Positions 1 to 64,000 of a stretch of 64,000 nucleotides of DNA are shown here, piece after piece. Position 1 is the first letter of the stretch; the number at the start of each line of letters is the position of its first letter. The stretch comes from Aquilaria yunnanensis (taxonomy: Eukaryota; Streptophyta; Magnoliopsida; Malvales; Thymelaeaceae). The DNA lies in assembly GCA_039654915.1 (NCBI GenBank), contig CM077599.1, positions 1,366,501-1,430,500 of the forward strand, given 5' to 3'. The translations under genes and the position numbers were made by a program. The notes beneath the pieces were generated by a model. That model made no database searches, was not told where the DNA came from, and worked only from the letters and a program-made list of their open reading frames with translations.

Positions 1-2250
1 ATATTGTAAAAATTGATATTGAAAAAAAAAATTAATTGTAAAAAAGCTACTCCTATTATTTAGTTCAAATTTCTTAGAGAGTAATTATTAAATAGTTTAA
101 AATAATCTAAAAAATTGATGTTACGTAAACATAATTGCTTTGAATTAATAGATTTCATCCAATTAGGGACTAATATAGAATATTTTAAAAAAATTTAGAA
201 CCAAAAGGTGGTTCTTAATAGATTAAGAATGACATGGAAGTATAAATTTAAGGCTATGAACTATCTACAAAATTTACCTTATTTTTTATATTACCAATTC
301 TTTTAAACTTGGATAAGCTATAATAAAATATATTTTATTCCAAATAGAAACTAAGGGTATATTTACATTACGTTATATTTTTTTCTTCCTATTGTGTTTT
401 TTTATAAAATTATTAAAAAAATAATGTTTTGAAATATATTATTAAATAAATTTGCACAAATTACATGTACTTTATTTATGTTTGGAAAATTTTATCAATT
501 TCATCACCCTTTAACTTCAATGAAATATTTTTATTAACACTTAAAAGTACATTCATGGATAAATATTTTTTTTTTGTCTATTTAATAGTGCCTACATTAA
601 AGATAAAACCAAAAAGAAAATTAGGTGTAAGGTGCCCCTTGAGAATTACCCCAAATATAATGTTCAATTTGTTTGATTTTTAACTTATATAAAATATACT
701 ATTAAAATATGCAATCAAATTACTGAAGAAATTTAATCTCCTTCAATATCTATGACTTATCTGAGCTAAATTTTATCTTAAACTTTTGTTTGTTATCTTT
801 TTATTCTAAAAATAAATAAAAATACTTTAATTTGTTCCAGTGGGTTTGATTTGTTAACTAAATCAAAAGTTGTTACATAATAAGTACATACGTTGTACAC
901 AATAACTATTTCATAGATGAAAAAAATTGATAATGTAAGGTTCATTTAGTTGTAAAAAAAATATTTCTCAATTGAAATTTATAAGAGAGAAATTATCAAA
1001 TAGATTAAAATAATTTCAAAAAATTGATGATGCATAGAGTTACTCTGAGTGAATATATTTCATCTAACTGGGGACTTATTTGAAATATTTTAAAATATTT
1101 AGAATCAAAAGAGAATACTAATATGTTAAGAATGAAAAGGAAGCATAATTGAATGTTAAGGGCTATTTAAAATTTTTACCCTATTCTTTACGTTTATGAT
1201 TTTTTAAACTTGGATAAAATATAGTATTATATATTTTTGTTTCGAATAAAAAATAATGATATATTCAACATTAAGTTATACTTTTTTACATGTATGGTGT
1301 CTATTTTTTCTTTCTTTTTTTTTACTTATGCCTATTGCATTTTTTTTATAATTTCAATAAAAATTCAAAATTTTAAATATATTATTAAGTATTATTTATT
1401 TAATTATTAAAAAATTAACATATTTTATTATTTTTTGGACAAATAACCACTTTGAAAATTAAAATGATTTATTTGCTAGGGACTGCATTTGACATTTTCA
1501 TAAGCAATTAGCATTAGAATTTGGAAGAAAAAAATCTATCAAAAGGTAGTTTTTAACTTTTTTTTAACAGTTTAATTTTCTCTTTTAATAAATTATGTAA
1601 AGCTCTAATGTTAATTATAAAAATCGTCCCCAAGAGGACAATGACAACTAATATATTCAAGATAAAACAAAAAAAAAGATATAAACTGTCTCCATAAAAC
1701 CCAAATGTAATCTTCATTTTGTTTGCATTTTCTTAATTAGATAAAAATATACTATTAAAATATGCAAATAACACTGGAACAGCTAATCTCCTTGATCTAT
1801 ATCTTATGTGAGCTAAATCTCATCCTAAATTTTTTACTATTCTTTTTTCATTCTGAACCACTTAAAAACAATTCTGTTTGTCCCCACTAGGTGTAATTTG
1901 TTAACCCAACAAAATGTTTTTACATAATAAGTGTATACATTATGCACAATAACTATTTCATATATGAAAAAATTTGATGATGAAATTTTTTTTTTAATTG
2001 TGAAAAGGTTATTTGTCAGTTCAAATTCCTCATAGAGTAATTATTAAATATTTTTAAAATAATTTTTTAAAAAATTACATAAACATAGCTACTTTAAATT
2101 AATATATTTCATTTGATCGGGGATTAATATAGGATATTTTAAAAAAAATTAAAACAATAAGACAATATTTAATAGGTTAAGAATGACAAGGAAGTATAAA
2201 TTAAAGGCTATGGACTATCTACAAAATTTATGTCATTTTTTATGTTACCA
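1..2250. repeat. Diverged tandem repeat, about 1 kb unit
   Basis: Three successive blocks line up with each other: about 1-925, 926-1975 and a partial third at 1976-2250. Shared landmarks in order are a stretch ending in 'gagtaattattaaata', a 'ggggact/gggatta' block, 'gttaagaatgaca' followed by 'ggaagtataa', 'taaacttggata', 'atactattaaaatatgcaa', 'aatctcctt' and 'cacaataactatttcata'. Units differ by many substitutions and indels, so the array is old. It is very AT-rich and contains no credible coding frame. It may be satellite DNA or the tail of a non-autonomous element. Confidence 0.7.
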
Positions 2251-3224
2251 TTGTGGGAGGGCAGTAAGTGAAGAATTTTTTAAATCTCAGAGGTAAAGTG
2301 GAAGATTCTCAAACAAAAGGGGTAAGTGAAATATTCGCTAAACCTTAAGAGGTTTTTTGAAAATTTCTCTAAAATCTAACGCGCTAACTAAATAATAAAA
2401 AATTAACAAAATCAAAGCGACCTAACAATACATGTCACGAACTCTCCATTAGGCCAACAAAAATTACACTCAGTTTATTTTAATTTAAATTAAATAAATT
2501 TTAAATAATTTATTTTTATTTTTATATTTTTTTATATAAAATTAATTTTAATTGAAATTAAATATTATACAGGTATAATAATTTATTAAAAATATAATTT
2601 TTATAATCTTACTAAATTTTAATAAAATTTTCTAATTTTAGGTATTATTGGAAATTAAAATGAAATGAAATGTAGAGGGAAATAAACTGAAATAGGAAAG
2701 TGTCAGGTCCAGGTGTTGAATAGAGGCAAGGGAAGGCAGCGTGCCCGGGCCGCCTTGTGGTTGTGGGGTCAGGGTGGGGGAAGAAGAGCCAGAAATAAAA
2801 AAGGCATGCGAGGCAAGAGGAGCGGTACAGCTTCACAATGGCACATGACATGGCTGTCGGCTAGTTATCGTGTTCGGTCACCGAAAAGTTGTCTTTCGTC
2901 CTTATTCATCCCCCGGGATATGTCCAATCCCAACCTTTTCCGCCATTTATGCCGCCCTGTCCCACCACGTTCCCCCTCCCTCACCAATTTTATTTTGGAA
3001 AGAGGCTAGTCCTACCCTAGGTTTCACGAAGCGTCTGGAAAGCAAGAGATTGAAGGGGGAGTAAAAGTAGAAAATCATCGTTTTTTAAAAGCTAAATAAC
3101 TCGGTCCTAGACTCTTTTGAAACGGTTGATTTTTAGGTATAGTTTGACTTAAATTTATTTATATTATTTATTTTTAATAAAAAATTAAAAAAATATATAT
3201 TTGAAAATTATATATTTTTATTTA
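2251..3224. other. Intergenic DNA with a GC-richer island
   Basis: AT-rich sequence with one GC-richer island at about 2700-3060. The island has open frames up to 98 codons on the plus strand, but they overlap in different frames, have no recognisable domain and look like chance frames in unselected GC-rich DNA. No gene is supported. Confidence 0.5.
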
Positions 3225-3515
3225 CTACCTCCGTCCCAAAAAATTTAAAACATTTGACTGGACACGAAAATTAAAATGTATGTAATTTGTGTTAATTTTT
3301 TATGTAGTAAAAGTTTAAACAATAATTAAAAAAGAAAAGATTCTTTTTTGGGTTTTGTGCAGTGAGAGATTGAGTGGATATTAAAAAAATGTCTTTATTG
3401 GGTTTTGTGTAAAAAGATTATTTAATTGTTTAAACTTTTCCAAAAGAGGAAACGTTTCAACCTTTTGGGACATCCAAAAAAGGAATATGTTTCAAGTAAA
3501 CTGGGACGGAGGGAA
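3225..3515. mobile_element. Stowaway-type MITE (Tc1/mariner-related)
   Basis: The element opens with CTACCTCCGTCCCA and closes with TGGGACGGAGGGAA, an imperfect terminal inverted repeat of the CTCCCTCCGT class typical of Stowaway MITEs. It is flanked by TA on both sides (3223-3224 and 3516-3517), the expected target duplication. At 291 bp it is in the usual Stowaway range, and it has no coding capacity. Confidence 0.88.
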
Positions 3516-5091
3516 TATTATTTATATAAAATTTTTTTATTTATATACTAAAAATAAAAAATAAAAAATTATAGATTAATTACTAAAAAGTAAGTGTTTT
3601 AAAGAATATGAAATAGAATGTGTAAAAATGTTATAACAATTAGAATAAGAGCGACATTAAAAATAGGAGTGGAGACTCAAAATAAAATAATTATATGATT
3701 GGTCCCACCTAGTATGTTCTTATGTAATTTCATTGTTAGCTATGAAAAATACTAATACTATTTCTAGAGTTAATTACAATTTACCTTTTAAGATTTAGGT
3801 AAAATTATATGTTGTCCCCTTCTATTTTATATGAAAAATTCAATATTTTCATATAAAAGTTTATATCAAAATAGTATTTTAAAAATTCTAATTTATAAAT
3901 AGAATTTTTAAAATAAATTTACCATGTAAATTAATATAAACATATTTAAATCAAACTTTAGTCAAAAAACATAAAAACGTCAATGTTTGCAAAACAGATG
4001 GAGTATTTGTTAAGGTTTGAGAGTAACTGATTGAATGACTCTAACTCCTCTAACAAAAAGAGTTTCGTGCCCTGCTACTATACCCAATAATATTTCGAGG
4101 AGACTAACTTAGTTAACGAGAATCTAGATCCTGAAAAAGGAAAAAGAATGTGCATACGTTTGGGTGAATGGGCCAGATAAGCTGAATAGCCCTCTAAACT
4201 TTTTTGCCGGCCCAAATTCACCATCAACATGTGTAAGGTCGCCCGAATAAGGCTACTGAAACGTTAAAGCCAGTAGTGTGAGGTGAGGTTGAGGTTTCAC
4301 GTTTGATTTTTTTCTTTTGTCCATGCCCCACTTTTCAGGCCAGAAACGCAGCACATTGACGATCTGCATAAAAAAATGAACCCTTGAAGTTAACATATAA
4401 AATCGGCCATTAATTTGGAAGAATAAATCAAGGGTCATTATTAATTAATTACTTCAATGGCTGATACGAGATTTGGTATAGGAGAAAATAGAGGCCAAAC
4501 CCCAACGACCTTTGACATTCTTCCGACCTGCAATTGTATTATTCTCATTTTTCTACTCTTGAAATAGCGCCCACACCGTTAATAACGGCTTTTTTTTATT
4601 TATTTTGATTACATAATTCTGGGCGCAAGTTGCAAGCTAACTTAGGCTTGCTTGGCAACAAATTCTGTAATTATAATAAGATCTTAAGATAATTTAATAG
4701 GCTTTTTTGCAGTATTATGAGCAGCTGCTTTAGTGACCACTCATTCAGGTCTGGGAGGCCTAATTAAATGCACTTATTGCCCTCCAATATTACTCACCCG
4801 GACATTTAAGTCCAAGAACATATAGCTCAGTCAGTCCACCTCAGCCTTTATTTATACTAGTAGTATTTATAGTGGAGTGGACTGGAGTACCACTTTACAA
4901 AGAGGCCGTCTGAGTCTTGACTCATCCAACAGCTGGTCGGCTGCGCAGGGGTGGTGATCGATCGAGCGATAGTCTCTCTTGGGGTCAGAAAGAACAGACT
5001 GTGCAGCGGGAAAAAGATTAGCCATAATTTACCGTATCTGTTCCCGAACCAAAAGACAGTGCCAATTAAGATATCGGAGTAATCATCAAGT
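3516..5091. other. Intergenic DNA, no gene seen
   Basis: AT-rich to about 4000, then of more balanced composition. Short frames at 4253-4438 and 4857-5156 on the minus strand lack any family signature; the second runs into the LTR end. Nothing further is supported. The last bases (5087-5091, CAAGT) are the candidate target-site duplication of copy 1, but the matching duplication at its other end is missing. Confidence 0.4.
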
Positions 5092-5357
5092 TGTGGCAAC
5101 GTGTGGTTCGTTTTCGGGAGTCGCCACCAATCAGTTTTCTTAGGTCGATTGGTCACCTTAAAATTGGTCTGCGAGAGTTCGGGGATCGGGAGTACGGTTA
5201 CGCTAAAACAATATTATTATAGCGCCCAAAATTGGTACCTTAGTTGATTTTAATTTTGTTTTACTTTGCTTTTAAATAATTTTCAGTTAATTTAGAAATT
5301 TTAACTGAATTAGTCGAAATGTGGATTTTTAAGTTAATTTGTATAGAAGTTTATACT

Positions 5358-5444
5358 TCCGAACCATGGACTCTGCCGAGTCATTTGGACACGGAAGATT
5401 TGGATTCCGAACCATGGACTCTGCCGAGTCATTTGGACACGGAA
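5358..5444 (-). repeat. Two palindromic hairpin modules (GACTC/GAGTC type)
   Basis: Two 38-bp modules in tandem. In element sense each is TTCCG...CCA...GACTC-GGCA-GAGTC...TGG...CGGAA, an imperfect hairpin with outer, middle and inner stems. Related modules with compensating changes recur through every LTR in the window. Confidence 0.75.
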
Positions 5445-5536
5445 TTTGAAAAAAGTTTAATCAATTTAATCCATACCATAAATATGGATTTTTATCTTTT
5501 TATTTATTTTATTTATTTTAAAAGTTTGATATTTTC

Positions 5537-5574
5537 CAAACCGTAGATCCTGCCGGATCATCCGGATATGGAAA
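5537..5574 (-). repeat. Palindromic hairpin module (GATCC/GGATC type)
   Basis: Same architecture as the pair at 5358-5444, with inner stem GATCC/GGATC, middle stem CCG/CGG and outer stem TTTCCA/TGGAAA. Compared with the first type, both partners of several pairs have changed together. Confidence 0.7.
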
Positions 5575-5689
5575 TTGATTTATCGTAATTATTTAATTCT
5601 TATTATTATGAAATTAATTTTTAAATGGTAATTCTTTTTATTTATGAATGATTTTTAATACTAACTAAAAAAATTTATCTTTATATTTT

Positions 5690-6075
5690 TACTTCTTTTT
5701 TTACTTTCTTTCTTTTTCTTCTTTTTTACTTTTTTTACTTTTTTTTTTTTTAAATTTCTTTTAATTTCTTTTCTTTTCTTTCTTTTTTATTCTTTTCTTT
5801 CTTTCTTTTCTTTTTCTTTTTTCTTTCTTTTATCTTTCTTTTCTTTTTCTTATCTTTCCTTTCTTTTCTTTATCTTATCTTTCTTTTATTTTTCTTTCTT
5901 ATCTTTTCTTTTATTTTTTTTTATCTTTCTTTTCTTTCTTATCTTTCTTTTATTTTTCTTATCTTTTCTTTTATTTTTTTATCTTTCTTTTCTTTCTTAT
6001 CTTTCTTTTATTTTTCTTTCTTTTCTTTCTTTTATTTTTCTTATCTTTCTTTTTTTTCTTGTTTACTTTTTTTGT
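5690..6075. repeat. Pyrimidine-rich low-complexity tract
   Basis: Roughly 380 bp of TTTCTTTC/TTTATC-type sequence with almost no purines on the plus strand. The same tract occurs in the LTRs at 46139-46520 (as purines) and 47745-48115. It is noncoding. Confidence 0.85.
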
Positions 6076-6206
6076 TTTCTTGTTTAATGAAAGATATTTA
6101 TTATTTTAAAGGATTACTCAATTTATAAAAGAATTAAAAAAAATAATAATTAATTTTTATTTAATAAGAAGTTAATTTAAAAGAGTTTAAAAATAAAAAT
6201 TTTGAT

Positions 6207-6300
6207 CATGGTACGGGGCGTTGTTACTCAGCCAGACCCTCTTCACCAGGTGAAGCAGCTCAAAAGCGGGCACGAGACAGTTTCCAGCCAATATACCATG
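6207..6300 (-). repeat. Conserved 94-bp GC-rich block of the LTR
   Basis: The block is bounded by a 7-bp inverted repeat (CATGGTA/TACCATG) and has an internal palindrome CTTCACC-A-GGTGAAG. It is GC-rich while the surrounding hundreds of bases are almost pure AT. Copies at 45910-46003, 48254-48347 and 59727-59820 read the same even where the flanks have diverged. Function unknown. Confidence 0.8.
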
Positions 6301-6880
6301 AACTAAAAATTTTTATTTTTTTATTTATTTTTTTTTATTATTTTTTATTATTTTATTATTATTTTTTTATTATTTTTTTTTATTAAGAGAAACAAAAATT
6401 TTAAACAAAAGAAGAAAAGTTTTGATATTTATTTAATTTATTTTGGAATAAAAGATTATTTAACCGAAAACTTATATGTATTTTAAAACAAAAGTCTTGA
6501 TATTTTTATTTTTTATATTCTTCTTTGTTTGATGAAAGATTTTTTTTTTTTTAATTTTAATTTATATTTCTGAAAATATATCTAATCAATAAGTCAAAAA
6601 TATTTAAGAGAAAATTCAATTATTTTTGTTTTATTTTGTATTATTTTGAAATTATTTGATTAAGATTTTTATAAAAGAAACAAAAAGTTATATAATTTAA
6701 TAAGTAAAATATTACTGAATAAAATATTAACCCAAAATTTTTACGCTTTTTATTCTTTTTATTAATAAAGAAAACTAAAAAAAATTATATATTAATAGAT
6801 AATTAATATATTAGTCTAAAGTTTTTTTTTATTTTTTATAAAGAAAAAATTTATTTATATATTTTATTTAAAAATATTTC

Positions 6881-6918
6881 CGAGCCATGAATCCTGGCGG
6901 ATCATTTAGTCATGGAGT
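6881..6918 (-). repeat. Palindromic hairpin module (GATCC/GGATT type)
   Basis: Element sense gives CCATG...GATCC-GCCA-GGATT...CATGG. The inner stem closes with one G-U pair. It is the most internal of the four modules in this LTR. Confidence 0.6.
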
Positions 6919-7695
6919 TTTAATTTTTTTTTTTTCATTTCATTAATTATTAATTTTAAAGATGTATTAAAAGAATGATTTTATGTTTATTTATTTATTT
7001 ATTTTATTTTTGAATTATTTCATTATGTTTGTTTATTAAAAGGAATAAAAACTTTGTTTCAAAATAAAAAAAAGTAATTTTTATTAGCCTTTAGAAAATC
7101 ATTCACGTAAAATTCCTTTTTTTATCTTTTAATCATAAAAAAATTCAATTAATAAAGTGGGGCTTTTTGGCCATCCACTTTAATAACACAATAATAATAA
7201 AAGTTAGCACAATTAATATAGTTAGATTAGTTGGATTAGTTAGTTAATAACAATAAAAAAGGTTAGTAAAAGTTAGATTAAATTAATTAACAACAATAAT
7301 AAAAATTAGCCAAGTTTAATTAAATTAATTGTTAACAACAATAATAAAAAGTTAGTCAAGTTAATTAAATTAATTAATTAACAACAATAATAAAATTTAG
7401 CCAAATTAATTAATTGTTAATTAACCAAGTTGATTAAATTAATTAACAATAATAAAAGTTAGTAATAATGCAAAAATTAAAAGGTTAGTAACAATAATAA
7501 TGTTAAAAGTTAGTTGTTAGTAAGTTAGTTAACAAGTTAATAATAACAAAAAAAAAAAAAAAAGGTTAGTAACAATAACAATAATAAACAAATAAATACA
7601 CAAGTAAAAAAAATAAAGTTAGTAATTAATTCTGAAAAAAAAAACAAAATAAAAAGATTAGTGACCAAGATGAAAGAAGTTGAAAAGATGAAAGA

Positions 7696-8130
7696 TTAAA
7701 TTTGAATTTTACCTAGAAGTTGAAATTTTTGAATTTCCTGGGTACGCGGGCGCGACGCGGCAGAGAGGGGCAGGGGGGTGGGGTTGCTGGCGTGGCGGCA
7801 CGGGGCAGGGGCGACGGCGGCGCTACGGCGGGGCGGTGTGAGCGGCGGGGCGGCGAGGCGACGGGGCGGCTTGGCGGCTGGGGAGAGGAAACGAACGGCG
7901 GAGGAGGACGGCGGCGTCACGGCGAGATGGGCGGCGGGACGGCAAGGTGGAAGGACGGCGGCGGCGCGAGGGAGAGGGACGGCGGCGGCGAACGGCGTAG
8001 GGCGGCGGCGGCGGGCAGCGAGGGGCACGGCGGAGAGAGAGAGAGAGAGAGAGAGAGAGGGAACAGCAGAAAAAAAATTGGCTTTCTGGGGAAGAAGGGA
8101 AGAGGGCTGGGGCTAAGGGCTGTAATTTTC
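7696..8130 (-). other. GC-rich leader of LTR alpha
   Basis: About 430 bp rich in CCG/GCC lying roughly 100-500 bp downstream of the TATA box. In element sense a 110-codon frame is open (8028-7696), rich in Ala, Pro and Arg. It starts at GTG and no ATG begins it, so I read it as an untranslated leader. A (GA)n run lies at 8032-8056. The other LTR types carry unrelated GC-rich sequence at this place. Confidence 0.6.
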
Positions 8131-8200
8131 TCTTTTTTTAAAACGGAGCTCTAAGTTTTTTTGCTATTTTTTTCTGTGTTCAGAACTGAATTTGGGGGGG

Positions 8201-8208
8201 TATTTATA
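8201..8208 (-). promoter_or_regulatory. TATA box of LTR alpha (copy 1)
   Basis: TATAAATA in element sense, about 520 bp into the LTR and followed by CCCCCC and then the GC-rich leader. Transcription should start about 30 bp further on, defining the U3/R border. Equivalent boxes are at 44000-44007 and 50253-50260. Confidence 0.7.
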
Positions 8209-8727
8209 GAAGGAGCTTAGCTGAACTGTGGACGGATAAATTAATAAAAAATTTCAAACTTATCTCTTAAATTGGTAAAATGACAATTTTAGTCCTTTAC
8301 GTCTCTCAGCCTCTGGATAAGTTCCTGAAGCTTCTGATTTTGACAATTTTGTCGTTTTCTGTCAATTTGAGCCAAAAACGTCGGCAGGCTCAAAATTTTA
8401 TGTGAAAAACTGCCAAATGCTCCTGGAACTTTCAGAATTTGTCAATTTTGCCTGAAACTTCTTAATTTTGTCATTTTTACCTCAAACTTTTAATTTTTTT
8501 GTCATTTTTTCCTGAAATTTTATTTTTATTTCAAACACATACATATTCACACATATATTATTTTAAATCAAATCTTCTCAAAATAAAAATATATTTTAAA
8601 CTAATTAACATAATTAAAATTTTTTAGCAATAATAATAATAATAATGATAATTTTTTTAATTAGTTTTTTTTTTTTTTTTTAAAAAAAATTTTTTAAAAA
8701 AAACCCGGACGAAATTGGGTGTCAACA

Positions 8728-8742
8728 GCTGCCCCCCTTTGC
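8728..8742 (-). other. Polypurine tract of copy 1
   Basis: In element sense GCAAAGGGGGGCAGC, immediately before the LTR start TGTTGACACCC. This is where plus-strand DNA synthesis is primed in LTR retrotransposons. The same 15 bases precede every LTR start in the window. Confidence 0.9.
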
Positions 8743-8849
8743 ATGCTTCATGGGACATGATGTATGCAAAGTAATTACCAAATTTCGTCCGTCTTAGCTA
8801 GCCATTGAGAACCTTCTCGCCGCCTAAACTATGTGGTTAAGGAAAATTT

Positions 8850-9890
8850 TTTTAGAGCCTCTGCGATAAGAACTCTCCTATCGTTGAAGGGAAAATTTGA
8901 TAACTTTGAGGTTAAGGGTCCTACCTTAGAACCTCGACAATAGGAACTCTCCTATCGTTTGAAGTAAAATTGATGATTTTGAGGTTAAGGGTCCTACCTT
9001 AGAACCTCGACGATAGGAACTCTCCTATCGTTTGAAGGAAAATTGTTTGAATGAGGTTAAGGGTCCTACCTTAGAACCTCGACGATAGGAACTCTCCTAT
9101 CGTTTGAAGGAAAATTGATGATTTTGAGGTTAAGGGTCCTACCTTAGAACCTCGACGATAGGAACTCTCCTATCGTTTGAAGGAAAATTGATGATTTTGA
9201 GGTTAAGGGTCCTACCTTAGAACCTCGACGACAGGAACTCTCCTATCGTTTGAAGGAAAATTGATGATTTTGAGGTTAAGGGTCCTACCTTAGAACCTCG
9301 ACGATAGGAACTCTCCTATCGTTTGAAGGAAAATTGTTTGAATGAGGTTAAGGGTCCTACCTTAGAACCTCGACGATAGGAACTTTCCTATCGTTTGAAG
9401 GAAAATTGATGATTTTGAGGTTAAGGGTCCTACCTTAGAACCTCGACGATAGGAACTCTCCTATCGTTTGAAGGAAAATTGATGATTTTGAGGTTAAGGG
9501 CCCTACCTTAGAACCTCGACGATAGGAACTCTCCTATCGTTTGAAGGAAAATTGATTGTTTTGAGGTTAAGGGTCCTACCTTAGAACCTCGACGATAGGA
9601 ACTCTCCTATCGTTTGAAGGAAAATTGATGATTTTGAGGTTAAGGGTCCTACCTTAGAACCTCGACGATAGGAACTCTCCTATCGTTTGAAGGAAAATTG
9701 ATGATTTTGAGGTTAAGGGTCCTACCTTAGAACCTCGACGACAGGAACTCTCCTATCGTTTGAAGGAAAATTGTTTGAATGAGGTTAAGGGTCCTTCCTT
9801 AGAACCTCGACGATAGGAATTCTCCTATCGTTTGAAGGAAAATTGATGGAATGAGGTTAAGGAAATCTCCTTGAACCTCGAGCGAAATTT
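8850..9890 (-). repeat. 74-bp tandem array in the 3' untranslated region (copy 1)
   Basis: About 14 units of 73-75 bp. Each unit has a perfect 9-bp hairpin (ACGATAGGA, loop GAGT, TCCTATCGT in element sense) and a second imperfect inverted repeat (GAGGTT...AACCTC). Two unit variants differ in the spacer ('AAAATCATCAA' or 'ATTCAAACAA'). Hypervariable tandem repeats between the last gene and the 3' LTR are known in Ogre-type elements. Confidence 0.92.
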
Positions 9891-10398
9891 ATATGAAAGC
9901 AATTAGAATTGGAATAATTTTCTTCGAAAGTGTGAATTTGCATAATAGGCGAGTGCGAAATTTTAGACTTCGATAAAATGAGTGAATCTTGATGATGACA
10001 ATATCGCTAACAAATTATGTAAAGGGGAACGGATGTTTGGAATCAATATCCAAGGTTCATCTAATATTTTCTTTAGTAAATATAGATTCGCTTGAGAGAT
10101 ATGTCATCCAAATAAGGTTGAAGCTTAACTATCCTAAAATGTTATGCCTAATAGACCTAATAGGATGCGTCTCAAGAGCAATAAAAATTACTCTTTACTC
10201 AGCCATTCCAACCTAAAGGCATTGTCCTATGGTTTTAATATCAGCATGGACGAGACTATCTTATAAGGTAAAAAAGAAATTCCCTGAAAGAAAAACTAAA
10301 ACACGAAAGAAAATGCTGATAATAAAACTAAAGGACAAGCAAAACGGATCGGATCACTTCTTCTTCCACAATATTTCAACAGGGTTAGTAGAGGACTA
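9891..10398 (-). other. Sequence between LOG and the repeat array (copy 1)
   Basis: About 500 bp conserved in all four copies, downstream of the LOG stop. Frames of 72 and 75 codons on the plus strand oppose the element's sense strand, show no domain and are not credible genes. It is probably the LOG 3' untranslated region plus spacer. Confidence 0.5.
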
Positions 10399-11028
10399 TT
10401 ATGGGATCGAACTGTTCGGGAAAGACTGTCGCGTCCAGTCTATCTGAATCATTGCTGGATCTGGTTCAGGAACAAAAGCTTGTATTTTATCTAGCAATTC
10501 TTCAGCAGTTGTTGCGGATATTATGATTCGCCGTGCCACTCTTGATATAAAATTCTTCTGCATAGCATAATCCATAAAAGCTATCAGACCTGTAAAGAAA
10601 TTGTTAACATTTAAAAGCCCAATGGGTTTCTTATGCAAATTAAGTTGGGCCATGGAAGCAATTTGAAAGACTTCTCCCAATGTGCCAAAACCACCTGGTA
10701 GAGCGATAAAAGCATCAGCATTTAAAAGCATTTGTAACACACGCTCTTGTAAATTTTTAACCACTAATTCTTCTCCAATCGTGCCCCCAGAAATAAATTT
10801 CAGAGGTCCAGGGATAATGCCCAGAACTTGACTTCCTCCTAGAGATGCTGCTGATGCTACACCTCCCATTAATCCGACACTACCTCCTCCATAAACTAAA
10901 TGTATTTTTCGCTCAGCTAATACTCTACCCAAATGGTTGGCTGCTTTTAAATACTCTTCATCTTTTCCAGGAAAAGCCCCAGAAAATACACAAATACTTC
11001 GGGATTTACGAGTTGGGGTTTTCTCCAT
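10399..11028 (-). CDS. LOG-family cytokinin riboside 5'-monophosphate phosphoribohydrolase (copy 1 cargo)
   Basis: A 209-residue intronless protein of the LOG (lysine-decarboxylase-like) family, which releases active cytokinin base from its riboside monophosphate in one step. Visible motifs are VYGGGSVGLMG (residues 45-55), the nucleotide-binding PGGFGTLGE (111-119), Arg96 and Glu119. The spacing of that Arg and Glu (23) matches the catalytic pair of known LOG enzymes. The family usually has Glu-Glu after GGxGT; here the first is Gly118. Length is normal for the family. The frame extends 20 codons upstream, but only to a TTG beyond the TATA box, so the ATG at 11028 is taken as start. Plant LOG genes normally have several introns, so this is a retrogene. 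A TATA box lies about 40 bp upstream. Confidence 0.9.
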   Translation of the reverse strand: MEKTPTRKSRSICVFSGAFPGKDEEYLKAANHLGRVLAERKIHLVYGGGSVGLMGGVASAASLGGSQVLGIIPGPLKFISGGTIGEELVVKNLQERVLQMLLNADAFIALPGGFGTLGEVFQIASMAQLNLHKKPIGLLNVNNFFTGLIAFMDYAMQKNFISRVARRIIISATTAEELLDKIQAFVPEPDPAMIQIDWTRQSFPNSSIP

Positions 11029-11060
11029 TCCTATCCTTACCCTTGTGAGAAAAGAGGATA

Positions 11061-11068
11061 TATTTATA
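11061..11068 (-). promoter_or_regulatory. TATA box of LOG (copy 1)
   Basis: TATAAATA about 40 bp before the LOG ATG, leaving a very short leader. It sits just after the tandem upstream repeats and supports transcription of LOG independent of the LTR promoter. Confidence 0.65.
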
Positions 11069-11074
11069 GAGATG

Positions 11075-11585
11075 AAGAGATAAGGCAATAATTTTATTTT
11101 TCAAGAATGGATACATTATTGCCAGCTATTCATAGTAGTCACGGGTATGACTCTGGTCAGGTATGGGTATACTATCGTTAAAAGAGGAGGAAAATTTTCA
11201 AAATAGCTGCTAGCATGTACAGTAGTCGCGACTGTAGCTTATGTCAGGAGTAGGTACATGATTGTCGGATGAGAAGGAAAATTTCAAAAGTGGCAGGTAT
11301 ATACAGTAGTCGTAATTATAGCTCATGTCAGGAATGGGTACATTATGGGAGGAAAATTTCAAAAGCGTCAGCTAGCATGTACAGTATCGTGACTATGGCT
11401 TATGTCAAGAGTGGATACATTATTGCTGAAAGAGGAGGAAAATTTCAAAAGCGACAGCTAGCACGTACAATAATCGTGACTTTGGTTCATGTCAGGAGTG
11501 GATACATTATTACCAAAAGGGGAGGAAAATTTCAAAAGCGACAGCTAGCACGTACAGTAATCGTGACCTTGTTCCGTCTTCTACT
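11075..11585 (-). promoter_or_regulatory. Tandem upstream modules of LOG (copy 1)
   Basis: About six degenerate units of roughly 85 bp. Each contains, in element sense, a TACTGTAC.TGCTAGC block, TTTTGAAATTTTCCTCC, and AATAATGTA.CCACTCCTGACAT. Similar single units precede CRP2 and CRP3. The array ends at the LOG TATA box, which suggests an amplified enhancer or promoter module. Confidence 0.65.
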
Positions 11586-11617
11586 GGCTTTGCGTCCAGT
11601 AACGGCTTCAATGCTTT

Positions 11618-12166
11618 CTATGAATCAGTGATTTGCATCTCATCTAGCTTTTTCACAAACTGGCAAACAGGGTCGTTTAGGGTCAGATTCCCAAGACTGT
11701 AACGTTCTCGTTCTTTTTGGAGAATTATCCATAATCCAACAACCTCAAATTGCACTATTCCGCAAGAATGCGCTTCAAGAACCTCTCGGATATCTTCCAG
11801 AGATTCCTTACGCAAGCCATTCTTGATGAATTTTATTCTATCATTACGATTTCTGGTGATCACTCCTGGAGAACGACATTTATTGCCGCAAATCCACCAT
11901 CCACAATTGTGACAGACGCCTAGCCTCTTTGCTCTTCTCTTTTTGGCATAAACGCTTTTACCAAAGCCGGGCATACGGGGAAAGAACGCATCTGGAACTT
12001 CACCAGCCGAACGAACTTTAGCTTCGATTAGCCACCGCACATTATCAGGAATGCCTTTGTGCATAAATAGTCGGAATCGTTCACATCTAGCTTGATAAAC
12101 CTTTTTAAGAACATTTATTGGGAAAGAAGGGAAATATTTTCGTAGAGCGGAAAGAGAAGGCTCCAT
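11618..12166 (-). CDS. CRP3: cysteine-rich zinc-finger-like protein (copy 1 cargo)
   Basis: Third of three tandem paralogues. From the ATG at 12166 it is 182 residues, the same length as CRP1 and CRP2; an upstream in-frame ATG at 12181 would add five residues, but the paralogues start at the equivalent of 12166. A basic run (AKKRRAKR, about 74-81) is followed by Cys85, Cys88, Cys93 and Cys97. The stretch after the cysteines reads SPGVITRNRNDRIKFIKNG. The layout resembles the cysteine-rich nucleic-acid-binding proteins of carlaviruses and relatives, some of which suppress RNA silencing or act on transcription in the nucleus. Function here is inferred. It has its own TATA box upstream (mirror of 29653-29659 in copy 2). 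Confidence 0.82.
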   Translation of the reverse strand: MEPSLSALRKYFPSFPINVLKKVYQARCERFRLFMHKGIPDNVRWLIEAKVRSAGEVPDAFFPRMPGFGKSVYAKKRRAKRLGVCHNCGWWICGNKCRSPGVITRNRNDRIKFIKNGLRKESLEDIREVLEAHSCGIVQFEVVGLWIILQKERERYSLGNLTLNDPVCQFVKKLDEMQITDS

Positions 12167-12430
12167 TGATGAATGAGGCATTTAAGAGAAAAAGAAAGAA
12201 ATTAGTGATTGTAGGAAATGGAAATAACTGAATTTGGGAGTTATGGAGTACCGTATCCAGAAGGAAGAACACGCATTTATAGTGATGAAAGGATAATGCG
12301 TTTATTACACTTACGGAAGTAAGTACATTATTGCCAAAAGAAAAGACAAATGACAGCTTATATGTACAGCAATCATGACTGTGGCTCTCATCTTCCACTA
12401 ATTCATGTCCAGTAATGGCTTCAATGCCTT

Positions 12431-12979
12431 CTATAAGTCGGGGATTTGCTTCCCATCTAGTTTTCTTACAAACTGACAAACGGGGTCGTTTAAAATCACA
12501 TTCCCAAGACTGTAACGGTTTCGTTCTTTATGGTAAGTCCTCCATAAACCGATAATTTCACCTTGCACTTTTCCACAAGAATGCGTTTCAAGAGTCTCTC
12601 GGATATCTTTCAGAGACTCCTTACGCAGGCCATTCTTAATGAATTTTCTTTTATCTTCACGATTTATGGAGATGTATCCTAAAGAGCGACATTTAGTATT
12701 ACAATTCCATCGCCCACATTTATAACACACGCCTAGTCTCTTTGCTCTTCGCCTTTTGGCATAACGGCTTTTACCTAAACCGGGCATGCGGGGCATAAAT
12801 GCATCTGGAACTTCACCCGCCAAACGGACCTTAGCTTCAATTATCCACTGCACATTATCGGGAATGCCTTTGCGTGTAAAAACTCTGATTCTTTCACATC
12901 TAGCAAGGTAGATCTTTTTAAGGACTTTTAGTGGGAGGGAAGGAAAGTATTTTCGCAGTACAGAAAGAGTAGAATCCAT
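12431..12979 (-). CDS. CRP2: cysteine-rich zinc-finger-like protein (copy 1 cargo)
   Basis: 182 residues, a paralogue of CRP1 and CRP3. Near-identical opening (LRKYFPSLP), basic run KRRRAKR at about 75-81, then Cys85, Cys88, Cys93 and Cys97 (CX2CX4CX3C), followed by SLGYISINREDKRKFIKNG. A further conserved SCG near residue 135 and an LNDPVCQFV segment near the end are shared by all three paralogues. No signal peptide or membrane segment is visible. The basic patch could serve nuclear entry or nucleic acid binding. A TATA box lies upstream, after the CRP1 stop. Confidence 0.82.
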   Translation of the reverse strand: MDSTLSVLRKYFPSLPLKVLKKIYLARCERIRVFTRKGIPDNVQWIIEAKVRLAGEVPDAFMPRMPGLGKSRYAKRRRAKRLGVCYKCGRWNCNTKCRSLGYISINREDKRKFIKNGLRKESLKDIRETLETHSCGKVQGEIIGLWRTYHKERNRYSLGNVILNDPVCQFVRKLDGKQIPDL

Positions 12980-13268
12980 TGATGAGAGAAGAATTTGAGA
13001 GAAGAGGGAAATGAATCAGTTATTGCAGGAAACTGGAATAATCGACTTTAGAAGTCACGGGGTATCTTATCTGTTGTTTAATCAGAAGGAAGAACACGCA
13101 TTTATAGTGATGAAAAGGGATAACGTGTCGATTACACTTAGGGGAGCATGTACATCTGTCAAAAGAAAATGCAAATTTTTCCAAATATAACAAACTGTAT
13201 GTACAGTAATTGTGACTGTGGCTTACATCTTCCACTGGTTTTACGTCCAGTAACGGCATTAACGGCTT

Positions 13269-13817
13269 CTATGAGTCGAGGATCTGCTTCCCATCTAGCT
13301 TTCTTACAAGCCGGCAAACAGGGTCGTTTAAAGTCAGATTCCCGGGACTGTAACGGTCTCGTTCTTCATGAAAAATACTCCATAAATCAAGAATTTCACG
13401 TTGCACAGATCCACAAGAATGCGTCTCAAGAGTCAATTGGATATCATCCAATGAGTCCTTACTCAAGCCATTCTTGATGAACCGTATTTTATCTTCTCGA
13501 TTATTGGAGATCATTCCTAAAGAACGACACCTAGTCTTACAAGTCCACCTACCACATTTATGGCAGACTTGTAATCTTTTCGCTCTTCTTTTTCTGGCAT
13601 AAGAACTTTTGCCAACACCAGGCATGTAAGACACAAATGCCTCTGGGATTTCACCTGCCAGACGAACCTTAGCTTCAATTAACCACCGCACATCTTCAGG
13701 GATTCCTTTATGCATCAGAGCTCTTAATCGTTCACAGCGAACTTGGTAGATCTTTTTTAGGATGTTCATTGGGAGAGAAGGGAAATACTTTCGCAAGGCG
13801 GAAAAAGTAGGATCCAT
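13269..13817 (-). CDS. CRP1: cysteine-rich zinc-finger-like protein (copy 1 cargo)
   Basis: 182 residues. SSYARKRRAKR (71-81) is followed by CHKC (85-88), Cys93 and Cys97, giving CX2CX4CX3C, then SLGMISNNREDK and FIKNG. An SSYAR-basic run leading straight into a Cys pair, then a Gly-Ile-Ser-x-Asn-like turn and Phe-Ile, is the pattern I associate with the carlavirus cysteine-rich protein family; the N-terminal 60 residues look unrelated to it. Unlike CRP2 and CRP3 I see no clear TATA box just upstream, so it may use a different promoter. This allele (SYMPGVG, LQVCHKC) is shared with copy 2 but differs from copies 3 and 4. Confidence 0.82.
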   Translation of the reverse strand: MDPTFSALRKYFPSLPMNILKKIYQVRCERLRALMHKGIPEDVRWLIEAKVRLAGEIPEAFVSYMPGVGKSSYARKRRAKRLQVCHKCGRWTCKTRCRSLGMISNNREDKIRFIKNGLSKDSLDDIQLTLETHSCGSVQREILDLWSIFHEERDRYSPGNLTLNDPVCRLVRKLDGKQILDS

Positions 13818-15205
13818 TTTCTAGGAGGAAGTAAAAGAAAGAAGGGGTGAAGGAATCAGTTATTATGGGCAACTGAGAGAACCGACTTGAGAGTCACGGA
13901 GTACCGTATCCGCCGTTTAACCGGAAAAGTGGATCCTACTTTATTTTAGTATCATAGATATTTCTTATCTTTGATATCTCATCAGGCATGACATTGATCC
14001 AGTCCTTGATTATTGAATCCATTGTCTGCTTTCGACGACAATATTTCTCGATATCCACGCTTATCTTTGACCATAGCTATTTCTTATCTTGGATACCGCT
14101 AAGCTGGCGTCAATTCTGTCCATCCCGGTGTAGCCTCGATTATTGAATTGATTACCAGGATTTTGACAATATTGTCTACTTTATCCTTGAATTGCTGATG
14201 GGGCTGGGTCCACTATATCAACTGTGCATCCAGCGGTAGATTGGTAAAAACGGATGTCACTGAGACGTCAGCTTATACTGCTGTGACTGTGCGGTGGATA
14301 CGCTTCCCATTTGATCCTTGTTCTGTATGCCATGCATGCATGATGTGAAATGCATGAATGCAGAGCATGTGTAACTGATGGATTTATTTTTTATATCTTT
14401 GCTTTACTGGATCCTCTTTGTAATTGCCTTCTATCGTTGAATCTCTTTATGCTTTCCAACTGTTGTCCATTGTTTCACTTTCCAGCTGTTGTTCATTGTC
14501 TTGCTTTCCAGCTGTTGTTCCTTGTCTTGCTTTCCAGCTGTTGTTCATTGTCTCGCTTTCCAGCTATTGTCCATTGTCTAAAAAGCCTAACTCTTTTCAA
14601 AAATCTTCTTTCCTTGATTTGTTCTTAAATTTTGGCTTCAATTTCCTTAATGTCCGCCTCGTACTTTATGCCTCTCTGGATAATTGTCCCTGTTGAGATA
14701 TTCGTGAGTATGATTCTTTCTTGCTGACATGGACGTGTTAAGACTTCTGAAGCGATCATTCAGGCTACCACCAAGGCTATCTCCCAAAGATTTGTTACTC
14801 CTTCTTCTTTGTTAGCCTATGTTCTGTGCCGCTCGCAAAGCAGGACCTCAATCTTACCTGTTTTAATTCATAAAGCTTATCAAAGTAATCTACGGTCTTT
14901 GTTTTTTCTAAGTTTTAATTATTACTATTCTTCCTTCAAAAGTCATAATTTATTGCACACTTAAGGCTAGTAAGAATGTGAGATTTGAAGGAAAAGAACT
15001 GGATAGAAGCGACTTTAGCATTTTGAACGTGAGAATCTAAGGTAAGTTAAAGAAAATTGGCTTTTTATTTATGAGTAATATGAAAATCTTGGGTACAGAT
15101 AGATAATGAAAGTGTAAGAGAAGAAAGCTCTCTTTGACAACTTTGATCAAATAAACTTTGGTAACCTTGTATCCACTTCTCCCCTTCTGTTTGAAAATTT
15201 CTTCA
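13818..15205 (-). other. pol to CRP1 spacer (copy 1)
   Basis: 1.39 kb with no credible gene. It contains a 26-bp minisatellite (14453-14580) and GATAAG-type motifs near CRP1. It is the inverted counterpart of 26772-28159 in copy 2. Confidence 0.6.
14453..14580. repeat. 26-bp minisatellite, five units
   Basis: Units start at 14453, 14479, 14505, 14531 and 14557, each close to TTTCCAGCTGTTG followed by TTCATTGTCTTGC. The mirrored array in copy 2 is at 27397-27525. Copies 3 and 4 carry only a single unit or less here. Confidence 0.85.
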
Positions 15206-18200
15206 TTATGCAAAGTATTTCTTTACTGCATCCGAATTTACTGGCTTCGGTAATTCTCGTCCATCCATTTCTGTCAGAATTAGTGCCCCTCCTGAAAATG
15301 CTTTCTTCACGACATATGGCCCGTCATAATTTGGTGTCCATTTTCCTCTTGAATCATGTTGCATGGGTAAAATTTTCTTGAGCACTATGTCACCTTCGTG
15401 AAATTGTCGTGGGCGAACCTTTTTGTTGTAAGCACGAATCATCCTTCTTTGATAAAGTTGCCCATGGCAGAGGGCTATCATTCTTCTTTCATCAATTAGA
15501 TTTAATTGCTCGTATCTAGCTTTGACCCATTCTGCTTCTCCTAATTGAGTATCCATTAGTACCCTTAATGAAGGAATTTCAACTTCGATGGGCAATACAG
15601 CCTCCATACCGTATACCAGAGAAAAAGGTGTTGCTCCAGTAGAAGTACGGGTAGAAGTTCTATAAGCATGTAGTGCAAAAGGTAACATCTCATGCCAGTC
15701 CTTGTAAGTGACGATCATCTTTTCAACAATTCTCTTGATATTTTTATTGGCCGCTTCTACTGCACCATTCATCATCGGTCGATAAGGTGCTGAATTGAGA
15801 TGCTTGATTTTGAATTGCTGGCACAAAGTCTGCATCATTGCATTATTCAGGTTCGTGGCATTGTCTGAGATGACACATTCCGGCGGCCCATAACGACAAA
15901 TGATTTCTTTCTTAATGAACCGGCATACCACCTTTTGAGTCACACTTGCATATGACATAGCTTCTACCCATTTAGTGAAGTAGTCAATTGCCACTAGGAT
16001 GAATTTGTGACCATTGGAAGCTTTAGGGGTAATGGCTCCAATGACGTCAATTCCCCACATGGCAAAAGGCCAAGGTATTGCTGTTACATTAAGAGGGGTG
16101 GGTGGAGCTTGGATCTTGTTGGCATATATTTGACATTTGTGACATTTTCTCACGTGATTAATACAATCACTTTCCAATGTGAGCCAATAGTAGCCAGCCC
16201 TCATTATTTGTCTTGCCATGGTATGACCACTAGTGTGTGCTCCACATATTCCAGAATGAACTTCTTCCATGATCTTTCGTGCTTCATGAGTATCTACACA
16301 GCGAAGTAGCATCGAGTCTGCGGTTTTCTTGTAGAGTATGTCTAGGTTTAAAAGAAAACCCATTGACAATCTTCGTAGAAATTTCTTGTCATTTTCTGAT
16401 GCTTCTAGTGGATATGTTCGTTCTTGGAGGTATTTCTTGATATCATGATACCAAGGCTTTCCATCCAATTCTTCTTCGATGCTCATGCAATAAGCTGGAG
16501 AATCTATTATTTTCATCTCGAACACAGGAGTATGCTCGGGGTCACTGATCTTGTACATAGCAGCCAAAGTAGCTAAAGCATCCGGTATTTGATTATCTTC
16601 CCTTGGAAGATGATGGAAGCTTATACTGTTGAATTTTCGAGACAAGTCTAGTATGAGCTTTTGGTAAGGGATCAATTTTGAATCCCTTGTCTCCCATTCT
16701 CCGTTGATTTGATATATGACTAATGCGGAATCCCCATAAACTCGGAGATCTCGCACTTTCAATTCCAGTGCCATTTGGAGTCCCATAGCACATGCCTCAT
16801 ACTCTACTATATTGTTGGTACAAGGAAATGTAATTTTTGCTGTAAGAGGGAATTGCTCTCCACTTGGAGAGATGAGTATGGCTCCAATCCCTTGTCCCAA
16901 AGAATTAGATGCTCCATCGAATGCCATTTTCCATGTTTCATCATCTTTAGAGACTTCCTGTTCTATCGTCATTATATCTCCATCAGGAAACTCCATTTTC
17001 ATTGGCTCATAATCATCCAATGCTCTATCAGCCAGATATTCAGCAATCACACTCCCTTTTACAGCCTTTTGGGTGACATACTGTATGTCGTATTCAGACA
17101 ACAGCATTTGCCATTTTGCGATCCTGCCTGATAAAGCTGGTTTCTCAAAAATGTACTTAATGGGATCAGTCTTGGAGATTAGCAATGTGGTGTTGTTGAG
17201 CATGTAGTGTCGTAGTCGGTGTGCTACCCATGCAAGGGCACAACAGGACTTTTCTACTATTGAGTATTTCGCTTCATATGTGGTAAGCTTCTTGCTCAAA
17301 TAGTAAATTGCGTGCTCTTTCTTGCCTGTCTCATCACGTTGACCCAATACGGATCCTAATGAAGAATCCTGTATGGATAAATATAGAATCAACGATTCTC
17401 CAGATCGGGGTGGTACCAAGACTGGTGGATTTGATAGATATTGCTTGATTTTCTCGAATGCTTCTTGGCATTCGTTATTCCACTCGATCGGATTGTTCTT
17501 CTTCAGTGATTTGAAAAGCGGTTCACACTTGGACGTCAATTGTGATATGAACCTTGCTATGAAGTTGATTCTACCCAGAAAACTTCTTACTTGTTTTGGA
17601 GTCTTCGGGGGTTGCATTTCTTGTATCGCTTTGACTTTACTCGGGTCAACTCGAATCCCGTCCTTGCTGACTATGAAACCCAATAACTTTCCTGAAGAGG
17701 CTCCAAAAGTACATTTGGCAGGATTCAACTTCAATTGATATTTGCGAAGTCTATCGAATAGTTTTCTTAGCACTTTTAGATGCCCCCCAGCAGTGAAAGT
17801 TTTGGCGATCATGTCGTCCACATATACTTCAATTTCTTTATGCATCATGTCATGGAACAACGTGACCATGGCTCTTTGATATGTAGCACCAGCATTCTTT
17901 AACCCGAAAGGCATCACCTTATAGTAGAAGGTACCCCAAAGGGTAATAAAAGCAGTTTTTATCATGTCATCTGGATCAAGTTTGATTTGATTGTATCCAG
18001 AAAAACCATCCATGAAGGAAAAGTAGGAGTTTCCTGCGGTATTATCCACCAGTGTATCAATATGAGGAAGTGGGAAGTTATCTTTAGGACTGGCTTCGTT
18101 CAAAGGCCGGTAGTCCTGACAAACTCTTAGTTTCCCACTTTCTTTCTTTTCGACTGGGACAATGTTAACCACCCATTCTGTATATTCAGCGACCCCAAGA

Positions 18201-18604
18201 AATCCTGCATCCCACAGCTTTCGAATCTCGTCTTTTACTCTTAAGATTAACTCCGGCTTTAATCTTCGTAACTTCTGTCTGACAGGCTTCGCCCCAGGCT
18301 TCAAGGGTATTTTGTGTAGTACTATGTCTGAGCTTAAGCCAGGCATATCTTGGTATGACCAAGCGAATACATCCACATATTCTTTCAATAAATGGACTAA
18401 TTCTTCTTTTTCTTCAGGAGGGAATAAAGTGCCAATCTTGACTTCTTTTACATCCTGACTATCTCCCAGGTTGAATACCTCAGTTGGTTCTTGACTTGTT
18501 GCTCTTTCTTTTTCATCTCGCTCAATCATTTTTAATAGCTCAGGAGATACTTGAAGATCTTCGTCATCCGAGTCGGTAGTGTTTACAGGATTATCAAAGT
18601 TCAT
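15206..18604 (-). CDS. pol: pol polyprotein: reverse transcriptase, RNase H, integrase (Tat/Ogre lineage)
   Basis: Intact 1132-codon frame. The reverse transcriptase has the FSFMDGFSGYNQI block and the YVDD catalytic motif near residue 260. An RNase H domain follows (MAFDGASN about 560, with later Glu and GDSALV). The integrase has a His-His-Cys-Cys zinc motif (HSGICGAH to CHKC, about 785-830), WGIDVIG near 850, ISDNATN and a Glu in NGAVEAANK (the D, D, E triad). There is no C-terminal chromodomain, as expected for the Tat lineage. The frame is separate from gag-pro; in Ogre elements the two are joined by splicing. Lack of any stop or frameshift suggests recent activity. Confidence 0.95.
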   Translation of the reverse strand: MNFDNPVNTTDSDDEDLQVSPELLKMIERDEKERATSQEPTEVFNLGDSQDVKEVKIGTLFPPEEKEELVHLLKEYVDVFAWSYQDMPGLSSDIVLHKIPLKPGAKPVRQKLRRLKPELILRVKDEIRKLWDAGFLGVAEYTEWVVNIVPVEKKESGKLRVCQDYRPLNEASPKDNFPLPHIDTLVDNTAGNSYFSFMDGFSGYNQIKLDPDDMIKTAFITLWGTFYYKVMPFGLKNAGATYQRAMVTLFHDMMHKEIEVYVDDMIAKTFTAGGHLKVLRKLFDRLRKYQLKLNPAKCTFGASSGKLLGFIVSKDGIRVDPSKVKAIQEMQPPKTPKQVRSFLGRINFIARFISQLTSKCEPLFKSLKKNNPIEWNNECQEAFEKIKQYLSNPPVLVPPRSGESLILYLSIQDSSLGSVLGQRDETGKKEHAIYYLSKKLTTYEAKYSIVEKSCCALAWVAHRLRHYMLNNTTLLISKTDPIKYIFEKPALSGRIAKWQMLLSEYDIQYVTQKAVKGSVIAEYLADRALDDYEPMKMEFPDGDIMTIEQEVSKDDETWKMAFDGASNSLGQGIGAILISPSGEQFPLTAKITFPCTNNIVEYEACAMGLQMALELKVRDLRVYGDSALVIYQINGEWETRDSKLIPYQKLILDLSRKFNSISFHHLPREDNQIPDALATLAAMYKISDPEHTPVFEMKIIDSPAYCMSIEEELDGKPWYHDIKKYLQERTYPLEASENDKKFLRRLSMGFLLNLDILYKKTADSMLLRCVDTHEARKIMEEVHSGICGAHTSGHTMARQIMRAGYYWLTLESDCINHVRKCHKCQIYANKIQAPPTPLNVTAIPWPFAMWGIDVIGAITPKASNGHKFILVAIDYFTKWVEAMSYASVTQKVVCRFIKKEIICRYGPPECVISDNATNLNNAMMQTLCQQFKIKHLNSAPYRPMMNGAVEAANKNIKRIVEKMIVTYKDWHEMLPFALHAYRTSTRTSTGATPFSLVYGMEAVLPIEVEIPSLRVLMDTQLGEAEWVKARYEQLNLIDERRMIALCHGQLYQRRMIRAYNKKVRPRQFHEGDIVLKKILPMQHDSRGKWTPNYDGPYVVKKAFSGGALILTEMDGRELPKPVNSDAVKKYFA

Positions 18605-18670
18605 TCTTTCATTGTCATCAAAGAGAGTTTTGGGTCTGCATTATCCAGAGAGAAAAGAAAGAGAAGAGAG

Positions 18671-18758
<88 letters not shown>

Positions 18759-18908
18759 ACGAATGAGATGGATGCAAACTGGTACTTTATTTACAATGTG
18801 CATAAATCACAACTTTATTGGAATAAAAAGCAATAACTAAAAGGTTCACTTAAACAAAGACTACACCCTATTGATTGAACCTTTCTTTAGGAGGTTTTTA
18901 CTATTAGA
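18605..18908 (-). other. gag-pro to pol junction with poly(T) tract
   Basis: About 300 bp between the gag-pro stop and the pol start. It includes an uninterrupted run of about 85 A on the plus strand (18670-18754), so poly(T) in element sense. In Ogre-type elements a spliced intron lies near this place, and a long pyrimidine run could belong to an acceptor region. The length of the run may be unreliable. Confidence 0.6.
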
Positions 18909-21900
18909 TTACTTTGGAAAGCTTTCGATTATAACAGGCAGTTCTATCGCCTCCCAGTTGTTCAGCACATCCCGTGGGCCACAAGGTTGAACGAGCTCCT
19001 CCTCTTCAGGTGAATCGCTGATGATTGCCTGAATAGAAAGACTTTCAAAAGACTTGTTGATGTTGATAGTCAGCTTGCCTTCATTGTCATTTTGCGGAAT
19101 GAGACCACCACTCACGAACGTTTCGGTGATTTCAGGGATATCCAGATTTCTTTCCTGGAGAGGATGCCCTGTTAATCGTGCAATCCTCTTTTCTCTCTTT
19201 TCAGCTATTGCCTTCATTTTATCATGTCTTGTCGGTGTGAAGCCTAGGCCGTATTTCCCTTCATTTGCGGATATTTTCAATGGCTCTGGGATTCCTTGTA
19301 AATCTTGTCCCAAACCTAACCCCGGTGAGTATCCTCCTTTTATCATGAGTTTGGCGACCATGCGACTTGTTTTAGAGATGTTAGGAACGGGTTCTTCTCC
19401 ATATTCACTGACATAAGCAGCATTGACAATCTCAAAAGACCTGAAGGAGCAATCAGGTATATTTTCATTGACCTCAACATATTGAGCATCCGCAGGTCTA
19501 GATAGCAGAATGTCTTCTTCAGCAAAGACTGTGATTATCTTTCCTTCAATGATGAATTTCATTTTTTGATGTAATGAGGAAGGAATTGCTCCAGCCATAT
19601 GGATCCATGGTCTTCCCAGCAGACAAGTATAAGATGGAGAAATGTCCATGACTTGGAATGTGATATGGAAAAGACAGGGACCAATCCCAATTGGTAGCTC
19701 TATTTCTCCAACCACATCTCTCTTTGTTCCGTCAAATGCTCGAACAACAATATGACTGTTGTTGAGGTGTGATGGGTCTAAACCGATCTTATGTAAAGTT
19801 TCTAATGGCATTACATTTAGAGCTGATCCATTGTCGATCAGAACTCTAGCCATAATCCGATCTTTGTATTTAATCGAAATATGTAGAGCCTTAGAGTGAC
19901 CCCTTCCTTCTGCTGGTATCTCATCGTCAGTGAATGTGATGAGATTTTGTGCCGTGATGTTGTTGACAAGGTGGTCAAAGTTGTTCACGGAGATATCTTG
20001 TTCAACATAAGCCTTATTCAGGACTTTGAGAAGAGCTTCTCGATGGGCATCAGAACTTAAGAGTAATGAAAGTATGGAGATCTTTGCTGGCAGACGGTTC
20101 AACTGCTCCACGATACTGTATTCACTTTGCTTTATGAGCTTGAGAAACTCAGTAGCTTGTTCATCTGTTACTGCTCGAGGCATCTCTTGCTCTTTAGATA
20201 TGTTAATAGGTTCATTTGCTGGATCCGTAACATTCTTCTCTTGTTGGAGCTTGTTCATTTGCTCGGGAGAATAACACCGACCGCTTCTAGTCATGCCCCC
20301 AACTTCTAACGGAGTTGATGTGATGTTAGAAGTATAGCCATAGTTCCATGGAACAGTTTTGTCTGATTTGTACGGGAATGGCTTTGGAACTTGAATTCTT
20401 AAAGGCTTGAGAGCAGATTTTGAGATTGGAATGACTAGTGGTCTTGGCATGATATTGACTTCTTGTTCTTTAATTATCACATTCACGTCATCCTCTTTAT
20501 CTGACATAAAAACGATGATTTGGGAGGAGTCCATGAGACTTTGTAGACTTTTACGGAATTCTGGGCATTCTTGGATAGAATGACTCTTACTGTTATGAAA
20601 GTTGCACCACTCCTCATCCTCGACTTCTTTATTTCCAGAAGACTTTCCTATGATAATCCCTTCTTTCACAAGGCATGAATATACATGCTTAAGAGGGGTT
20701 ATGATATCATTGACTGTTTTCTTCATCGGCCAGTATTCTTCCATCATATTGACTGGTTTGGCTTGATGAGGAGGCAATGGATTATGAGTGACGTTTGGTT
20801 CATCGGAAAAGTCCAACCACTTTGACTCAATTAATTGTTGGACTATACGCTTCAATGCTATGCAATTTTCAAGTCCGTGGCCCACGGCACCATCATGATA
20901 TGGGCAATTTAGTTTAGGGTCATACCATGTTGGATATGGGGGTTCGAATGGCCTTGTGGGAATTGGGTGAATGAGTTGGCTCTGGATGAGTTTTGGATAT
21001 AACTCAGTATAAGTCATGGGAATCGGTGCGAAAATTTCTCTTGGTCTTGGTGCAGGCATTGGAGGAGTCGGAACAGGTGGCCGTAACTGATTAGGCCTGT
21101 TGAGAGGATAATTGTTGGGTCTATTGGGAAGATAATCACTGGGCCTATTTGGAGGATAATCATTGGGCCTATTGGTAGGATAATAATTGGGCCTGTTGGC
21201 AGAATAGGATAGGCGAGGTCCGGTAGCCACGGTACCCACGAGGGGAATCCCTCTTCCTCGTCCGATTTGTTGTATTTCTTCATCTTTTCTTCTGGATGGT
21301 CCTCCTCTTTTCATAGGATCACTAAAGGACTCAGTAATCTTCCCGGTTCTGATACCATGCTCGATCCTTTCTCCAGACATGACTACGTCGGAGAAGTTAG
21401 TTGCCGCATTGCCAATAAGTTTGTCATAATATGGGTATTTCAGTGTCTGGACAAATAAAGTGACCATTTCTCTTTCTGTCATGGGTGGCTGTACTTGTGC
21501 AGCTAAGTCCCTCCATCGTTGGGCGTATTCCTTAAAAGTTTCTGTTTTTTTCTTCTCCATGTTTTGGAGAGTTTGGCGATCCGGAGCTAAGTCCATAACA
21601 TGTTTATAGTTGCCGATGAAGGCCTGAGCAAGGTCATTCCAAGTTTTTATGTTTCTTGGACCTTGGCTTAGATACCACTGTAATGCTGATTTTGTGAGAC
21701 TTTCCTGAAAAAGTGCGATCCACACCTTCTCATCTTTGGTAAGTGGTTGTAGTCTTCTGAGAAACAAAGTGATGTGAGTGATGGGATCACTCGTTCCATC
21801 GTATTTTACGAAATCTGGCACCTTAAAATCTGAAGGGATTACGACGTCTGGCACTAAGCAGAGGTCATCCACTGAAAGGGATCCAAATATAGTGCCTCCT

Positions 21901-22220
21901 TCAATGGCTCTCAGTCTTTTCTCTATTGTCTCGATTTTTTGAGATTCTGCTTCATCTTTTGGTAATGTCTTCTTCTCTTCCTGTACAGTGTCTTGTTTCA
22001 GGTGAACACTAGCAGAGGGTCCTGATTCTTGAAACAGGTTTTCTTGGACTGAGACTCGTTGCGGGGTGAATCCCGGGGGATAAGTGGGATCTTGTACTTC
22101 TTTGATGGGGACTTGAGTTGCTTTCCCTTTGATTAATTCCATCAATTGTTTCATCTGTTCTGACATACTTTCAATCTTGGACTCCATCTCCATGAGACGT
22201 CCTTCGGCTTGTTCTGCCAT
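18909..22220 (-). CDS. gag: gag-pro polyprotein with G-patch (Tat/Ogre lineage)
   Basis: Intact 1103-codon frame starting at ATG. A retrotransposon gag core lies at about 130-300 (WIALFQESLTKSALQWYL, then EYAQRWRDLAAQV). A proline/asparagine-rich low-complexity stretch (about 330-380, repeated NRPNDYPP) follows. Two zinc-knuckle-like Cys/His motifs come next (CPYHDGAVGHGLENC and CNFHNSKSHSIQEC). The aspartic protease active site is VLIDNGSALNV near 793. A G-patch (GGYSPGLGLGQDLQG, about 965) lies near the end; G-patch domains are typical of this lineage and bind RNA. It provides particle and protease functions. Confidence 0.95.
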   Translation of the reverse strand: MAEQAEGRLMEMESKIESMSEQMKQLMELIKGKATQVPIKEVQDPTYPPGFTPQRVSVQENLFQESGPSASVHLKQDTVQEEKKTLPKDEAESQKIETIEKRLRAIEGGTIFGSLSVDDLCLVPDVVIPSDFKVPDFVKYDGTSDPITHITLFLRRLQPLTKDEKVWIALFQESLTKSALQWYLSQGPRNIKTWNDLAQAFIGNYKHVMDLAPDRQTLQNMEKKKTETFKEYAQRWRDLAAQVQPPMTEREMVTLFVQTLKYPYYDKLIGNAATNFSDVVMSGERIEHGIRTGKITESFSDPMKRGGPSRRKDEEIQQIGRGRGIPLVGTVATGPRLSYSANRPNYYPTNRPNDYPPNRPSDYLPNRPNNYPLNRPNQLRPPVPTPPMPAPRPREIFAPIPMTYTELYPKLIQSQLIHPIPTRPFEPPYPTWYDPKLNCPYHDGAVGHGLENCIALKRIVQQLIESKWLDFSDEPNVTHNPLPPHQAKPVNMMEEYWPMKKTVNDIITPLKHVYSCLVKEGIIIGKSSGNKEVEDEEWCNFHNSKSHSIQECPEFRKSLQSLMDSSQIIVFMSDKEDDVNVIIKEQEVNIMPRPLVIPISKSALKPLRIQVPKPFPYKSDKTVPWNYGYTSNITSTPLEVGGMTRSGRCYSPEQMNKLQQEKNVTDPANEPINISKEQEMPRAVTDEQATEFLKLIKQSEYSIVEQLNRLPAKISILSLLLSSDAHREALLKVLNKAYVEQDISVNNFDHLVNNITAQNLITFTDDEIPAEGRGHSKALHISIKYKDRIMARVLIDNGSALNVMPLETLHKIGLDPSHLNNSHIVVRAFDGTKRDVVGEIELPIGIGPCLFHITFQVMDISPSYTCLLGRPWIHMAGAIPSSLHQKMKFIIEGKIITVFAEEDILLSRPADAQYVEVNENIPDCSFRSFEIVNAAYVSEYGEEPVPNISKTSRMVAKLMIKGGYSPGLGLGQDLQGIPEPLKISANEGKYGLGFTPTRHDKMKAIAEKREKRIARLTGHPLQERNLDIPEITETFVSGGLIPQNDNEGKLTININKSFESLSIQAIISDSPEEEELVQPCGPRDVLNNWEAIELPVIIESFPK

Positions 22221-22413
22221 TAATCTTGTTTGGAGTCGAGTTGAATATCGGTGTTGAGGTCCAATTTTACCCTTTTAAAGGAAATATTTATTTTATTAGA
22301 TTCTATGTGTGTATGATTGATGTGATGGATGCATGCATGAATATTGTAAATACTTGGTGAAAGAAGAATTATAGTGGAATTTCTCAATTACATTCACCAA
22401 AAGCTTATTATTT

Positions 22414-23745
22414 TCAAAAGAAACGGCCCAAAGTACAGTATTGCTTTCTGGCCTTTGAAATAAACTCCATCATTTTTTGAATATTCACTGATGGAGTAGG
22501 GCAGCTCAATTCTTCTAACTCCTTGGCTTCTTCGCCCATTAGTTGGGCTTGCTCAGTCACTTTTCTGACTTCTGCCAAAAATATTTGAAGCTGTTCTTGA
22601 GAAAATCTGTATTGATCTTCCCAATATCTTGCTCTCATCTCTGTTTGATCGGTTTCATCAACTAATTCGGTGATGACTTGTTTTTGGCTTTCGATCTTTT
22701 CTTCGAGGAGTTGTGTTTTGTGACTGAGCTGTTGTATGTCGAAGAGCATCTTCTTGTTCTTCTCCTTTTCTTCCTCTAGCTCTTTCTCCAACTCTCTTTT
22801 TGCCAATTTTCTGATGACCTCTTCGGGAAGAACTATTCCTTCTTTCCGATTATTTCTCCATTCATAATACGCAGTAGGAGAAATAATAGGGCCTGACTTT
22901 AATATGAAAAGTCTTTTCCATGCAACTGAAATACCCATTGCAAGCTTATTTGAATTTGGATCTTCATGTGAAAACTCCAACTTGCTCAGGTTATGTGTCA
23001 TGGGTATAAATTGCATGGACCCAAATTGTTTACGTACTTGGGCTGGAGCATAGCTTGTTCCTCCCCATATGCCTAAGAGAGGAACCCACGGGCAATTGCC
23101 GCAACGGTAAACTATGCGGGTGGTGGTGGACCAGGGTGCTCTCCATTCAATTTGGAATTCGCTGATGTTCTTGAAGTAGTCAACCCATGCTTCCTTGCTA
23201 TCATGATTAGTGGTTTCACTTTTCAAAAAGGCTTCGATTGGGATGAAGTCCTTTGAAAAGCGATTTCCAAAATGTTGCTTCTCACAAGGAAGGTGGCTTT
23301 TGATCCAAACGTTGAGGAGATGTGAACATCCTATGAATTTGCCTCCTCTTTGGCGACAAAAGTTTAATGCCCTGATAGTTTCACATAATATCACTGAGGT
23401 CGGATTTACTTGGGCATTGCAGACTTGCTCAAATAATGTGATGACGTCTCCTTCAATAAATCCGACAATTCTTGGGAAGACTACCAGGCCATATATTGCC
23501 AAGGCGAACAACTTGCGTCGTTGATTCTTCTGAGGGAGGGTGTGACTTAGTTGTTTTAGATCGGTCCAGCTGATAAATTTCCGACACCCTTTTGTTGAAA
23601 ATTTGGGTTGAAGACTGGAAGCTGGCATGTCCAATAATTTTGCTAGGGCTCGATGAGGCTCCGTTCTTCTATCATATTGATACGTCTCAATTGGATAGTT
23701 GGAGGACCAACCCAAGAGGTTATTGTATTCTTCAATGGTTGGATA
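22414..23745 (-). pseudogene. ORF1 of Ogre-type element, N-terminally truncated
   Basis: The frame is open for 443 codons but begins without an ATG: codons upstream of a TTG at 23715 read YPTIEEYNNLL and then hit a stop at the junction with an LTR fragment. The IEEY-x-x-LL segment looks like the middle of the plant ORF1 family (DUF7745-like, of unknown function). It is followed by a globular part (FALAIYGLVVFPRIVGFI) and a long Glu/Lys-rich coiled coil (about residues 300-400). An extra ORF before gag identifies the Ogre branch. The N-terminus was lost by the rearrangement at about 23745, not by point decay. Confidence 0.85.
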
Positions 23746-26414
23746 TTAATCTGTATCAAATTATTGGTTAATTAATATTTAAATTTATTAGAAATCCGTC
23801 CTAAGATGGATCATCTATCCATGTCCAGATGATTCGGTTAGAATCCATGGCTTGGATATTAATTGAAATTATTTAAAATAAAAAATAAAATTAAATAGCA
23901 AAAAAATCCAATCGTGCACCGCCAACTACCTCAAAATCAAGGACCTTCTCGAGCTGCTCAACCAAAAGATCGCCAAGAGGATCGAGAACAAGAGCGTCGA
24001 GTACGTCAGGAAATTCTTCACTGTCGAGAATGATTATACGCCGGAGAAGAAGGCCCGCCAGTCGCGACTCGCGTTTGTTTTTTGACTCAATCAAATTTTT
24101 GGGTAAAATTCTTATTTAGCCCTTGATTCTCTTTGTTTTTATTCATTTAAGTTACTAATGTTCTCCCGTTTTGCATATTCATCACTGACAGTATTGTTTT
24201 ATGTTTTTATTTCTTTTTTTGGTTGTTGGTTTATTATTTCGAGAATCATGAATTAGTCTGTGATCAATATTACATAAAATTGCAATTTTAGGTTAGGTCA
24301 GATTTTTACCTATTTATTTGATTTTAATTTTAATAGTTATCATAAATTCAAAACTCATGTTTACATAACGTATAAAAAAAAAGGGGTCATATTTACGAGA
24401 TTTAATTCTGAGCAGATTTTAATGAAAATTCAAGAATGAATTCAGAACTAGTAAATCAAAAATCCATATCCAGATGATTCGGTTAGAATCCATGGTTTGG
24501 ATATTAATTGATATTATTTAAAGCAAACAAAAAGCAAAAATTAAAAATCAAAAAAATGAAACTCGGATTGCAAACCGACTCGTTATCGATCCAGATCTGA
24601 TTTGATCCATAATTTTGGGCATAATTAATTTTTAGCCTATGGATTCCTTTGATTTGCCTATTTGAGACCCTATGTTTGTTTCGATTTACAATCTGGCCAT
24701 TGATTTACTGATGTTTATTAATTGTTCAGATAATTAAAAGCATAAATTTGCTTAGAAATTAACATTAAGCTTAATTATATGATTAGGATACATAGATATT
24801 TCTTTAAATAATATGTCCCTGGATTTATTTGATTTTTGTCTATTTGAGACTCTAATGTTGTTTTGATTTACAATTTGGTCACTAATGTTTATTTTCATTC
24901 ATGTTTTTATTTGATTATGAGCACGAATAAATAAATAAAATTAATATTAAGCATAATTGCATGATTAGGTTAGATAAACATTTTTAATAAATAATTTACC
25001 CCTGGATTTATTTTATTTGTCTAATTGAGTCTCTAATGTTGTTCTGATTTACAAATTAGTCATTGTTTTACTTATGTTTTTCTTTTATAGTTTTGTTTAG
25101 ATAATCATGAATTAGCTTAGGAATTAATATTAAACATAATTAGATTTAGACTTTTTAATAATTAATATGAAATTAGTTTGACATAATTAAAAAAATCACA
25201 CTTAGAAAAATTCAGGCTGCGTGTGCTATTTAATAATTAATTGAATAAATTTTAAATTAAATTCCATGTCCAAATGATCCGCCAGGATCCATGGTTTGGA
25301 AAACCAAAATTTTTTAAGTAAAGTATAAAATAAAATTAATTTTTAAATAGTTTACTTTATTTTTTTATCTAGTAATAAAAACAAAGAAATTTTTTTTTTT
25401 AAAAATATAAATATATAAAAATTAAAATTTTATATTTTTACTTATTTTCTTTTAAAATAATAAAAAAATATAACTTTTTAATTCCTTTATTAAATAAACA
25501 AAAATCTTAGCCAAATGATTTCAAAAAAATATTTATAAGATAAAATAAATAGAAAAGAATTAAATATTTTAGACTTATTAATTGGATGTTTTTTTTTTAG
25601 ACTTACAAATTAGATAATTACTTTAAAAACCTTATATCAAAATATAAATATCAAGACTTTTCTTTTATTTTTATAATATACATATAAATCTTTGGTTTCA
25701 TTATTAAATAAATAAAATCTTAATTAAATAATTACTTTTTGGTTCATATTTTATCAAATAAAAAGAATAAACATAAAATAAAATATATGAATATCAAGAT
25801 TTTTTAAAAAAAATATATAACTCTTTGAAAAAAAAAAAAAAATTATTTTTGGTTCCTTAAAAAAAATAAATGATAAAGATCTTTCATTAAACAAGAAAAT
25901 AAAAAGAAAAGTAAAAAGAAAAGAGAAAGAAAGAAAAGAAAGAAAAGAAAAGAAAATATAGAGAAAGAAAAATCAAATTTTTAGATTATCAATAAACCTA
26001 AAATTTCCAAATTAATAATTAAACTAATAATTAATTCCATAAAATAATAATTAAATAATTAACTTTAAATTAAATTTCATATCCGGATGATCCGGCAGGA
26101 TCTACGGTTTGGAAAATATTAAATTTTTTAAAATAAATTAAATAAAAAGGTAAAAATTCATATTTATGATATGGATTAAATTCTTTAAAATTTCATCAAA
26201 TTCCGTGTCCGGGTGACTCAGCAGAGTCCATGGTTCGGAATCAAATCTTCTGTGTCCAAATGACTCGGCAGAGTCCATGGTTCGGAAGTATAAAATTCTA
26301 TACAAATTAATTACCAAAAATCCACATCCGACTAAATAATTCAGTTAAAATTCCTGGTTTTGAAAATTAACTGAAGTTGTTAAAAAGCAAAGTAAAACAA
26401 AACATAAATCCACA
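23746..26414 (+). mobile_element. LTR fragment (type gamma), plus orientation
   Basis: The order of elements matches the LTR at 59239-62595 read on its own sense strand: 'attagaaatccgtcctaag', hairpin module GATTC/GAATC (about 23818-23856), a gene-like block, 'gggtaaaatt.ttatttagccct', and more hairpin modules (about 24464, 25262, 26079, 26188, 26247). It lacks the TGTTGACACC start and the GCCACA end, so it is truncated at both sides, against ORF1 at 23745 and pol at 26415. The part up to 23908 and 24086-26414 holds no gene. Confidence 0.75.
23909..24085 (+). pseudogene. SKP1-like C-terminal gene fragment captured in an LTR
   Basis: A plus-strand frame ending at TGA (24083-24085) reads ANYLKIKDLLELLNQ, then KIAKRIENKSVEYVRKFF and TVENDYTPEKKARQ. 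This is the C-terminal F-box-binding region of plant SKP1/ASK proteins (SCF ubiquitin ligase adaptor). The N-terminal BTB-like half is absent, and the usual acidic tail is altered to SRLAFVF. GC content is far above the surrounding LTR. It occupies the place where other LTRs of the family have GC-rich leaders, so I read it as transduplicated host sequence. It has no start codon and is unlikely to be a functional gene. Confidence 0.85.
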
Positions 26415-26771
26415 GTACTAATGGATACTCAATTAGGAGAAGCAGAATGGGTCAAAGCTAGATACGAGCAATTAAATCTAATTGATGAAAGAAGAATGAT
26501 AGCCCTCTGCCATGGGCAACTTTATCAAAGAAGGATGATTCGTGCTTACAACAAAAAGGTTCGCCCACGACAATTTCACGAAGGTGACATAGTGCTCAAG
26601 AAAATTTTACCCATGCAACATGATTCAAGAGGAAAATGGACACCAAATTATGACGGGCCATATGTCGTGAAGAAAGCATTTTCAGGAGGGGCACTAATTC
26701 TGACAGAAATGGATGGACGAGAATTACCGAAGCCAGTAAATTCGGATGCAGTAAAGAAATACTTTGCATAA
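26415..26771 (+). pseudogene. pol: pol C-terminal fragment (copy 2)
   Basis: The last 119 codons of pol, after the integrase catalytic core, read VLMDTQLGEAEW to the stop and match the copy 1 pol C-terminus. The first bases abut LTR sequence, so this is a deletion derivative with no catalytic domain. Confidence 0.93.
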
Positions 26772-28159
26772 TGAAGAAATTTTCAAACAGAAGGGGAGAA
26801 GTGGATACAAGGTTACCAAAGTTTATTTGATCAAAGTTGTCAAAGAGAGCTTTCTTCTCTTACACTTTCATTATCTATCTGTACCCAAGATTTTCATATT
26901 ACTCATAAATAAAAAGCCAATTTTCTTTAACTTACCTTAGATTCTCACGTTCAAAATGCTAAAGTCGCTTCTATCCAGTTCTTTTCCTTCAAATCTCACA
27001 TTCTTACTAGCCTTAAGTGTGCAATAAATTATGACTTTTGAAGGAAGAATAGTAATAATTAAAACTTAGAAAAAACAAAGACCGTAGATTACTTTGATAA
27101 GCTTTATGAATTAAAACAGGTAAGATTGAGGTCCTGCTTTGCGAGCGGCACAGAACATAGGCTAACAAAGAAGAAGGAGTAACAAATCTTTGGGAGATAG
27201 CCTTGGTGGTAGCCTGAATGATCGCTTCAGAAGTCTTAACACGTCCATGTCAGCAAGAAAGAATCATACTCACGAATATCTCAACAGGGACAATTATCCA
27301 GAGAGGCATAAAGTACGAGGCGGACATTAAGGAAATTGAAGCCAAAATTTAAGAACAAATCAAGGAAAGAAGATTTTTGAAAAGAGTTAGGCTTTTTAGA
27401 CAATGGACAATAGCTGGAAAGCGAGACAATGAACAACAGCTGGAAAGCAAGACAAGGAACAACAGCTGGAAAGCAAGACAATGAACAACAGCTGGAAAGT
27501 GAAACAATGGACAACAGTTGGAAAGCATAAAGAGATTCAACGATAGAAGGCAATTACAAAGAGGATCCAGTAAAGCAAAGATATAAAAAATAAATCCATC
27601 AGTTACACATGCTCTGCATTCATGCATTTCACATCATGCATGCATGGCATACAGAACAAGGATCAAATGGGAAGCGTATCCACCGCACAGTCACAGCAGT
27701 ATAAGCTGACGTCTCAGTGACATCCGTTTTTACCAATCTACCGCTGGATGCACAGTTGATATAGTGGACCCAGCCCCATCAGCAATTCAAGGATAAAGTA
27801 GACAATATTGTCAAAATCCTGGTAATCAATTCAATAATCGAGGCTACACCGGGATGGACAGAATTGACGCCAGCTTAGCGGTATCCAAGATAAGAAATAG
27901 CTATGGTCAAAGATAAGCGTGGATATCGAGAAATATTGTCGTCGAAAGCAGACAATGGATTCAATAATCAAGGACTGGATCAATGTCATGCCTGATGAGA
28001 TATCAAAGATAAGAAATATCTATGATACTAAAATAAAGTAGGATCCACTTTTCCGGTTAAACGGCGGATACGGTACTCCGTGACTCTCAAGTCGGTTCTC
28101 TCAGTTGCCCATAATAACTGATTCCTTCACCCCTTCTTTCTTTTACTTCCTCCTAGAAA
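26772..28159 (+). other. pol to CRP1 spacer (copy 2)
   Basis: Counterpart of the copy 1 spacer, with the 26-bp minisatellite at 27397-27525. Just before CRP1 it has GATAAG-type motifs and a GATACGGTACTCC block that is also found before CRP3. No gene is seen. Confidence 0.6.
27397..27525. repeat. 26-bp minisatellite (copy 2)
   Basis: Five units, the reverse complement of the array at 14453-14580. Confidence 0.85.
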
Positions 28160-28708
28160 ATGGATCCTACTTTTTCCGCCTTGCGAAAGTATTTCCCTTC
28201 TCTCCCAATGAACATCCTAAAAAAGATCTACCAAGTTCGCTGTGAACGATTAAGAGCTCTGATGCATAAAGGAATCCCTGAAGATGTGCGGTGGTTAATT
28301 GAAGCTAAGGTTCGTCTGGCAGGTGAAATCCCAGAGGCATTTGTGTCTTACATGCCTGGTGTTGGCAAAAGTTCTTATGCCAGAAAAAGAAGAGCGAAAA
28401 GATTACAAGTCTGCCATAAATGTGGTAGGTGGACTTGTAAGACTAGGTGTCGTTCTTTAGGAATGATCTCCAATAATCGAGAAGATAAAATACGGTTCAT
28501 CAAGAATGGCTTGAGTAAGGACTCATTGGATGATATCCAATTGACTCTTGAGACGCATTCTTGTGGATCTGTGCAACGTGAAATTCTTGATTTATGGAGT
28601 ATTTTTCATGAAGAACGAGACCGTTACAGTCCCGGGAATCTGACTTTAAACGACCCTGTTTGCCGGCTTGTAAGAAAGCTAGATGGGAAGCAGATCCTCG
28701 ACTCATAG
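28160..28708 (+). CDS. CRP1 (copy 2 cargo)
   Basis: 182 residues, identical in protein sequence to CRP1 of copy 1, including SYMPGVG and LQVCHKC. The DNA just after its stop switches to the form found in copies 3 and 4, so a recombination or gene-conversion boundary lies close to the stop codon. Cysteines 85, 88, 93 and 97 and the basic run are intact. Confidence 0.82.
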   Translation: MDPTFSALRKYFPSLPMNILKKIYQVRCERLRALMHKGIPEDVRWLIEAKVRLAGEIPEAFVSYMPGVGKSSYARKRRAKRLQVCHKCGRWTCKTRCRSLGMISNNREDKIRFIKNGLSKDSLDDIQLTLETHSCGSVQREILDLWSIFHEERDRYSPGNLTLNDPVCRLVRKLDGKQILDS

Positions 28709-28867
28709 AAGCCATTAATCCCGTTACTGGACGTAAAACCAGTGGAAGATGTGAGCCACAGTCACAATCACTGTACATACAATTTATCATATTTAAAATT
28801 TTCCATTTTTCTTTTAATAATGTATTTGCTCCCGTAAGTGTAATCGACACGTTATCCATTTCATCGC

Positions 28868-28874
28868 TATAAAT
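28868..28874 (+). promoter_or_regulatory. TATA box of CRP2 (copy 2)
   Basis: TATAAAT 87 bp before the CRP2 ATG, in the context GTAAGTGTAATCGACACGTTATCC then CTATAAATGCATGTTCTTCC. The same promoter-like block lies before CRP3. Confidence 0.6.
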
Positions 28875-28954
28875 GCATGTTCTTCCAGTCGGTTATCTAA
28901 GTTTCCTTCAATAACTGATTCATTTCCCTCTTCTCTCAAATTCTTCTCTCATCA

Positions 28955-29503
28955 ATGGATTCTACTCTTTCTGTACTGCGAAAATACTTTCCTTCCCTCC
29001 CACTAAAAGTCCTTAAAAAGATCTACCTTGCTAGATGTGAAAGAATCAGAGTTTTTACACGCAAAGGCATTCCCGATAATGTGCAGTGGATAATTGAAGC
29101 TAAGGTCCGTTTGGCGGGTGAAGTTCCAGATGCATTTATGCCCCGCATGCCCGGTTTAGGTAAAAGCCGTTATGCCAAAAGGCGAAGAGCAAAGAGACTA
29201 GGCGTGTGTTATAAATGTGGGCGATGGAATTGTAATACTAAATGTCGCTCTTTAGGATACATCTCCATAAATCGTGAAGATAAAAGAAAATTCATTAAGA
29301 ATGGCCTGCGTAAGGAGTCTCTGAAAGATATCCGAGAGACTCTTGAAACGCATTCTTGTGGAAAAGTGCAAGGTGAAATTATCGGTTTATGGAGGACTTA
29401 CCATAAAGAACGAAACCGTTACAGTCTTGGGAATGTGATTTTAAACGACCCCGTTTGTCAGTTTGTAAGAAAACTAGATGGGAAGCAAATCCCCGACTTA
29501 TAG
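28955..29503 (+). CDS. CRP2 (copy 2 cargo)
   Basis: 182 residues, the same protein as CRP2 of copy 1 (LSVLRKYF, SLPLKVLKK, CYKCGRWNCNTKC). The start ATG follows CTCATCA, a context shared with CRP3. Confidence 0.82.
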   Translation: MDSTLSVLRKYFPSLPLKVLKKIYLARCERIRVFTRKGIPDNVQWIIEAKVRLAGEVPDAFMPRMPGLGKSRYAKRRRAKRLGVCYKCGRWNCNTKCRSLGYISINREDKRKFIKNGLRKESLKDIRETLETHSCGKVQGEIIGLWRTYHKERNRYSLGNVILNDPVCQFVRKLDGKQIPDL

Positions 29504-29652
29504 AAGGCATTGAAGCCATTACTGGACATGAATTAGTGGAAGATGAGAGCCACAGTCATGATTGCTGTACATATAAGCTGTCATTTGTCTTTTCTTTTGG
29601 CAATAATGTACTTACTTCCGTAAGTGTAATAAACGCATTATCCTTTCATCAC

Positions 29653-29659
29653 TATAAAT
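29653..29659 (+). promoter_or_regulatory. TATA box of CRP3 (copy 2)
   Basis: TATAAAT 115 bp before the CRP3 start, preceded by TTCCGTAAGTGTAAT and followed by GCGTGTTCTTCC, matching the CRP2 promoter block. A GATACGGTACTCC block follows. Confidence 0.6.
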
Positions 29660-29767
29660 GCGTGTTCTTCCTTCTGGATACGGTACTCCATAACTCCCAA
29701 ATTCAGTTATTTCCATTTCCTACAATCACTAATTTCTTTCTTTTTCTCTTAAATGCCTCATTCATCA

Positions 29768-30316
29768 ATGGAGCCTTCTCTTTCCGCTCTACGAAAATAT
29801 TTCCCTTCTTTCCCAATAAATGTTCTTAAAAAGGTTTGTCAAGCTAGATGTGAACGATTCCGACTATTTATGCACAAAGGCATTCCTGATAATGTGCGGT
29901 GGCTAATCGAAGCTAAAGTTCGTTCGGCTGGTGAAGTTCCAGATGCGTTCTTTCCCCGTATGCCCGGCTTTGGTAAAAGCGTTTATGCCAAAAAGAGAAG
30001 AGCAAAGAGGCTAGGCGTCTGTCACAATTGTGGATGGTGGATTTGCGGCAATAAATGTCGTTCTCCAGGAGTGATCACCAGAAATCGTAATGATAGAATA
30101 AAATTCATCAAGAATGGCTTGCGTAAGGAATCTCTGGAAGATATCCGAGAGGTTCTTGAAGCGCATTCTTGCGGAATAGTGCAATTTGAGGTTGTTGGAT
30201 TATGGATAATTCTCCAAAAAGAACGAGAACGTTACAGTCTTGGGAATCTGACCCTAAACGACCCTGTTTGCCAGTTTGTGAAAAAGCTAGATGAGATGCA
30301 AATCACTGATTCATAG
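29768..30316 (+). CDS. CRP3 (copy 2 cargo)
   Basis: 182 residues from the paralogue-equivalent ATG (alternative ATG five codons earlier at 29753). It differs from copies 1 and 3 by Cys instead of Tyr in the segment VLKKVCQARCERF, a change shared with copy 4. The zinc-finger-like motif CHNCGWWICGNKC is intact. Confidence 0.82.
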   Translation: MEPSLSALRKYFPSFPINVLKKVCQARCERFRLFMHKGIPDNVRWLIEAKVRSAGEVPDAFFPRMPGFGKSVYAKKRRAKRLGVCHNCGWWICGNKCRSPGVITRNRNDRIKFIKNGLRKESLEDIREVLEAHSCGIVQFEVVGLWIILQKERERYSLGNLTLNDPVCQFVKKLDEMQITDS

Positions 30317-30354
30317 AAAGCATTGAAGCCGTTACTGGACGCAAAGCCAGTAGA

Positions 30355-30845
30355 AGACGGAACAAGGTCACGATTACTGTACGTGCTAGCTGTCGCTTTT
30401 GAAATTTTCCTCCCCTTTTGGTAATAATGTATCCACTCCTGACATGAACCAAAGTCACGATTACTGTACGTGCTAGCTGTCGCTTTTGAAATTTTCCTCC
30501 TCTTTCAGCAATAATGTATCCACTCTTGACATAAGGCATAGTCACGATACTGTACATGCTAGCTGACGCTTTTGAAATTTTCCTCCCATAATGTACCCAC
30601 TCCTGACATGAGCTATAATTATGACTACTGTATATACCTGCCACTTTTGAAATTTTCCTTCTCATCCGACAATCATGTACCTACTCCTGACATAAGCTAC
30701 AGTCGCAACTACTGTACATGCTAGCAGCTATTTTGAAAATTTTCCTCCTCTTTTAACGATAGTGTACCCATACCTGACCAGAGTCATACCCGTGACTACT
30801 ATGAATAGCTGGCAATAATGTATCCATTCTTGAAAAATAAAATTA
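30355..30845 (+). promoter_or_regulatory. Tandem upstream modules of LOG (copy 2)
   Basis: About six units of roughly 85 bp with TACTGTACGTGCTAGC, TTTTGAAATTTTCC and AATAATGTATCCACTCC blocks, progressively more degenerate towards the LOG TATA box. Confidence 0.65.
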
Positions 30846-30865
30846 TTGCCTTATCTCTTCATCTC

Positions 30866-30873
30866 TATAAATA
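30866..30873 (+). promoter_or_regulatory. TATA box of LOG (copy 2)
   Basis: TATAAATA, 40 bp before the LOG ATG at 30906. Confidence 0.65.
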
Positions 30874-30905
30874 TATCCTCTTTTCTCACAAGGGTAAGGA
30901 TAGGA

Positions 30906-31535
30906 ATGGAGAAAACCCCAACTCGTAAATCCCGAAGTATTTGTGTATTTTCTGGGGCTTTTCCAGGAAAAGATGAAGAGTATTTAAAAGCAGCCAACCA
31001 TTTGGGTAGAGTATTAGCTGAGCGAAAAATACATTTAGTTTATGGAGGAGGTAGTGTCGGATTAATGGGAGGTGTAGCATCAGCAGCATCTCTAGGAGGA
31101 AGTCAAGTTCTGGGCATTATCCCTGGACCTCTGAAATTTATTTCTGGGGGCACGATTGGAGAAGAATTAGTGGTTAAAAATTTACAAGAGCGTGTGTTAC
31201 AAACGCTTTTAAATGCTGATGCTTTTATCGCTCTACCAGGTGGTTTTGGCACATTGGGAGAAGTCTTTCAAATTGCTTCCATGGCCCAACTTAATTTGCA
31301 TAAGAAACCCATTGGGCTTTTAAATGTTAACAATTTCTTTACAGGTCTGATAGCTTTTATGGATTATGCTATGCAGAAGAATTTTATATCAAGAGTGGCA
31401 CGGCGAATCATAATATCCGCAACAACTGCTGAAGAATTGCTAGATAAAATACAAGCTTTTGTTCCTGAACCAGATCCAGCAATGATTCAGATAGACTGGA
31501 CGCGACAGTCTTTCCTGAACAGTTCGATCCCATAA
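30906..31535 (+). CDS. LOG-family protein (copy 2 cargo)
   Basis: 209 residues, nearly identical to copy 1. Differences are Met100 to Thr close after the catalytic Arg96, and Pro to Leu in the C-terminal tail (SFLNSS). PGGFGTLGE and VYGGGS are intact. The Thr change lies in the helix carrying the catalytic Arg, so activity may differ from the other copies. Confidence 0.88.
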   Translation: MEKTPTRKSRSICVFSGAFPGKDEEYLKAANHLGRVLAERKIHLVYGGGSVGLMGGVASAASLGGSQVLGIIPGPLKFISGGTIGEELVVKNLQERVLQTLLNADAFIALPGGFGTLGEVFQIASMAQLNLHKKPIGLLNVNNFFTGLIAFMDYAMQKNFISRVARRIIISATTAEELLDKIQAFVPEPDPAMIQIDWTRQSFLNSSIP

Positions 31536-32044
31536 TAGTCCTCTACTAACCCTGTTGAAATATTGTGGAAGAAGAAGTGATCCGATCCGTTTTGCTTGTC
31601 CTTTAGTTTTATTATCAGCATTTTCTTTCGTGTTTTAGTTTTTCTTTCAGGGAATTTCTTTTTTATCTTATAAGATAGTCTCGTCCATGCTGATATTAAA
31701 ACCATAGGACAATGCCTTTAGGTTGGAATGGCTGAGTAAAGAGTAATTTTTATTGCTCTTGAGACGCATCCTATTAGGTCTATTAGGCATAACATTTTAG
31801 GATAGTTAAGCTTCAACCTTATTTGGATGACATATCTCTCAAGCGAATCTATATTTACTAAAGAAAATATTAGATGAACCTTGGATATTGATTCCAAACA
31901 TCCGTTCCCTTTACATAATTTGTTAGCGATATTGTCATCATCAAGATTCACTCATTTTATCGAAGTCTAAAATTTCGCACTCGCCTATTATGCAAATTCA
32001 CACTTTCGAAGAAAATTATTCCAATTCTAATTGCTTTCATATAA
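31536..32044 (+). other. Sequence between LOG and the repeat array (copy 2)
   Basis: Counterpart of 9891-10398. No sense-strand gene is visible. Confidence 0.5.
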
Positions 32045-33320
32045 ATTTCGCTCGAGGTTCAAGGAGATTTCCTTAACCTCATTCCATCAATTTTCCTTCA
32101 AACGATAGGAGAATTCCTATCGTCGAGGTTCTAAGGAAGGGCCCTTAACCTCAAATCATCAATTTTTCTTCAAACGATAGGAGAGTTCCTATCGTCGAGG
32201 TTCTAAGGTAGGGCCCTTAACCTCAAAATCATCAATTTTCCTTCAAACGATAGGAGAGTTCCTATCGTCGAGGTTCTAAGGTGGGACCCTTAACCTCATT
32301 CAAACAATTTTCCTTCAAACGATAGGAGAGTTCCTGTCGTCGAGGTTCTAAGGTAGGACCCTTAACCTCAAAAACAATCAATTTTCCTTCAAACGATAGG
32401 AGAGTTCCTATCGTCGAGGTTCTAAGGTAGGACCCTTAACCTCAAAATCATCAATTTTCCTTCAAACGATAGGAGAGTTCCTATCGTCGAGGTTCTAAGG
32501 TAGGACCCTTAACCTCAAAACAATCAATTTTCCTTCAAACGATAGGAAAGTTCCTATCGTCGAGGTTCTAAGGTAGGACCCTTAACCTCATTCAAACAAT
32601 TTTCCTTCAAACGATAGGAGAGTTCCTATCGTCGAGGTTCTAAGGTAGGACCCTTAACCTCAAAATCATCAATTTTCCTTCAAACGATAGGAGAGTTCCT
32701 GTCGTCGAGGTTCTAAGGTAGGACCCTTAACCTCAAAATCATCAATTTTCCTTCAAACGATAGGAGAGTTCCTATCGTCGAGGTTCTAAGGTAGGACCCT
32801 TAACCTCAAAATCATCAATTTTCCTTCAAACGATAGGAGAGTTCCTATCGTCGAGGTTCTAAGGTAGGACCCTTAACCTCAAAATCATCAATTTTCCTTC
32901 AAACGATAGGAGAGTTCCTGTCGTCGAGGTTCTAAGGTAGGACCCTTAACCTCAAAATCATCAATTTTCCTTCAAATGATAGGAGAGTTCCTATCGTCGA
33001 GGTTCTAAGGTAGGACCCTTAACCTCAAAACAATCAATTTTCCTTCAAACGATAGGAGAGTTCCTATCGTCGAGGTTCTAAGGTAGGACCCTTAACCTCA
33101 AAATCATCAATTTTCCTTCAAACGATAGGAGAGTTCCTATCGTCGAGGTTCTAAGGTAGGACCCTTAACCTCAAAATCATCAATTTTCCTTCAAACGATA
33201 GGAGAGTTCCTATCGTCGAGGTTCTAAGGTAGGACCCTTAACCTCAAAATTATCAAATTTTCCCTTTAATGATAGGAGAGTTCCTATCGCAGAGGCTCTA
33301 AGGAAGATTCCTTAACCTCT
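32045..33320 (+). repeat. 74-bp tandem array (copy 2)
   Basis: About 17 units, the longest array in the window. The first and last units are degenerate. Stem variants include TCCTGTCG and TGATAGGA, each of which keeps a G-U pair in the sense RNA. Confidence 0.92.
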
Positions 33321-33409
33321 GAGTTTAGGCGATGAGAAAATTCTCAATGCCTAGCTAAGCCGGACGAAATTTGATAACGACTTTGCATACACCATGTCCC
33401 ATGAAGCAT

Positions 33410-33424
33410 GCAAAGGGGGGCAGC
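33410..33424 (+). other. Polypurine tract of copy 2
   Basis: GCAAAGGGGGGCAGC immediately before the LTR start. Confidence 0.9.
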
Positions 33425-36410
33425 TGTTGACACCCAATTTCGTCCGACTATTATAAAAAAAATTAATTAATTAAAAATTATTAACTAAAAAAATTAATTT
33501 AACAAAAATAATATATTATTAGTTTAGTGGGGGACATTTTTGTCATATGGTGTTAGTTAAAATATATATATAGGTATACATATATATCTGTATGTGTGTA
33601 TTAGAAATATTAATTAATTATTAATTATTTCTTAACTAATTATTAATTAATTAAAAAAATTAAAAAAAAAATTAAAATTAAAAACAGAAAATTCCTTCCC
33701 CAGCTGAGCCTTCCTGGGGAAAGGCTGGGATATTTTTAGAAGGCTCTAGGCCTCTATAATTGGAGAGAAAATCTTATCTTCTCTCCCTCTCACGGGGTTC
33801 TCTCTCTCTGGGCCCAAATTTCTTTCTTCTCTCTCACGCTCAGCACAACTCATTCTGTCTCTCCCCTGGTAACTCTGATCTCTCTCTTTCCTCACTCTGC
33901 TCTCTCTCTCCCTCACGCCATAACAGAGCTCCTTCTCATCTTCCTCTCCTTCTCACCGACTCATCTCTGACTCTCTCTAAAAACAATTCTCTCACTCTCC
34001 TCTCCCACTGACTATCTTCTCTCGTTCACCAGCTCTCTCTTTCTCCTACTCTCGCACTCTGAGTCTCTCAACGCTCCCTCTCAGAAACTTTCTCTCTCTC
34101 TCTCGTCTCCCCTAATTCGCTACCCTGACTCGCCTGATCTTCTTTCCTTCCTTCCCCTCCACATCTTTCTCCCTCTCATCCCTTTTCTTCTCCCTCCTCT
34201 CTGCCTTTTTTTTTCCGTCGCGTTCTCCCTCCCTTTACTCGCCGCGACACCGCGTCGCGTCCTTGGCTGCCGTGCTCCCGCCACTTGCTCGCCTCCTGTT
34301 CGTACTCCAAGTTCCTCACCGCCCCTTTGCCGTCACGCCTACTCCATCGCCTCTCTCGTTCGCGCTCGCACGCCCCTGTCTCGCACGCCGTCGCGAAAAC
34401 TATCACCGGTAGCCTCGCGTCGTACCAGCTTTTCCCCCCCCCCGTTCGCTGCTTTCCCCCCGTCAGGCGCTCCCTCCGTTCACCACGCCGCCAGGCGGAA
34501 CCTCCTCGCGTTGCCTCCTTTCTCGCCGCCAGCCCTGTACGCCCCGTTGCTGATGACGTCTCCAGTTCCCTCCGCCACCGAGGCCATCCCCTCGCTCCAC
34601 CGCGTCGCGCCCGCTGTCGGTCTCTTTTCCCGCATCTCCCAGCCGTCGCACCAGCCAACCTGTTCGCGCCCCCTTGCCGTCGCCACCTCTTCTATGCCAC
34701 TGTCACCGTTGACAAGTCCATCTCTCTGAGATTTCGCGAAAGCAGAGTAGGAAGAAGACAGATTTGGTCTTCACGAGAATTAAAATTTTATTTTTATTGG
34801 TATATCCCTCTTTTAGACCCTTATCTTATTATATTTTTTTCATTTTAGTTACTAACCTTCTTTATTTTGCAGATTGGTTATTAATCACTAGTATTTTATT
34901 ATTTTTATTTTTTCAGTTTTTATTTATTTATTTGCTTAGGTCATGTATTAAGTTTGACTACAAAATTCAAATATGAATTTAAATTAAAATTGTTTATTGG
35001 CTTATTTCTTTAATTTGATAAAGTCCTGAGATTTTAAGAACGTCTATATTCATGTCCGTGTGGTCTGATAAGATCTATGGTTTGGATAATAATTATTTAA
35101 AAATCTTACAAAATAATATCAAAATTGCACGTCATCTTTGTGCTTTCTTGTTTGGCTATGTGGGATGAATTGGTAGGTATTGCTAGACTTAAATGTACAG
35201 ACCAGTTAGGAAATTCACCATAAATTGTGCAGTTCGCATCTGAGGCTGAAACTTGGCATGGCAATAGCTTTATGTGTCTAGTTTAACCGTGATTTCTGGG
35301 ATTGCAATTTTGATAATCCTACGATTTTATAGATTTATTTTACTAAAGACTAGTCTGTCTGGAATCTCATCAGTAGGTCTGCACAATCATTCTTATTACG
35401 AAATTCTTGAGAAATCATCTGAATGGATTCCCATCCTATCAATTTACTGGTATGTACATATACATCTCTAGTTTATGTGCAATTTGACATATCATGATTT
35501 TGAGCTCTATACATTTTTTTGAAATTCATGGACTGGATGCATGTTTTTCTGGCCACCAGAGTGGGATTAGCTGAATTGCCAGAAATTGTATTATGTTGAA
35601 AAGTTAATGGCCCCCTGTCCCTTTTATCTATGAGTTTCAGCTATATGTCTTGTTAGTGGCATCAATGTATGTTCATGGATGTTTTGATTCTTTCTTTCTG
35701 AATGTTTACATGTGAGTTGCTAGGATGAATTGGATTTTTTTTTTATATAGTTGTTGAGGCCAATAACAAGGTATTCACCTTCGCTAATAGCTGATCTTCA
35801 AATGTTTGCGAAGCCTTAACGGCCCTGGAATCTGTTCATTAATTTGACATTATATCTCACCTGTATCCATTGTCTGTTGATGTGATCATGGTGAACTTAT
35901 GGTCATTCTACATCATAAACCGTGTCTTTTTCACGAGGTTGCTGTTAGAAAATAATGTCTAACATTGTCTAAGTATGAGCCTACAGGGTGCAGGCAACTA
36001 AGTACAAAGATCCATGATTTCTCCAACTATTTTCAATTGCTTCTAGCTTATCTATTCAAGTTTTTTTTTTTTTTTTTTTTTTTTTTTTGTCTTGCTGATT
36101 TGTTAGTCTGAAAACCTGGGTTCTCCAACTATTTTGCTTTTCTCAATCTTTGTGAAGGCAGATTTTTTTGTGATAAGACTAAAATTTTTTGTTGAACTTT
36201 TTGATGTCATTAATATCCCTGTTTGTATGGTCCCAGTCAGTTTGCTATGATTAAATTCCATCTAATTGATTTGAACTCCAAATGACCGCTTCCTTTTTAT
36301 TTTTGCAGATAGACTATTAACAGCTATTTTTTTTGTGTTTATTTTTTATTTGATTTTTATTTCTTCTTTATTCTCATTTATTTATTTTTCTATGGAAAGT
36401 TATACCTCCT

Positions 36411-36453
<43 letters not shown>

Positions 36454-37067
36454 GTAGATGGTTAAACGCCCCTACTTTATTTATTTATTTACTTTTTCTG
36501 TAATTTTTTTTTTTATGTGGATGATTAACCTCATTTTATTTATGTACCATTTTTAGTTGGTTAAGACACCTATCTTACTTCCTTACTTTATTTATATTTA
36601 TTATTTCTATTACAACAAAAGCCCCCACTCTTTATCATTATTTGGAATACATATTTTTATTATTTCTTTTAAATAACAAAAGAATTAAACTTATCTTTTT
36701 AATTCCTTTAAATAATAAAATTTAACCTTTTTTTTCTATAAATAAGAATCAATCATAACCAAATGATTTCACAAAAATTTATGATAAAATTAAAATTAAT
36801 AATTTGATAAATTAAGAATTAAGATTTTTAAAATTAGAAAATCCTTGTCCGGGTGATCCGGTAGGATTCATGGCTTGGAGAAATATAAAATCTTTTAAAA
36901 TAAATAAATTAAATAAAAAGATAAAAATCCATATTTACGATATGGATTAATTGATTAAAATTTCGTCAAATTCCGTGTCCAAATGACTCGGCAGAGTCCA
37001 TGGTTCGGAATCCAAATCTTCCGTGTCCAAATGACTCGGCAGAGTCCATGGTTCGGAAGTATAAAAA
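33425..37067 (+). repeat. LTR type beta, 3' LTR of copy 2 (3'-truncated)
   Basis: Starts TGTTGACACCCAATTTCGTCC like the alpha LTR and then diverges. A likely TATA-like CTCTATAATTGG is near 33752. Next comes a CT-rich leader (33780-34200), a GC-rich block (34200-34740) and AT-rich sequence. Hairpin modules lie at about 35050, 36845, 36970 and 37020. It stops in the last module and lacks the GCCACA end. Between 35130 and 36060 the sequence is less AT-rich and looks like intron or gene-derived DNA, with no readable protein. The 94-bp GC block is absent. Confidence 0.8.
33780..34750 (+). other. CT-rich then GC-rich leader of LTR beta
   Basis: (CT)n-like sequence grades into a GC-rich stretch with a 187-codon open frame (34285-34848). 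That frame begins at TTG, not ATG, and is Arg/Pro/Ser/Ala-rich without any domain. I treat it as an untranslated leader. Confidence 0.5.
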
Positions 37068-37426
37068 ACACTTGTTTACCCCCATGTTACAGTCCGAATG
37101 ATTGCTCTTCCTTAGACTCAGGTTCTGATCCATAAGACTTGCCCCCTTGTCTATTGAGCTTCTTTGTTGGCCGTACTCTTTTTAAGCTTCGTAGAGACTA
37201 CTTTGCCCCCCTGAATATGGTGTTTATGTAGATAAAAGGTATCACCTCGCCTTTAACAGAAGGTCGAGCATTTCTAGACTTTTGTGATGGCACTTGATCG
37301 TAAATTTCTCTTACAAGAACCACATCTTATTAAAGAAAGACTCAAGCTATCTCCTCACTTTTAAATCTACACACATTAATGAATAATGGTTTGGCCTTAA
37401 AGAAAAACTTTCATCAATTTGCAAAG
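37068..37426 (-). other. Inverted internal segment between copies 2 and 3
   Basis: This stretch runs in the same direction as 56838-57196, whereas everything from 37427 onward is the reverse complement of copy 4. It is therefore an inverted block, bounded by the truncated beta LTR at 37067 and by a fold-back at 37426. No gene is seen; a short minus frame (37347-37553) crosses the breakpoint. Confidence 0.7.
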
Positions 37427-37914
37427 CCACAAGAAAAGGGACAATGAAACATTGAAAGTTAAGCCTTTGATAGTATGAAATCCATGACAAGGGATGAGTA
37501 TTTGAAGAGATATAAAGTATGAGGCGAGCGAACATTAAAGAAATTGAGGCCAAAATTCAAGAACAAGTCAAAGAAAGCGGACTTTGAAAAGAGTTGGGCT
37601 TTTGAGGCAATGGACAAGAGCGGGGAAACATAAAGAGATTCAATGATAGTCCAAGAAGGCCATCACAAAGAGGATCCAGTAAAGCAAAGACATAAAGAAC
37701 TAGATCCATACAAAAAAAAGCCATTAGTTACACATGCTCTGCATTCATGCATTTCATATCATGCATACATAGCCTTTACATAACAAGGACCAAACGGGAA
37801 TCACATTCACAGCACAGTTACAGCAATATAAGCTGAGATCTCAATGTCATCAGTTCTTACTAATCTATCACTGGATACACAGCTAATATGCGGGACCAAC
37901 CCGCATCAGGAATT

Positions 37915-38300
37915 CAAGGATAAGGTAGACAATATGTCAAAAGCCTGGCAATCGATTCAATAATCGAGACTACACCTGGAAGGACAGGATTGACGTCAGC
38001 TAGTAGTATCCAAGATAAGAGATAGCTATAGCCGAGGATAAGACACATATCAAAAAGGATAAAGTAGACAATATGTCAAAAGCCTGGCAATCGATTCAAT
38101 AATCGAGACGACACCTGGAAGGACAGGATTGATGCCAGCTTAGCAGCATCCAAGATAAGAGATAGCTGTGGTCAAAGATAAGACAGACATCAAGAAATAT
38201 TGTCGTTGAAAATTTGTCAAAAGCGGACAATGGATTCAATAATCGAGGACTGGATCGACGTCAGCTCGATGGAATATCTAAGATAAAAAATATCTATCAC
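37915..38300 (+). promoter_or_regulatory. Tandem GATAAG/TGACGTCA repeats upstream of CRP1 (copy 3)
   Basis: About 2.7 units of roughly 140 bp. Each has GTAGACAATATGTCAAAAG, GGCAATCGATTCAATAATCG, GGACAGGATTGACGTCAGCT and CCAAGATAAGAGATAGC blocks. TGACGTCA resembles plant bZIP (TGA-type) sites and GATAAG resembles I-box/GATA sites, both known in plant viral and light-responsive promoters. The array may be the CRP1 promoter. Confidence 0.5.
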
Positions 38301-38433
38301 ATCAAAATGAAGTAGGATCCACTTTTCCGGTTAAACGGCGGATACGGTACTCCGTGACTCTCAAGTCGGTTCTCTCAGTTGCCCATAATAACTGATCCCT
38401 TCCTCTCTTCTTTCTTTTACTTCCCTCTAGAAA

Positions 38434-38982
38434 ATGGATCCTACTTTTTCTGCCTTGCGAAAATATTTTCCTTCTCTCCCAATGAACATCCTCAAAAAGA
38501 TCTACCAAGTTCGCTGTGAACGATTAAGAGCTCTGATGCATAAAGGAATCCCTGAAGATGTGCGGTGGTTAATTGAAGCTAAGGTTCGTCTGGCAGGTGA
38601 AATCCCAGAGGCATTTGTGTCTCACATGCCTGGTGTAGGCAAAAGCTCTTATGCCAAAAAGCGAAGAGCGAGGAGACTAGGCGTCTGTCATAAATGCGGA
38701 CGCTGGACCTGTAATACTAAATGTCGTTCTTTAGGGATGATCTCTGATAATCGAGAAGATAAAATACGATTCATTAAGAATGGCCTGAGTAAGGACTCAT
38801 TGGATGATATCCAATTGACTCTTGAGACGCATTCTTGTGGATCCGTGCAACGTGAACTTCTCGATTTATGGAGCATTTTTCATGAAGAACGAGAACGATA
38901 CAATCCCGGGAATCTGACGTTAAACGACCCTATTTGTCAGCTTGTAAGAAAACTGGATGGGAAGCAAATCCTCGACTCATAG
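38434..38982 (+). CDS. CRP1 (copy 3 cargo)
   Basis: 182 residues. Differs from copies 1 and 2 around the finger: SHMPGVG, AKKRRARRLGVCHKC, CNTKC. The four cysteines and the basic run are kept. It differs from copy 4 by Asn versus Ser in ERYNPGN. Confidence 0.82.
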   Translation: MDPTFSALRKYFPSLPMNILKKIYQVRCERLRALMHKGIPEDVRWLIEAKVRLAGEIPEAFVSHMPGVGKSSYAKKRRARRLGVCHKCGRWTCNTKCRSLGMISDNREDKIRFIKNGLSKDSLDDIQLTLETHSCGSVQRELLDLWSIFHEERERYNPGNLTLNDPICQLVRKLDGKQILDS

Positions 38983-39228
38983 AAGCCATTAATCCCGTTA
39001 CTGGACGTAAAACCAGTGGAAGATGTGAGCCACAGTCACAATCACTGTACATACAATTTATCATATTTAAAATTTTCCATTTTTCTTTTAATAATGTATT
39101 TGCTCCCGTAAGTGTAATCGACACGTTATCCATTTCATTGCTATAAATGCATGTTCTTCCAGTCGGTTATCTAAGTTTCCTTCAATAACTAATTCCTTTC
39201 CATCATCTCTCAAATTCTTCTCTCATCA

Positions 39229-39777
39229 ATGGATTCTACTCTTTCTGCACTGCGAAAATACTTTCCTTCCCTTCCAATAAAAGTCCTTAAAAAGATCTAC
39301 CTTGCTAGATGTGAAAGAATCAGAGTTTTTACACGCAAAGGCATTCCCGATAATGTGCAGTGGATAATTGAAGCTAAGGTCCGTCTGGCGGGTGAAGTTC
39401 CAGATGCATTTATGCCCCGCATGCCCGGTTTAGGTAAAAGCCGTTATGCCAAAAGGCGAAGAGCAAAGAGACTAGGCGTGTGTTATAAATGTGGGCGATG
39501 GAATTGTAATACTAAATGTCGCTCTTTAGGATACATCTCCATAAATCGTGAAGATAAAAGAAAATTCATTAAGAATGGCCTGCGTAAGGAGTCTCTGAAA
39601 GATATCCGAGAGACTCTTGAAACGCATTCTTGTGGAAAAGTGCAAGGTGAAATTATCGGTTTATGGAGGACTTACCATAAAGAACGAAACCGTTACAGTC
39701 TTGGGAATGTGATTTTAAACGACCCCGTTTGTCAGTTTGTAAGAAAACTAGATGGGAAGCAAATCCCCGACTTATAG
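39229..39777 (+). CDS. CRP2 (copy 3 cargo)
   Basis: 182 residues. Distinguished from the other copies by LSALRKYF and SLPIKVLKK near the N-terminus. The finger CYKCGRWNCNTKC is unchanged. Confidence 0.82.
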   Translation: MDSTLSALRKYFPSLPIKVLKKIYLARCERIRVFTRKGIPDNVQWIIEAKVRLAGEVPDAFMPRMPGLGKSRYAKRRRAKRLGVCYKCGRWNCNTKCRSLGYISINREDKRKFIKNGLRKESLKDIRETLETHSCGKVQGEIIGLWRTYHKERNRYSLGNVILNDPVCQFVRKLDGKQIPDL

Positions 39778-40041
39778 AAGGCATTGAAGCCATTACTGGA
39801 CATGAATTAGTGGAAGATGAGAGCCACAGTCATGATTGCTGTACATATAAGCTGTCATTTGTCTTTTCTTTTGGCAATAATGTACTTACTTCCGTAAGTG
39901 TAATAAACGCATTATCCTTTCATCACTATAAATGCGTGTTCTTCCTTCTGGATACGGTACTCCATAACTCCCAAATTCAGTTATTTCCATTTCCTACAAT
40001 CACTAATTTCTTTCTTTTTCTCTTAAATGCCTCATTCATCA

Positions 40042-40590
40042 ATGGAGCCTTCTCTTTCCGCTCTACGAAAATATTTCCCTTCTTTCCCAATAAATGTTCT
40101 TAAAAAGGTTTATCAAGCTAGATGTGAACGATTCCGACTATTTATGCACAAAGGCATTCCTGATAATGTGCGGTGGCTAATCGAAGCTAAAGTTCGTTCG
40201 GCTGGTGAAGTTCCAGATGCGTTCTTTCCCCGTATGCCCGGCTTTGGTAAAAGCGTTTATGCCAAAAAGAGAAGAGCAAAGAGGCTAGGCGTCTGTCACA
40301 ATTGTGGATGGTGGATTTGCGGCAATAAATGTCGTTCTCCAGGAGTGATCACCAGAAATCGTAATGATAGAATAAAATTCATCAAGAATGGCTTGCGTAA
40401 GGAATCTCTGGAAGATATCCGAGAGGTTCTTGAAGCGCATTCTTGCGGAATAGTGCAATTTGAGGTTGTTGGATTATGGATAATTCTCCAAAAAGAACGA
40501 GAACGTTACAGTCTTGGGAATCTGACCCTAAACGACCCTGTTTGCCAGTTTGTGAAAAAGCTAGATGAGATGCAAATCACTGATTCATAG
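40042..40590 (+). CDS. CRP3 (copy 3 cargo)
   Basis: 182 residues (alternative ATG at 40027). Same as copy 1, with Tyr in VLKKVYQARCERF. Confidence 0.82.
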   Translation: MEPSLSALRKYFPSFPINVLKKVYQARCERFRLFMHKGIPDNVRWLIEAKVRSAGEVPDAFFPRMPGFGKSVYAKKRRAKRLGVCHNCGWWICGNKCRSPGVITRNRNDRIKFIKNGLRKESLEDIREVLEAHSCGIVQFEVVGLWIILQKERERYSLGNLTLNDPVCQFVKKLDEMQITDS

Positions 40591-40629
40591 AAAGCATTGA
40601 AGCCGTTACTGGACGCAAAGCCAGTAGAA

Positions 40630-41119
40630 GACGGAACAAGGTCACGATTACTGTACGTGCTAGCTGTCGCTTTTGAAATTTTCCTCCCCTTTTGGTAATA
40701 ATGTATCCACTCCTGACATGAACCAAAGTCACGATTACTGTACGTGCTAGCTGTCGCTTTTGAAATTTTCCTCCTCTTTCAGCAATAATGTATCCACTCT
40801 TGACATAAGCCATAGTCACGATACTGTACATGCTAGCTGACGCTTTTGAAATTTTCCTCCCATAATGTACCCATTCCTGACATGAGCTATAATTACGACT
40901 ACTGTATATACCTGCCACTTTTGAAATTTTCCTTCTCATCCGACAATCATGTACCTACTCCTGACATAAGCTACAGTCGCGACTACTGTACATGCTAGCA
41001 GCTATTTTGAAAATTTTCCTCCTCTTTTAACGATAGTATACCCATACCTGACCAGAGTCATACCCGTGACTACTATGAATAGCTGGCAATAATGTATCCA
41101 TTCTTGAAAAATAAAATTA
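40630..41119 (+). promoter_or_regulatory. Tandem upstream modules of LOG (copy 3)
   Basis: The same roughly 85-bp modules as in copies 1 and 2, with the LOG TATA box at 41140-41147. Confidence 0.65.
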
Positions 41120-41179
41120 TTGCCTTATCTCTTCATCTCTATAAATATATCCTCTTTTCTCACAAGGGTAAGGATAGGA

Positions 41180-41809
41180 ATGGAGAAAACCCCAACTCGT
41201 AAATCCCGAAGTATTTGTGTATTTTCTGGGGCTTTTCCTGGAAAAGATGAAGAGTATTTAAAAGCAGCCAACCATTTGGGTAGAGTATTAGCTGAGCGAA
41301 AAATACATTTAGTTTATGGAGGAGGTAGTGTCGGATTAATGGGAGGTGTAGCATCAGCAGCATCTCTAGGAGGAAGTCAAGTTCTGGGCATTATCCCTGG
41401 ACCTCTGAAATTTATTTCTGGGGGCACGATTGGAGAAGAATTAGTGGTTAAAAATTTACAAGAGCGTGTGTTACAAATGCTTTTAAATGCTGATGCTTTT
41501 ATCGCTCTACCAGGTGGTTTTGGCACATTGGGAGAAGTCTTTCAAATTGCTTCCATGGCCCAACTTAATTTGCATAAGAAACCCATTGGGCTTTTAAATG
41601 TTAACAATTTCTTTACAGGTCTGATAGCTTTTATGGATTATGCTATGCAGAAGAATTTTATATCAAGAGTGGCACGGCGAATCATAATATCCGCAACAAC
41701 TGCTGAAGAATTGCTAGATAAAATACAAGCTTTTGTTCCTGAACCAGATCCAGCAATGATTCAGATAGACTGGACGCGACAGTCTTTCCCGAACAGTTCG
41801 ATCCCATAA
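41180..41809 (+). CDS. LOG-family protein (copy 3 cargo)
   Basis: 209 residues, the same protein as copy 1 (Met100, SFPNSS). Catalytic Arg96 and Glu119 are present. The start is the ATG 40 bp downstream of the TATA box. Confidence 0.9.
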   Translation: MEKTPTRKSRSICVFSGAFPGKDEEYLKAANHLGRVLAERKIHLVYGGGSVGLMGGVASAASLGGSQVLGIIPGPLKFISGGTIGEELVVKNLQERVLQMLLNADAFIALPGGFGTLGEVFQIASMAQLNLHKKPIGLLNVNNFFTGLIAFMDYAMQKNFISRVARRIIISATTAEELLDKIQAFVPEPDPAMIQIDWTRQSFPNSSIP

Positions 41810-42324
41810 TAGTCCTCTACTAACCCTGTTGAAATATTGTGGAAGAAGAAGTGATCCGATCCGTTTTGCTTGTCCTTTAGTTTTATTATCAGCATTTTCT
41901 TTCGTGTTTTAGTTTTTCTTTCAGGGAATTTCTTTTTTACCTTATAAGATAGTCTCGTCCATGCTGATATTAAAACCATAGGACAATGCCTTTAGGTTGG
42001 AATGGCTGAGTAAAGAGTAATTTTTATTGCTCTTGAGACGCATCCTATTAGGTCTATTAGGCATAACATTTTAGGATAGTTAAGCTTCAACCTTATTTGG
42101 ATGACATATCTCTCAAGCGAATCTATATTTACTAAAGAAAATATTAGATGAACCTTGGATATTGATTCCAAACATCCGTTCCCCTTTACATAATTTGTTA
42201 GCGATATTGTCATCATCAAGATTCACTCATTTTATCGAAGTCTAAAATTTCGCACTCGCCTATTATGCAAATTCACACTTTCGAAGAAAATTATTCCAAT
42301 TCTAATTGCTTTCATATAAATTTC
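41810..42324 (+). other. Sequence between LOG and the repeat array (copy 3)
   Basis: Conserved spacer as in the other copies; no gene seen. Confidence 0.5.
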
Positions 42325-43375
42325 GCTCGAGGTTCAAGGAGATTTCCTTAACCTCATTCCATCAATTTTCCTTCAAACGATAGGAGAATTCCTATCGTCG
42401 AGGTTCTAAGGAAGGACCCTTAACCTCATTCAAACAATTTTCCTTCAAACGATAGGAGAGTTCCTGTCGTCGAGGTTCTAAGGTAGGACCCTTAACCTCA
42501 AAATCATCAATTTTCCTTCAAACGATAGGAGAGTTCCTATCGTCGAGGTTCTAAGGTAGGACCCTTAACCTCAAAATCATCAATTTTCCTTCAAACGATA
42601 GGAGAGTTCCTATCGTCGAGGTTCTAAGGTAGGACCCTTAACCTCAAAACAATCAATTTTCCTTCAAACGATAGGAGAGTTCCTATCGTCGAGGTTCTAA
42701 GGTAGGGCCCTTAACCTCAAAATCATCAATTTTCCTTCAAACGATAGGAGAGTTCCTATCGTCGAGGTTCTAAGGTAGGACCCTTAACCTCAAAATCATC
42801 AATTTTCCTTCAAACGATAGGAAAGTTCCTATCGTCGAGGTTCTAAGGTAGGACCCTTAACCTCATTCAAACAATTTTCCTTCAAACGATAGGAGAGTTC
42901 CTATCGTCGAGGTTCTAAGGTAGGACCCTTAACCTCAAAATCATCAATTTTCCTTCAAACGATAGGAGAGTTCCTGTCGTCGAGGTTCTAAGGTAGGACC
43001 CTTAACCTCAAAATCATCAATTTTCCTTCAAACGATAGGAGAGTTCCTATCGTCGAGGTTCTAAGGTAGGACCCTTAACCTCAAAATCATCAATTTTCCT
43101 TCAAACGATAGGAGAGTTCCTATCGTCGAGGTTCTAAGGTAGGACCCTTAACCTCATTCAAACAATTTTCCTTCAAACGATAGGAGAGTTCCTATCGTCG
43201 AGGTTCTAAGGTAGGACCCTTAACCTCAAAATCATCAATTTTACTTCAAACGATAGGAGAGTTCCTATTGTCGAGGTTCTAAGGTAGGACCCTTAACCTC
43301 AAAGTTATCAAATTTTCCCTTCAACGATAGGAGAGTTCTTATCGCAGAGGCTCTAAAAAAATTTTCCTTAACCAC
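42325..43375 (+). repeat. 74-bp tandem array (copy 3)
   Basis: About 14 units. Includes a TCCTATTG stem variant (about 43263) and a terminal TCTTATCG variant (about 43335); both keep a G-U pair with their partner in the sense RNA. Confidence 0.92.
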
Positions 43376-43465
43376 ATAGTTTAGGCGGCGAGAAGGTTCT
43401 CAATGGCTAGCTAAGACGGACGAAATTTGGTAATTACTTTGCATACATCATGTCCCATGAAGCAT

Positions 43466-43480
43466 GCAAAGGGGGGCAGC
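43466..43480 (+). other. Polypurine tract of copy 3
   Basis: GCAAAGGGGGGCAGC directly before the LTR. Confidence 0.9.
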
Positions 43481-46400
43481 TGTTGACACCCAATTTCGTC
43501 CGGGTTTTTTTTAAAAAATTTTTTTTAAAAAAAAAAAAAAAAACTAATTAAAAAAATTATCATTATTATTATTATTATTGCTAAAAAATTTTAATTATGT
43601 TAATTAGTTTAAAATATATTTTTATTTTGAGAAGATTTGATTTAAAATAATATATGTGTGAATATGTATGTGTTTGAAATAAAAATAAAATTTCAGGAAA
43701 AAATGACAAAAAAATTAAAAGTTTGAGGTAAAAATGACAAAATTAAGAAGTTTCAGGCAAAATTGACAAATTCTGAAAGTTCCAGGAGCATTTGGCAGTT
43801 TTTCACATAAAATTTTGAGCCTGCCGACGTTTTTGGCTCAAATTGACAGAAAACGACAAAATTGTCAAAATCAGAAGCTTCAGGAACTTATCCAGAGGCT
43901 GAGAGACGTAAAGGACTAAAATTGTCATTTTACCAATTTAAGAGATAAGTTTGAAATTTTTTATTAATTTATCCGTCCACAGTTCAGCTAAGCTCCTTCT
44001 ATAAATACCCCCCCAAATTCAGTTCTGAACACAGAAAAAAATAGCAAAAAAACTTAGAGCTCCGTTTTAAAAAAAGAGAAAATTACAGCCCTTAGCCCCA
44101 GCCCTCTTCCCTTCTTCCCCAGAAAGCCAATTTTTTTTTCTGCTGTTCCCTCTCTCTCTCTCTCTCTCTCTCTCTCCGCCGTGCCCCTCGCTGCCCGCCG
44201 CCGCCGCCCTACGCCGTTCGCCGCCGCCGTCCCTCTCCCTCGCGCCGCCGCCGTCCTTCCACCTTGCCGTCCCGCCGCCCATCTCGCCGTGACGCCGCCG
44301 TCCTCCTCCGCCGTTCGTTTCCTCTCCCCAGCCGCCAAGCCGCCCCGTCGCCTCGCCGCCCCGCCGCTCACACCGCCCCGCCGTAGCGCCGCCGTCGCCC
44401 CTGCCCCGTGCCGCCACGCCAGCAACCCCACCCCCCTGCCCCTCTCTGCCGCGTCGCGCCCGCGTACCCAGGAAATTCAAAAATTTCAACTTCTAGGTAA
44501 AATTCAAATTTAATCTTTCATCTTTTCAACTTCTTTCATCTTGGTCACTAATCTTTTTATTTTGTTTTTTTTTTCAGAATTAATTACTAACTTTATTTTT
44601 TTTACTTGTGTATTTATTTGTTTATTATTGTTATTGTTACTAACCTTTTTTTTTTTTTTTTTGTTATTATTAACTTGTTAACTAACTTACTAACAACTAA
44701 CTTTTAACATTATTATTGTTACTAACCTTTTAATTTTTGCATTATTACTAACTTTTATTATTGTTAATTAATTTAATCAACTTGGTTAATTAACAATTAA
44801 TTAATTTGGCTAAATTTTATTATTGTTGTTAATTAATTAATTTAATTAACTTGACTAACTTTTTATTATTGTTGTTAACAATTAATTTAATTAAACTTGG
44901 CTAATTTTTATTATTGTTGTTAATTAATTTAATCTAACTTTTACTAACCTTTTTTATTGTTATTAACTAACTAATCCAACTAATCTAACTATATTAATTG
45001 TGCTAACTTTTATTATTATTGTGTTATTAAAGTGGATGGCCAAAAAGCCCCACTTTATTAATTGAATTTTTTTATGATTAAAAGATAAAAAAAGGAATTT
45101 TACGTGAATGATTTTCTAAAGGCTAATAAAAATTACTTTTTTTTATTTTGAAACAAAGTTTTTATTCCTTTTAATAAACAAACATAATGAAATAATTCAA
45201 AAATAAAATAAATAAATAAATAAACATAAAATCATTCTTTTAATACATCTTTAAAATTAATAATTAATGAAATGAAAAAAAAAAAATTAAAACTCCATGA
45301 CTAAATGATCCGCCAGGATTCATGGCTCGGAAATATTTTTAAATAAAATATATAAATAAATTTTTTCTTTATAAAAAATAAAAAAAAACTTTAGACTAAT
45401 ATATTAATTATCTATTAATATATAATTTTTTTTAGTTTTCTTTATTAATAAAAAGAATAAAAAGCGTAAAAATTTTGGGTTAATATTTTATTCAGTAATA
45501 TTTTACTTATTAAATTATATAACTTTTTGTTTCTTTTATAAAAATCTTAATCAAATAATTTCAAAATAATACAAAATAAAACAAAAATAATTGAATTTTC
45601 TCTTAAATATTTTTGACTTATTGATTAGATATATTTTCAGAAATATAAATTAAAATTAAAAAAAAAAAAATCTTTCATCAAACAAAGAAGAATATAAAAA
45701 ATAAAAATATCAAGACTTTTGTTTTAAAATACATATAAGTTTTCGGTTAAATAATCTTTTATTCCAAAATAAATTAAATAAATATCAAAACTTTTCTTCT
45801 TTTGTTTAAAATTTTTGTTTCTCTTAATAAAAAAAAATAATAAAAAAATAATAATAAAATAATAAAAAATAATAAAAAAAAATAAATAAAAAAATAAAAA
45901 TTTTTAGTTCATGGTATATTGGCTGGAAACTGTCTCGTGCCCGCTTTTGAGCTGCTTCACCTGGTGAAGAGGGTCTGGCTGAGTAACAACGCCCCGTACC
46001 ATGATCAAAATTTTTATTTTTAAACTCTTTTAAATTAACTTCTTATTAAATAAAAATTAATTATTATTTTTTTTAATTCTTTTATAAATTGAGTAATCCT
46101 TTAAAATAATAAATATCTTTCATTAAACAAGAAAACAAAAAAAGTAAACAAGAAAAAAAAGAAAGATAAGAAAAATAAAAGAAAGAAAAGAAAGAAAAAT
46201 AAAAGAAAGATAAGAAAGAAAAGAAAGATAAAAAAATAAAAGAAAAGATAAGAAAAATAAAAGAAAGATAAGAAAGAAAAGAAAGATAAAAAAAAATAAA
46301 AGAAAAGATAAGAAAGAAAAATAAAAGAAAGATAAGATAAAGAAAAGAAAGGAAAGATAAGAAAAAGAAAAGAAAGATAAAAGAAAGAAAAAAGAAAAAG

Positions 46401-47135
46401 AAAAGAAAGAAAGAAAAGAATAAAAAAGAAAGAAAAGAAAAGAAATTAAAAGAAATTTAAAAAAAAAAAAAAGTAAAAAAAGTAAAAAAGAAGAAAAAGA
46501 AAGAAAGTAAAAAAAGAAGTAAAAATATAAAGATAAATTTTTTTAGTTAGTATTAAAAATCATTCATAAATAAAAAGAATTACCATTTAAAAATTAATTT
46601 CATAATAATAAGAATTAAATAATTACGATAAATCAATTTCCATATCCGGATGATCCGGCAGGATCTACGGTTTGGAAAATATCAAACTTTTTAAAATAAA
46701 TAAATTAAATAAATACAAAGATAAAAATCCATGTTTACAATATGGATTAAATTATTTAAATTTCACTAAATTCCGTGTCCAAATGACTCGGCAGAGTCCA
46801 TGGTTCGGAATCAAATCTTCCGTGTCCAAATGACTCGGCAGAGTCCATGGTTCGGAAGTATAAAATTTCATACAAATTAATTAATTTAAAAATCCACATT
46901 TCGACTAATCCAGTTAAAATTTCTAATTTTGAAAATTAACTGAGAATTATTTAAAAGCAAAGCAAAACAAAATTAAAATCAACTAAGGTGCCAATTTTTG
47001 GGCGTTTTAACAAAGTTGTTTTAACGTAACCGTACTCCCGATCTCCGAACTCTCGCAGACCAATTTTAAGGTGACCAATCGACCTAAGAAAACTGATTGG
47101 TGGCGACTCCCGAAAACGGCCCGCACGTTGCCACA
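43481..47135 (+). repeat. LTR type alpha, copy 3
   Basis: 3655 bp from TGTTGACACC to GTTGCCACA. TATA box at 44000-44007, GC-rich leader at about 44110-44490, 94-bp block at 45910-46003, purine-rich tract at 46139-46520, hairpin modules at about 45292, 46637, 46770 and 46818. An internal copy of the primer-site core (TGGCGACTCC, 47101-47110) lies 25 bp before the end. Confidence 0.9.
45910..46003 (+). repeat. Conserved 94-bp GC-rich block (copy 3 LTR)
   Basis: Same sequence as 6207-6300 in element sense, bounded by CATGGTA/TACCATG. Confidence 0.8.
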
Positions 47136-47140
47136 GCTTG
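47136..47140. other. Centre of the palindrome (LTR tail-to-tail junction)
   Basis: The copy 3 LTR ends at GCCACA (47135). Five bases (GCTTG) follow, and then the copy 4 LTR begins at 47141 with TTTTCTGGAGTCGCCA, lacking its last roughly 20 bases. The two LTRs therefore meet 3' end to 3' end. Confidence 0.8.
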
Positions 47141-50100
47141 TTTTCTGGAGTCGCCACCAATCAGTTTACTTAGGTCGATTGGTCACCTTAAAATTGGTCT
47201 GCGAGAGTTCGGAGATCGGGAGTACGGTTACGTTAAAACAACTTTGTTAAAACGCCCAAAAATTGGCACCTTAGTTGATTTTAATTTTGTTTTGCTTTGC
47301 TTTTAAATAATTCTCAGTTAATTTTCAAAATTAGAAATTTTAACTGGATTAGTCGAAATGTGGATTTTTAAATTAATTAATTTGTATGAAATTTTATACT
47401 TCCGAACCATGGACTCTGCCGAGTCATTTGGACACGGAAGATTTGATTCCGAACCATGGACTCTGCCGAGTCATTTGGACACGGAATTTAGTGAAATTTA
47501 AATAATTTAATCCATATTGTAAACATGGATTTTTATCTTTGTATTTATTTAATTTATTTATTTTAAAAAGTTTGATATTTTCCAAACCGTAGATCCTGCC
47601 GGATCATCCGGATATGGAAATTGATTTATCGTAATTATTTAATTCTTATTATTATGAAATTAATTTTTAAATGGTAATTCTTTTTATTTATGAATGATTT
47701 TTAATACTAACTAAAAAAATTTATCTTTATATTTTTACTTCTTTTTTTACTTTCTTTCTTTTTCTTCTTTTTTACTTTTTTTACTTTTTTTTTTTTTTAA
47801 ATTTCTTTTAATTTCTTTTCTTTTCTTTCTTTTTTATTCTTTTCTTTCTTTCTTTTCTTTTTCTTTTTTCTTTCTTTTATCTTTCTTTTCTTTTTCTTAT
47901 CTTTCCTTTCTTTTCTTTATCTTATCTTTCTTTTATTTTTCTTTCTTATCTTTTCTTTTATTTTTTTTTATCTTTCTTTTCTTTCTTATCTTTCTTTTAT
48001 TTTTCTTATCTTTTCTTTTATTTTTTTATCTTTCTTTTCTTTCTTATCTTTCTTTTATTTTTCTTTCTTTTCTTTCTTTTATTTTTCTTATCTTTCTTTT
48101 TTTTCTTGTTTACTTTTTTTGTTTTCTTGTTTAATGAAAGATATTTATTATTTTAAAGGATTACTCAATTTATAAAAGAATTAAAAAAAATAATAATTAA
48201 TTTTTATTTAATAAGAAGTTAATTTAAAAGAGTTTAAAAATAAAAATTTTGATCATGGTACGGGGCGTTGTTACTCAGCCAGACCCTCTTCACCAGGTGA
48301 AGCAGCTCAAAAGCGGGCACGAGACAGTTTCCAGCCAATATACCATGAACTAAAAATTTTTATTTTTTTATTTATTTTTTTTTATTATTTTTTATTATTT
48401 TATTATTATTTTTTTATTATTTTTTTTTATTAAGAGAAACAAAAATTTTAAACAAAAGAAGAAAAGTTTTGATATTTATTTAATTTATTTTGGAATAAAA
48501 GATTATTTAACCGAAAACTTATATGTATTTTAAAACAAAAGTCTTGATATTTTTATTTTTTATATTCTTCTTTGTTTGATGAAAGATTTTTTTTTTTTTA
48601 ATTTTAATTTATATTTCTGAAAATATATCTAATCAATAAGTCAAAAATATTTAAGAGAAAATTCAATTATTTTTGTTTTATTTTGTATTATTTTGAAATT
48701 ATTTGATTAAGATTTTTATAAAAGAAACAAAAAGTTATATAATTTAATAAGTAAAATATTACTGAATAAAATATTAACCCAAAATTTTTACGCTTTTTAT
48801 TCTTTTTATTAATAAAGAAAACTAAAAAAAATTATATATTAATAGATAATTAATATATTAGTCTAAAGTTTTTTTTTATTTTTTATAAAGAAAAAATTTA
48901 TTTATATATTTTATTTAAAAATATTTCCGAGCCATGAATCCTGGCGGATCATTTAGTCATGGAGTTTTAATTTTTTTTTTTTTCATTTCATTAATTATTA
49001 ATTTTAAAGATGTATTAAAAGAATGATTTTATGTTTATTTATTTATTTATTTTATTTTTGAATTATTTCATTATGTTTGTTTATTAAAAGGAATAAAAAC
49101 TTTGTTTCAAAATAAAAAAAAGTAATTTTTATTAGCCTTTAGAAAATCATTCACGTAAAATTCCTTTTTTTATCTTTTAATCATAAAAAAATTCAATTAA
49201 TAAAGTGGGGCTTTTTGGCCATCCACTTTAATAACACAATAATAATAAAAGTTAGCACAATTAATATAGTTAGATTAGTTGGATTAGTTAGTTAATAACA
49301 ATAAAAAAGGTTAGTAAAAGTTAGATTAAATTAATTAACAACAATAATAAAAATTAGCCAAGTTTAATTAAATTAATTGTTAACAACAATAATAAAAAGT
49401 TAGTCAAGTTAATTAAATTAATTAATTAACAACAATAATAAAATTTAGCCAAATTAATTAATTGTTAATTAACCAAGTTGATTAAATTAATTAACAATAA
49501 TAAAAGTTAGTAATAATGCAAAAATTAAAAGGTTAGTAACAATAATAATGTTAAAAGTTAGTTGTTAGTAAGTTAGTTAACAAGTTAATAATAACAAAAA
49601 AAAAAAAAAAAAAAGGTTAGTAACAATAACAATAATAAACAAATAAATACACAAGTAAAAAAAATAAAGTTAGTAATTAATTCTGAAAAAAAAAAACAAA
49701 ATAAAAAGATTAGTGACCAAGATGAAAGAAGTTGAAAAGATGAAAGATTAAATTTGAATTTTACCTAGAAGTTGAAATTTTTGAATTTCCTGGGTACGCG
49801 GGCGCGACGCGGCAGAGAGGGGCAGGGGGGTGGGGTTGCTGGCGTGGCGGCACGGGGCAGGGGCGACGGCGGCGCTACGGCGGGGCGGTGTGAGCGGCGG
49901 GGCGGCGAGGCGACGGGGCGGCTTGGCGGCTGGGGAGAGGAAACGAACGGCGGAGGAGGACGGCGGCGTCACGGCGAGATGGGCGGCGGGACGGCAAGGT
50001 GGAAGGACGGCGGCGGCGCGAGGGAGAGGGACGGCGGCGGCGAACGGCGTAGGGCGGCGGCGGCGGGCAGCGAGGGGCACGGCGGAGAGAGAGAGAGAGA

Positions 50101-50780
50101 GAGAGAGAGAGGGAACAGCAGAAAAAAAATTGGCTTTCTGGGGAAGAAGGGAAGAGGGCTGGGGCTAAGGGCTGTAATTTTCTCTTTTTTTAAAACGGAG
50201 CTCTAAGTTTTTTTGCTATTTTTTTCTGTGTTCAGAACTGAATTTGGGGGGGTATTTATAGAAGGAGCTTAGCTGAACTGTGGACGGATAAATTAATAAA
50301 AAATTTCAAACTTATCTCTTAAATTGGTAAAATGACAATTTTAGTCCTTTACGTCTCTCAGCCTCTGGATAAGTTCCTGAAGCTTCTGATTTTGACAATT
50401 TTGTCGTTTTCTGTCAATTTGAGCCAAAAACGTCGGCAGGCTCAAAATTTTATGTGAAAAACTGCCAAATGCTCCTGGAACTTTCAGAATTTGTCAATTT
50501 TGCCTGAAACTTCTTAATTTTGTCATTTTTACCTCAAACTTTTAATTTTTTTGTCATTTTTTCCTGAAATTTTATTTTTATTTCAAACACATACATATTC
50601 ACACATATATTATTTTAAATCAAATCTTCTCAAAATAAAAATATATTTTAAACTAATTAACATAATTAAAATTTTTTAGCAATAATAATAATAATAATGA
50701 TAATTTTTTTAATTAGTTTTTTTTTTTTTTTTTAAAAAAAATTTTTTAAAAAAAAACCCGGACGAAATTGGGTGTCAACA
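47141..50780 (-). repeat. LTR type alpha, 3' LTR of copy 4
   Basis: 3640 bp, nearly identical to the alpha LTRs of copies 1 and 3. TATA box at 50253-50260, GC-rich leader 49748-50170, pyrimidine tract 47745-48115, 94-bp block 48254-48347, hairpin modules about 47400, 47450, 47580 and 48928. The extreme 3' end is missing. Confidence 0.88.
48254..48347 (-). repeat. Conserved 94-bp GC-rich block (copy 4 3' LTR)
   Basis: Same sequence as 6207-6300. Confidence 0.8.
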
Positions 50781-50795
50781 GCTGCCCCCCTTTGC
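50781..50795 (-). other. Polypurine tract of copy 4
   Basis: GCAAAGGGGGGCAGC in element sense, next to the LTR start. Confidence 0.9.
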
Positions 50796-50884
50796 ATGCT
50801 TCATGGGACATGATGTATGCAAAGTAATTACCAAATTTCGTCCGTCTTAGCTAGCCATTGAGAACCTTCTCGCCGCCTAAACTA

Positions 50885-51936
50885 TGTGGTTAAGGAAAAT
50901 TTTTTTAGAGCCTCTGCGATAAGAACTCTCCTATCGTTGAAGGGAAAATTTGATAACTTTGAGGTTAAGGGTCCTACCTTAGAACCTCGACAATAGGAAC
51001 TCTCCTATCGTTTGAAGTAAAATTGATGATTTTGAGGTTAAGGGTCCTACCTTAGAACCTCGACGATAGGAACTCTCCTATCGTTTGAAGGAAAATTGTT
51101 TGAATGAGGTTAAGGGTCCTACCTTAGAACCTCGACGATAGGAACTCTCCTATCGTTTGAAGGAAAATTGATGATTTTGAGGTTAAGGGTCCTACCTTAG
51201 AACCTCGACGATAGGAACTCTCCTATCGTTTGAAGGAAAATTGATGATTTTGAGGTTAAGGGTCCTACCTTAGAACCTCGACGACAGGAACTCTCCTATC
51301 GTTTGAAGGAAAATTGATGATTTTGAGGTTAAGGGTCCTACCTTAGAACCTCGACGATAGGAACTCTCCTATCGTTTGAAGGAAAATTGTTTGAATGAGG
51401 TTAAGGGTCCTACCTTAGAACCTCGACGATAGGAACTTTCCTATCGTTTGAAGGAAAATTGATGATTTTGAGGTTAAGGGTCCTACCTTAGAACCTCGAC
51501 GATAGGAACTCTCCTATCGTTTGAAGGAAAATTGATGATTTTGAGGTTAAGGGCCCTACCTTAGAACCTCGACGATAGGAACTCTCCTATCGTTTGAAGG
51601 AAAATTGATTGTTTTGAGGTTAAGGGTCCTACCTTAGAACCTCGACGATAGGAACTCTCCTATCGTTTGAAGGAAAATTGATGATTTTGAGGTTAAGGGT
51701 CCTACCTTAGAACCTCGACGATAGGAACTCTCCTATCGTTTGAAGGAAAATTGATGATTTTGAGGTTAAGGGTCCTACCTTAGAACCTCGACGACAGGAA
51801 CTCTCCTATCGTTTGAAGGAAAATTGTTTGAATGAGGTTAAGGGTCCTTCCTTAGAACCTCGACGATAGGAATTCTCCTATCGTTTGAAGGAAAATTGAT
51901 GGAATGAGGTTAAGGAAATCTCCTTGAACCTCGAGC
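50885..51936 (-). repeat. 74-bp tandem array (copy 4)
   Basis: About 14 units in the same order of variants as copy 1 (8850-9890), including the TTTCCTATCG and GACAGGAACT forms. This shows copies 1 and 4 are very close relatives. Confidence 0.92.
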
Positions 51937-52451
51937 GAAATTTATATGAAAGCAATTAGAATTGGAATAATTTTCTTCGAAAGTGTGAATTTGCATAATA
52001 GGCGAGTGCGAAATTTTAGACTTCGATAAAATGAGTGAATCTTGATGATGACAATATCGCTAACAAATTATGTAAAGGGGAACGGATGTTTGGAATCAAT
52101 ATCCAAGGTTCATCTAATATTTTCTTTAGTAAATATAGATTCGCTTGAGAGATATGTCATCCAAATAAGGTTGAAGCTTAACTATCCTAAAATGTTATGC
52201 CTAATAGACCTAATAGGATGCGTCTCAAGAGCAATAAAAATTACTCTTTACTCAGCCATTCCAACCTAAAGGCATTGTCCTATGGTTTTAATATCAGCAT
52301 GGACGAGACTATCTTATAAGGTAAAAAAGAAATTCCCTGAAAGAAAAACTAAAACACGAAAGAAAATGCTGATAATAAAACTAAAGGACAAGCAAAACGG
52401 ATCGGATCACTTCTTCTTCCACAATATTTCAACAGGGTTAGTAGAGGACTA
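51937..52451 (-). other. Sequence between LOG and the repeat array (copy 4)
   Basis: Conserved spacer; no sense-strand gene. Confidence 0.5.
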
Positions 52452-53081
52452 TTATGGGATCGAACTGTTCGGGAAAGACTGTCGCGTCCAGTCTATCTGA
52501 ATCATTGCTGGATCTGGTTCAGGAACAAAAGCTTGTATTTTATCTAGCAATTCTTCAGCAGTTGTTGCGGATATTATGATTCGCCGTGCCACTCTTGATA
52601 TAAAATTCTTCTGCATAGCATAATCCATAAAAGCTATCAGACCTGTAAAGAAATTGTTAACATTTAAAAGCCCAATGGGTTTCTTATGCAAATTAAGTTG
52701 GGCCATGGAAGCAATTTGAAAGACTTCTCCCAATGTGCCAAAACCACCTGGTAGAGCGATAAAAGCATCAGCATTTAAAAGCATTTGTAACACACGCTCT
52801 TGTAAATTTTTAACCACTAATTCTTCTCCAATCGTGCCCCCAGAAATAAATTTCAGAGGTCCAGGGATAATGCCCAGAACTTGACTTCCTCCTAGAGATG
52901 CTGCTGATGCTACACCTCCCATTAATCCGACACTACCTCCTCCATAAACTAAATGTATTTTTCGCTCAGCTAATACTCTACCCAAATGGTTGGCTGCTTT
53001 TAAATACTCTTCATCTTTTCCTGGAAAAGCCCCAGAAAATACACAAATACTTCGGGATTTACGAGTTGGGGTTTTCTCCAT
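52452..53081 (-). CDS. LOG-family protein (copy 4 cargo)
   Basis: 209 residues, the same protein as copies 1 and 3, with Arg96, PGGFGTLGE and Glu119. TATA box at 53114-53121. It is retained intact although this element has no pol. Confidence 0.9.
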   Translation of the reverse strand: MEKTPTRKSRSICVFSGAFPGKDEEYLKAANHLGRVLAERKIHLVYGGGSVGLMGGVASAASLGGSQVLGIIPGPLKFISGGTIGEELVVKNLQERVLQMLLNADAFIALPGGFGTLGEVFQIASMAQLNLHKKPIGLLNVNNFFTGLIAFMDYAMQKNFISRVARRIIISATTAEELLDKIQAFVPEPDPAMIQIDWTRQSFPNSSIP

Positions 53082-53129
53082 TCCTATCCTTACCCTTGTG
53101 AGAAAAGAGGATATATTTATAGAGATGAA

Positions 53130-53635
53130 GAGATAAGGCAATAATTTTATTTTTCAAGAATGGATACATTATTGCCAGCTATTCATAGTAGTCACGGGTA
53201 TGACTCTGGTCAGGTATGGGTACACTATCGTTAAAAGAGGAGGAAAATTTTCAAAATAGCTGCTAGCATGTACAGTAGTTGCGACTGTAGCTTATGTCAG
53301 GAGTAGGTACATGATTGTCGGATGAGAAGGAAAATTTCAAAAGTGGCAGGTATATACAGTAGTCATAATTATAGCTCATGTCAGGAGTGGGTACATTATG
53401 GGAGGAAAATTTCAAAAGCGTCAGCTAGCATGTACAGTATCGTGACTATGCCTTATGTCAAGAGTGGATACATTATTGCTGAAAGAGGAGGAAAATTTCA
53501 AAAGCGACAGCTAGCACGTACAGTAATCGTGACTTTGGTTCATGTCAGGAGTGGATACATTATTACCAAAAGGGGAGGAAAATTTCAAAAGCGACAGCTA
53601 GCACGTACAGTAATCGTGACCTTGTTCCGTCTTCT
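53130..53635 (-). promoter_or_regulatory. Tandem upstream modules of LOG (copy 4)
   Basis: Same modules as 30355-30845, in the minus orientation. Confidence 0.65.
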
Positions 53636-53670
53636 ACTGGCTTTGCGTCCAGTAACGGCTTCAATGCTTT

Positions 53671-54219
53671 CTATGAATCAGTGATTTGCATCTCATCTAG
53701 CTTTTTCACAAACTGGCAAACAGGGTCGTTTAGGGTCAGATTCCCAAGACTGTAACGTTCTCGTTCTTTTTGGAGAATTATCCATAATCCAACAACCTCA
53801 AATTGCACTATTCCGCAAGAATGCGCTTCAAGAACCTCTCGGATATCTTCCAGAGATTCCTTACGCAAGCCATTCTTGATGAATTTTATTCTATCATTAC
53901 GATTTCTGGTGATCACTCCTGGAGAACGACATTTATTGCCGCAAATCCACCATCCACAATTGTGACAGACGCCTAGCCTCTTTGCTCTTCTCTTTTTGGC
54001 ATAAACGCTTTTACCAAAGCCGGGCATACGGGGAAAGAACGCATCTGGAACTTCACCAGCCGAACGAACTTTAGCTTCGATTAGCCACCGCACATTATCA
54101 GGAATGCCTTTGTGCATAAATAGTCGGAATCGTTCACATCTAGCTTGACAAACCTTTTTAAGAACATTTATTGGGAAAGAAGGGAAATATTTTCGTAGAG
54201 CGGAAAGAGAAGGCTCCAT
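53671..54219 (-). CDS. CRP3 (copy 4 cargo)
   Basis: 182 residues (alternative ATG at 54234). Shares the Cys variant VLKKVCQARCERF with copy 2, not with its palindrome partner copy 3. Confidence 0.82.
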   Translation of the reverse strand: MEPSLSALRKYFPSFPINVLKKVCQARCERFRLFMHKGIPDNVRWLIEAKVRSAGEVPDAFFPRMPGFGKSVYAKKRRAKRLGVCHNCGWWICGNKCRSPGVITRNRNDRIKFIKNGLRKESLEDIREVLEAHSCGIVQFEVVGLWIILQKERERYSLGNLTLNDPVCQFVKKLDEMQITDS

Positions 54220-54483
54220 TGATGAATGAGGCATTTAAGAGAAAAAGAAAGAAATTAGTGATTGTAGGAAATGGAAATAACTGAATTTGGGAGTTATGGA
54301 GTACCGTATCCAGAAGGAAGAACACGCATTTATAGTGATGAAAGGATAATGCGTTTATTACACTTACGGAAGTAAGTACATTATTGCCAAAAGAAAAGAC
54401 AAATGACAGCTTATATGTACAGCAATCATGACTGTGGCTCTCATCTTCCACTAATTCATGTCCAGTAATGGCTTCAATGCCTT

Positions 54484-55032
54484 CTATAAGTCGGGGATTT
54501 GCTTCCCATCTAGTTTTCTTACAAACTGACAAACGGGGTCGTTTAAAATCACATTCCCAAGACTGTAACGGTTTCGTTCTTTATGGTAAGTCCTCCATAA
54601 ACCGATAATTTCACCTTGCACTTTTCCACAAGAATGCGTTTCAAGAGTCTCTCGGATATCTTTCAGAGACTCCTTACGCAGGCCATTCTTAATGAATTTT
54701 CTTTTATCTTCACGATTTATGGAGATGTATCCTAAAGAGCGACATTTAGTATTACAATTCCATCGCCCACATTTATAACACACGCCTAGTCTCTTTGCTC
54801 TTCGCCTTTTGGCATAACGGCTTTTACCTAAACCGGGCATGCGGGGCATAAATGCATCTGGAACTTCACCCGCCAAACGGACCTTAGCTTCAATTATCCA
54901 CTGCACATTATCGGGAATGCCTTTGCGTGTAAAAACTCTGATTCTTTCACATCTAGCAAGGTAGATCTTTTTAAGGACTTTTAGTGGGAGGGAAGGAAAG
55001 TATTTTCGCAGTACAGAAAGAGTAGAATCCAT
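54484..55032 (-). CDS. CRP2 (copy 4 cargo)
   Basis: 182 residues, the same protein as copies 1 and 2 (LSVLRKYF). It differs from copy 3. Confidence 0.82.
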   Translation of the reverse strand: MDSTLSVLRKYFPSLPLKVLKKIYLARCERIRVFTRKGIPDNVQWIIEAKVRLAGEVPDAFMPRMPGLGKSRYAKRRRAKRLGVCYKCGRWNCNTKCRSLGYISINREDKRKFIKNGLRKESLKDIRETLETHSCGKVQGEIIGLWRTYHKERNRYSLGNVILNDPVCQFVRKLDGKQIPDL

Positions 55033-55278
55033 TGATGAGAGAAGAATTTGAGAGAAGAGGGAAATGAATCAGTTATTGAAGGAAACTTAGATAACCGACT
55101 GGAAGAACATGCATTTATAGCGATGAAATGGATAACGTGTCGATTACACTTACGGGAGCAAATACATTATTAAAAGAAAAATGGAAAATTTTAAATATGA
55201 TAAATTGTATGTACAGTGATTGTGACTGTGGCTCACATCTTCCACTGGTTTTACGTCCAGTAACGGGATTAATGGCTT

Positions 55279-55827
55279 CTATGAGTCGAGGATTTGCTTC
55301 CCATCCAGTTTTCTTACAAGCTGACAAATAGGGTCGTTTAACGTCAGATTCCCGGGACTATATCGTTCTCGTTCTTCATGAAAAATGCTCCATAAATCGA
55401 GAAGTTCACGTTGCACGGATCCACAAGAATGCGTCTCAAGAGTCAATTGGATATCATCCAATGAGTCCTTACTCAGGCCATTCTTAATGAATCGTATTTT
55501 ATCTTCTCGATTATCAGAGATCATCCCTAAAGAACGACATTTAGTATTACAGGTCCAGCGTCCGCATTTATGACAGACGCCTAGTCTCCTCGCTCTTCGC
55601 TTTTTGGCATAAGAGCTTTTGCCTACACCAGGCATGTGAGACACAAATGCCTCTGGGATTTCACCTGCCAGACGAACCTTAGCTTCAATTAACCACCGCA
55701 CATCTTCAGGGATTCCTTTATGCATCAGAGCTCTTAATCGTTCACAGCGAACTTGGTAGATCTTTTTGAGGATGTTCATTGGGAGAGAAGGAAAATATTT
55801 TCGCAAGGCAGAAAAAGTAGGATCCAT
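55279..55827 (-). CDS. CRP1 (copy 4 cargo)
   Basis: 182 residues, the copy 3 type (SHMPGVG, LGVCHKC, CNTKC) with Ser in ERYSPGN. Cysteines and basic run intact. Confidence 0.82.
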   Translation of the reverse strand: MDPTFSALRKYFPSLPMNILKKIYQVRCERLRALMHKGIPEDVRWLIEAKVRLAGEIPEAFVSHMPGVGKSSYAKKRRARRLGVCHKCGRWTCNTKCRSLGMISDNREDKIRFIKNGLSKDSLDDIQLTLETHSCGSVQRELLDLWSIFHEERERYSPGNLTLNDPICQLVRKLDGKQILDS

Positions 55828-57230
55828 TTTCTAGGAGAAAGTAAAAGAAAGGAGGGAGGAAATGATCAGTTATTACGGGCAACTGAGAGAACCGACTTGA
55901 GAGTCACGGAGTACCGTATCCGCCGCTTAACCGGAAAAGTGAATCCTACTTTATTTTGATGTGATAGATATTCCATCCAGCTGACGTCGATTCAGTCCTT
56001 GATTATTGAATCCATTGTCCGCTTTTGACGAATTTTCAACGACAATATTTCTTGATGTCTGCCTTATCTTTGACCACAGCTATCTCTTATCTTGGATGCT
56101 GCTAAGCTGGCATCAATCCTGTCCTACCAGGTGTAGCCTCGATTATTGAATCAATTGCCAGGCTTTTGACAATATTGTCTACTTTATATTTTTTTTTTTA
56201 TATCTGCCTTATCCTTGGCTATAGCTATCTCTTATCTTGGATACTACTAGCTGGCGTCAATCCTATCCTTCTAGGTGTAGCCTCGATTATTGAATCGGTA
56301 GCCAAGCTTTTGACAATATTGTCTACTTTATCCTTGAATTCCTGATGCAGGTTGGTCCCGCATATTAGCTGTGTATCCAGTGATAGATTGGTAAGAGCTG
56401 ATGACATTGAGATCTCAGCTTATATTGCTGTAACTGTGCTGTGAATGTGATTCCCGTTTGGTTCCTATTATGCAAAAGCCATGCATGCATGATGTGAAAT
56501 GCATGAATGCAGAGCATGTGGAATTGATGTTTTTTTTTTTTTTTGATGGATCTAGTTCTTCATGTCTTTGCTTTACTGGATCCTCTTTGTGATGGCCTTC
56601 TTGGACTATCATTGAATCTCTTTATGCTTTCCAGCTTTTGTTTGCTGCCTCAAAAGCCCAACTCTTTTCAAAATCCCCTTTCTTTGACTTGTTCTTGAAT
56701 TTTGGCCTCAATTTCTTTAAAGTTGGCCCGCCTCATAATTTATATCTCTTTCGGGTACTCATCCATTGTCATGGATTTCATACTATCGAAGGCTTAACTT
56801 TCAATGTTTCATTGTCCCTTTTCTTGTGGCCTTGTCGACACTTATTTATCTCCATGTTATAGTCTGAATGATTGCTCTTCCTTGAGCTCAAGTTTTGATC
56901 TATAAGACTTGCCCCCTTGTCTGTTGAGTTTTTTTGTTAGCAGTACTCCTCTTACGCTTCGTAGAGACTACTTTACCCTCCTGAATATGGTATTTATGTG
57001 GATAAAAGGTATCACCTCGCCTTTAATAGAAGGTCGAGCATTTCTAGACCTTTGTGATGGCATTTGATCGTAAATTTCTCTTACAAGAACCACATCTTAT
57101 TAAAGAAAGACTCAAGCTATCTCCTCACTTTTAAGTCTACATACATTAATGAATAATGGTTTGGCCTTAAAGAAAAACTTTCATCGATTTGCAAAGCTTG
57201 ACCAAGTAATTTACGGTCTTTGTTTTTAAT
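55828..57230 (-). other. Spacer upstream of CRP1 (copy 4)
   Basis: Contains GATAAG-type repeats like those at 37915-38300 (here about 55960-56340). Further on are stretches shared with the pol-to-CRP1 spacer of copy 1, including the TTTACGGTCTTTG block near 57210. The inverted match to copy 3 ends at about 56835. No gene is seen. Confidence 0.6.
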
Positions 57231-57302
57231 TAAAATATCCTGTCATTCTTCCCCTTTTCAACTCGAAGACATAAACTGTGCAATGCAATAAGGTGGAAAT
57301 AT

Positions 57303-57529
57303 GATTCATAATGATAGTCTTTTAACTGAATGAGGATGTTCGGTCTGAGGAAAGTTAAGTTTAAGTGGTGTGGAAGAAGGGTCTTTTAATACTACTCGTG
57401 AGCAGTATTAAATAAGGTAGAAACATGATTCACAATGATAGTCTTTTAACTGAATGAGGATATTAGGTCTGAGGAAAGTTAAATTTAAGTGGTTTAAAAG
57501 AAGGGTCTTTTAATACTACTCGTGAGCAA
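57303..57529. repeat. Tandem duplication, 123-bp period
   Basis: Two units, each with GATTCA.AATGATAGTC, TTAACTGAATGAGGAT, GGTCTGAGGAAAGTTAA and ACTACTCGTGAGCA. Confidence 0.85.
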
Positions 57530-57826
57530 ATTTGATTATGGTGAAAAACTCAATAGTGATGACCTCAAACTTGCCACTCTTTCTAGAAAGTTAAACCTCA
57601 TCTGTTGCCCCCCAACTATTGTGATCTTTATGCATGCTTGGTTTGAGGGTTGCTTTTGTGTTCTAAACCGCCTTTGCAGGTTTTCAGTTTAGAATCCATA
57701 ACTCACTTTTTTTTCTTTTTTTTTTCTTTTGCTCTAGTTTGAGCCCTTTTTCCTTTTTTTTTTATTTTTTTTTTGTTTCCCTTTTTTTTTTTTGTGAGCT
57801 ATGGTGATGACATACTTGATAACTCT

Positions 57827-58110
57827 CTTGAAGTGAGTTGACTCAAGTGGCCTTGCTTGCTCGTGCTTGTTCTCAGTCCTTTTTGGTTTTGAATTTTCCC
57901 TTGTTGTCTTTTGATGGAAGGGATGAATTTCCCTTTTCGGAGTTTGTGTTGCAAAGAACTGAGATCATAGCCCTCTTGAAGTGAAATGATTCAAGTGGCC
58001 TTAGTTGCTTGTGTTTGCTCTCAGTCTTTTTTTTTGTTTTAGATTTTCCCTTTAATGGTTTTTTATGGAAGGGATGAACTTCTTTCCTTTGTTGGAATTT
58101 GTGTTGCAGA
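57827..58110. repeat. Tandem duplication, about 147-bp period
   Basis: Two diverged units sharing CTTGAAGTGA, TCAAGTGGCCTT, CTCTCAGTC-like, ATGGAAGGGATGAA and TTTGTGTTGCA blocks. Confidence 0.75.
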
Positions 58111-58769
58111 AAACTGAGAATCTTTTTTTTTGTATTGAGCATTTTTTAGAATTGGGAGGCCACTGAAGTCATTTAATATGAGAGCTACCTTGTTTGGAAG
58201 CTAACCCCAGACTTCTTGCAAGGATGTTGATAACCACTATGAATTCTTTTTTTTTTAGAGTTGGGGTGTAACATATGAAATCCTTCTTACTAGATTTGAC
58301 AGCACTTTGAAGATCATCACTAACAAATCTTCCTTATCATTCAATTTCACCCACGAGTAGTATCATTTAGAGAGTAAAGTGTGATGGCAATAATGGGTAG
58401 TGTAATGGCAAAGAGTGAGAGATAGATGTAAAAATGGAATTTTTGGTAGAAAATGGTAGAATATGTGGATGTAAGAATGGAATTTTAGGTAAAAAGTGGT
58501 AGAATGCACACATTACATCTTTTTGTTGTTCCAAGAAAAAGAATACCAGGTGTCCATTTAACAAAGACTACACCCTAGATTCTGGACTAAATCTAGGAGA
58601 TTTTTACTATTAGATTACTTTTGCAAGCTTTCAAAGATACAAGTTTATTCAAAGGATTCCCTGTCATTCAAAAGTGTGTGCGGACTATTAGGTCAGATCT
58701 GACTTGGAGTCCTTCCAAAATCAATGTAATTCCAGCTCGAAATCTTCACTTTCAATTACCAATCACATC

Positions 58770-59222
58770 ATGGCCTAGGAATTTAAACTCGACCAACTAT
58801 TGGACCTTGAGTTTTAGTGCCACACAATTTTCAATTAAATGCCCGATTGAACATTTTGTATTTGGCGTTTGGGTCATTCCAACTTGGAAGAGGAGGCTAC
58901 TTGATCTTTGCTACCGTTGGTATGGGTGGTAGCAGGTTTGTAACTTGTGAAAATTGAATCGACTTGAGTAGCATTTCTTCCCATGAGTGGTATGTGGCAC
59001 TGATGAGGGAGCCTTGAAGATTACAGTCTCAATAGGATATCCTTTCACTTGTAACTTGAGTGGTATTGGATCATAGGACTTGGAGATGATGTTTTGGATA
59101 GCTCCGGTTCTTTCATTGAAACATCCTTCAATTGAAGAATCGACCAGCTTTTCTGTTTTGATTCCAAATTCGATCTTTTCTCCAGATAAGACCACATTTG
59201 AAAAGCTACTTGAACTTTCCCC
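58770..59222 (-). pseudogene. gag: gag remnant of copy 4
   Basis: Directly after the primer site a frame reads SSSFSNVVLSGEKIEFGIKT, matching NFSDVVMSGERIEHGIRT of the intact gag. Further on, a different frame gives GHLIENCVALK and then an in-frame TAG, matching the zinc-knuckle segment GHGLENCIALK. The 5' leader, ORF1 and gag N-terminus are deleted and the rest carries frameshifts and a stop, so no gag protein is made. Confidence 0.8.
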
Positions 59223-59235
59223 AGTGGAGTCGCCA
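59222..59235 (-). other. Primer binding site of copy 4 (tRNA-Arg-like)
   Basis: In element sense TGGCGACTCCACTG, three bases after the LTR end. It is complementary to a tRNA 3' end of the form ...GGAGTCGCCA, as described for Ogre-type elements using tRNA-Arg. A second copy of the core lies just inside the LTR end. Confidence 0.8.
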
Positions 59236-59726
59236 AGCTGTGGCAACGTCGGGTTTTCAGGAGTCGCCACCAATCAGTTTTCTTAGGTCGATTGGTCACC
59301 TTAAAATTGGTCTGCGAGAGTTCGGGGATCGGGAGTACGGTTACGTTAAAACAACTTTGTTAAAACGCCCAAAAATTGGCACCTTAGTTGATTTTAATTT
59401 TGTTTTGCTTTGCTTTTAAATAATTCTCAGTTAATTTTCAAAATTAGAAATTTTAACTGGATTAGTCGAAATGTGGATTTTTAAGTTAATTTGTATAAAA
59501 TTTGATACTTCCGAACCATGGACTCTGCCGAGTCATTTGGACACAGAAGATTTGATTCCGAACCATAGACTCTGCCGAGTCATTTGGACACGGAATTTGA
59601 CGAAATTTTAAAGAATTTTATCCATATTGTAAATATGGATTTTTATCTTTATATTTATTTAATTTATTTAGTTAAAAAATAAGAAGCTAATTTAAAGAAA
59701 TCAAAGAGTTTAAAAAAATCTTTGAT

Positions 59727-59820
59727 CATGGTACGGGGCGTTGTTACTCAGCCAGACCCTCTTCACCAGGTGAAGCAGCTCAAAAGCGGGCACGAGACAG
59801 TTTCCAGCCAATATACCATG
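59727..59820 (-). repeat. Conserved 94-bp GC-rich block (mosaic LTR)
   Basis: Same as 6207-6300, although the flanks here are clearly different from those of the alpha LTRs. Confidence 0.8.
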
Positions 59821-59939
59821 AACTAAAACAATTTTTTTGACTTAACAACATGGTTCAGATTTATTTTACATATATATTTTTTTTATGGCTAATTTCTTTA
59901 AATGAAATGAGTTTAACCATAAAATAAAGAAAAATTAAA

Positions 59940-60560
59940 TAACAATAAATAAAGTTAGTAAAGTTAGTTGTTAGTATAACAAATATTAAATGGTTAGTGA
60001 CAACAATAATAATAAAAGTTAGCGGTCAGTACAGTTAATTGTTAGTATAGCAAAAATTAAATGGTTAGTGATAACAATAATAATGAAAGTTAGTGGTTAG
60101 CACAGTTAATTGTTAGTATAGCAAAAATTAAATGGTTAGTGATAACAATAATAATGAAAGTTAGTGGTTAGCACAGTTAATTGTTAGTATAACAAACATA
60201 AAAGTTAGTGATAACAATAATACTAAAAGTTAGTGGTTAGCACAATTAATTGTTAGTATAACAAACATAAAAGTTAGTGATAACAATAATACTAAAAGTT
60301 AGTGGTTAGCACAATTAATTGTTAGTATAACAAAAATTAAATGTTAGTGATAACAATAATACTAAAAGTTATTGGTTAGCACAATTAATTGTTAGTATAA
60401 CAAAAATTAAATGTTAGTGATAACAATAATAATAAAAGTTAGTGGTTAGCACAATTAATTGTTAGTATAGCAGAAATTAAATGTTAGTGATAACAATAAT
60501 AATAAAAGTTAGTGGTTAGTGAAGTTAGTTGTTAGTATAGCAGAAATTAAATGGTTAGTG
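59940..60560. repeat. Tandem repeat, about 68-70 bp period
   Basis: About nine units built on GTTAGTGGTTAGCACA, ATTAATTGTTAGTATA and TGATAACAATAATA. LTR alpha has a more irregular relative of this (for example 7200-7640). Noncoding. Confidence 0.8.
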
Positions 60561-61349
60561 ACTTGAATAGAATAATAATAACAATAATAATAATAAACAT
60601 ACAAAGATTATTGCTAACTCTGCAGAAATAATAAAAAAGGTTAGTGACTTGTATAAATGAAAATAAAAAAATTTGGAGGATTAAAGAAGGATTATACCGT
60701 GAATTTGAATTGACTTTTAATCGAGCTGAGGATTCGCGAACGGATTTTTTTCCCTGATTCAATGTCGAACGATGGCGAACGATTTATTTGCGACTGGTGG
60801 TGGTTTTGTTGAATGTCGCGGCGATTATTATTTTTTATTAGAAGTTTAGGATATAATTTGTTCTTCCAAACCGTGGATCCTGCCGGATCATTCGGATATG
60901 GAATTTAATATCCAAGCCATGGATTCTAACCGAATCATTTGGACATGGATATGATCCGTCTTAGGATCTCGTTATTTAATTTTAATTAATATCCAAGCCA
61001 TGGATTCTAACCGAATCATTTGGACATGGATATATGTTACATCTTAGGACGGATTTCTAATAAATTGATACACATTTAATGTATTACAAGAATTACAATT
61101 AAACTATTCTAAAATCCAATAAATATACATGAATATACATATCAAATCAAAGTCGCATGTTGTTCTCTTAATGATCAAAATTAATGTAAGATAAAATCAA
61201 CTAATAATAGAAGAAACAAAGAAAAATAAAAACAAACAAAAAGTTTGCTGTCAGTGATGAATCTGTAAGGAAAATAAAATTAATAACTTAAATGGATAAA
61301 ATAAAAAGAATTAAGGGCTAAGTAATAATTTTACCCAAAATTTTTAAAA

Positions 61350-62215
61350 TTTTGACTTGGTCAAATCGTTGTTTTCGTTTCTGTTTCTTGTTTCCGCAAC
61401 AGGGAGGCGTGAGCAGGAGTGGCACGACGGTGGAGGAGGCGACGGCTGGGAGACGTGGCAGAGGAGGAAGCGCAGCAGATGGAGGAGGGAGGCCTTCCGG
61501 TGGCGCGAGGCGAGGTGGCGGTGGAGGGAAGACACGATGGTGAAGGAAGAACGGCAGGGAAGACGCGGCGGGCACGGATGTGACGGGAGGAGGCTGAAGC
61601 TTCAGGCGCGACGTCGGCGATCGGAAATATGGCAGCAGGCAAGGAGGCGGCGGGAGGAAGGCACGACGGAGTAGGTGGCGCGACACGAAGGGAAAAAGCA
61701 GGAGAGGTGACTGGACGCGACGGCGGACACCGGGAGCACGGCGCGAGGGGGATCCGGAACGGTGCTGGCGCGGCGGAGGACTGGAGGCGTCGTCCTTGGC
61801 CGGTGGAGCAACGCGGCGTCGCGGCGAAGCAGTGATGGGCGTCGGTGATGGAGCGCGAGCGAGGGAGATGTGCCTGCACGCAGCAGAGGTGGGCGCGGCG
61901 CCGGACGGGACAGGTGGAGACTGGAGGTGGCGGCGATGTGGCTGGAGCGACGGACAGAAGCGGCGGGCAGAGCTGTGACGGATTGACGGAGACAGGGGAA
62001 GAAGCGGCAGTGACGACGGGCTGGCAGCGGCGGCGGGACAAGAGACGGAGGCGAAGCGAGCTGGTGATGGGAGAAAGAAGGAGAACGAGAGAGCTTTGTT
62101 TGGAGAGGGAGAGACGAGAGCTCGATGGAGGGAGCCAGAGAGTCAGAGCTCCCAGGGGAGAGACAGAATGAGTTGTGCTGAGCGTGAGAGAGAAGAAAGA
62201 AATTTGGGCCAAGAG
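61350..62215 (-). other. GC-rich leader of the mosaic LTR
   Basis: About 850 bp, GC-rich, with a 283-codon frame open in element sense (62212-61361), rich in Ser, Pro, Arg and Ala. The frame begins at TTG and has no domain. The sequence is unrelated to the leaders of the alpha LTRs and diverges from the beta leader after about 100 bp. Confidence 0.5.
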
Positions 62216-62595
62216 AGAGAGAACCCCGTGAGAGGGAGAGAAGATAAGATTTTCTCTCCAATTATAGAGGCCTAGAGCCTTCTAAAAATATCCCAGCCTT
62301 TCCCCAGGAAGGCTCAGCTGGGGAAGGAATTTTCTGTTTTTAATTTTAATTTTTTCTTAATTTTTTTAATTAATTAATAATTAGTTAAGAAATAATTAAT
62401 AATTAATTAATATTTCTAATACACACATACAGATATATATGTATACCTATATATATATTTTAACTAACACCATATGACAAAAATGTCCCCCACTAAACTA
62501 ATAATATATTATTTTTGTTAAATTAATTTTTTTAGTTAATAATTTTTAATTAATTAATTTTTTTTATAATAGTCGGACGAAATTGGGTGTCAACA

Positions 62596-62610
62596 GCTGC
62601 CCCCCTTTGC
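62596..62610 (-). other. Polypurine tract of a fifth copy
   Basis: GCAAAGGGGGGCAGC in element sense before the LTR at 62595. It belongs to an element lying to the right. Confidence 0.88.
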
Positions 62611-62699
62611 ATGCTTCATGGGACATGGTGTATGCAAAGTCGTTATCAAATTTCGTCCGGCTTAGCTAGGCATTGAGAATTTTCTCATCGCCTAAACTC

Positions 62700-63652
62700 A
62701 GAGGTTAAGGAATCTTCCTTAGAGCCTCTGCGATAGGAACTCTCCTATCATTAAAGGGAAAATTTGATAATTTTGAGGTTAAGGGTACTACCTTAGAACC
62801 TCGACGATAGGAACTCTCCTATCGTTTGAAGGAAAATTGATGATTTTGAGGTTAAGGGTCCTACCTTAGAACCTCGACGATAGGAACTCTCCTATCGTTT
62901 GAAGGAAAATTGATGATTTTGAGGTTAAGGGTCCTACCTTAGAACCTCGACGATAGGAACTCTCCTATCGTTTGAAGGAAAATTGATTGTTTTGAGGTTA
63001 AGGGTCCTACCTTAGAACCTCGACGATAGGAACTCTCCTATCATTTGAAGGAAAATTGATTGTTTTGAGGTTAAGGGTCCTACCTTAGAACCTCGACGAT
63101 AGGAACTCTCCTATCGTTTGAAGGAAAATTGATGATTTTGAGGTTAAGGGTCTTACCTTAGAACCTCGACGATAGGAACTCTCCTATCGTTTGAAGGAAA
63201 ATTGATTGTTTTGAGGTTAAGGGTCCTACCTTAGAACCTCGACGATAGGAACTCTCCTATCGTTTGAAGGAAAATTGATGATTTTGAGGTTAAGGGTCCT
63301 ACCTTAGAACCTCGACGATAGGAACTCTCCTATCATTTGAAGGAAAATTGATTGTTTTGAGGTTAAGGGTCCTACCTTAGAACCTCGACGATAGGAACCC
63401 TCCTATCGTTGCAAGTTTGAGGTTAAGGGCCCTACCTTAGAACCTCGACGATAGGAACTCTCCTATCGTTTGAAGGAAAATTGATTGTTTTGAGGTTAAG
63501 GGTCCTACCTTAGAACCTCGACGATAGGAACTCTCCTATCGTTTGAAGGAAAATTGATTGTTTTCGAGGCAAAGGTTCCATCCTTAATACCCCGATGATG
63601 AAAATTGATTGTTTTCGAGGCAAAGGTTCAATCCTTAAAACCCCGGCGATGA
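62700..63652 (-). repeat. 74-bp tandem array of a fifth copy
   Basis: About 12 units. The last ones (63560-63650) degenerate to GAGGCAAAGGTTC-type repeats and end abruptly at a gag sequence of opposite orientation. No cargo genes of this copy are in the window. Confidence 0.88.
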
Positions 63653-64000
63653 CCCCCATATCCAACATGGTATGACCCTAAACTAAATTGCCCATATCAT
63701 GATGGTGCCGTGGGCCACGGACTCGAAAATTGCATAGCATTGAAGCGTATAGTCCAACAATTAATTGAGTCAAAGTGGTTGGACTTTTCCGATGAACCAA
63801 ACGTCACTCATAATCCATTGCCTCCTCATCAAGCCAAACCAGTCAATATGATGGAAGAATACTGGCCGATGAAGAAAACAGTCAATGATATCATAACCCC
63901 TCTTAAGCATGTATATTCATGCCTTGTGAAAGAAGGGATTATCATAGGAAAGTCTTCTGGAAATAAAGAAGTCGAGGATGAGGAGTGGTGCAACTTTCAT
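63653..64000 (+). CDS. gag: gag-pro fragment, runs off the window
   Basis: An open plus-strand frame of 116 codons reads PPYPTWYDPKLNCPYHDG to EDEEWCNFH. It matches the middle of copy 1 gag-pro (both zinc-knuckle-like motifs) and continues past the window edge. It starts mid-protein at an inversion junction with the array, so the N-terminus is absent here. Confidence 0.88.

Follow-up and report, generated by a model that had tools for sequence, protein, structure and literature searches.

The window (the whole 64,000-nucleotide stretch of Aquilaria yunnanensis DNA analysed here) contains a Ty3/gypsy element that its domains place in the Tat clade, as an Ogre type, and that occurs in high copy number; an accessory module lies between its pol and 3′ LTR. 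The module comprises three homologues of carlavirus-type nucleic-acid-binding proteins (NABP1–3) and a homologue of the cytokinin-activating enzyme LOG. The cargo has been under purifying selection while the element replicated. It is likely that selection maintains NABP1–3 and LOG together as accessory genes of the element.

Architecture of the element and its copies

Copy 1 lies on the minus strand. The series begins with a DUF7745 ORF, gag and pol; these have the same sense as the cargo and sit upstream of it. NABP1–3, LOG, a hairpin-rich tandem array, the polypurine tract and the 3′ LTR follow.

22414..23715, minus: DUF7745/plant mobile domain-like ORF, upstream of gag (PF24924, 2.6e-32; plant mobile domain PF10536, 8.8e-6)
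18909..22220, minus: gag, protease-like and G-patch ORF (Retrotrans_gag 5.8e-12; G-patch 9.4e-8; Asp_protease_2 weak, 0.013)
15206..18604, minus: pol of Tat/Ogre type, with RT, RNase H, second RNase H (RVT_3) and integrase (Pfam)
13818..13924, minus: non-coding leader before NABP1
13269..13817, minus: NABP1, CX2CX4CX3C (PF05515 1.5e-6; PF01623 3.5e-5; both above cut-off)
13100..13107, minus: TATA-like box of NABP2 (−128)
12431..12979, minus: NABP2 (PF05515 9.6e-8; PF01623 2.1e-5)
12275..12282, minus: TATA-like box of NABP3 (−116 from Met6)
11618..12181, minus: NABP3 (PF05515 7e-6; PF01623 1.7e-4)
11184..11567, minus: tandem repeats of 87 bp separating NABP3 from LOG
11062..11069, minus: TATA-like box of LOG (−41)
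10399..11028, minus: LOG, cytokinin riboside 5′-monophosphate phosphoribohydrolase homologue (Pfam above cut-off; alignment with relatives)
8852..9862, minus: 73-bp tandem array of about 14 units with strong RNA hairpins (folding z −7.2 for 301 nt), shortly before the polypurine tract
8728..8740, minus: polypurine tract AAAGGGGGGCAGC (sequence reading)
5110..8727, minus: 3′ LTR, far end approximate (self-comparison and sequence reading)

The original prediction had placed three genes, named CRP1–3, and LOG uninterrupted on the sense strand between pol and the 3′ LTR; all four ORFs are as it described. The 3′ LTR starts with TGTTGACACCC at 8727, downstream of the cargo. In pol, RT_RNaseH (403–505) is followed by RVT_3 (562–680) and by integrase from 770, so that an additional RNase H accompanies the original one. 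The gag-protease and RT-RH-INT regions occupy two ORFs 304 bp apart (18604 to 18909), with a putative intron between them. The extract of PMC6317226 used here describes an additional RNase H besides the original for the Tat clade and gag and pol ORFs about 300 bp apart for Ogre; of Ogre elements, it gives 57% as having a plant-mobile-domain ORF. The PF10536 match of the DUF7745 ORF scores 25.6 bits, below the curated cut-off of 34.9. Self-comparison and reading of the 64-kb window did not reveal a 5′ LTR belonging to copy 1, nor was an intact 5′ LTR found anywhere in the window.

Three further copies of the module are present.

26415..33319, plus: copy 2, with the last 118 residues of integrase, NABP1–3 (28160, 28955, 29753), LOG (ORF 30846–31535) and tandem array; LTR start at 33425
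38434..43356, plus: copy 3, with NABP1–3, LOG and tandem array; no pol match
50905..55827, minus: copy 4, with NABP1–3, LOG and tandem array; no pol match

The four-gene set is thus found in four copies as had been predicted; gag-pol is present only in copy 1 (1/4), and copies 3 and 4 form the two arms of an approximately 19.4-kb palindrome (98.7% identity by self-comparison), which does not fit the description of four intact elements. The copies are near-identical except in NABP1, where 45 nucleotides separate copies 1 and 2 from copies 3 and 4. Because of this near-identity, the intactness of the four is in itself little evidence. Rearranged copies of which one has gag-pol make the window weak evidence, and it is the genome that decides.

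The accessory genes

The genes first described as zinc-finger-like can be assigned more sharply. All three NABPs exceed the curated cut-offs of both PF05515 and PF01623 and, by sequence, are homologues of carlavirus-type nucleic-acid-binding proteins; binding is predicted. Each protein combines a stretch of basic residues with a CX2CX4CX3C cluster. The match to the viral NABP spans this basic and cysteine core only, in an element protein of 182–187 residues. The best 120 of 234 matches were taken as relatives, and two rows outside 140–220 residues were dropped before counting. Among the aligned NABPs, 60/61 match Carla_C4 and 58/61 match Viral_NABP at E 0.01. No solved structure matched the NABP profile at E 1, and no relative was found among IMG/VR viral contigs.

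The LOG reading frame probably starts at the inner ATG at 11028, giving 209 residues and matching the start of its relatives. Two features of the family are relevant here, the PGGxGTxxE motif and the Lys beside the conserved Arg of At2g37210, whose roles we take as presumed. The alignment places the motif and its preceding Arg in the window LOG, and a Lys next to the conserved Arg in At2g37210. The window protein has Val at this position, and Met, Ile, Leu or Val occurs there in 115 of the 121 aligned LOG sequences. As the Lys is missing, LOG activity is not certain. An EAR-like LxLxL tail is carried by 99 of 120 LOG relatives among the matches listed (best 120 of 7577), not by the window's family.

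TATA-like boxes precede three of the genes. Leaving aside gene matches that do not start near the first residue or have fewer than 150 bases upstream, the box of NABP2 is seen in 25/28 upstream stretches (5/8 in a diverged subfamily), that of NABP3 in 30/30 from 29 loci (8/8 diverged) and that of LOG in 27/27 (6/6 diverged, five of them at −49). NABP2, NABP3 and LOG may each be expressed from their own TATA promoter. NABP1 is without a TATA box, and splicing or read-through may be needed. Its leader is alike in locus L001 and in NABPs linked to Athila-like elements of the same genome.

For these Athila-like elements 91 integrase matches were scored; the top four were sampled, and in 4/4 the integrase is followed by NABP. 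The remaining 87 matches, mostly from a less similar group, may lack NABP. In a tree that includes 32 rows chosen from the 120 labelled P, Athila-like and Ogre NABPs form a common clade (support 100/99). Such grouping implies that the gene crossed retrotransposon lineages, and on this sequence evidence a virus-like NABP gene appears to have passed between the two. Within the clade the tree sets no branching order for Athila-like and Ogre NABPs, so transfer may have run in either direction and more than once. The Ogre element may have obtained its NABP, leader included, from an Athila-like donor, by a single transfer and later tripling or by several transfers. We did not find LOG within about 1.3 kb beyond NABP in 2/2 Athila-like copies; it is therefore the NABP part alone that is shown to be common to both lineages in this genome.

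Recurrence and selection across the genome

The whole genome (842 Mb) was searched with the LOG and NABP proteins. The best 150 of 3689 first-look LOG candidates are all 100% identical to the window LOG over 229 residues; three of them lie in the window itself, and the matches span C1 to C7. The best 150 of 7052 NABP candidates all score above cut-off. Twenty young dispersed loci on seven chromosomes were sampled from the 150 LOG matches. All 20 have three NABPs followed by LOG in one sense, a recurrence that, like the Pfam scores of the NABPs, exceeds chance, and in 19 Ogre pol lies upstream; the exception, L030, keeps the cargo with no pol nearby. The polypurine tract and LTR start are the same as in the window at 7/7 loci where the fetched stretch extended that far. 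The proposal of a conserved multi-gene cargo in a Ty3/gypsy element is borne out by this linkage, which is not confined to a single locus. Since the young loci were picked for an identical LOG, low cargo divergence in them is biased; their low divergence in cargo relative to pol, in a profile from which L030 was left out, may reflect ascertainment rather than recombination.

Eight short loci represent the diverged subfamily, and gene order agrees wherever genes are visible. LOG lies at the edge of the stretch in 6/8. At L007 NABP1 was not found, though the stretch extends far enough. Open frames remain at 2/8 loci for NABP1, 1/8 for NABP2 and 4/8 for NABP3, many NABP frames being broken.

The dN/dS ratio is 0.11 for NABP1a/b and 0.23–0.42 among the NABP paralogues. 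Between the window and the diverged copies, all of which share one branch, NABP gives 0.22–0.53 once the loci with no open frame are set aside (6, 7 and 4 of 8 for NABP1, 2 and 3). For LOG the same comparison gives 0.14–0.22 in five copies and 0.36–0.39 in pieces of a sixth. Sequences with no equal-length open frame were excluded (pol of L025, L028 and L030; NABP1 of L030 and L040; NABP2 of L029 and L030; NABP3 of L026). The ratios between subfamilies (0.14–0.53) are well below 1, so that the value near 1 which would have told against the original prediction is not seen between them. Among the old diverged copies themselves the ratio is 0.73–1.35, as drift after insertion would lead one to expect. 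Constraint between subfamilies combined with drift after insertion is the signature of selection acting on the element.

Function, alternatives and known systems

A host-manipulation role of the cargo is plausible. In the manner of carlavirus p12, the NABPs may bind nucleic acid, weaken silencing by small RNAs and change the transcription of host genes; LOG would release active cytokinin and thereby keep the cells that harbour the element dividing and permissive. We offer this combination of counter-silencing and cytokinin release tentatively. Equally tentative is a broader proposal, that NABP is a mobile counter-defence gene common to plant LTR retrotransposons and RNA viruses, joined here with LOG and moving with its leader between lineages. 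Such elements would reprogramme host cells in a virus-like manner, by silencing suppression and hormone activation, which could aid the very high copy number of one family.

The cargo could instead serve replication of the element, an alternative we regard as doubtful and somewhat less probable than counter-silencing. The NABPs would then serve as chaperones of RNA, in packaging or in nuclear import, perhaps with the 73-bp array as their target, and LOG would be a repurposed nucleotide-binding protein. The basic run and cysteine cluster would suit such roles, as would the strong folding of the array (z −7.2) shortly before the polypurine tract. Loss of the LOG Lys in 115/121 sequences and retention of the cargo with no pol nearby (L030; copies 3 and 4) point the same way. 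However, LOG keeps PGGxGTxxE and purifying selection, for which catalysis would be the simplest reason. Passive transduction, in which the cargo would be host or viral genes picked up accidentally and retained as functionless passengers, appears very improbable. Plant LTR elements are known to capture genes (PMC7264820), and the ratios near 1 within old copies and the broken NABP frames are what it would give; against it stand the low ratios between subfamilies, the persistence of three NABPs in constant order at the sampled loci, the conserved TATA-like boxes of NABP3 and LOG, and the retention of NABP in two element lineages. The window itself, with its large palindrome, truncated LTRs and inverted joins, might suggest that misassembly or a nested pile-up has placed unrelated genes beside pol. 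That is hardly credible given pol, three NABPs and LOG at 19/20 dispersed loci on seven chromosomes, with the same polypurine tract and LTR junction at 7/7 reached. Assembly artefact is therefore rejected for the module; this rejection does not extend to the palindrome.

Plant retrotransposons have long been known to contain extra ORFs, most of which have no assigned role. The four accessory genes here belong to families of known biochemistry, one of them in common with plant RNA viruses. A long-standing question thus becomes testable, namely whether such elements encode silencing suppressors and genes for host reprogramming of their own. The occurrence of NABP in both Athila-like and Ogre elements of a single genome also suggests that accessory genes can move from one retrotransposon lineage to another.

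Steinbauerova (2011) reportedly described two Athila-like elements similar to LOGL4, and LOG-carrying gypsy elements of the Citrus/Populus type are said to be Athila-type, whereas the window element is Ogre-type. According to the extract of PMC9289625, which cites Steinbauerova (2011), a YgdH (LOG-type) domain occurs in consensus sequences of gypsy elements from Populus and two Citrus species, as it does in the window element; the extract gives a domain match only, with no mention of NABP genes, of gene order or of selection. The presence of LOG in plant gypsy elements is thus already published, and the original statement that no element of this kind had been described does not hold. Our literature search found no print record of NABP genes in such elements or of the combination of NABP with LOG.

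The window NABPs have the families PF05515 and PF01623 in common with carlavirus NABPs such as chrysanthemum virus B p12, which we take to be a member of both. The likeness is in the core only; the window proteins have 182–187 residues, reside in a retrotransposon and have a predicted function, whereas p12 is described in the excerpt of PMC7588395 as a nuclear transcriptional activator and silencing suppressor. The Ogre/Tat elements of Neumann 2019 (PMC6317226, in part) have in common with ours a second RNase H before integrase and split gag and pol ORFs, and the DUF7745 ORF may correspond to their plant-mobile-domain ORF; NABP and LOG genes, both present here, are not mentioned in that part. 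In Phalaenopsis, a large Ogre-like gypsy element described in PMC9289625 likewise has an accessory gene, coding for an AlkB m6A demethylase, and the AlkB kind is also reported from Betaflexiviridae, the family including carlaviruses. AlkB is a different enzyme and a single gene, in contrast to the set of four. Retand, as the cited portion of PMC11963269 presents it, likewise has tandem repeats and additional ORFs in the region that separates pol from the 3′ LTR; the characterised ORFs, TRP28, are antisense, whereas the four ORFs of the window element are sense and belong to other families.

The cargo element in the window and its copies elsewhere

The cargo-bearing element lies on the minus strand, its features running from the DUF7745-like ORF through gag, pol, NABP1-3 and LOG to the 73-bp array, polypurine tract (PPT) and LTR.

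22414-23715, minus: DUF7745/plant-mobile-domain-like ORF
18909-22220, minus: gag with G-patch
15206-18604, minus: pol (RT, RNase H, second RNase H, integrase)
13269-13817, 12431-12979, 11618-12181, minus: three related genes, NABP1-3 (viral-type nucleic-acid-binding proteins)
10399-11028, minus: LOG (cytokinin-activating-enzyme homologue)
between LOG and LTR, minus: 73-bp tandem array, then PPT
at 8727, minus: LTR, start TGTTGACACCC
8852-9862, 32071-33319, 42346-43356, 50905-51915, 62701-63558: 73-bp tandem arrays before 3' LTR

The cargo had been placed between pol and the 3' LTR on the sense strand, and this is what we observe: all genes are on the minus strand, with pol upstream and the PPT/LTR downstream. 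No intact 5' LTR was found within the window. Repeated RNA hairpins are predicted in the 73-bp array (z -7.2, 301 nt of copy 1), which is a possible candidate for a binding or packaging site.

Four NABP-NABP-NABP-LOG sets, all open, are located within the window. The original prediction counted four element copies with the set intact; the open sets stand, but gag-pol is present in only one (c1), 118 integrase residues are left in another, and the remaining two (c3, c4) form the arms of a palindrome roughly 19.4 kb long (37422-56834, centre near 47128) that spans LTR end to LTR end. The arms are 98.7% alike (92 mismatches, 33 gap positions), and the palindrome may be real or an assembly error. 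The sets differ pairwise by at most 4 bases in NABP2, NABP3 and LOG; this near-identity and the single gag-pol make the four copies alone weak evidence. NABP1 differs between c1/c2 and c3/c4 at 45 bases, with 30 or 31 of these changes falling on third positions (dN/dS 0.11). At 63653-64000 a plus-sense gag piece (aa 427-542, 100% identical) sits beside a minus-sense tandem array, an inverted join.

The 842 Mb assembly, in which the window occupies C7:1366501-1430500, was then searched; the candidate totals below come from a loose first look and do not stand for verified copies. The best 150 of 3689 LOG protein candidates were scored and all are identical over 229 aa; they are spread over chromosomes C1 to C7, and three are window copies. 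A distant-LOG search (150 of 3605 candidates scored) gave 149 without a stop and included C8, while the 150 scored of 7052 PF05515 candidates all exceeded the cut-off, a few with an internal stop. Twenty dispersed 10-kb regions around LOGs identical to the window's (L022-L041) were sampled. In 20/20, LOG is accompanied by three NABP stretches of like orientation; NABP2 is broken in L029, and the middle NABP of L030 resembles NABP3. Ogre pol lies upstream in 19/20 (nearly full length in 18, its last part alone in L025); L030 has diverged gag pieces without pol. A same-sense PPT/LTR junction follows LOG in all seven loci whose stretch was long enough. In the loci sampled, the predicted linkage of cargo to pol and LTR thus extends well beyond the window.

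Eight short loci (L002-L009) represent a subfamily 78-87% alike in NABP protein. Gene order agrees wherever genes are visible, with LOG at the edge in 6/8; NABP1 was not found in L007. Among 2-kb stretches upstream of the cargo at four of these loci, one holds Ogre pol at 91-94%, two hold only faint matches to gag (about 47%) and the fourth gave no match. The cargo-bearing copies L030, L048 and L049 show only diverged gag pieces, with no pol in the stretch fetched; they are possibly non-autonomous derivatives retaining the cargo.

Selection and upstream signals

With all diverged-subfamily copies on one branch, dN/dS between window and subfamily is 0.22-0.27 for NABP1 (2/8 loci open), 0.53 for NABP2 (1/8) and 0.25-0.33 for NABP3 (4/8). 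LOG gives 0.14-0.22 in 5/6 diverged copies, of which one has a stop, and 0.36-0.39 for the pieces of the sixth. These values (0.14-0.53) lie below 1, as selection on the cargo would require. Old NABP copies compared with each other within the subfamily give 0.73-1.35. Taken together, the two ranges indicate that the cargo genes are selected while the element replicates and drift once inserted. In the young copies pol has a pN/pS of 0.12; NABP1, NABP2 and NABP3 have 0.24, 0.12 and 0.22, and LOG has 0, the last because these loci were picked for identical LOG. When window 18700-10300 is compared with L022-L041 without L030, these copies, chosen by their LOG, diverge by about 6% in pol but by about 0.1-1.2% in the cargo, non-coding spacers included; recombination, a recent sweep or sampling bias could each account for the drop.

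Against a chance level of 3-5% per 260-bp stretch (simple shuffles of the window's stretches), and in stretches mostly from near-identical young copies, a TATA-like box is observed at about -128 of NABP2 in 25/28 (diverged subfamily 5/8), about -116 of NABP3 in 30/30 (8/8) and -41 or -49 of LOG in 27/27 (6/6), and before NABP1 in 0/27. In the simplest reading, the NABPs and LOG would work as a module, weakening silencing and holding cells in division.

Cargo proteins and the origin of NABP

NABP1-3 all score above the curated Pfam cut-offs for both Viral_NABP (PF05515) and Carla_C4 (PF01623); at E 0.01, 58/61 and 60/61 aligned NABP sequences match these families respectively. Each of the three has a basic run with CX2CX4CX3C after it, and PF05515 had zero matches among fourteen control genomes. 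Proteins of the LOG family release active cytokinin. The window's LOG matches PF03641 at 1.6e-30 (Pfam). Of the solved structures, Arabidopsis At2g37210 is the one that it matches best; PGGxGTxxE and the Arg before it are kept, but the neighbouring Lys has given way to another residue (Met, Ile, Leu or Val in 115/121 aligned sequences). A C-terminal basic run then LxLxL is present in 99/120 listed LOG relatives and lost in the window's family; we take this tail to resemble a nuclear signal plus EAR repression motif.

Contig L001 carries an integrase that shares about 31% identity with the window's and is presumably Athila-like from its motifs; a NABP lies about 200 bp past it. This GTDB contig is filed under Candidatus Nomurabacteria yet is evidently plant retrotransposon DNA, and so by appearance a contaminant in a bacterial MAG. 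One Rhamnella gene model joins NABP to the end of an integrase (70% identity with the L001 integrase across 111 residues, 23% with the window's), and a second joins NABP to LOG. Two listed NABP-LOG pairs in equal-sized records (P0010 and P0138, 8723; P0009 and P0170, 4511) are a lead only. Searching the window's genome with the L001 integrase, 91 matches were scored of 26992 candidates; the best four are 70-72% identical, with stops, and each is followed within 250 bp by a same-sense NABP. In the two Athila-like copies examined, no LOG was found in the roughly 1.3 kb of sequence past the NABP.

A 44-row tree groups these four NABPs with the Ogre NABPs and two listed relatives (support 100/99), the other 30 listed NABPs falling outside, and the leader preceding the ATG is alike across all those compared. 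The common group and leader argue for a transfer of NABP, leader included, between Athila-like and Ogre elements in the line of this plant. We tentatively prefer the direction from Athila to Ogre, because the Athila-like link recurs in L001 and Rhamnella and because the Athila-like copies here are older and broken. NABP1-3 may have arisen by tripling in this line or by repeated capture: without the Athila rows they form one clade with P0001 and P0006 (100/98), the pattern expected from tripling, and with those rows the common group shows no firm branching order.

Relation to described elements

Steinbauerova in 2011 reportedly noted a similarity to LOGL4 in two Athila-like elements. PMC9289625, citing Steinbauerova 2011, already describes LOG (YgdH) in gypsy elements from two Citrus species and from Populus. 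The original prediction of a kind of element not previously described is therefore not supported for LOG; for NABP genes in a retrotransposon and for the NABP-LOG combination, no paper was found in the open-licence literature searched. The parts covered of Vicient and Casacuberta 2020 (PMC7264820) mention neither NABP nor LOG, and a term search of the available text of Vicient 2025 (PMC11963269) returned neither. According to the sections consulted of PMC6317226, what marks Ogre and Retand within the Tat clade is that an additional RNase H precedes the integrase, after the first RNase H; a short gap separating two ORFs is one mark of Ogre. The window's pol has the same domain order, and the element shares with Ogre a gag and pol split by a gap into two ORFs.
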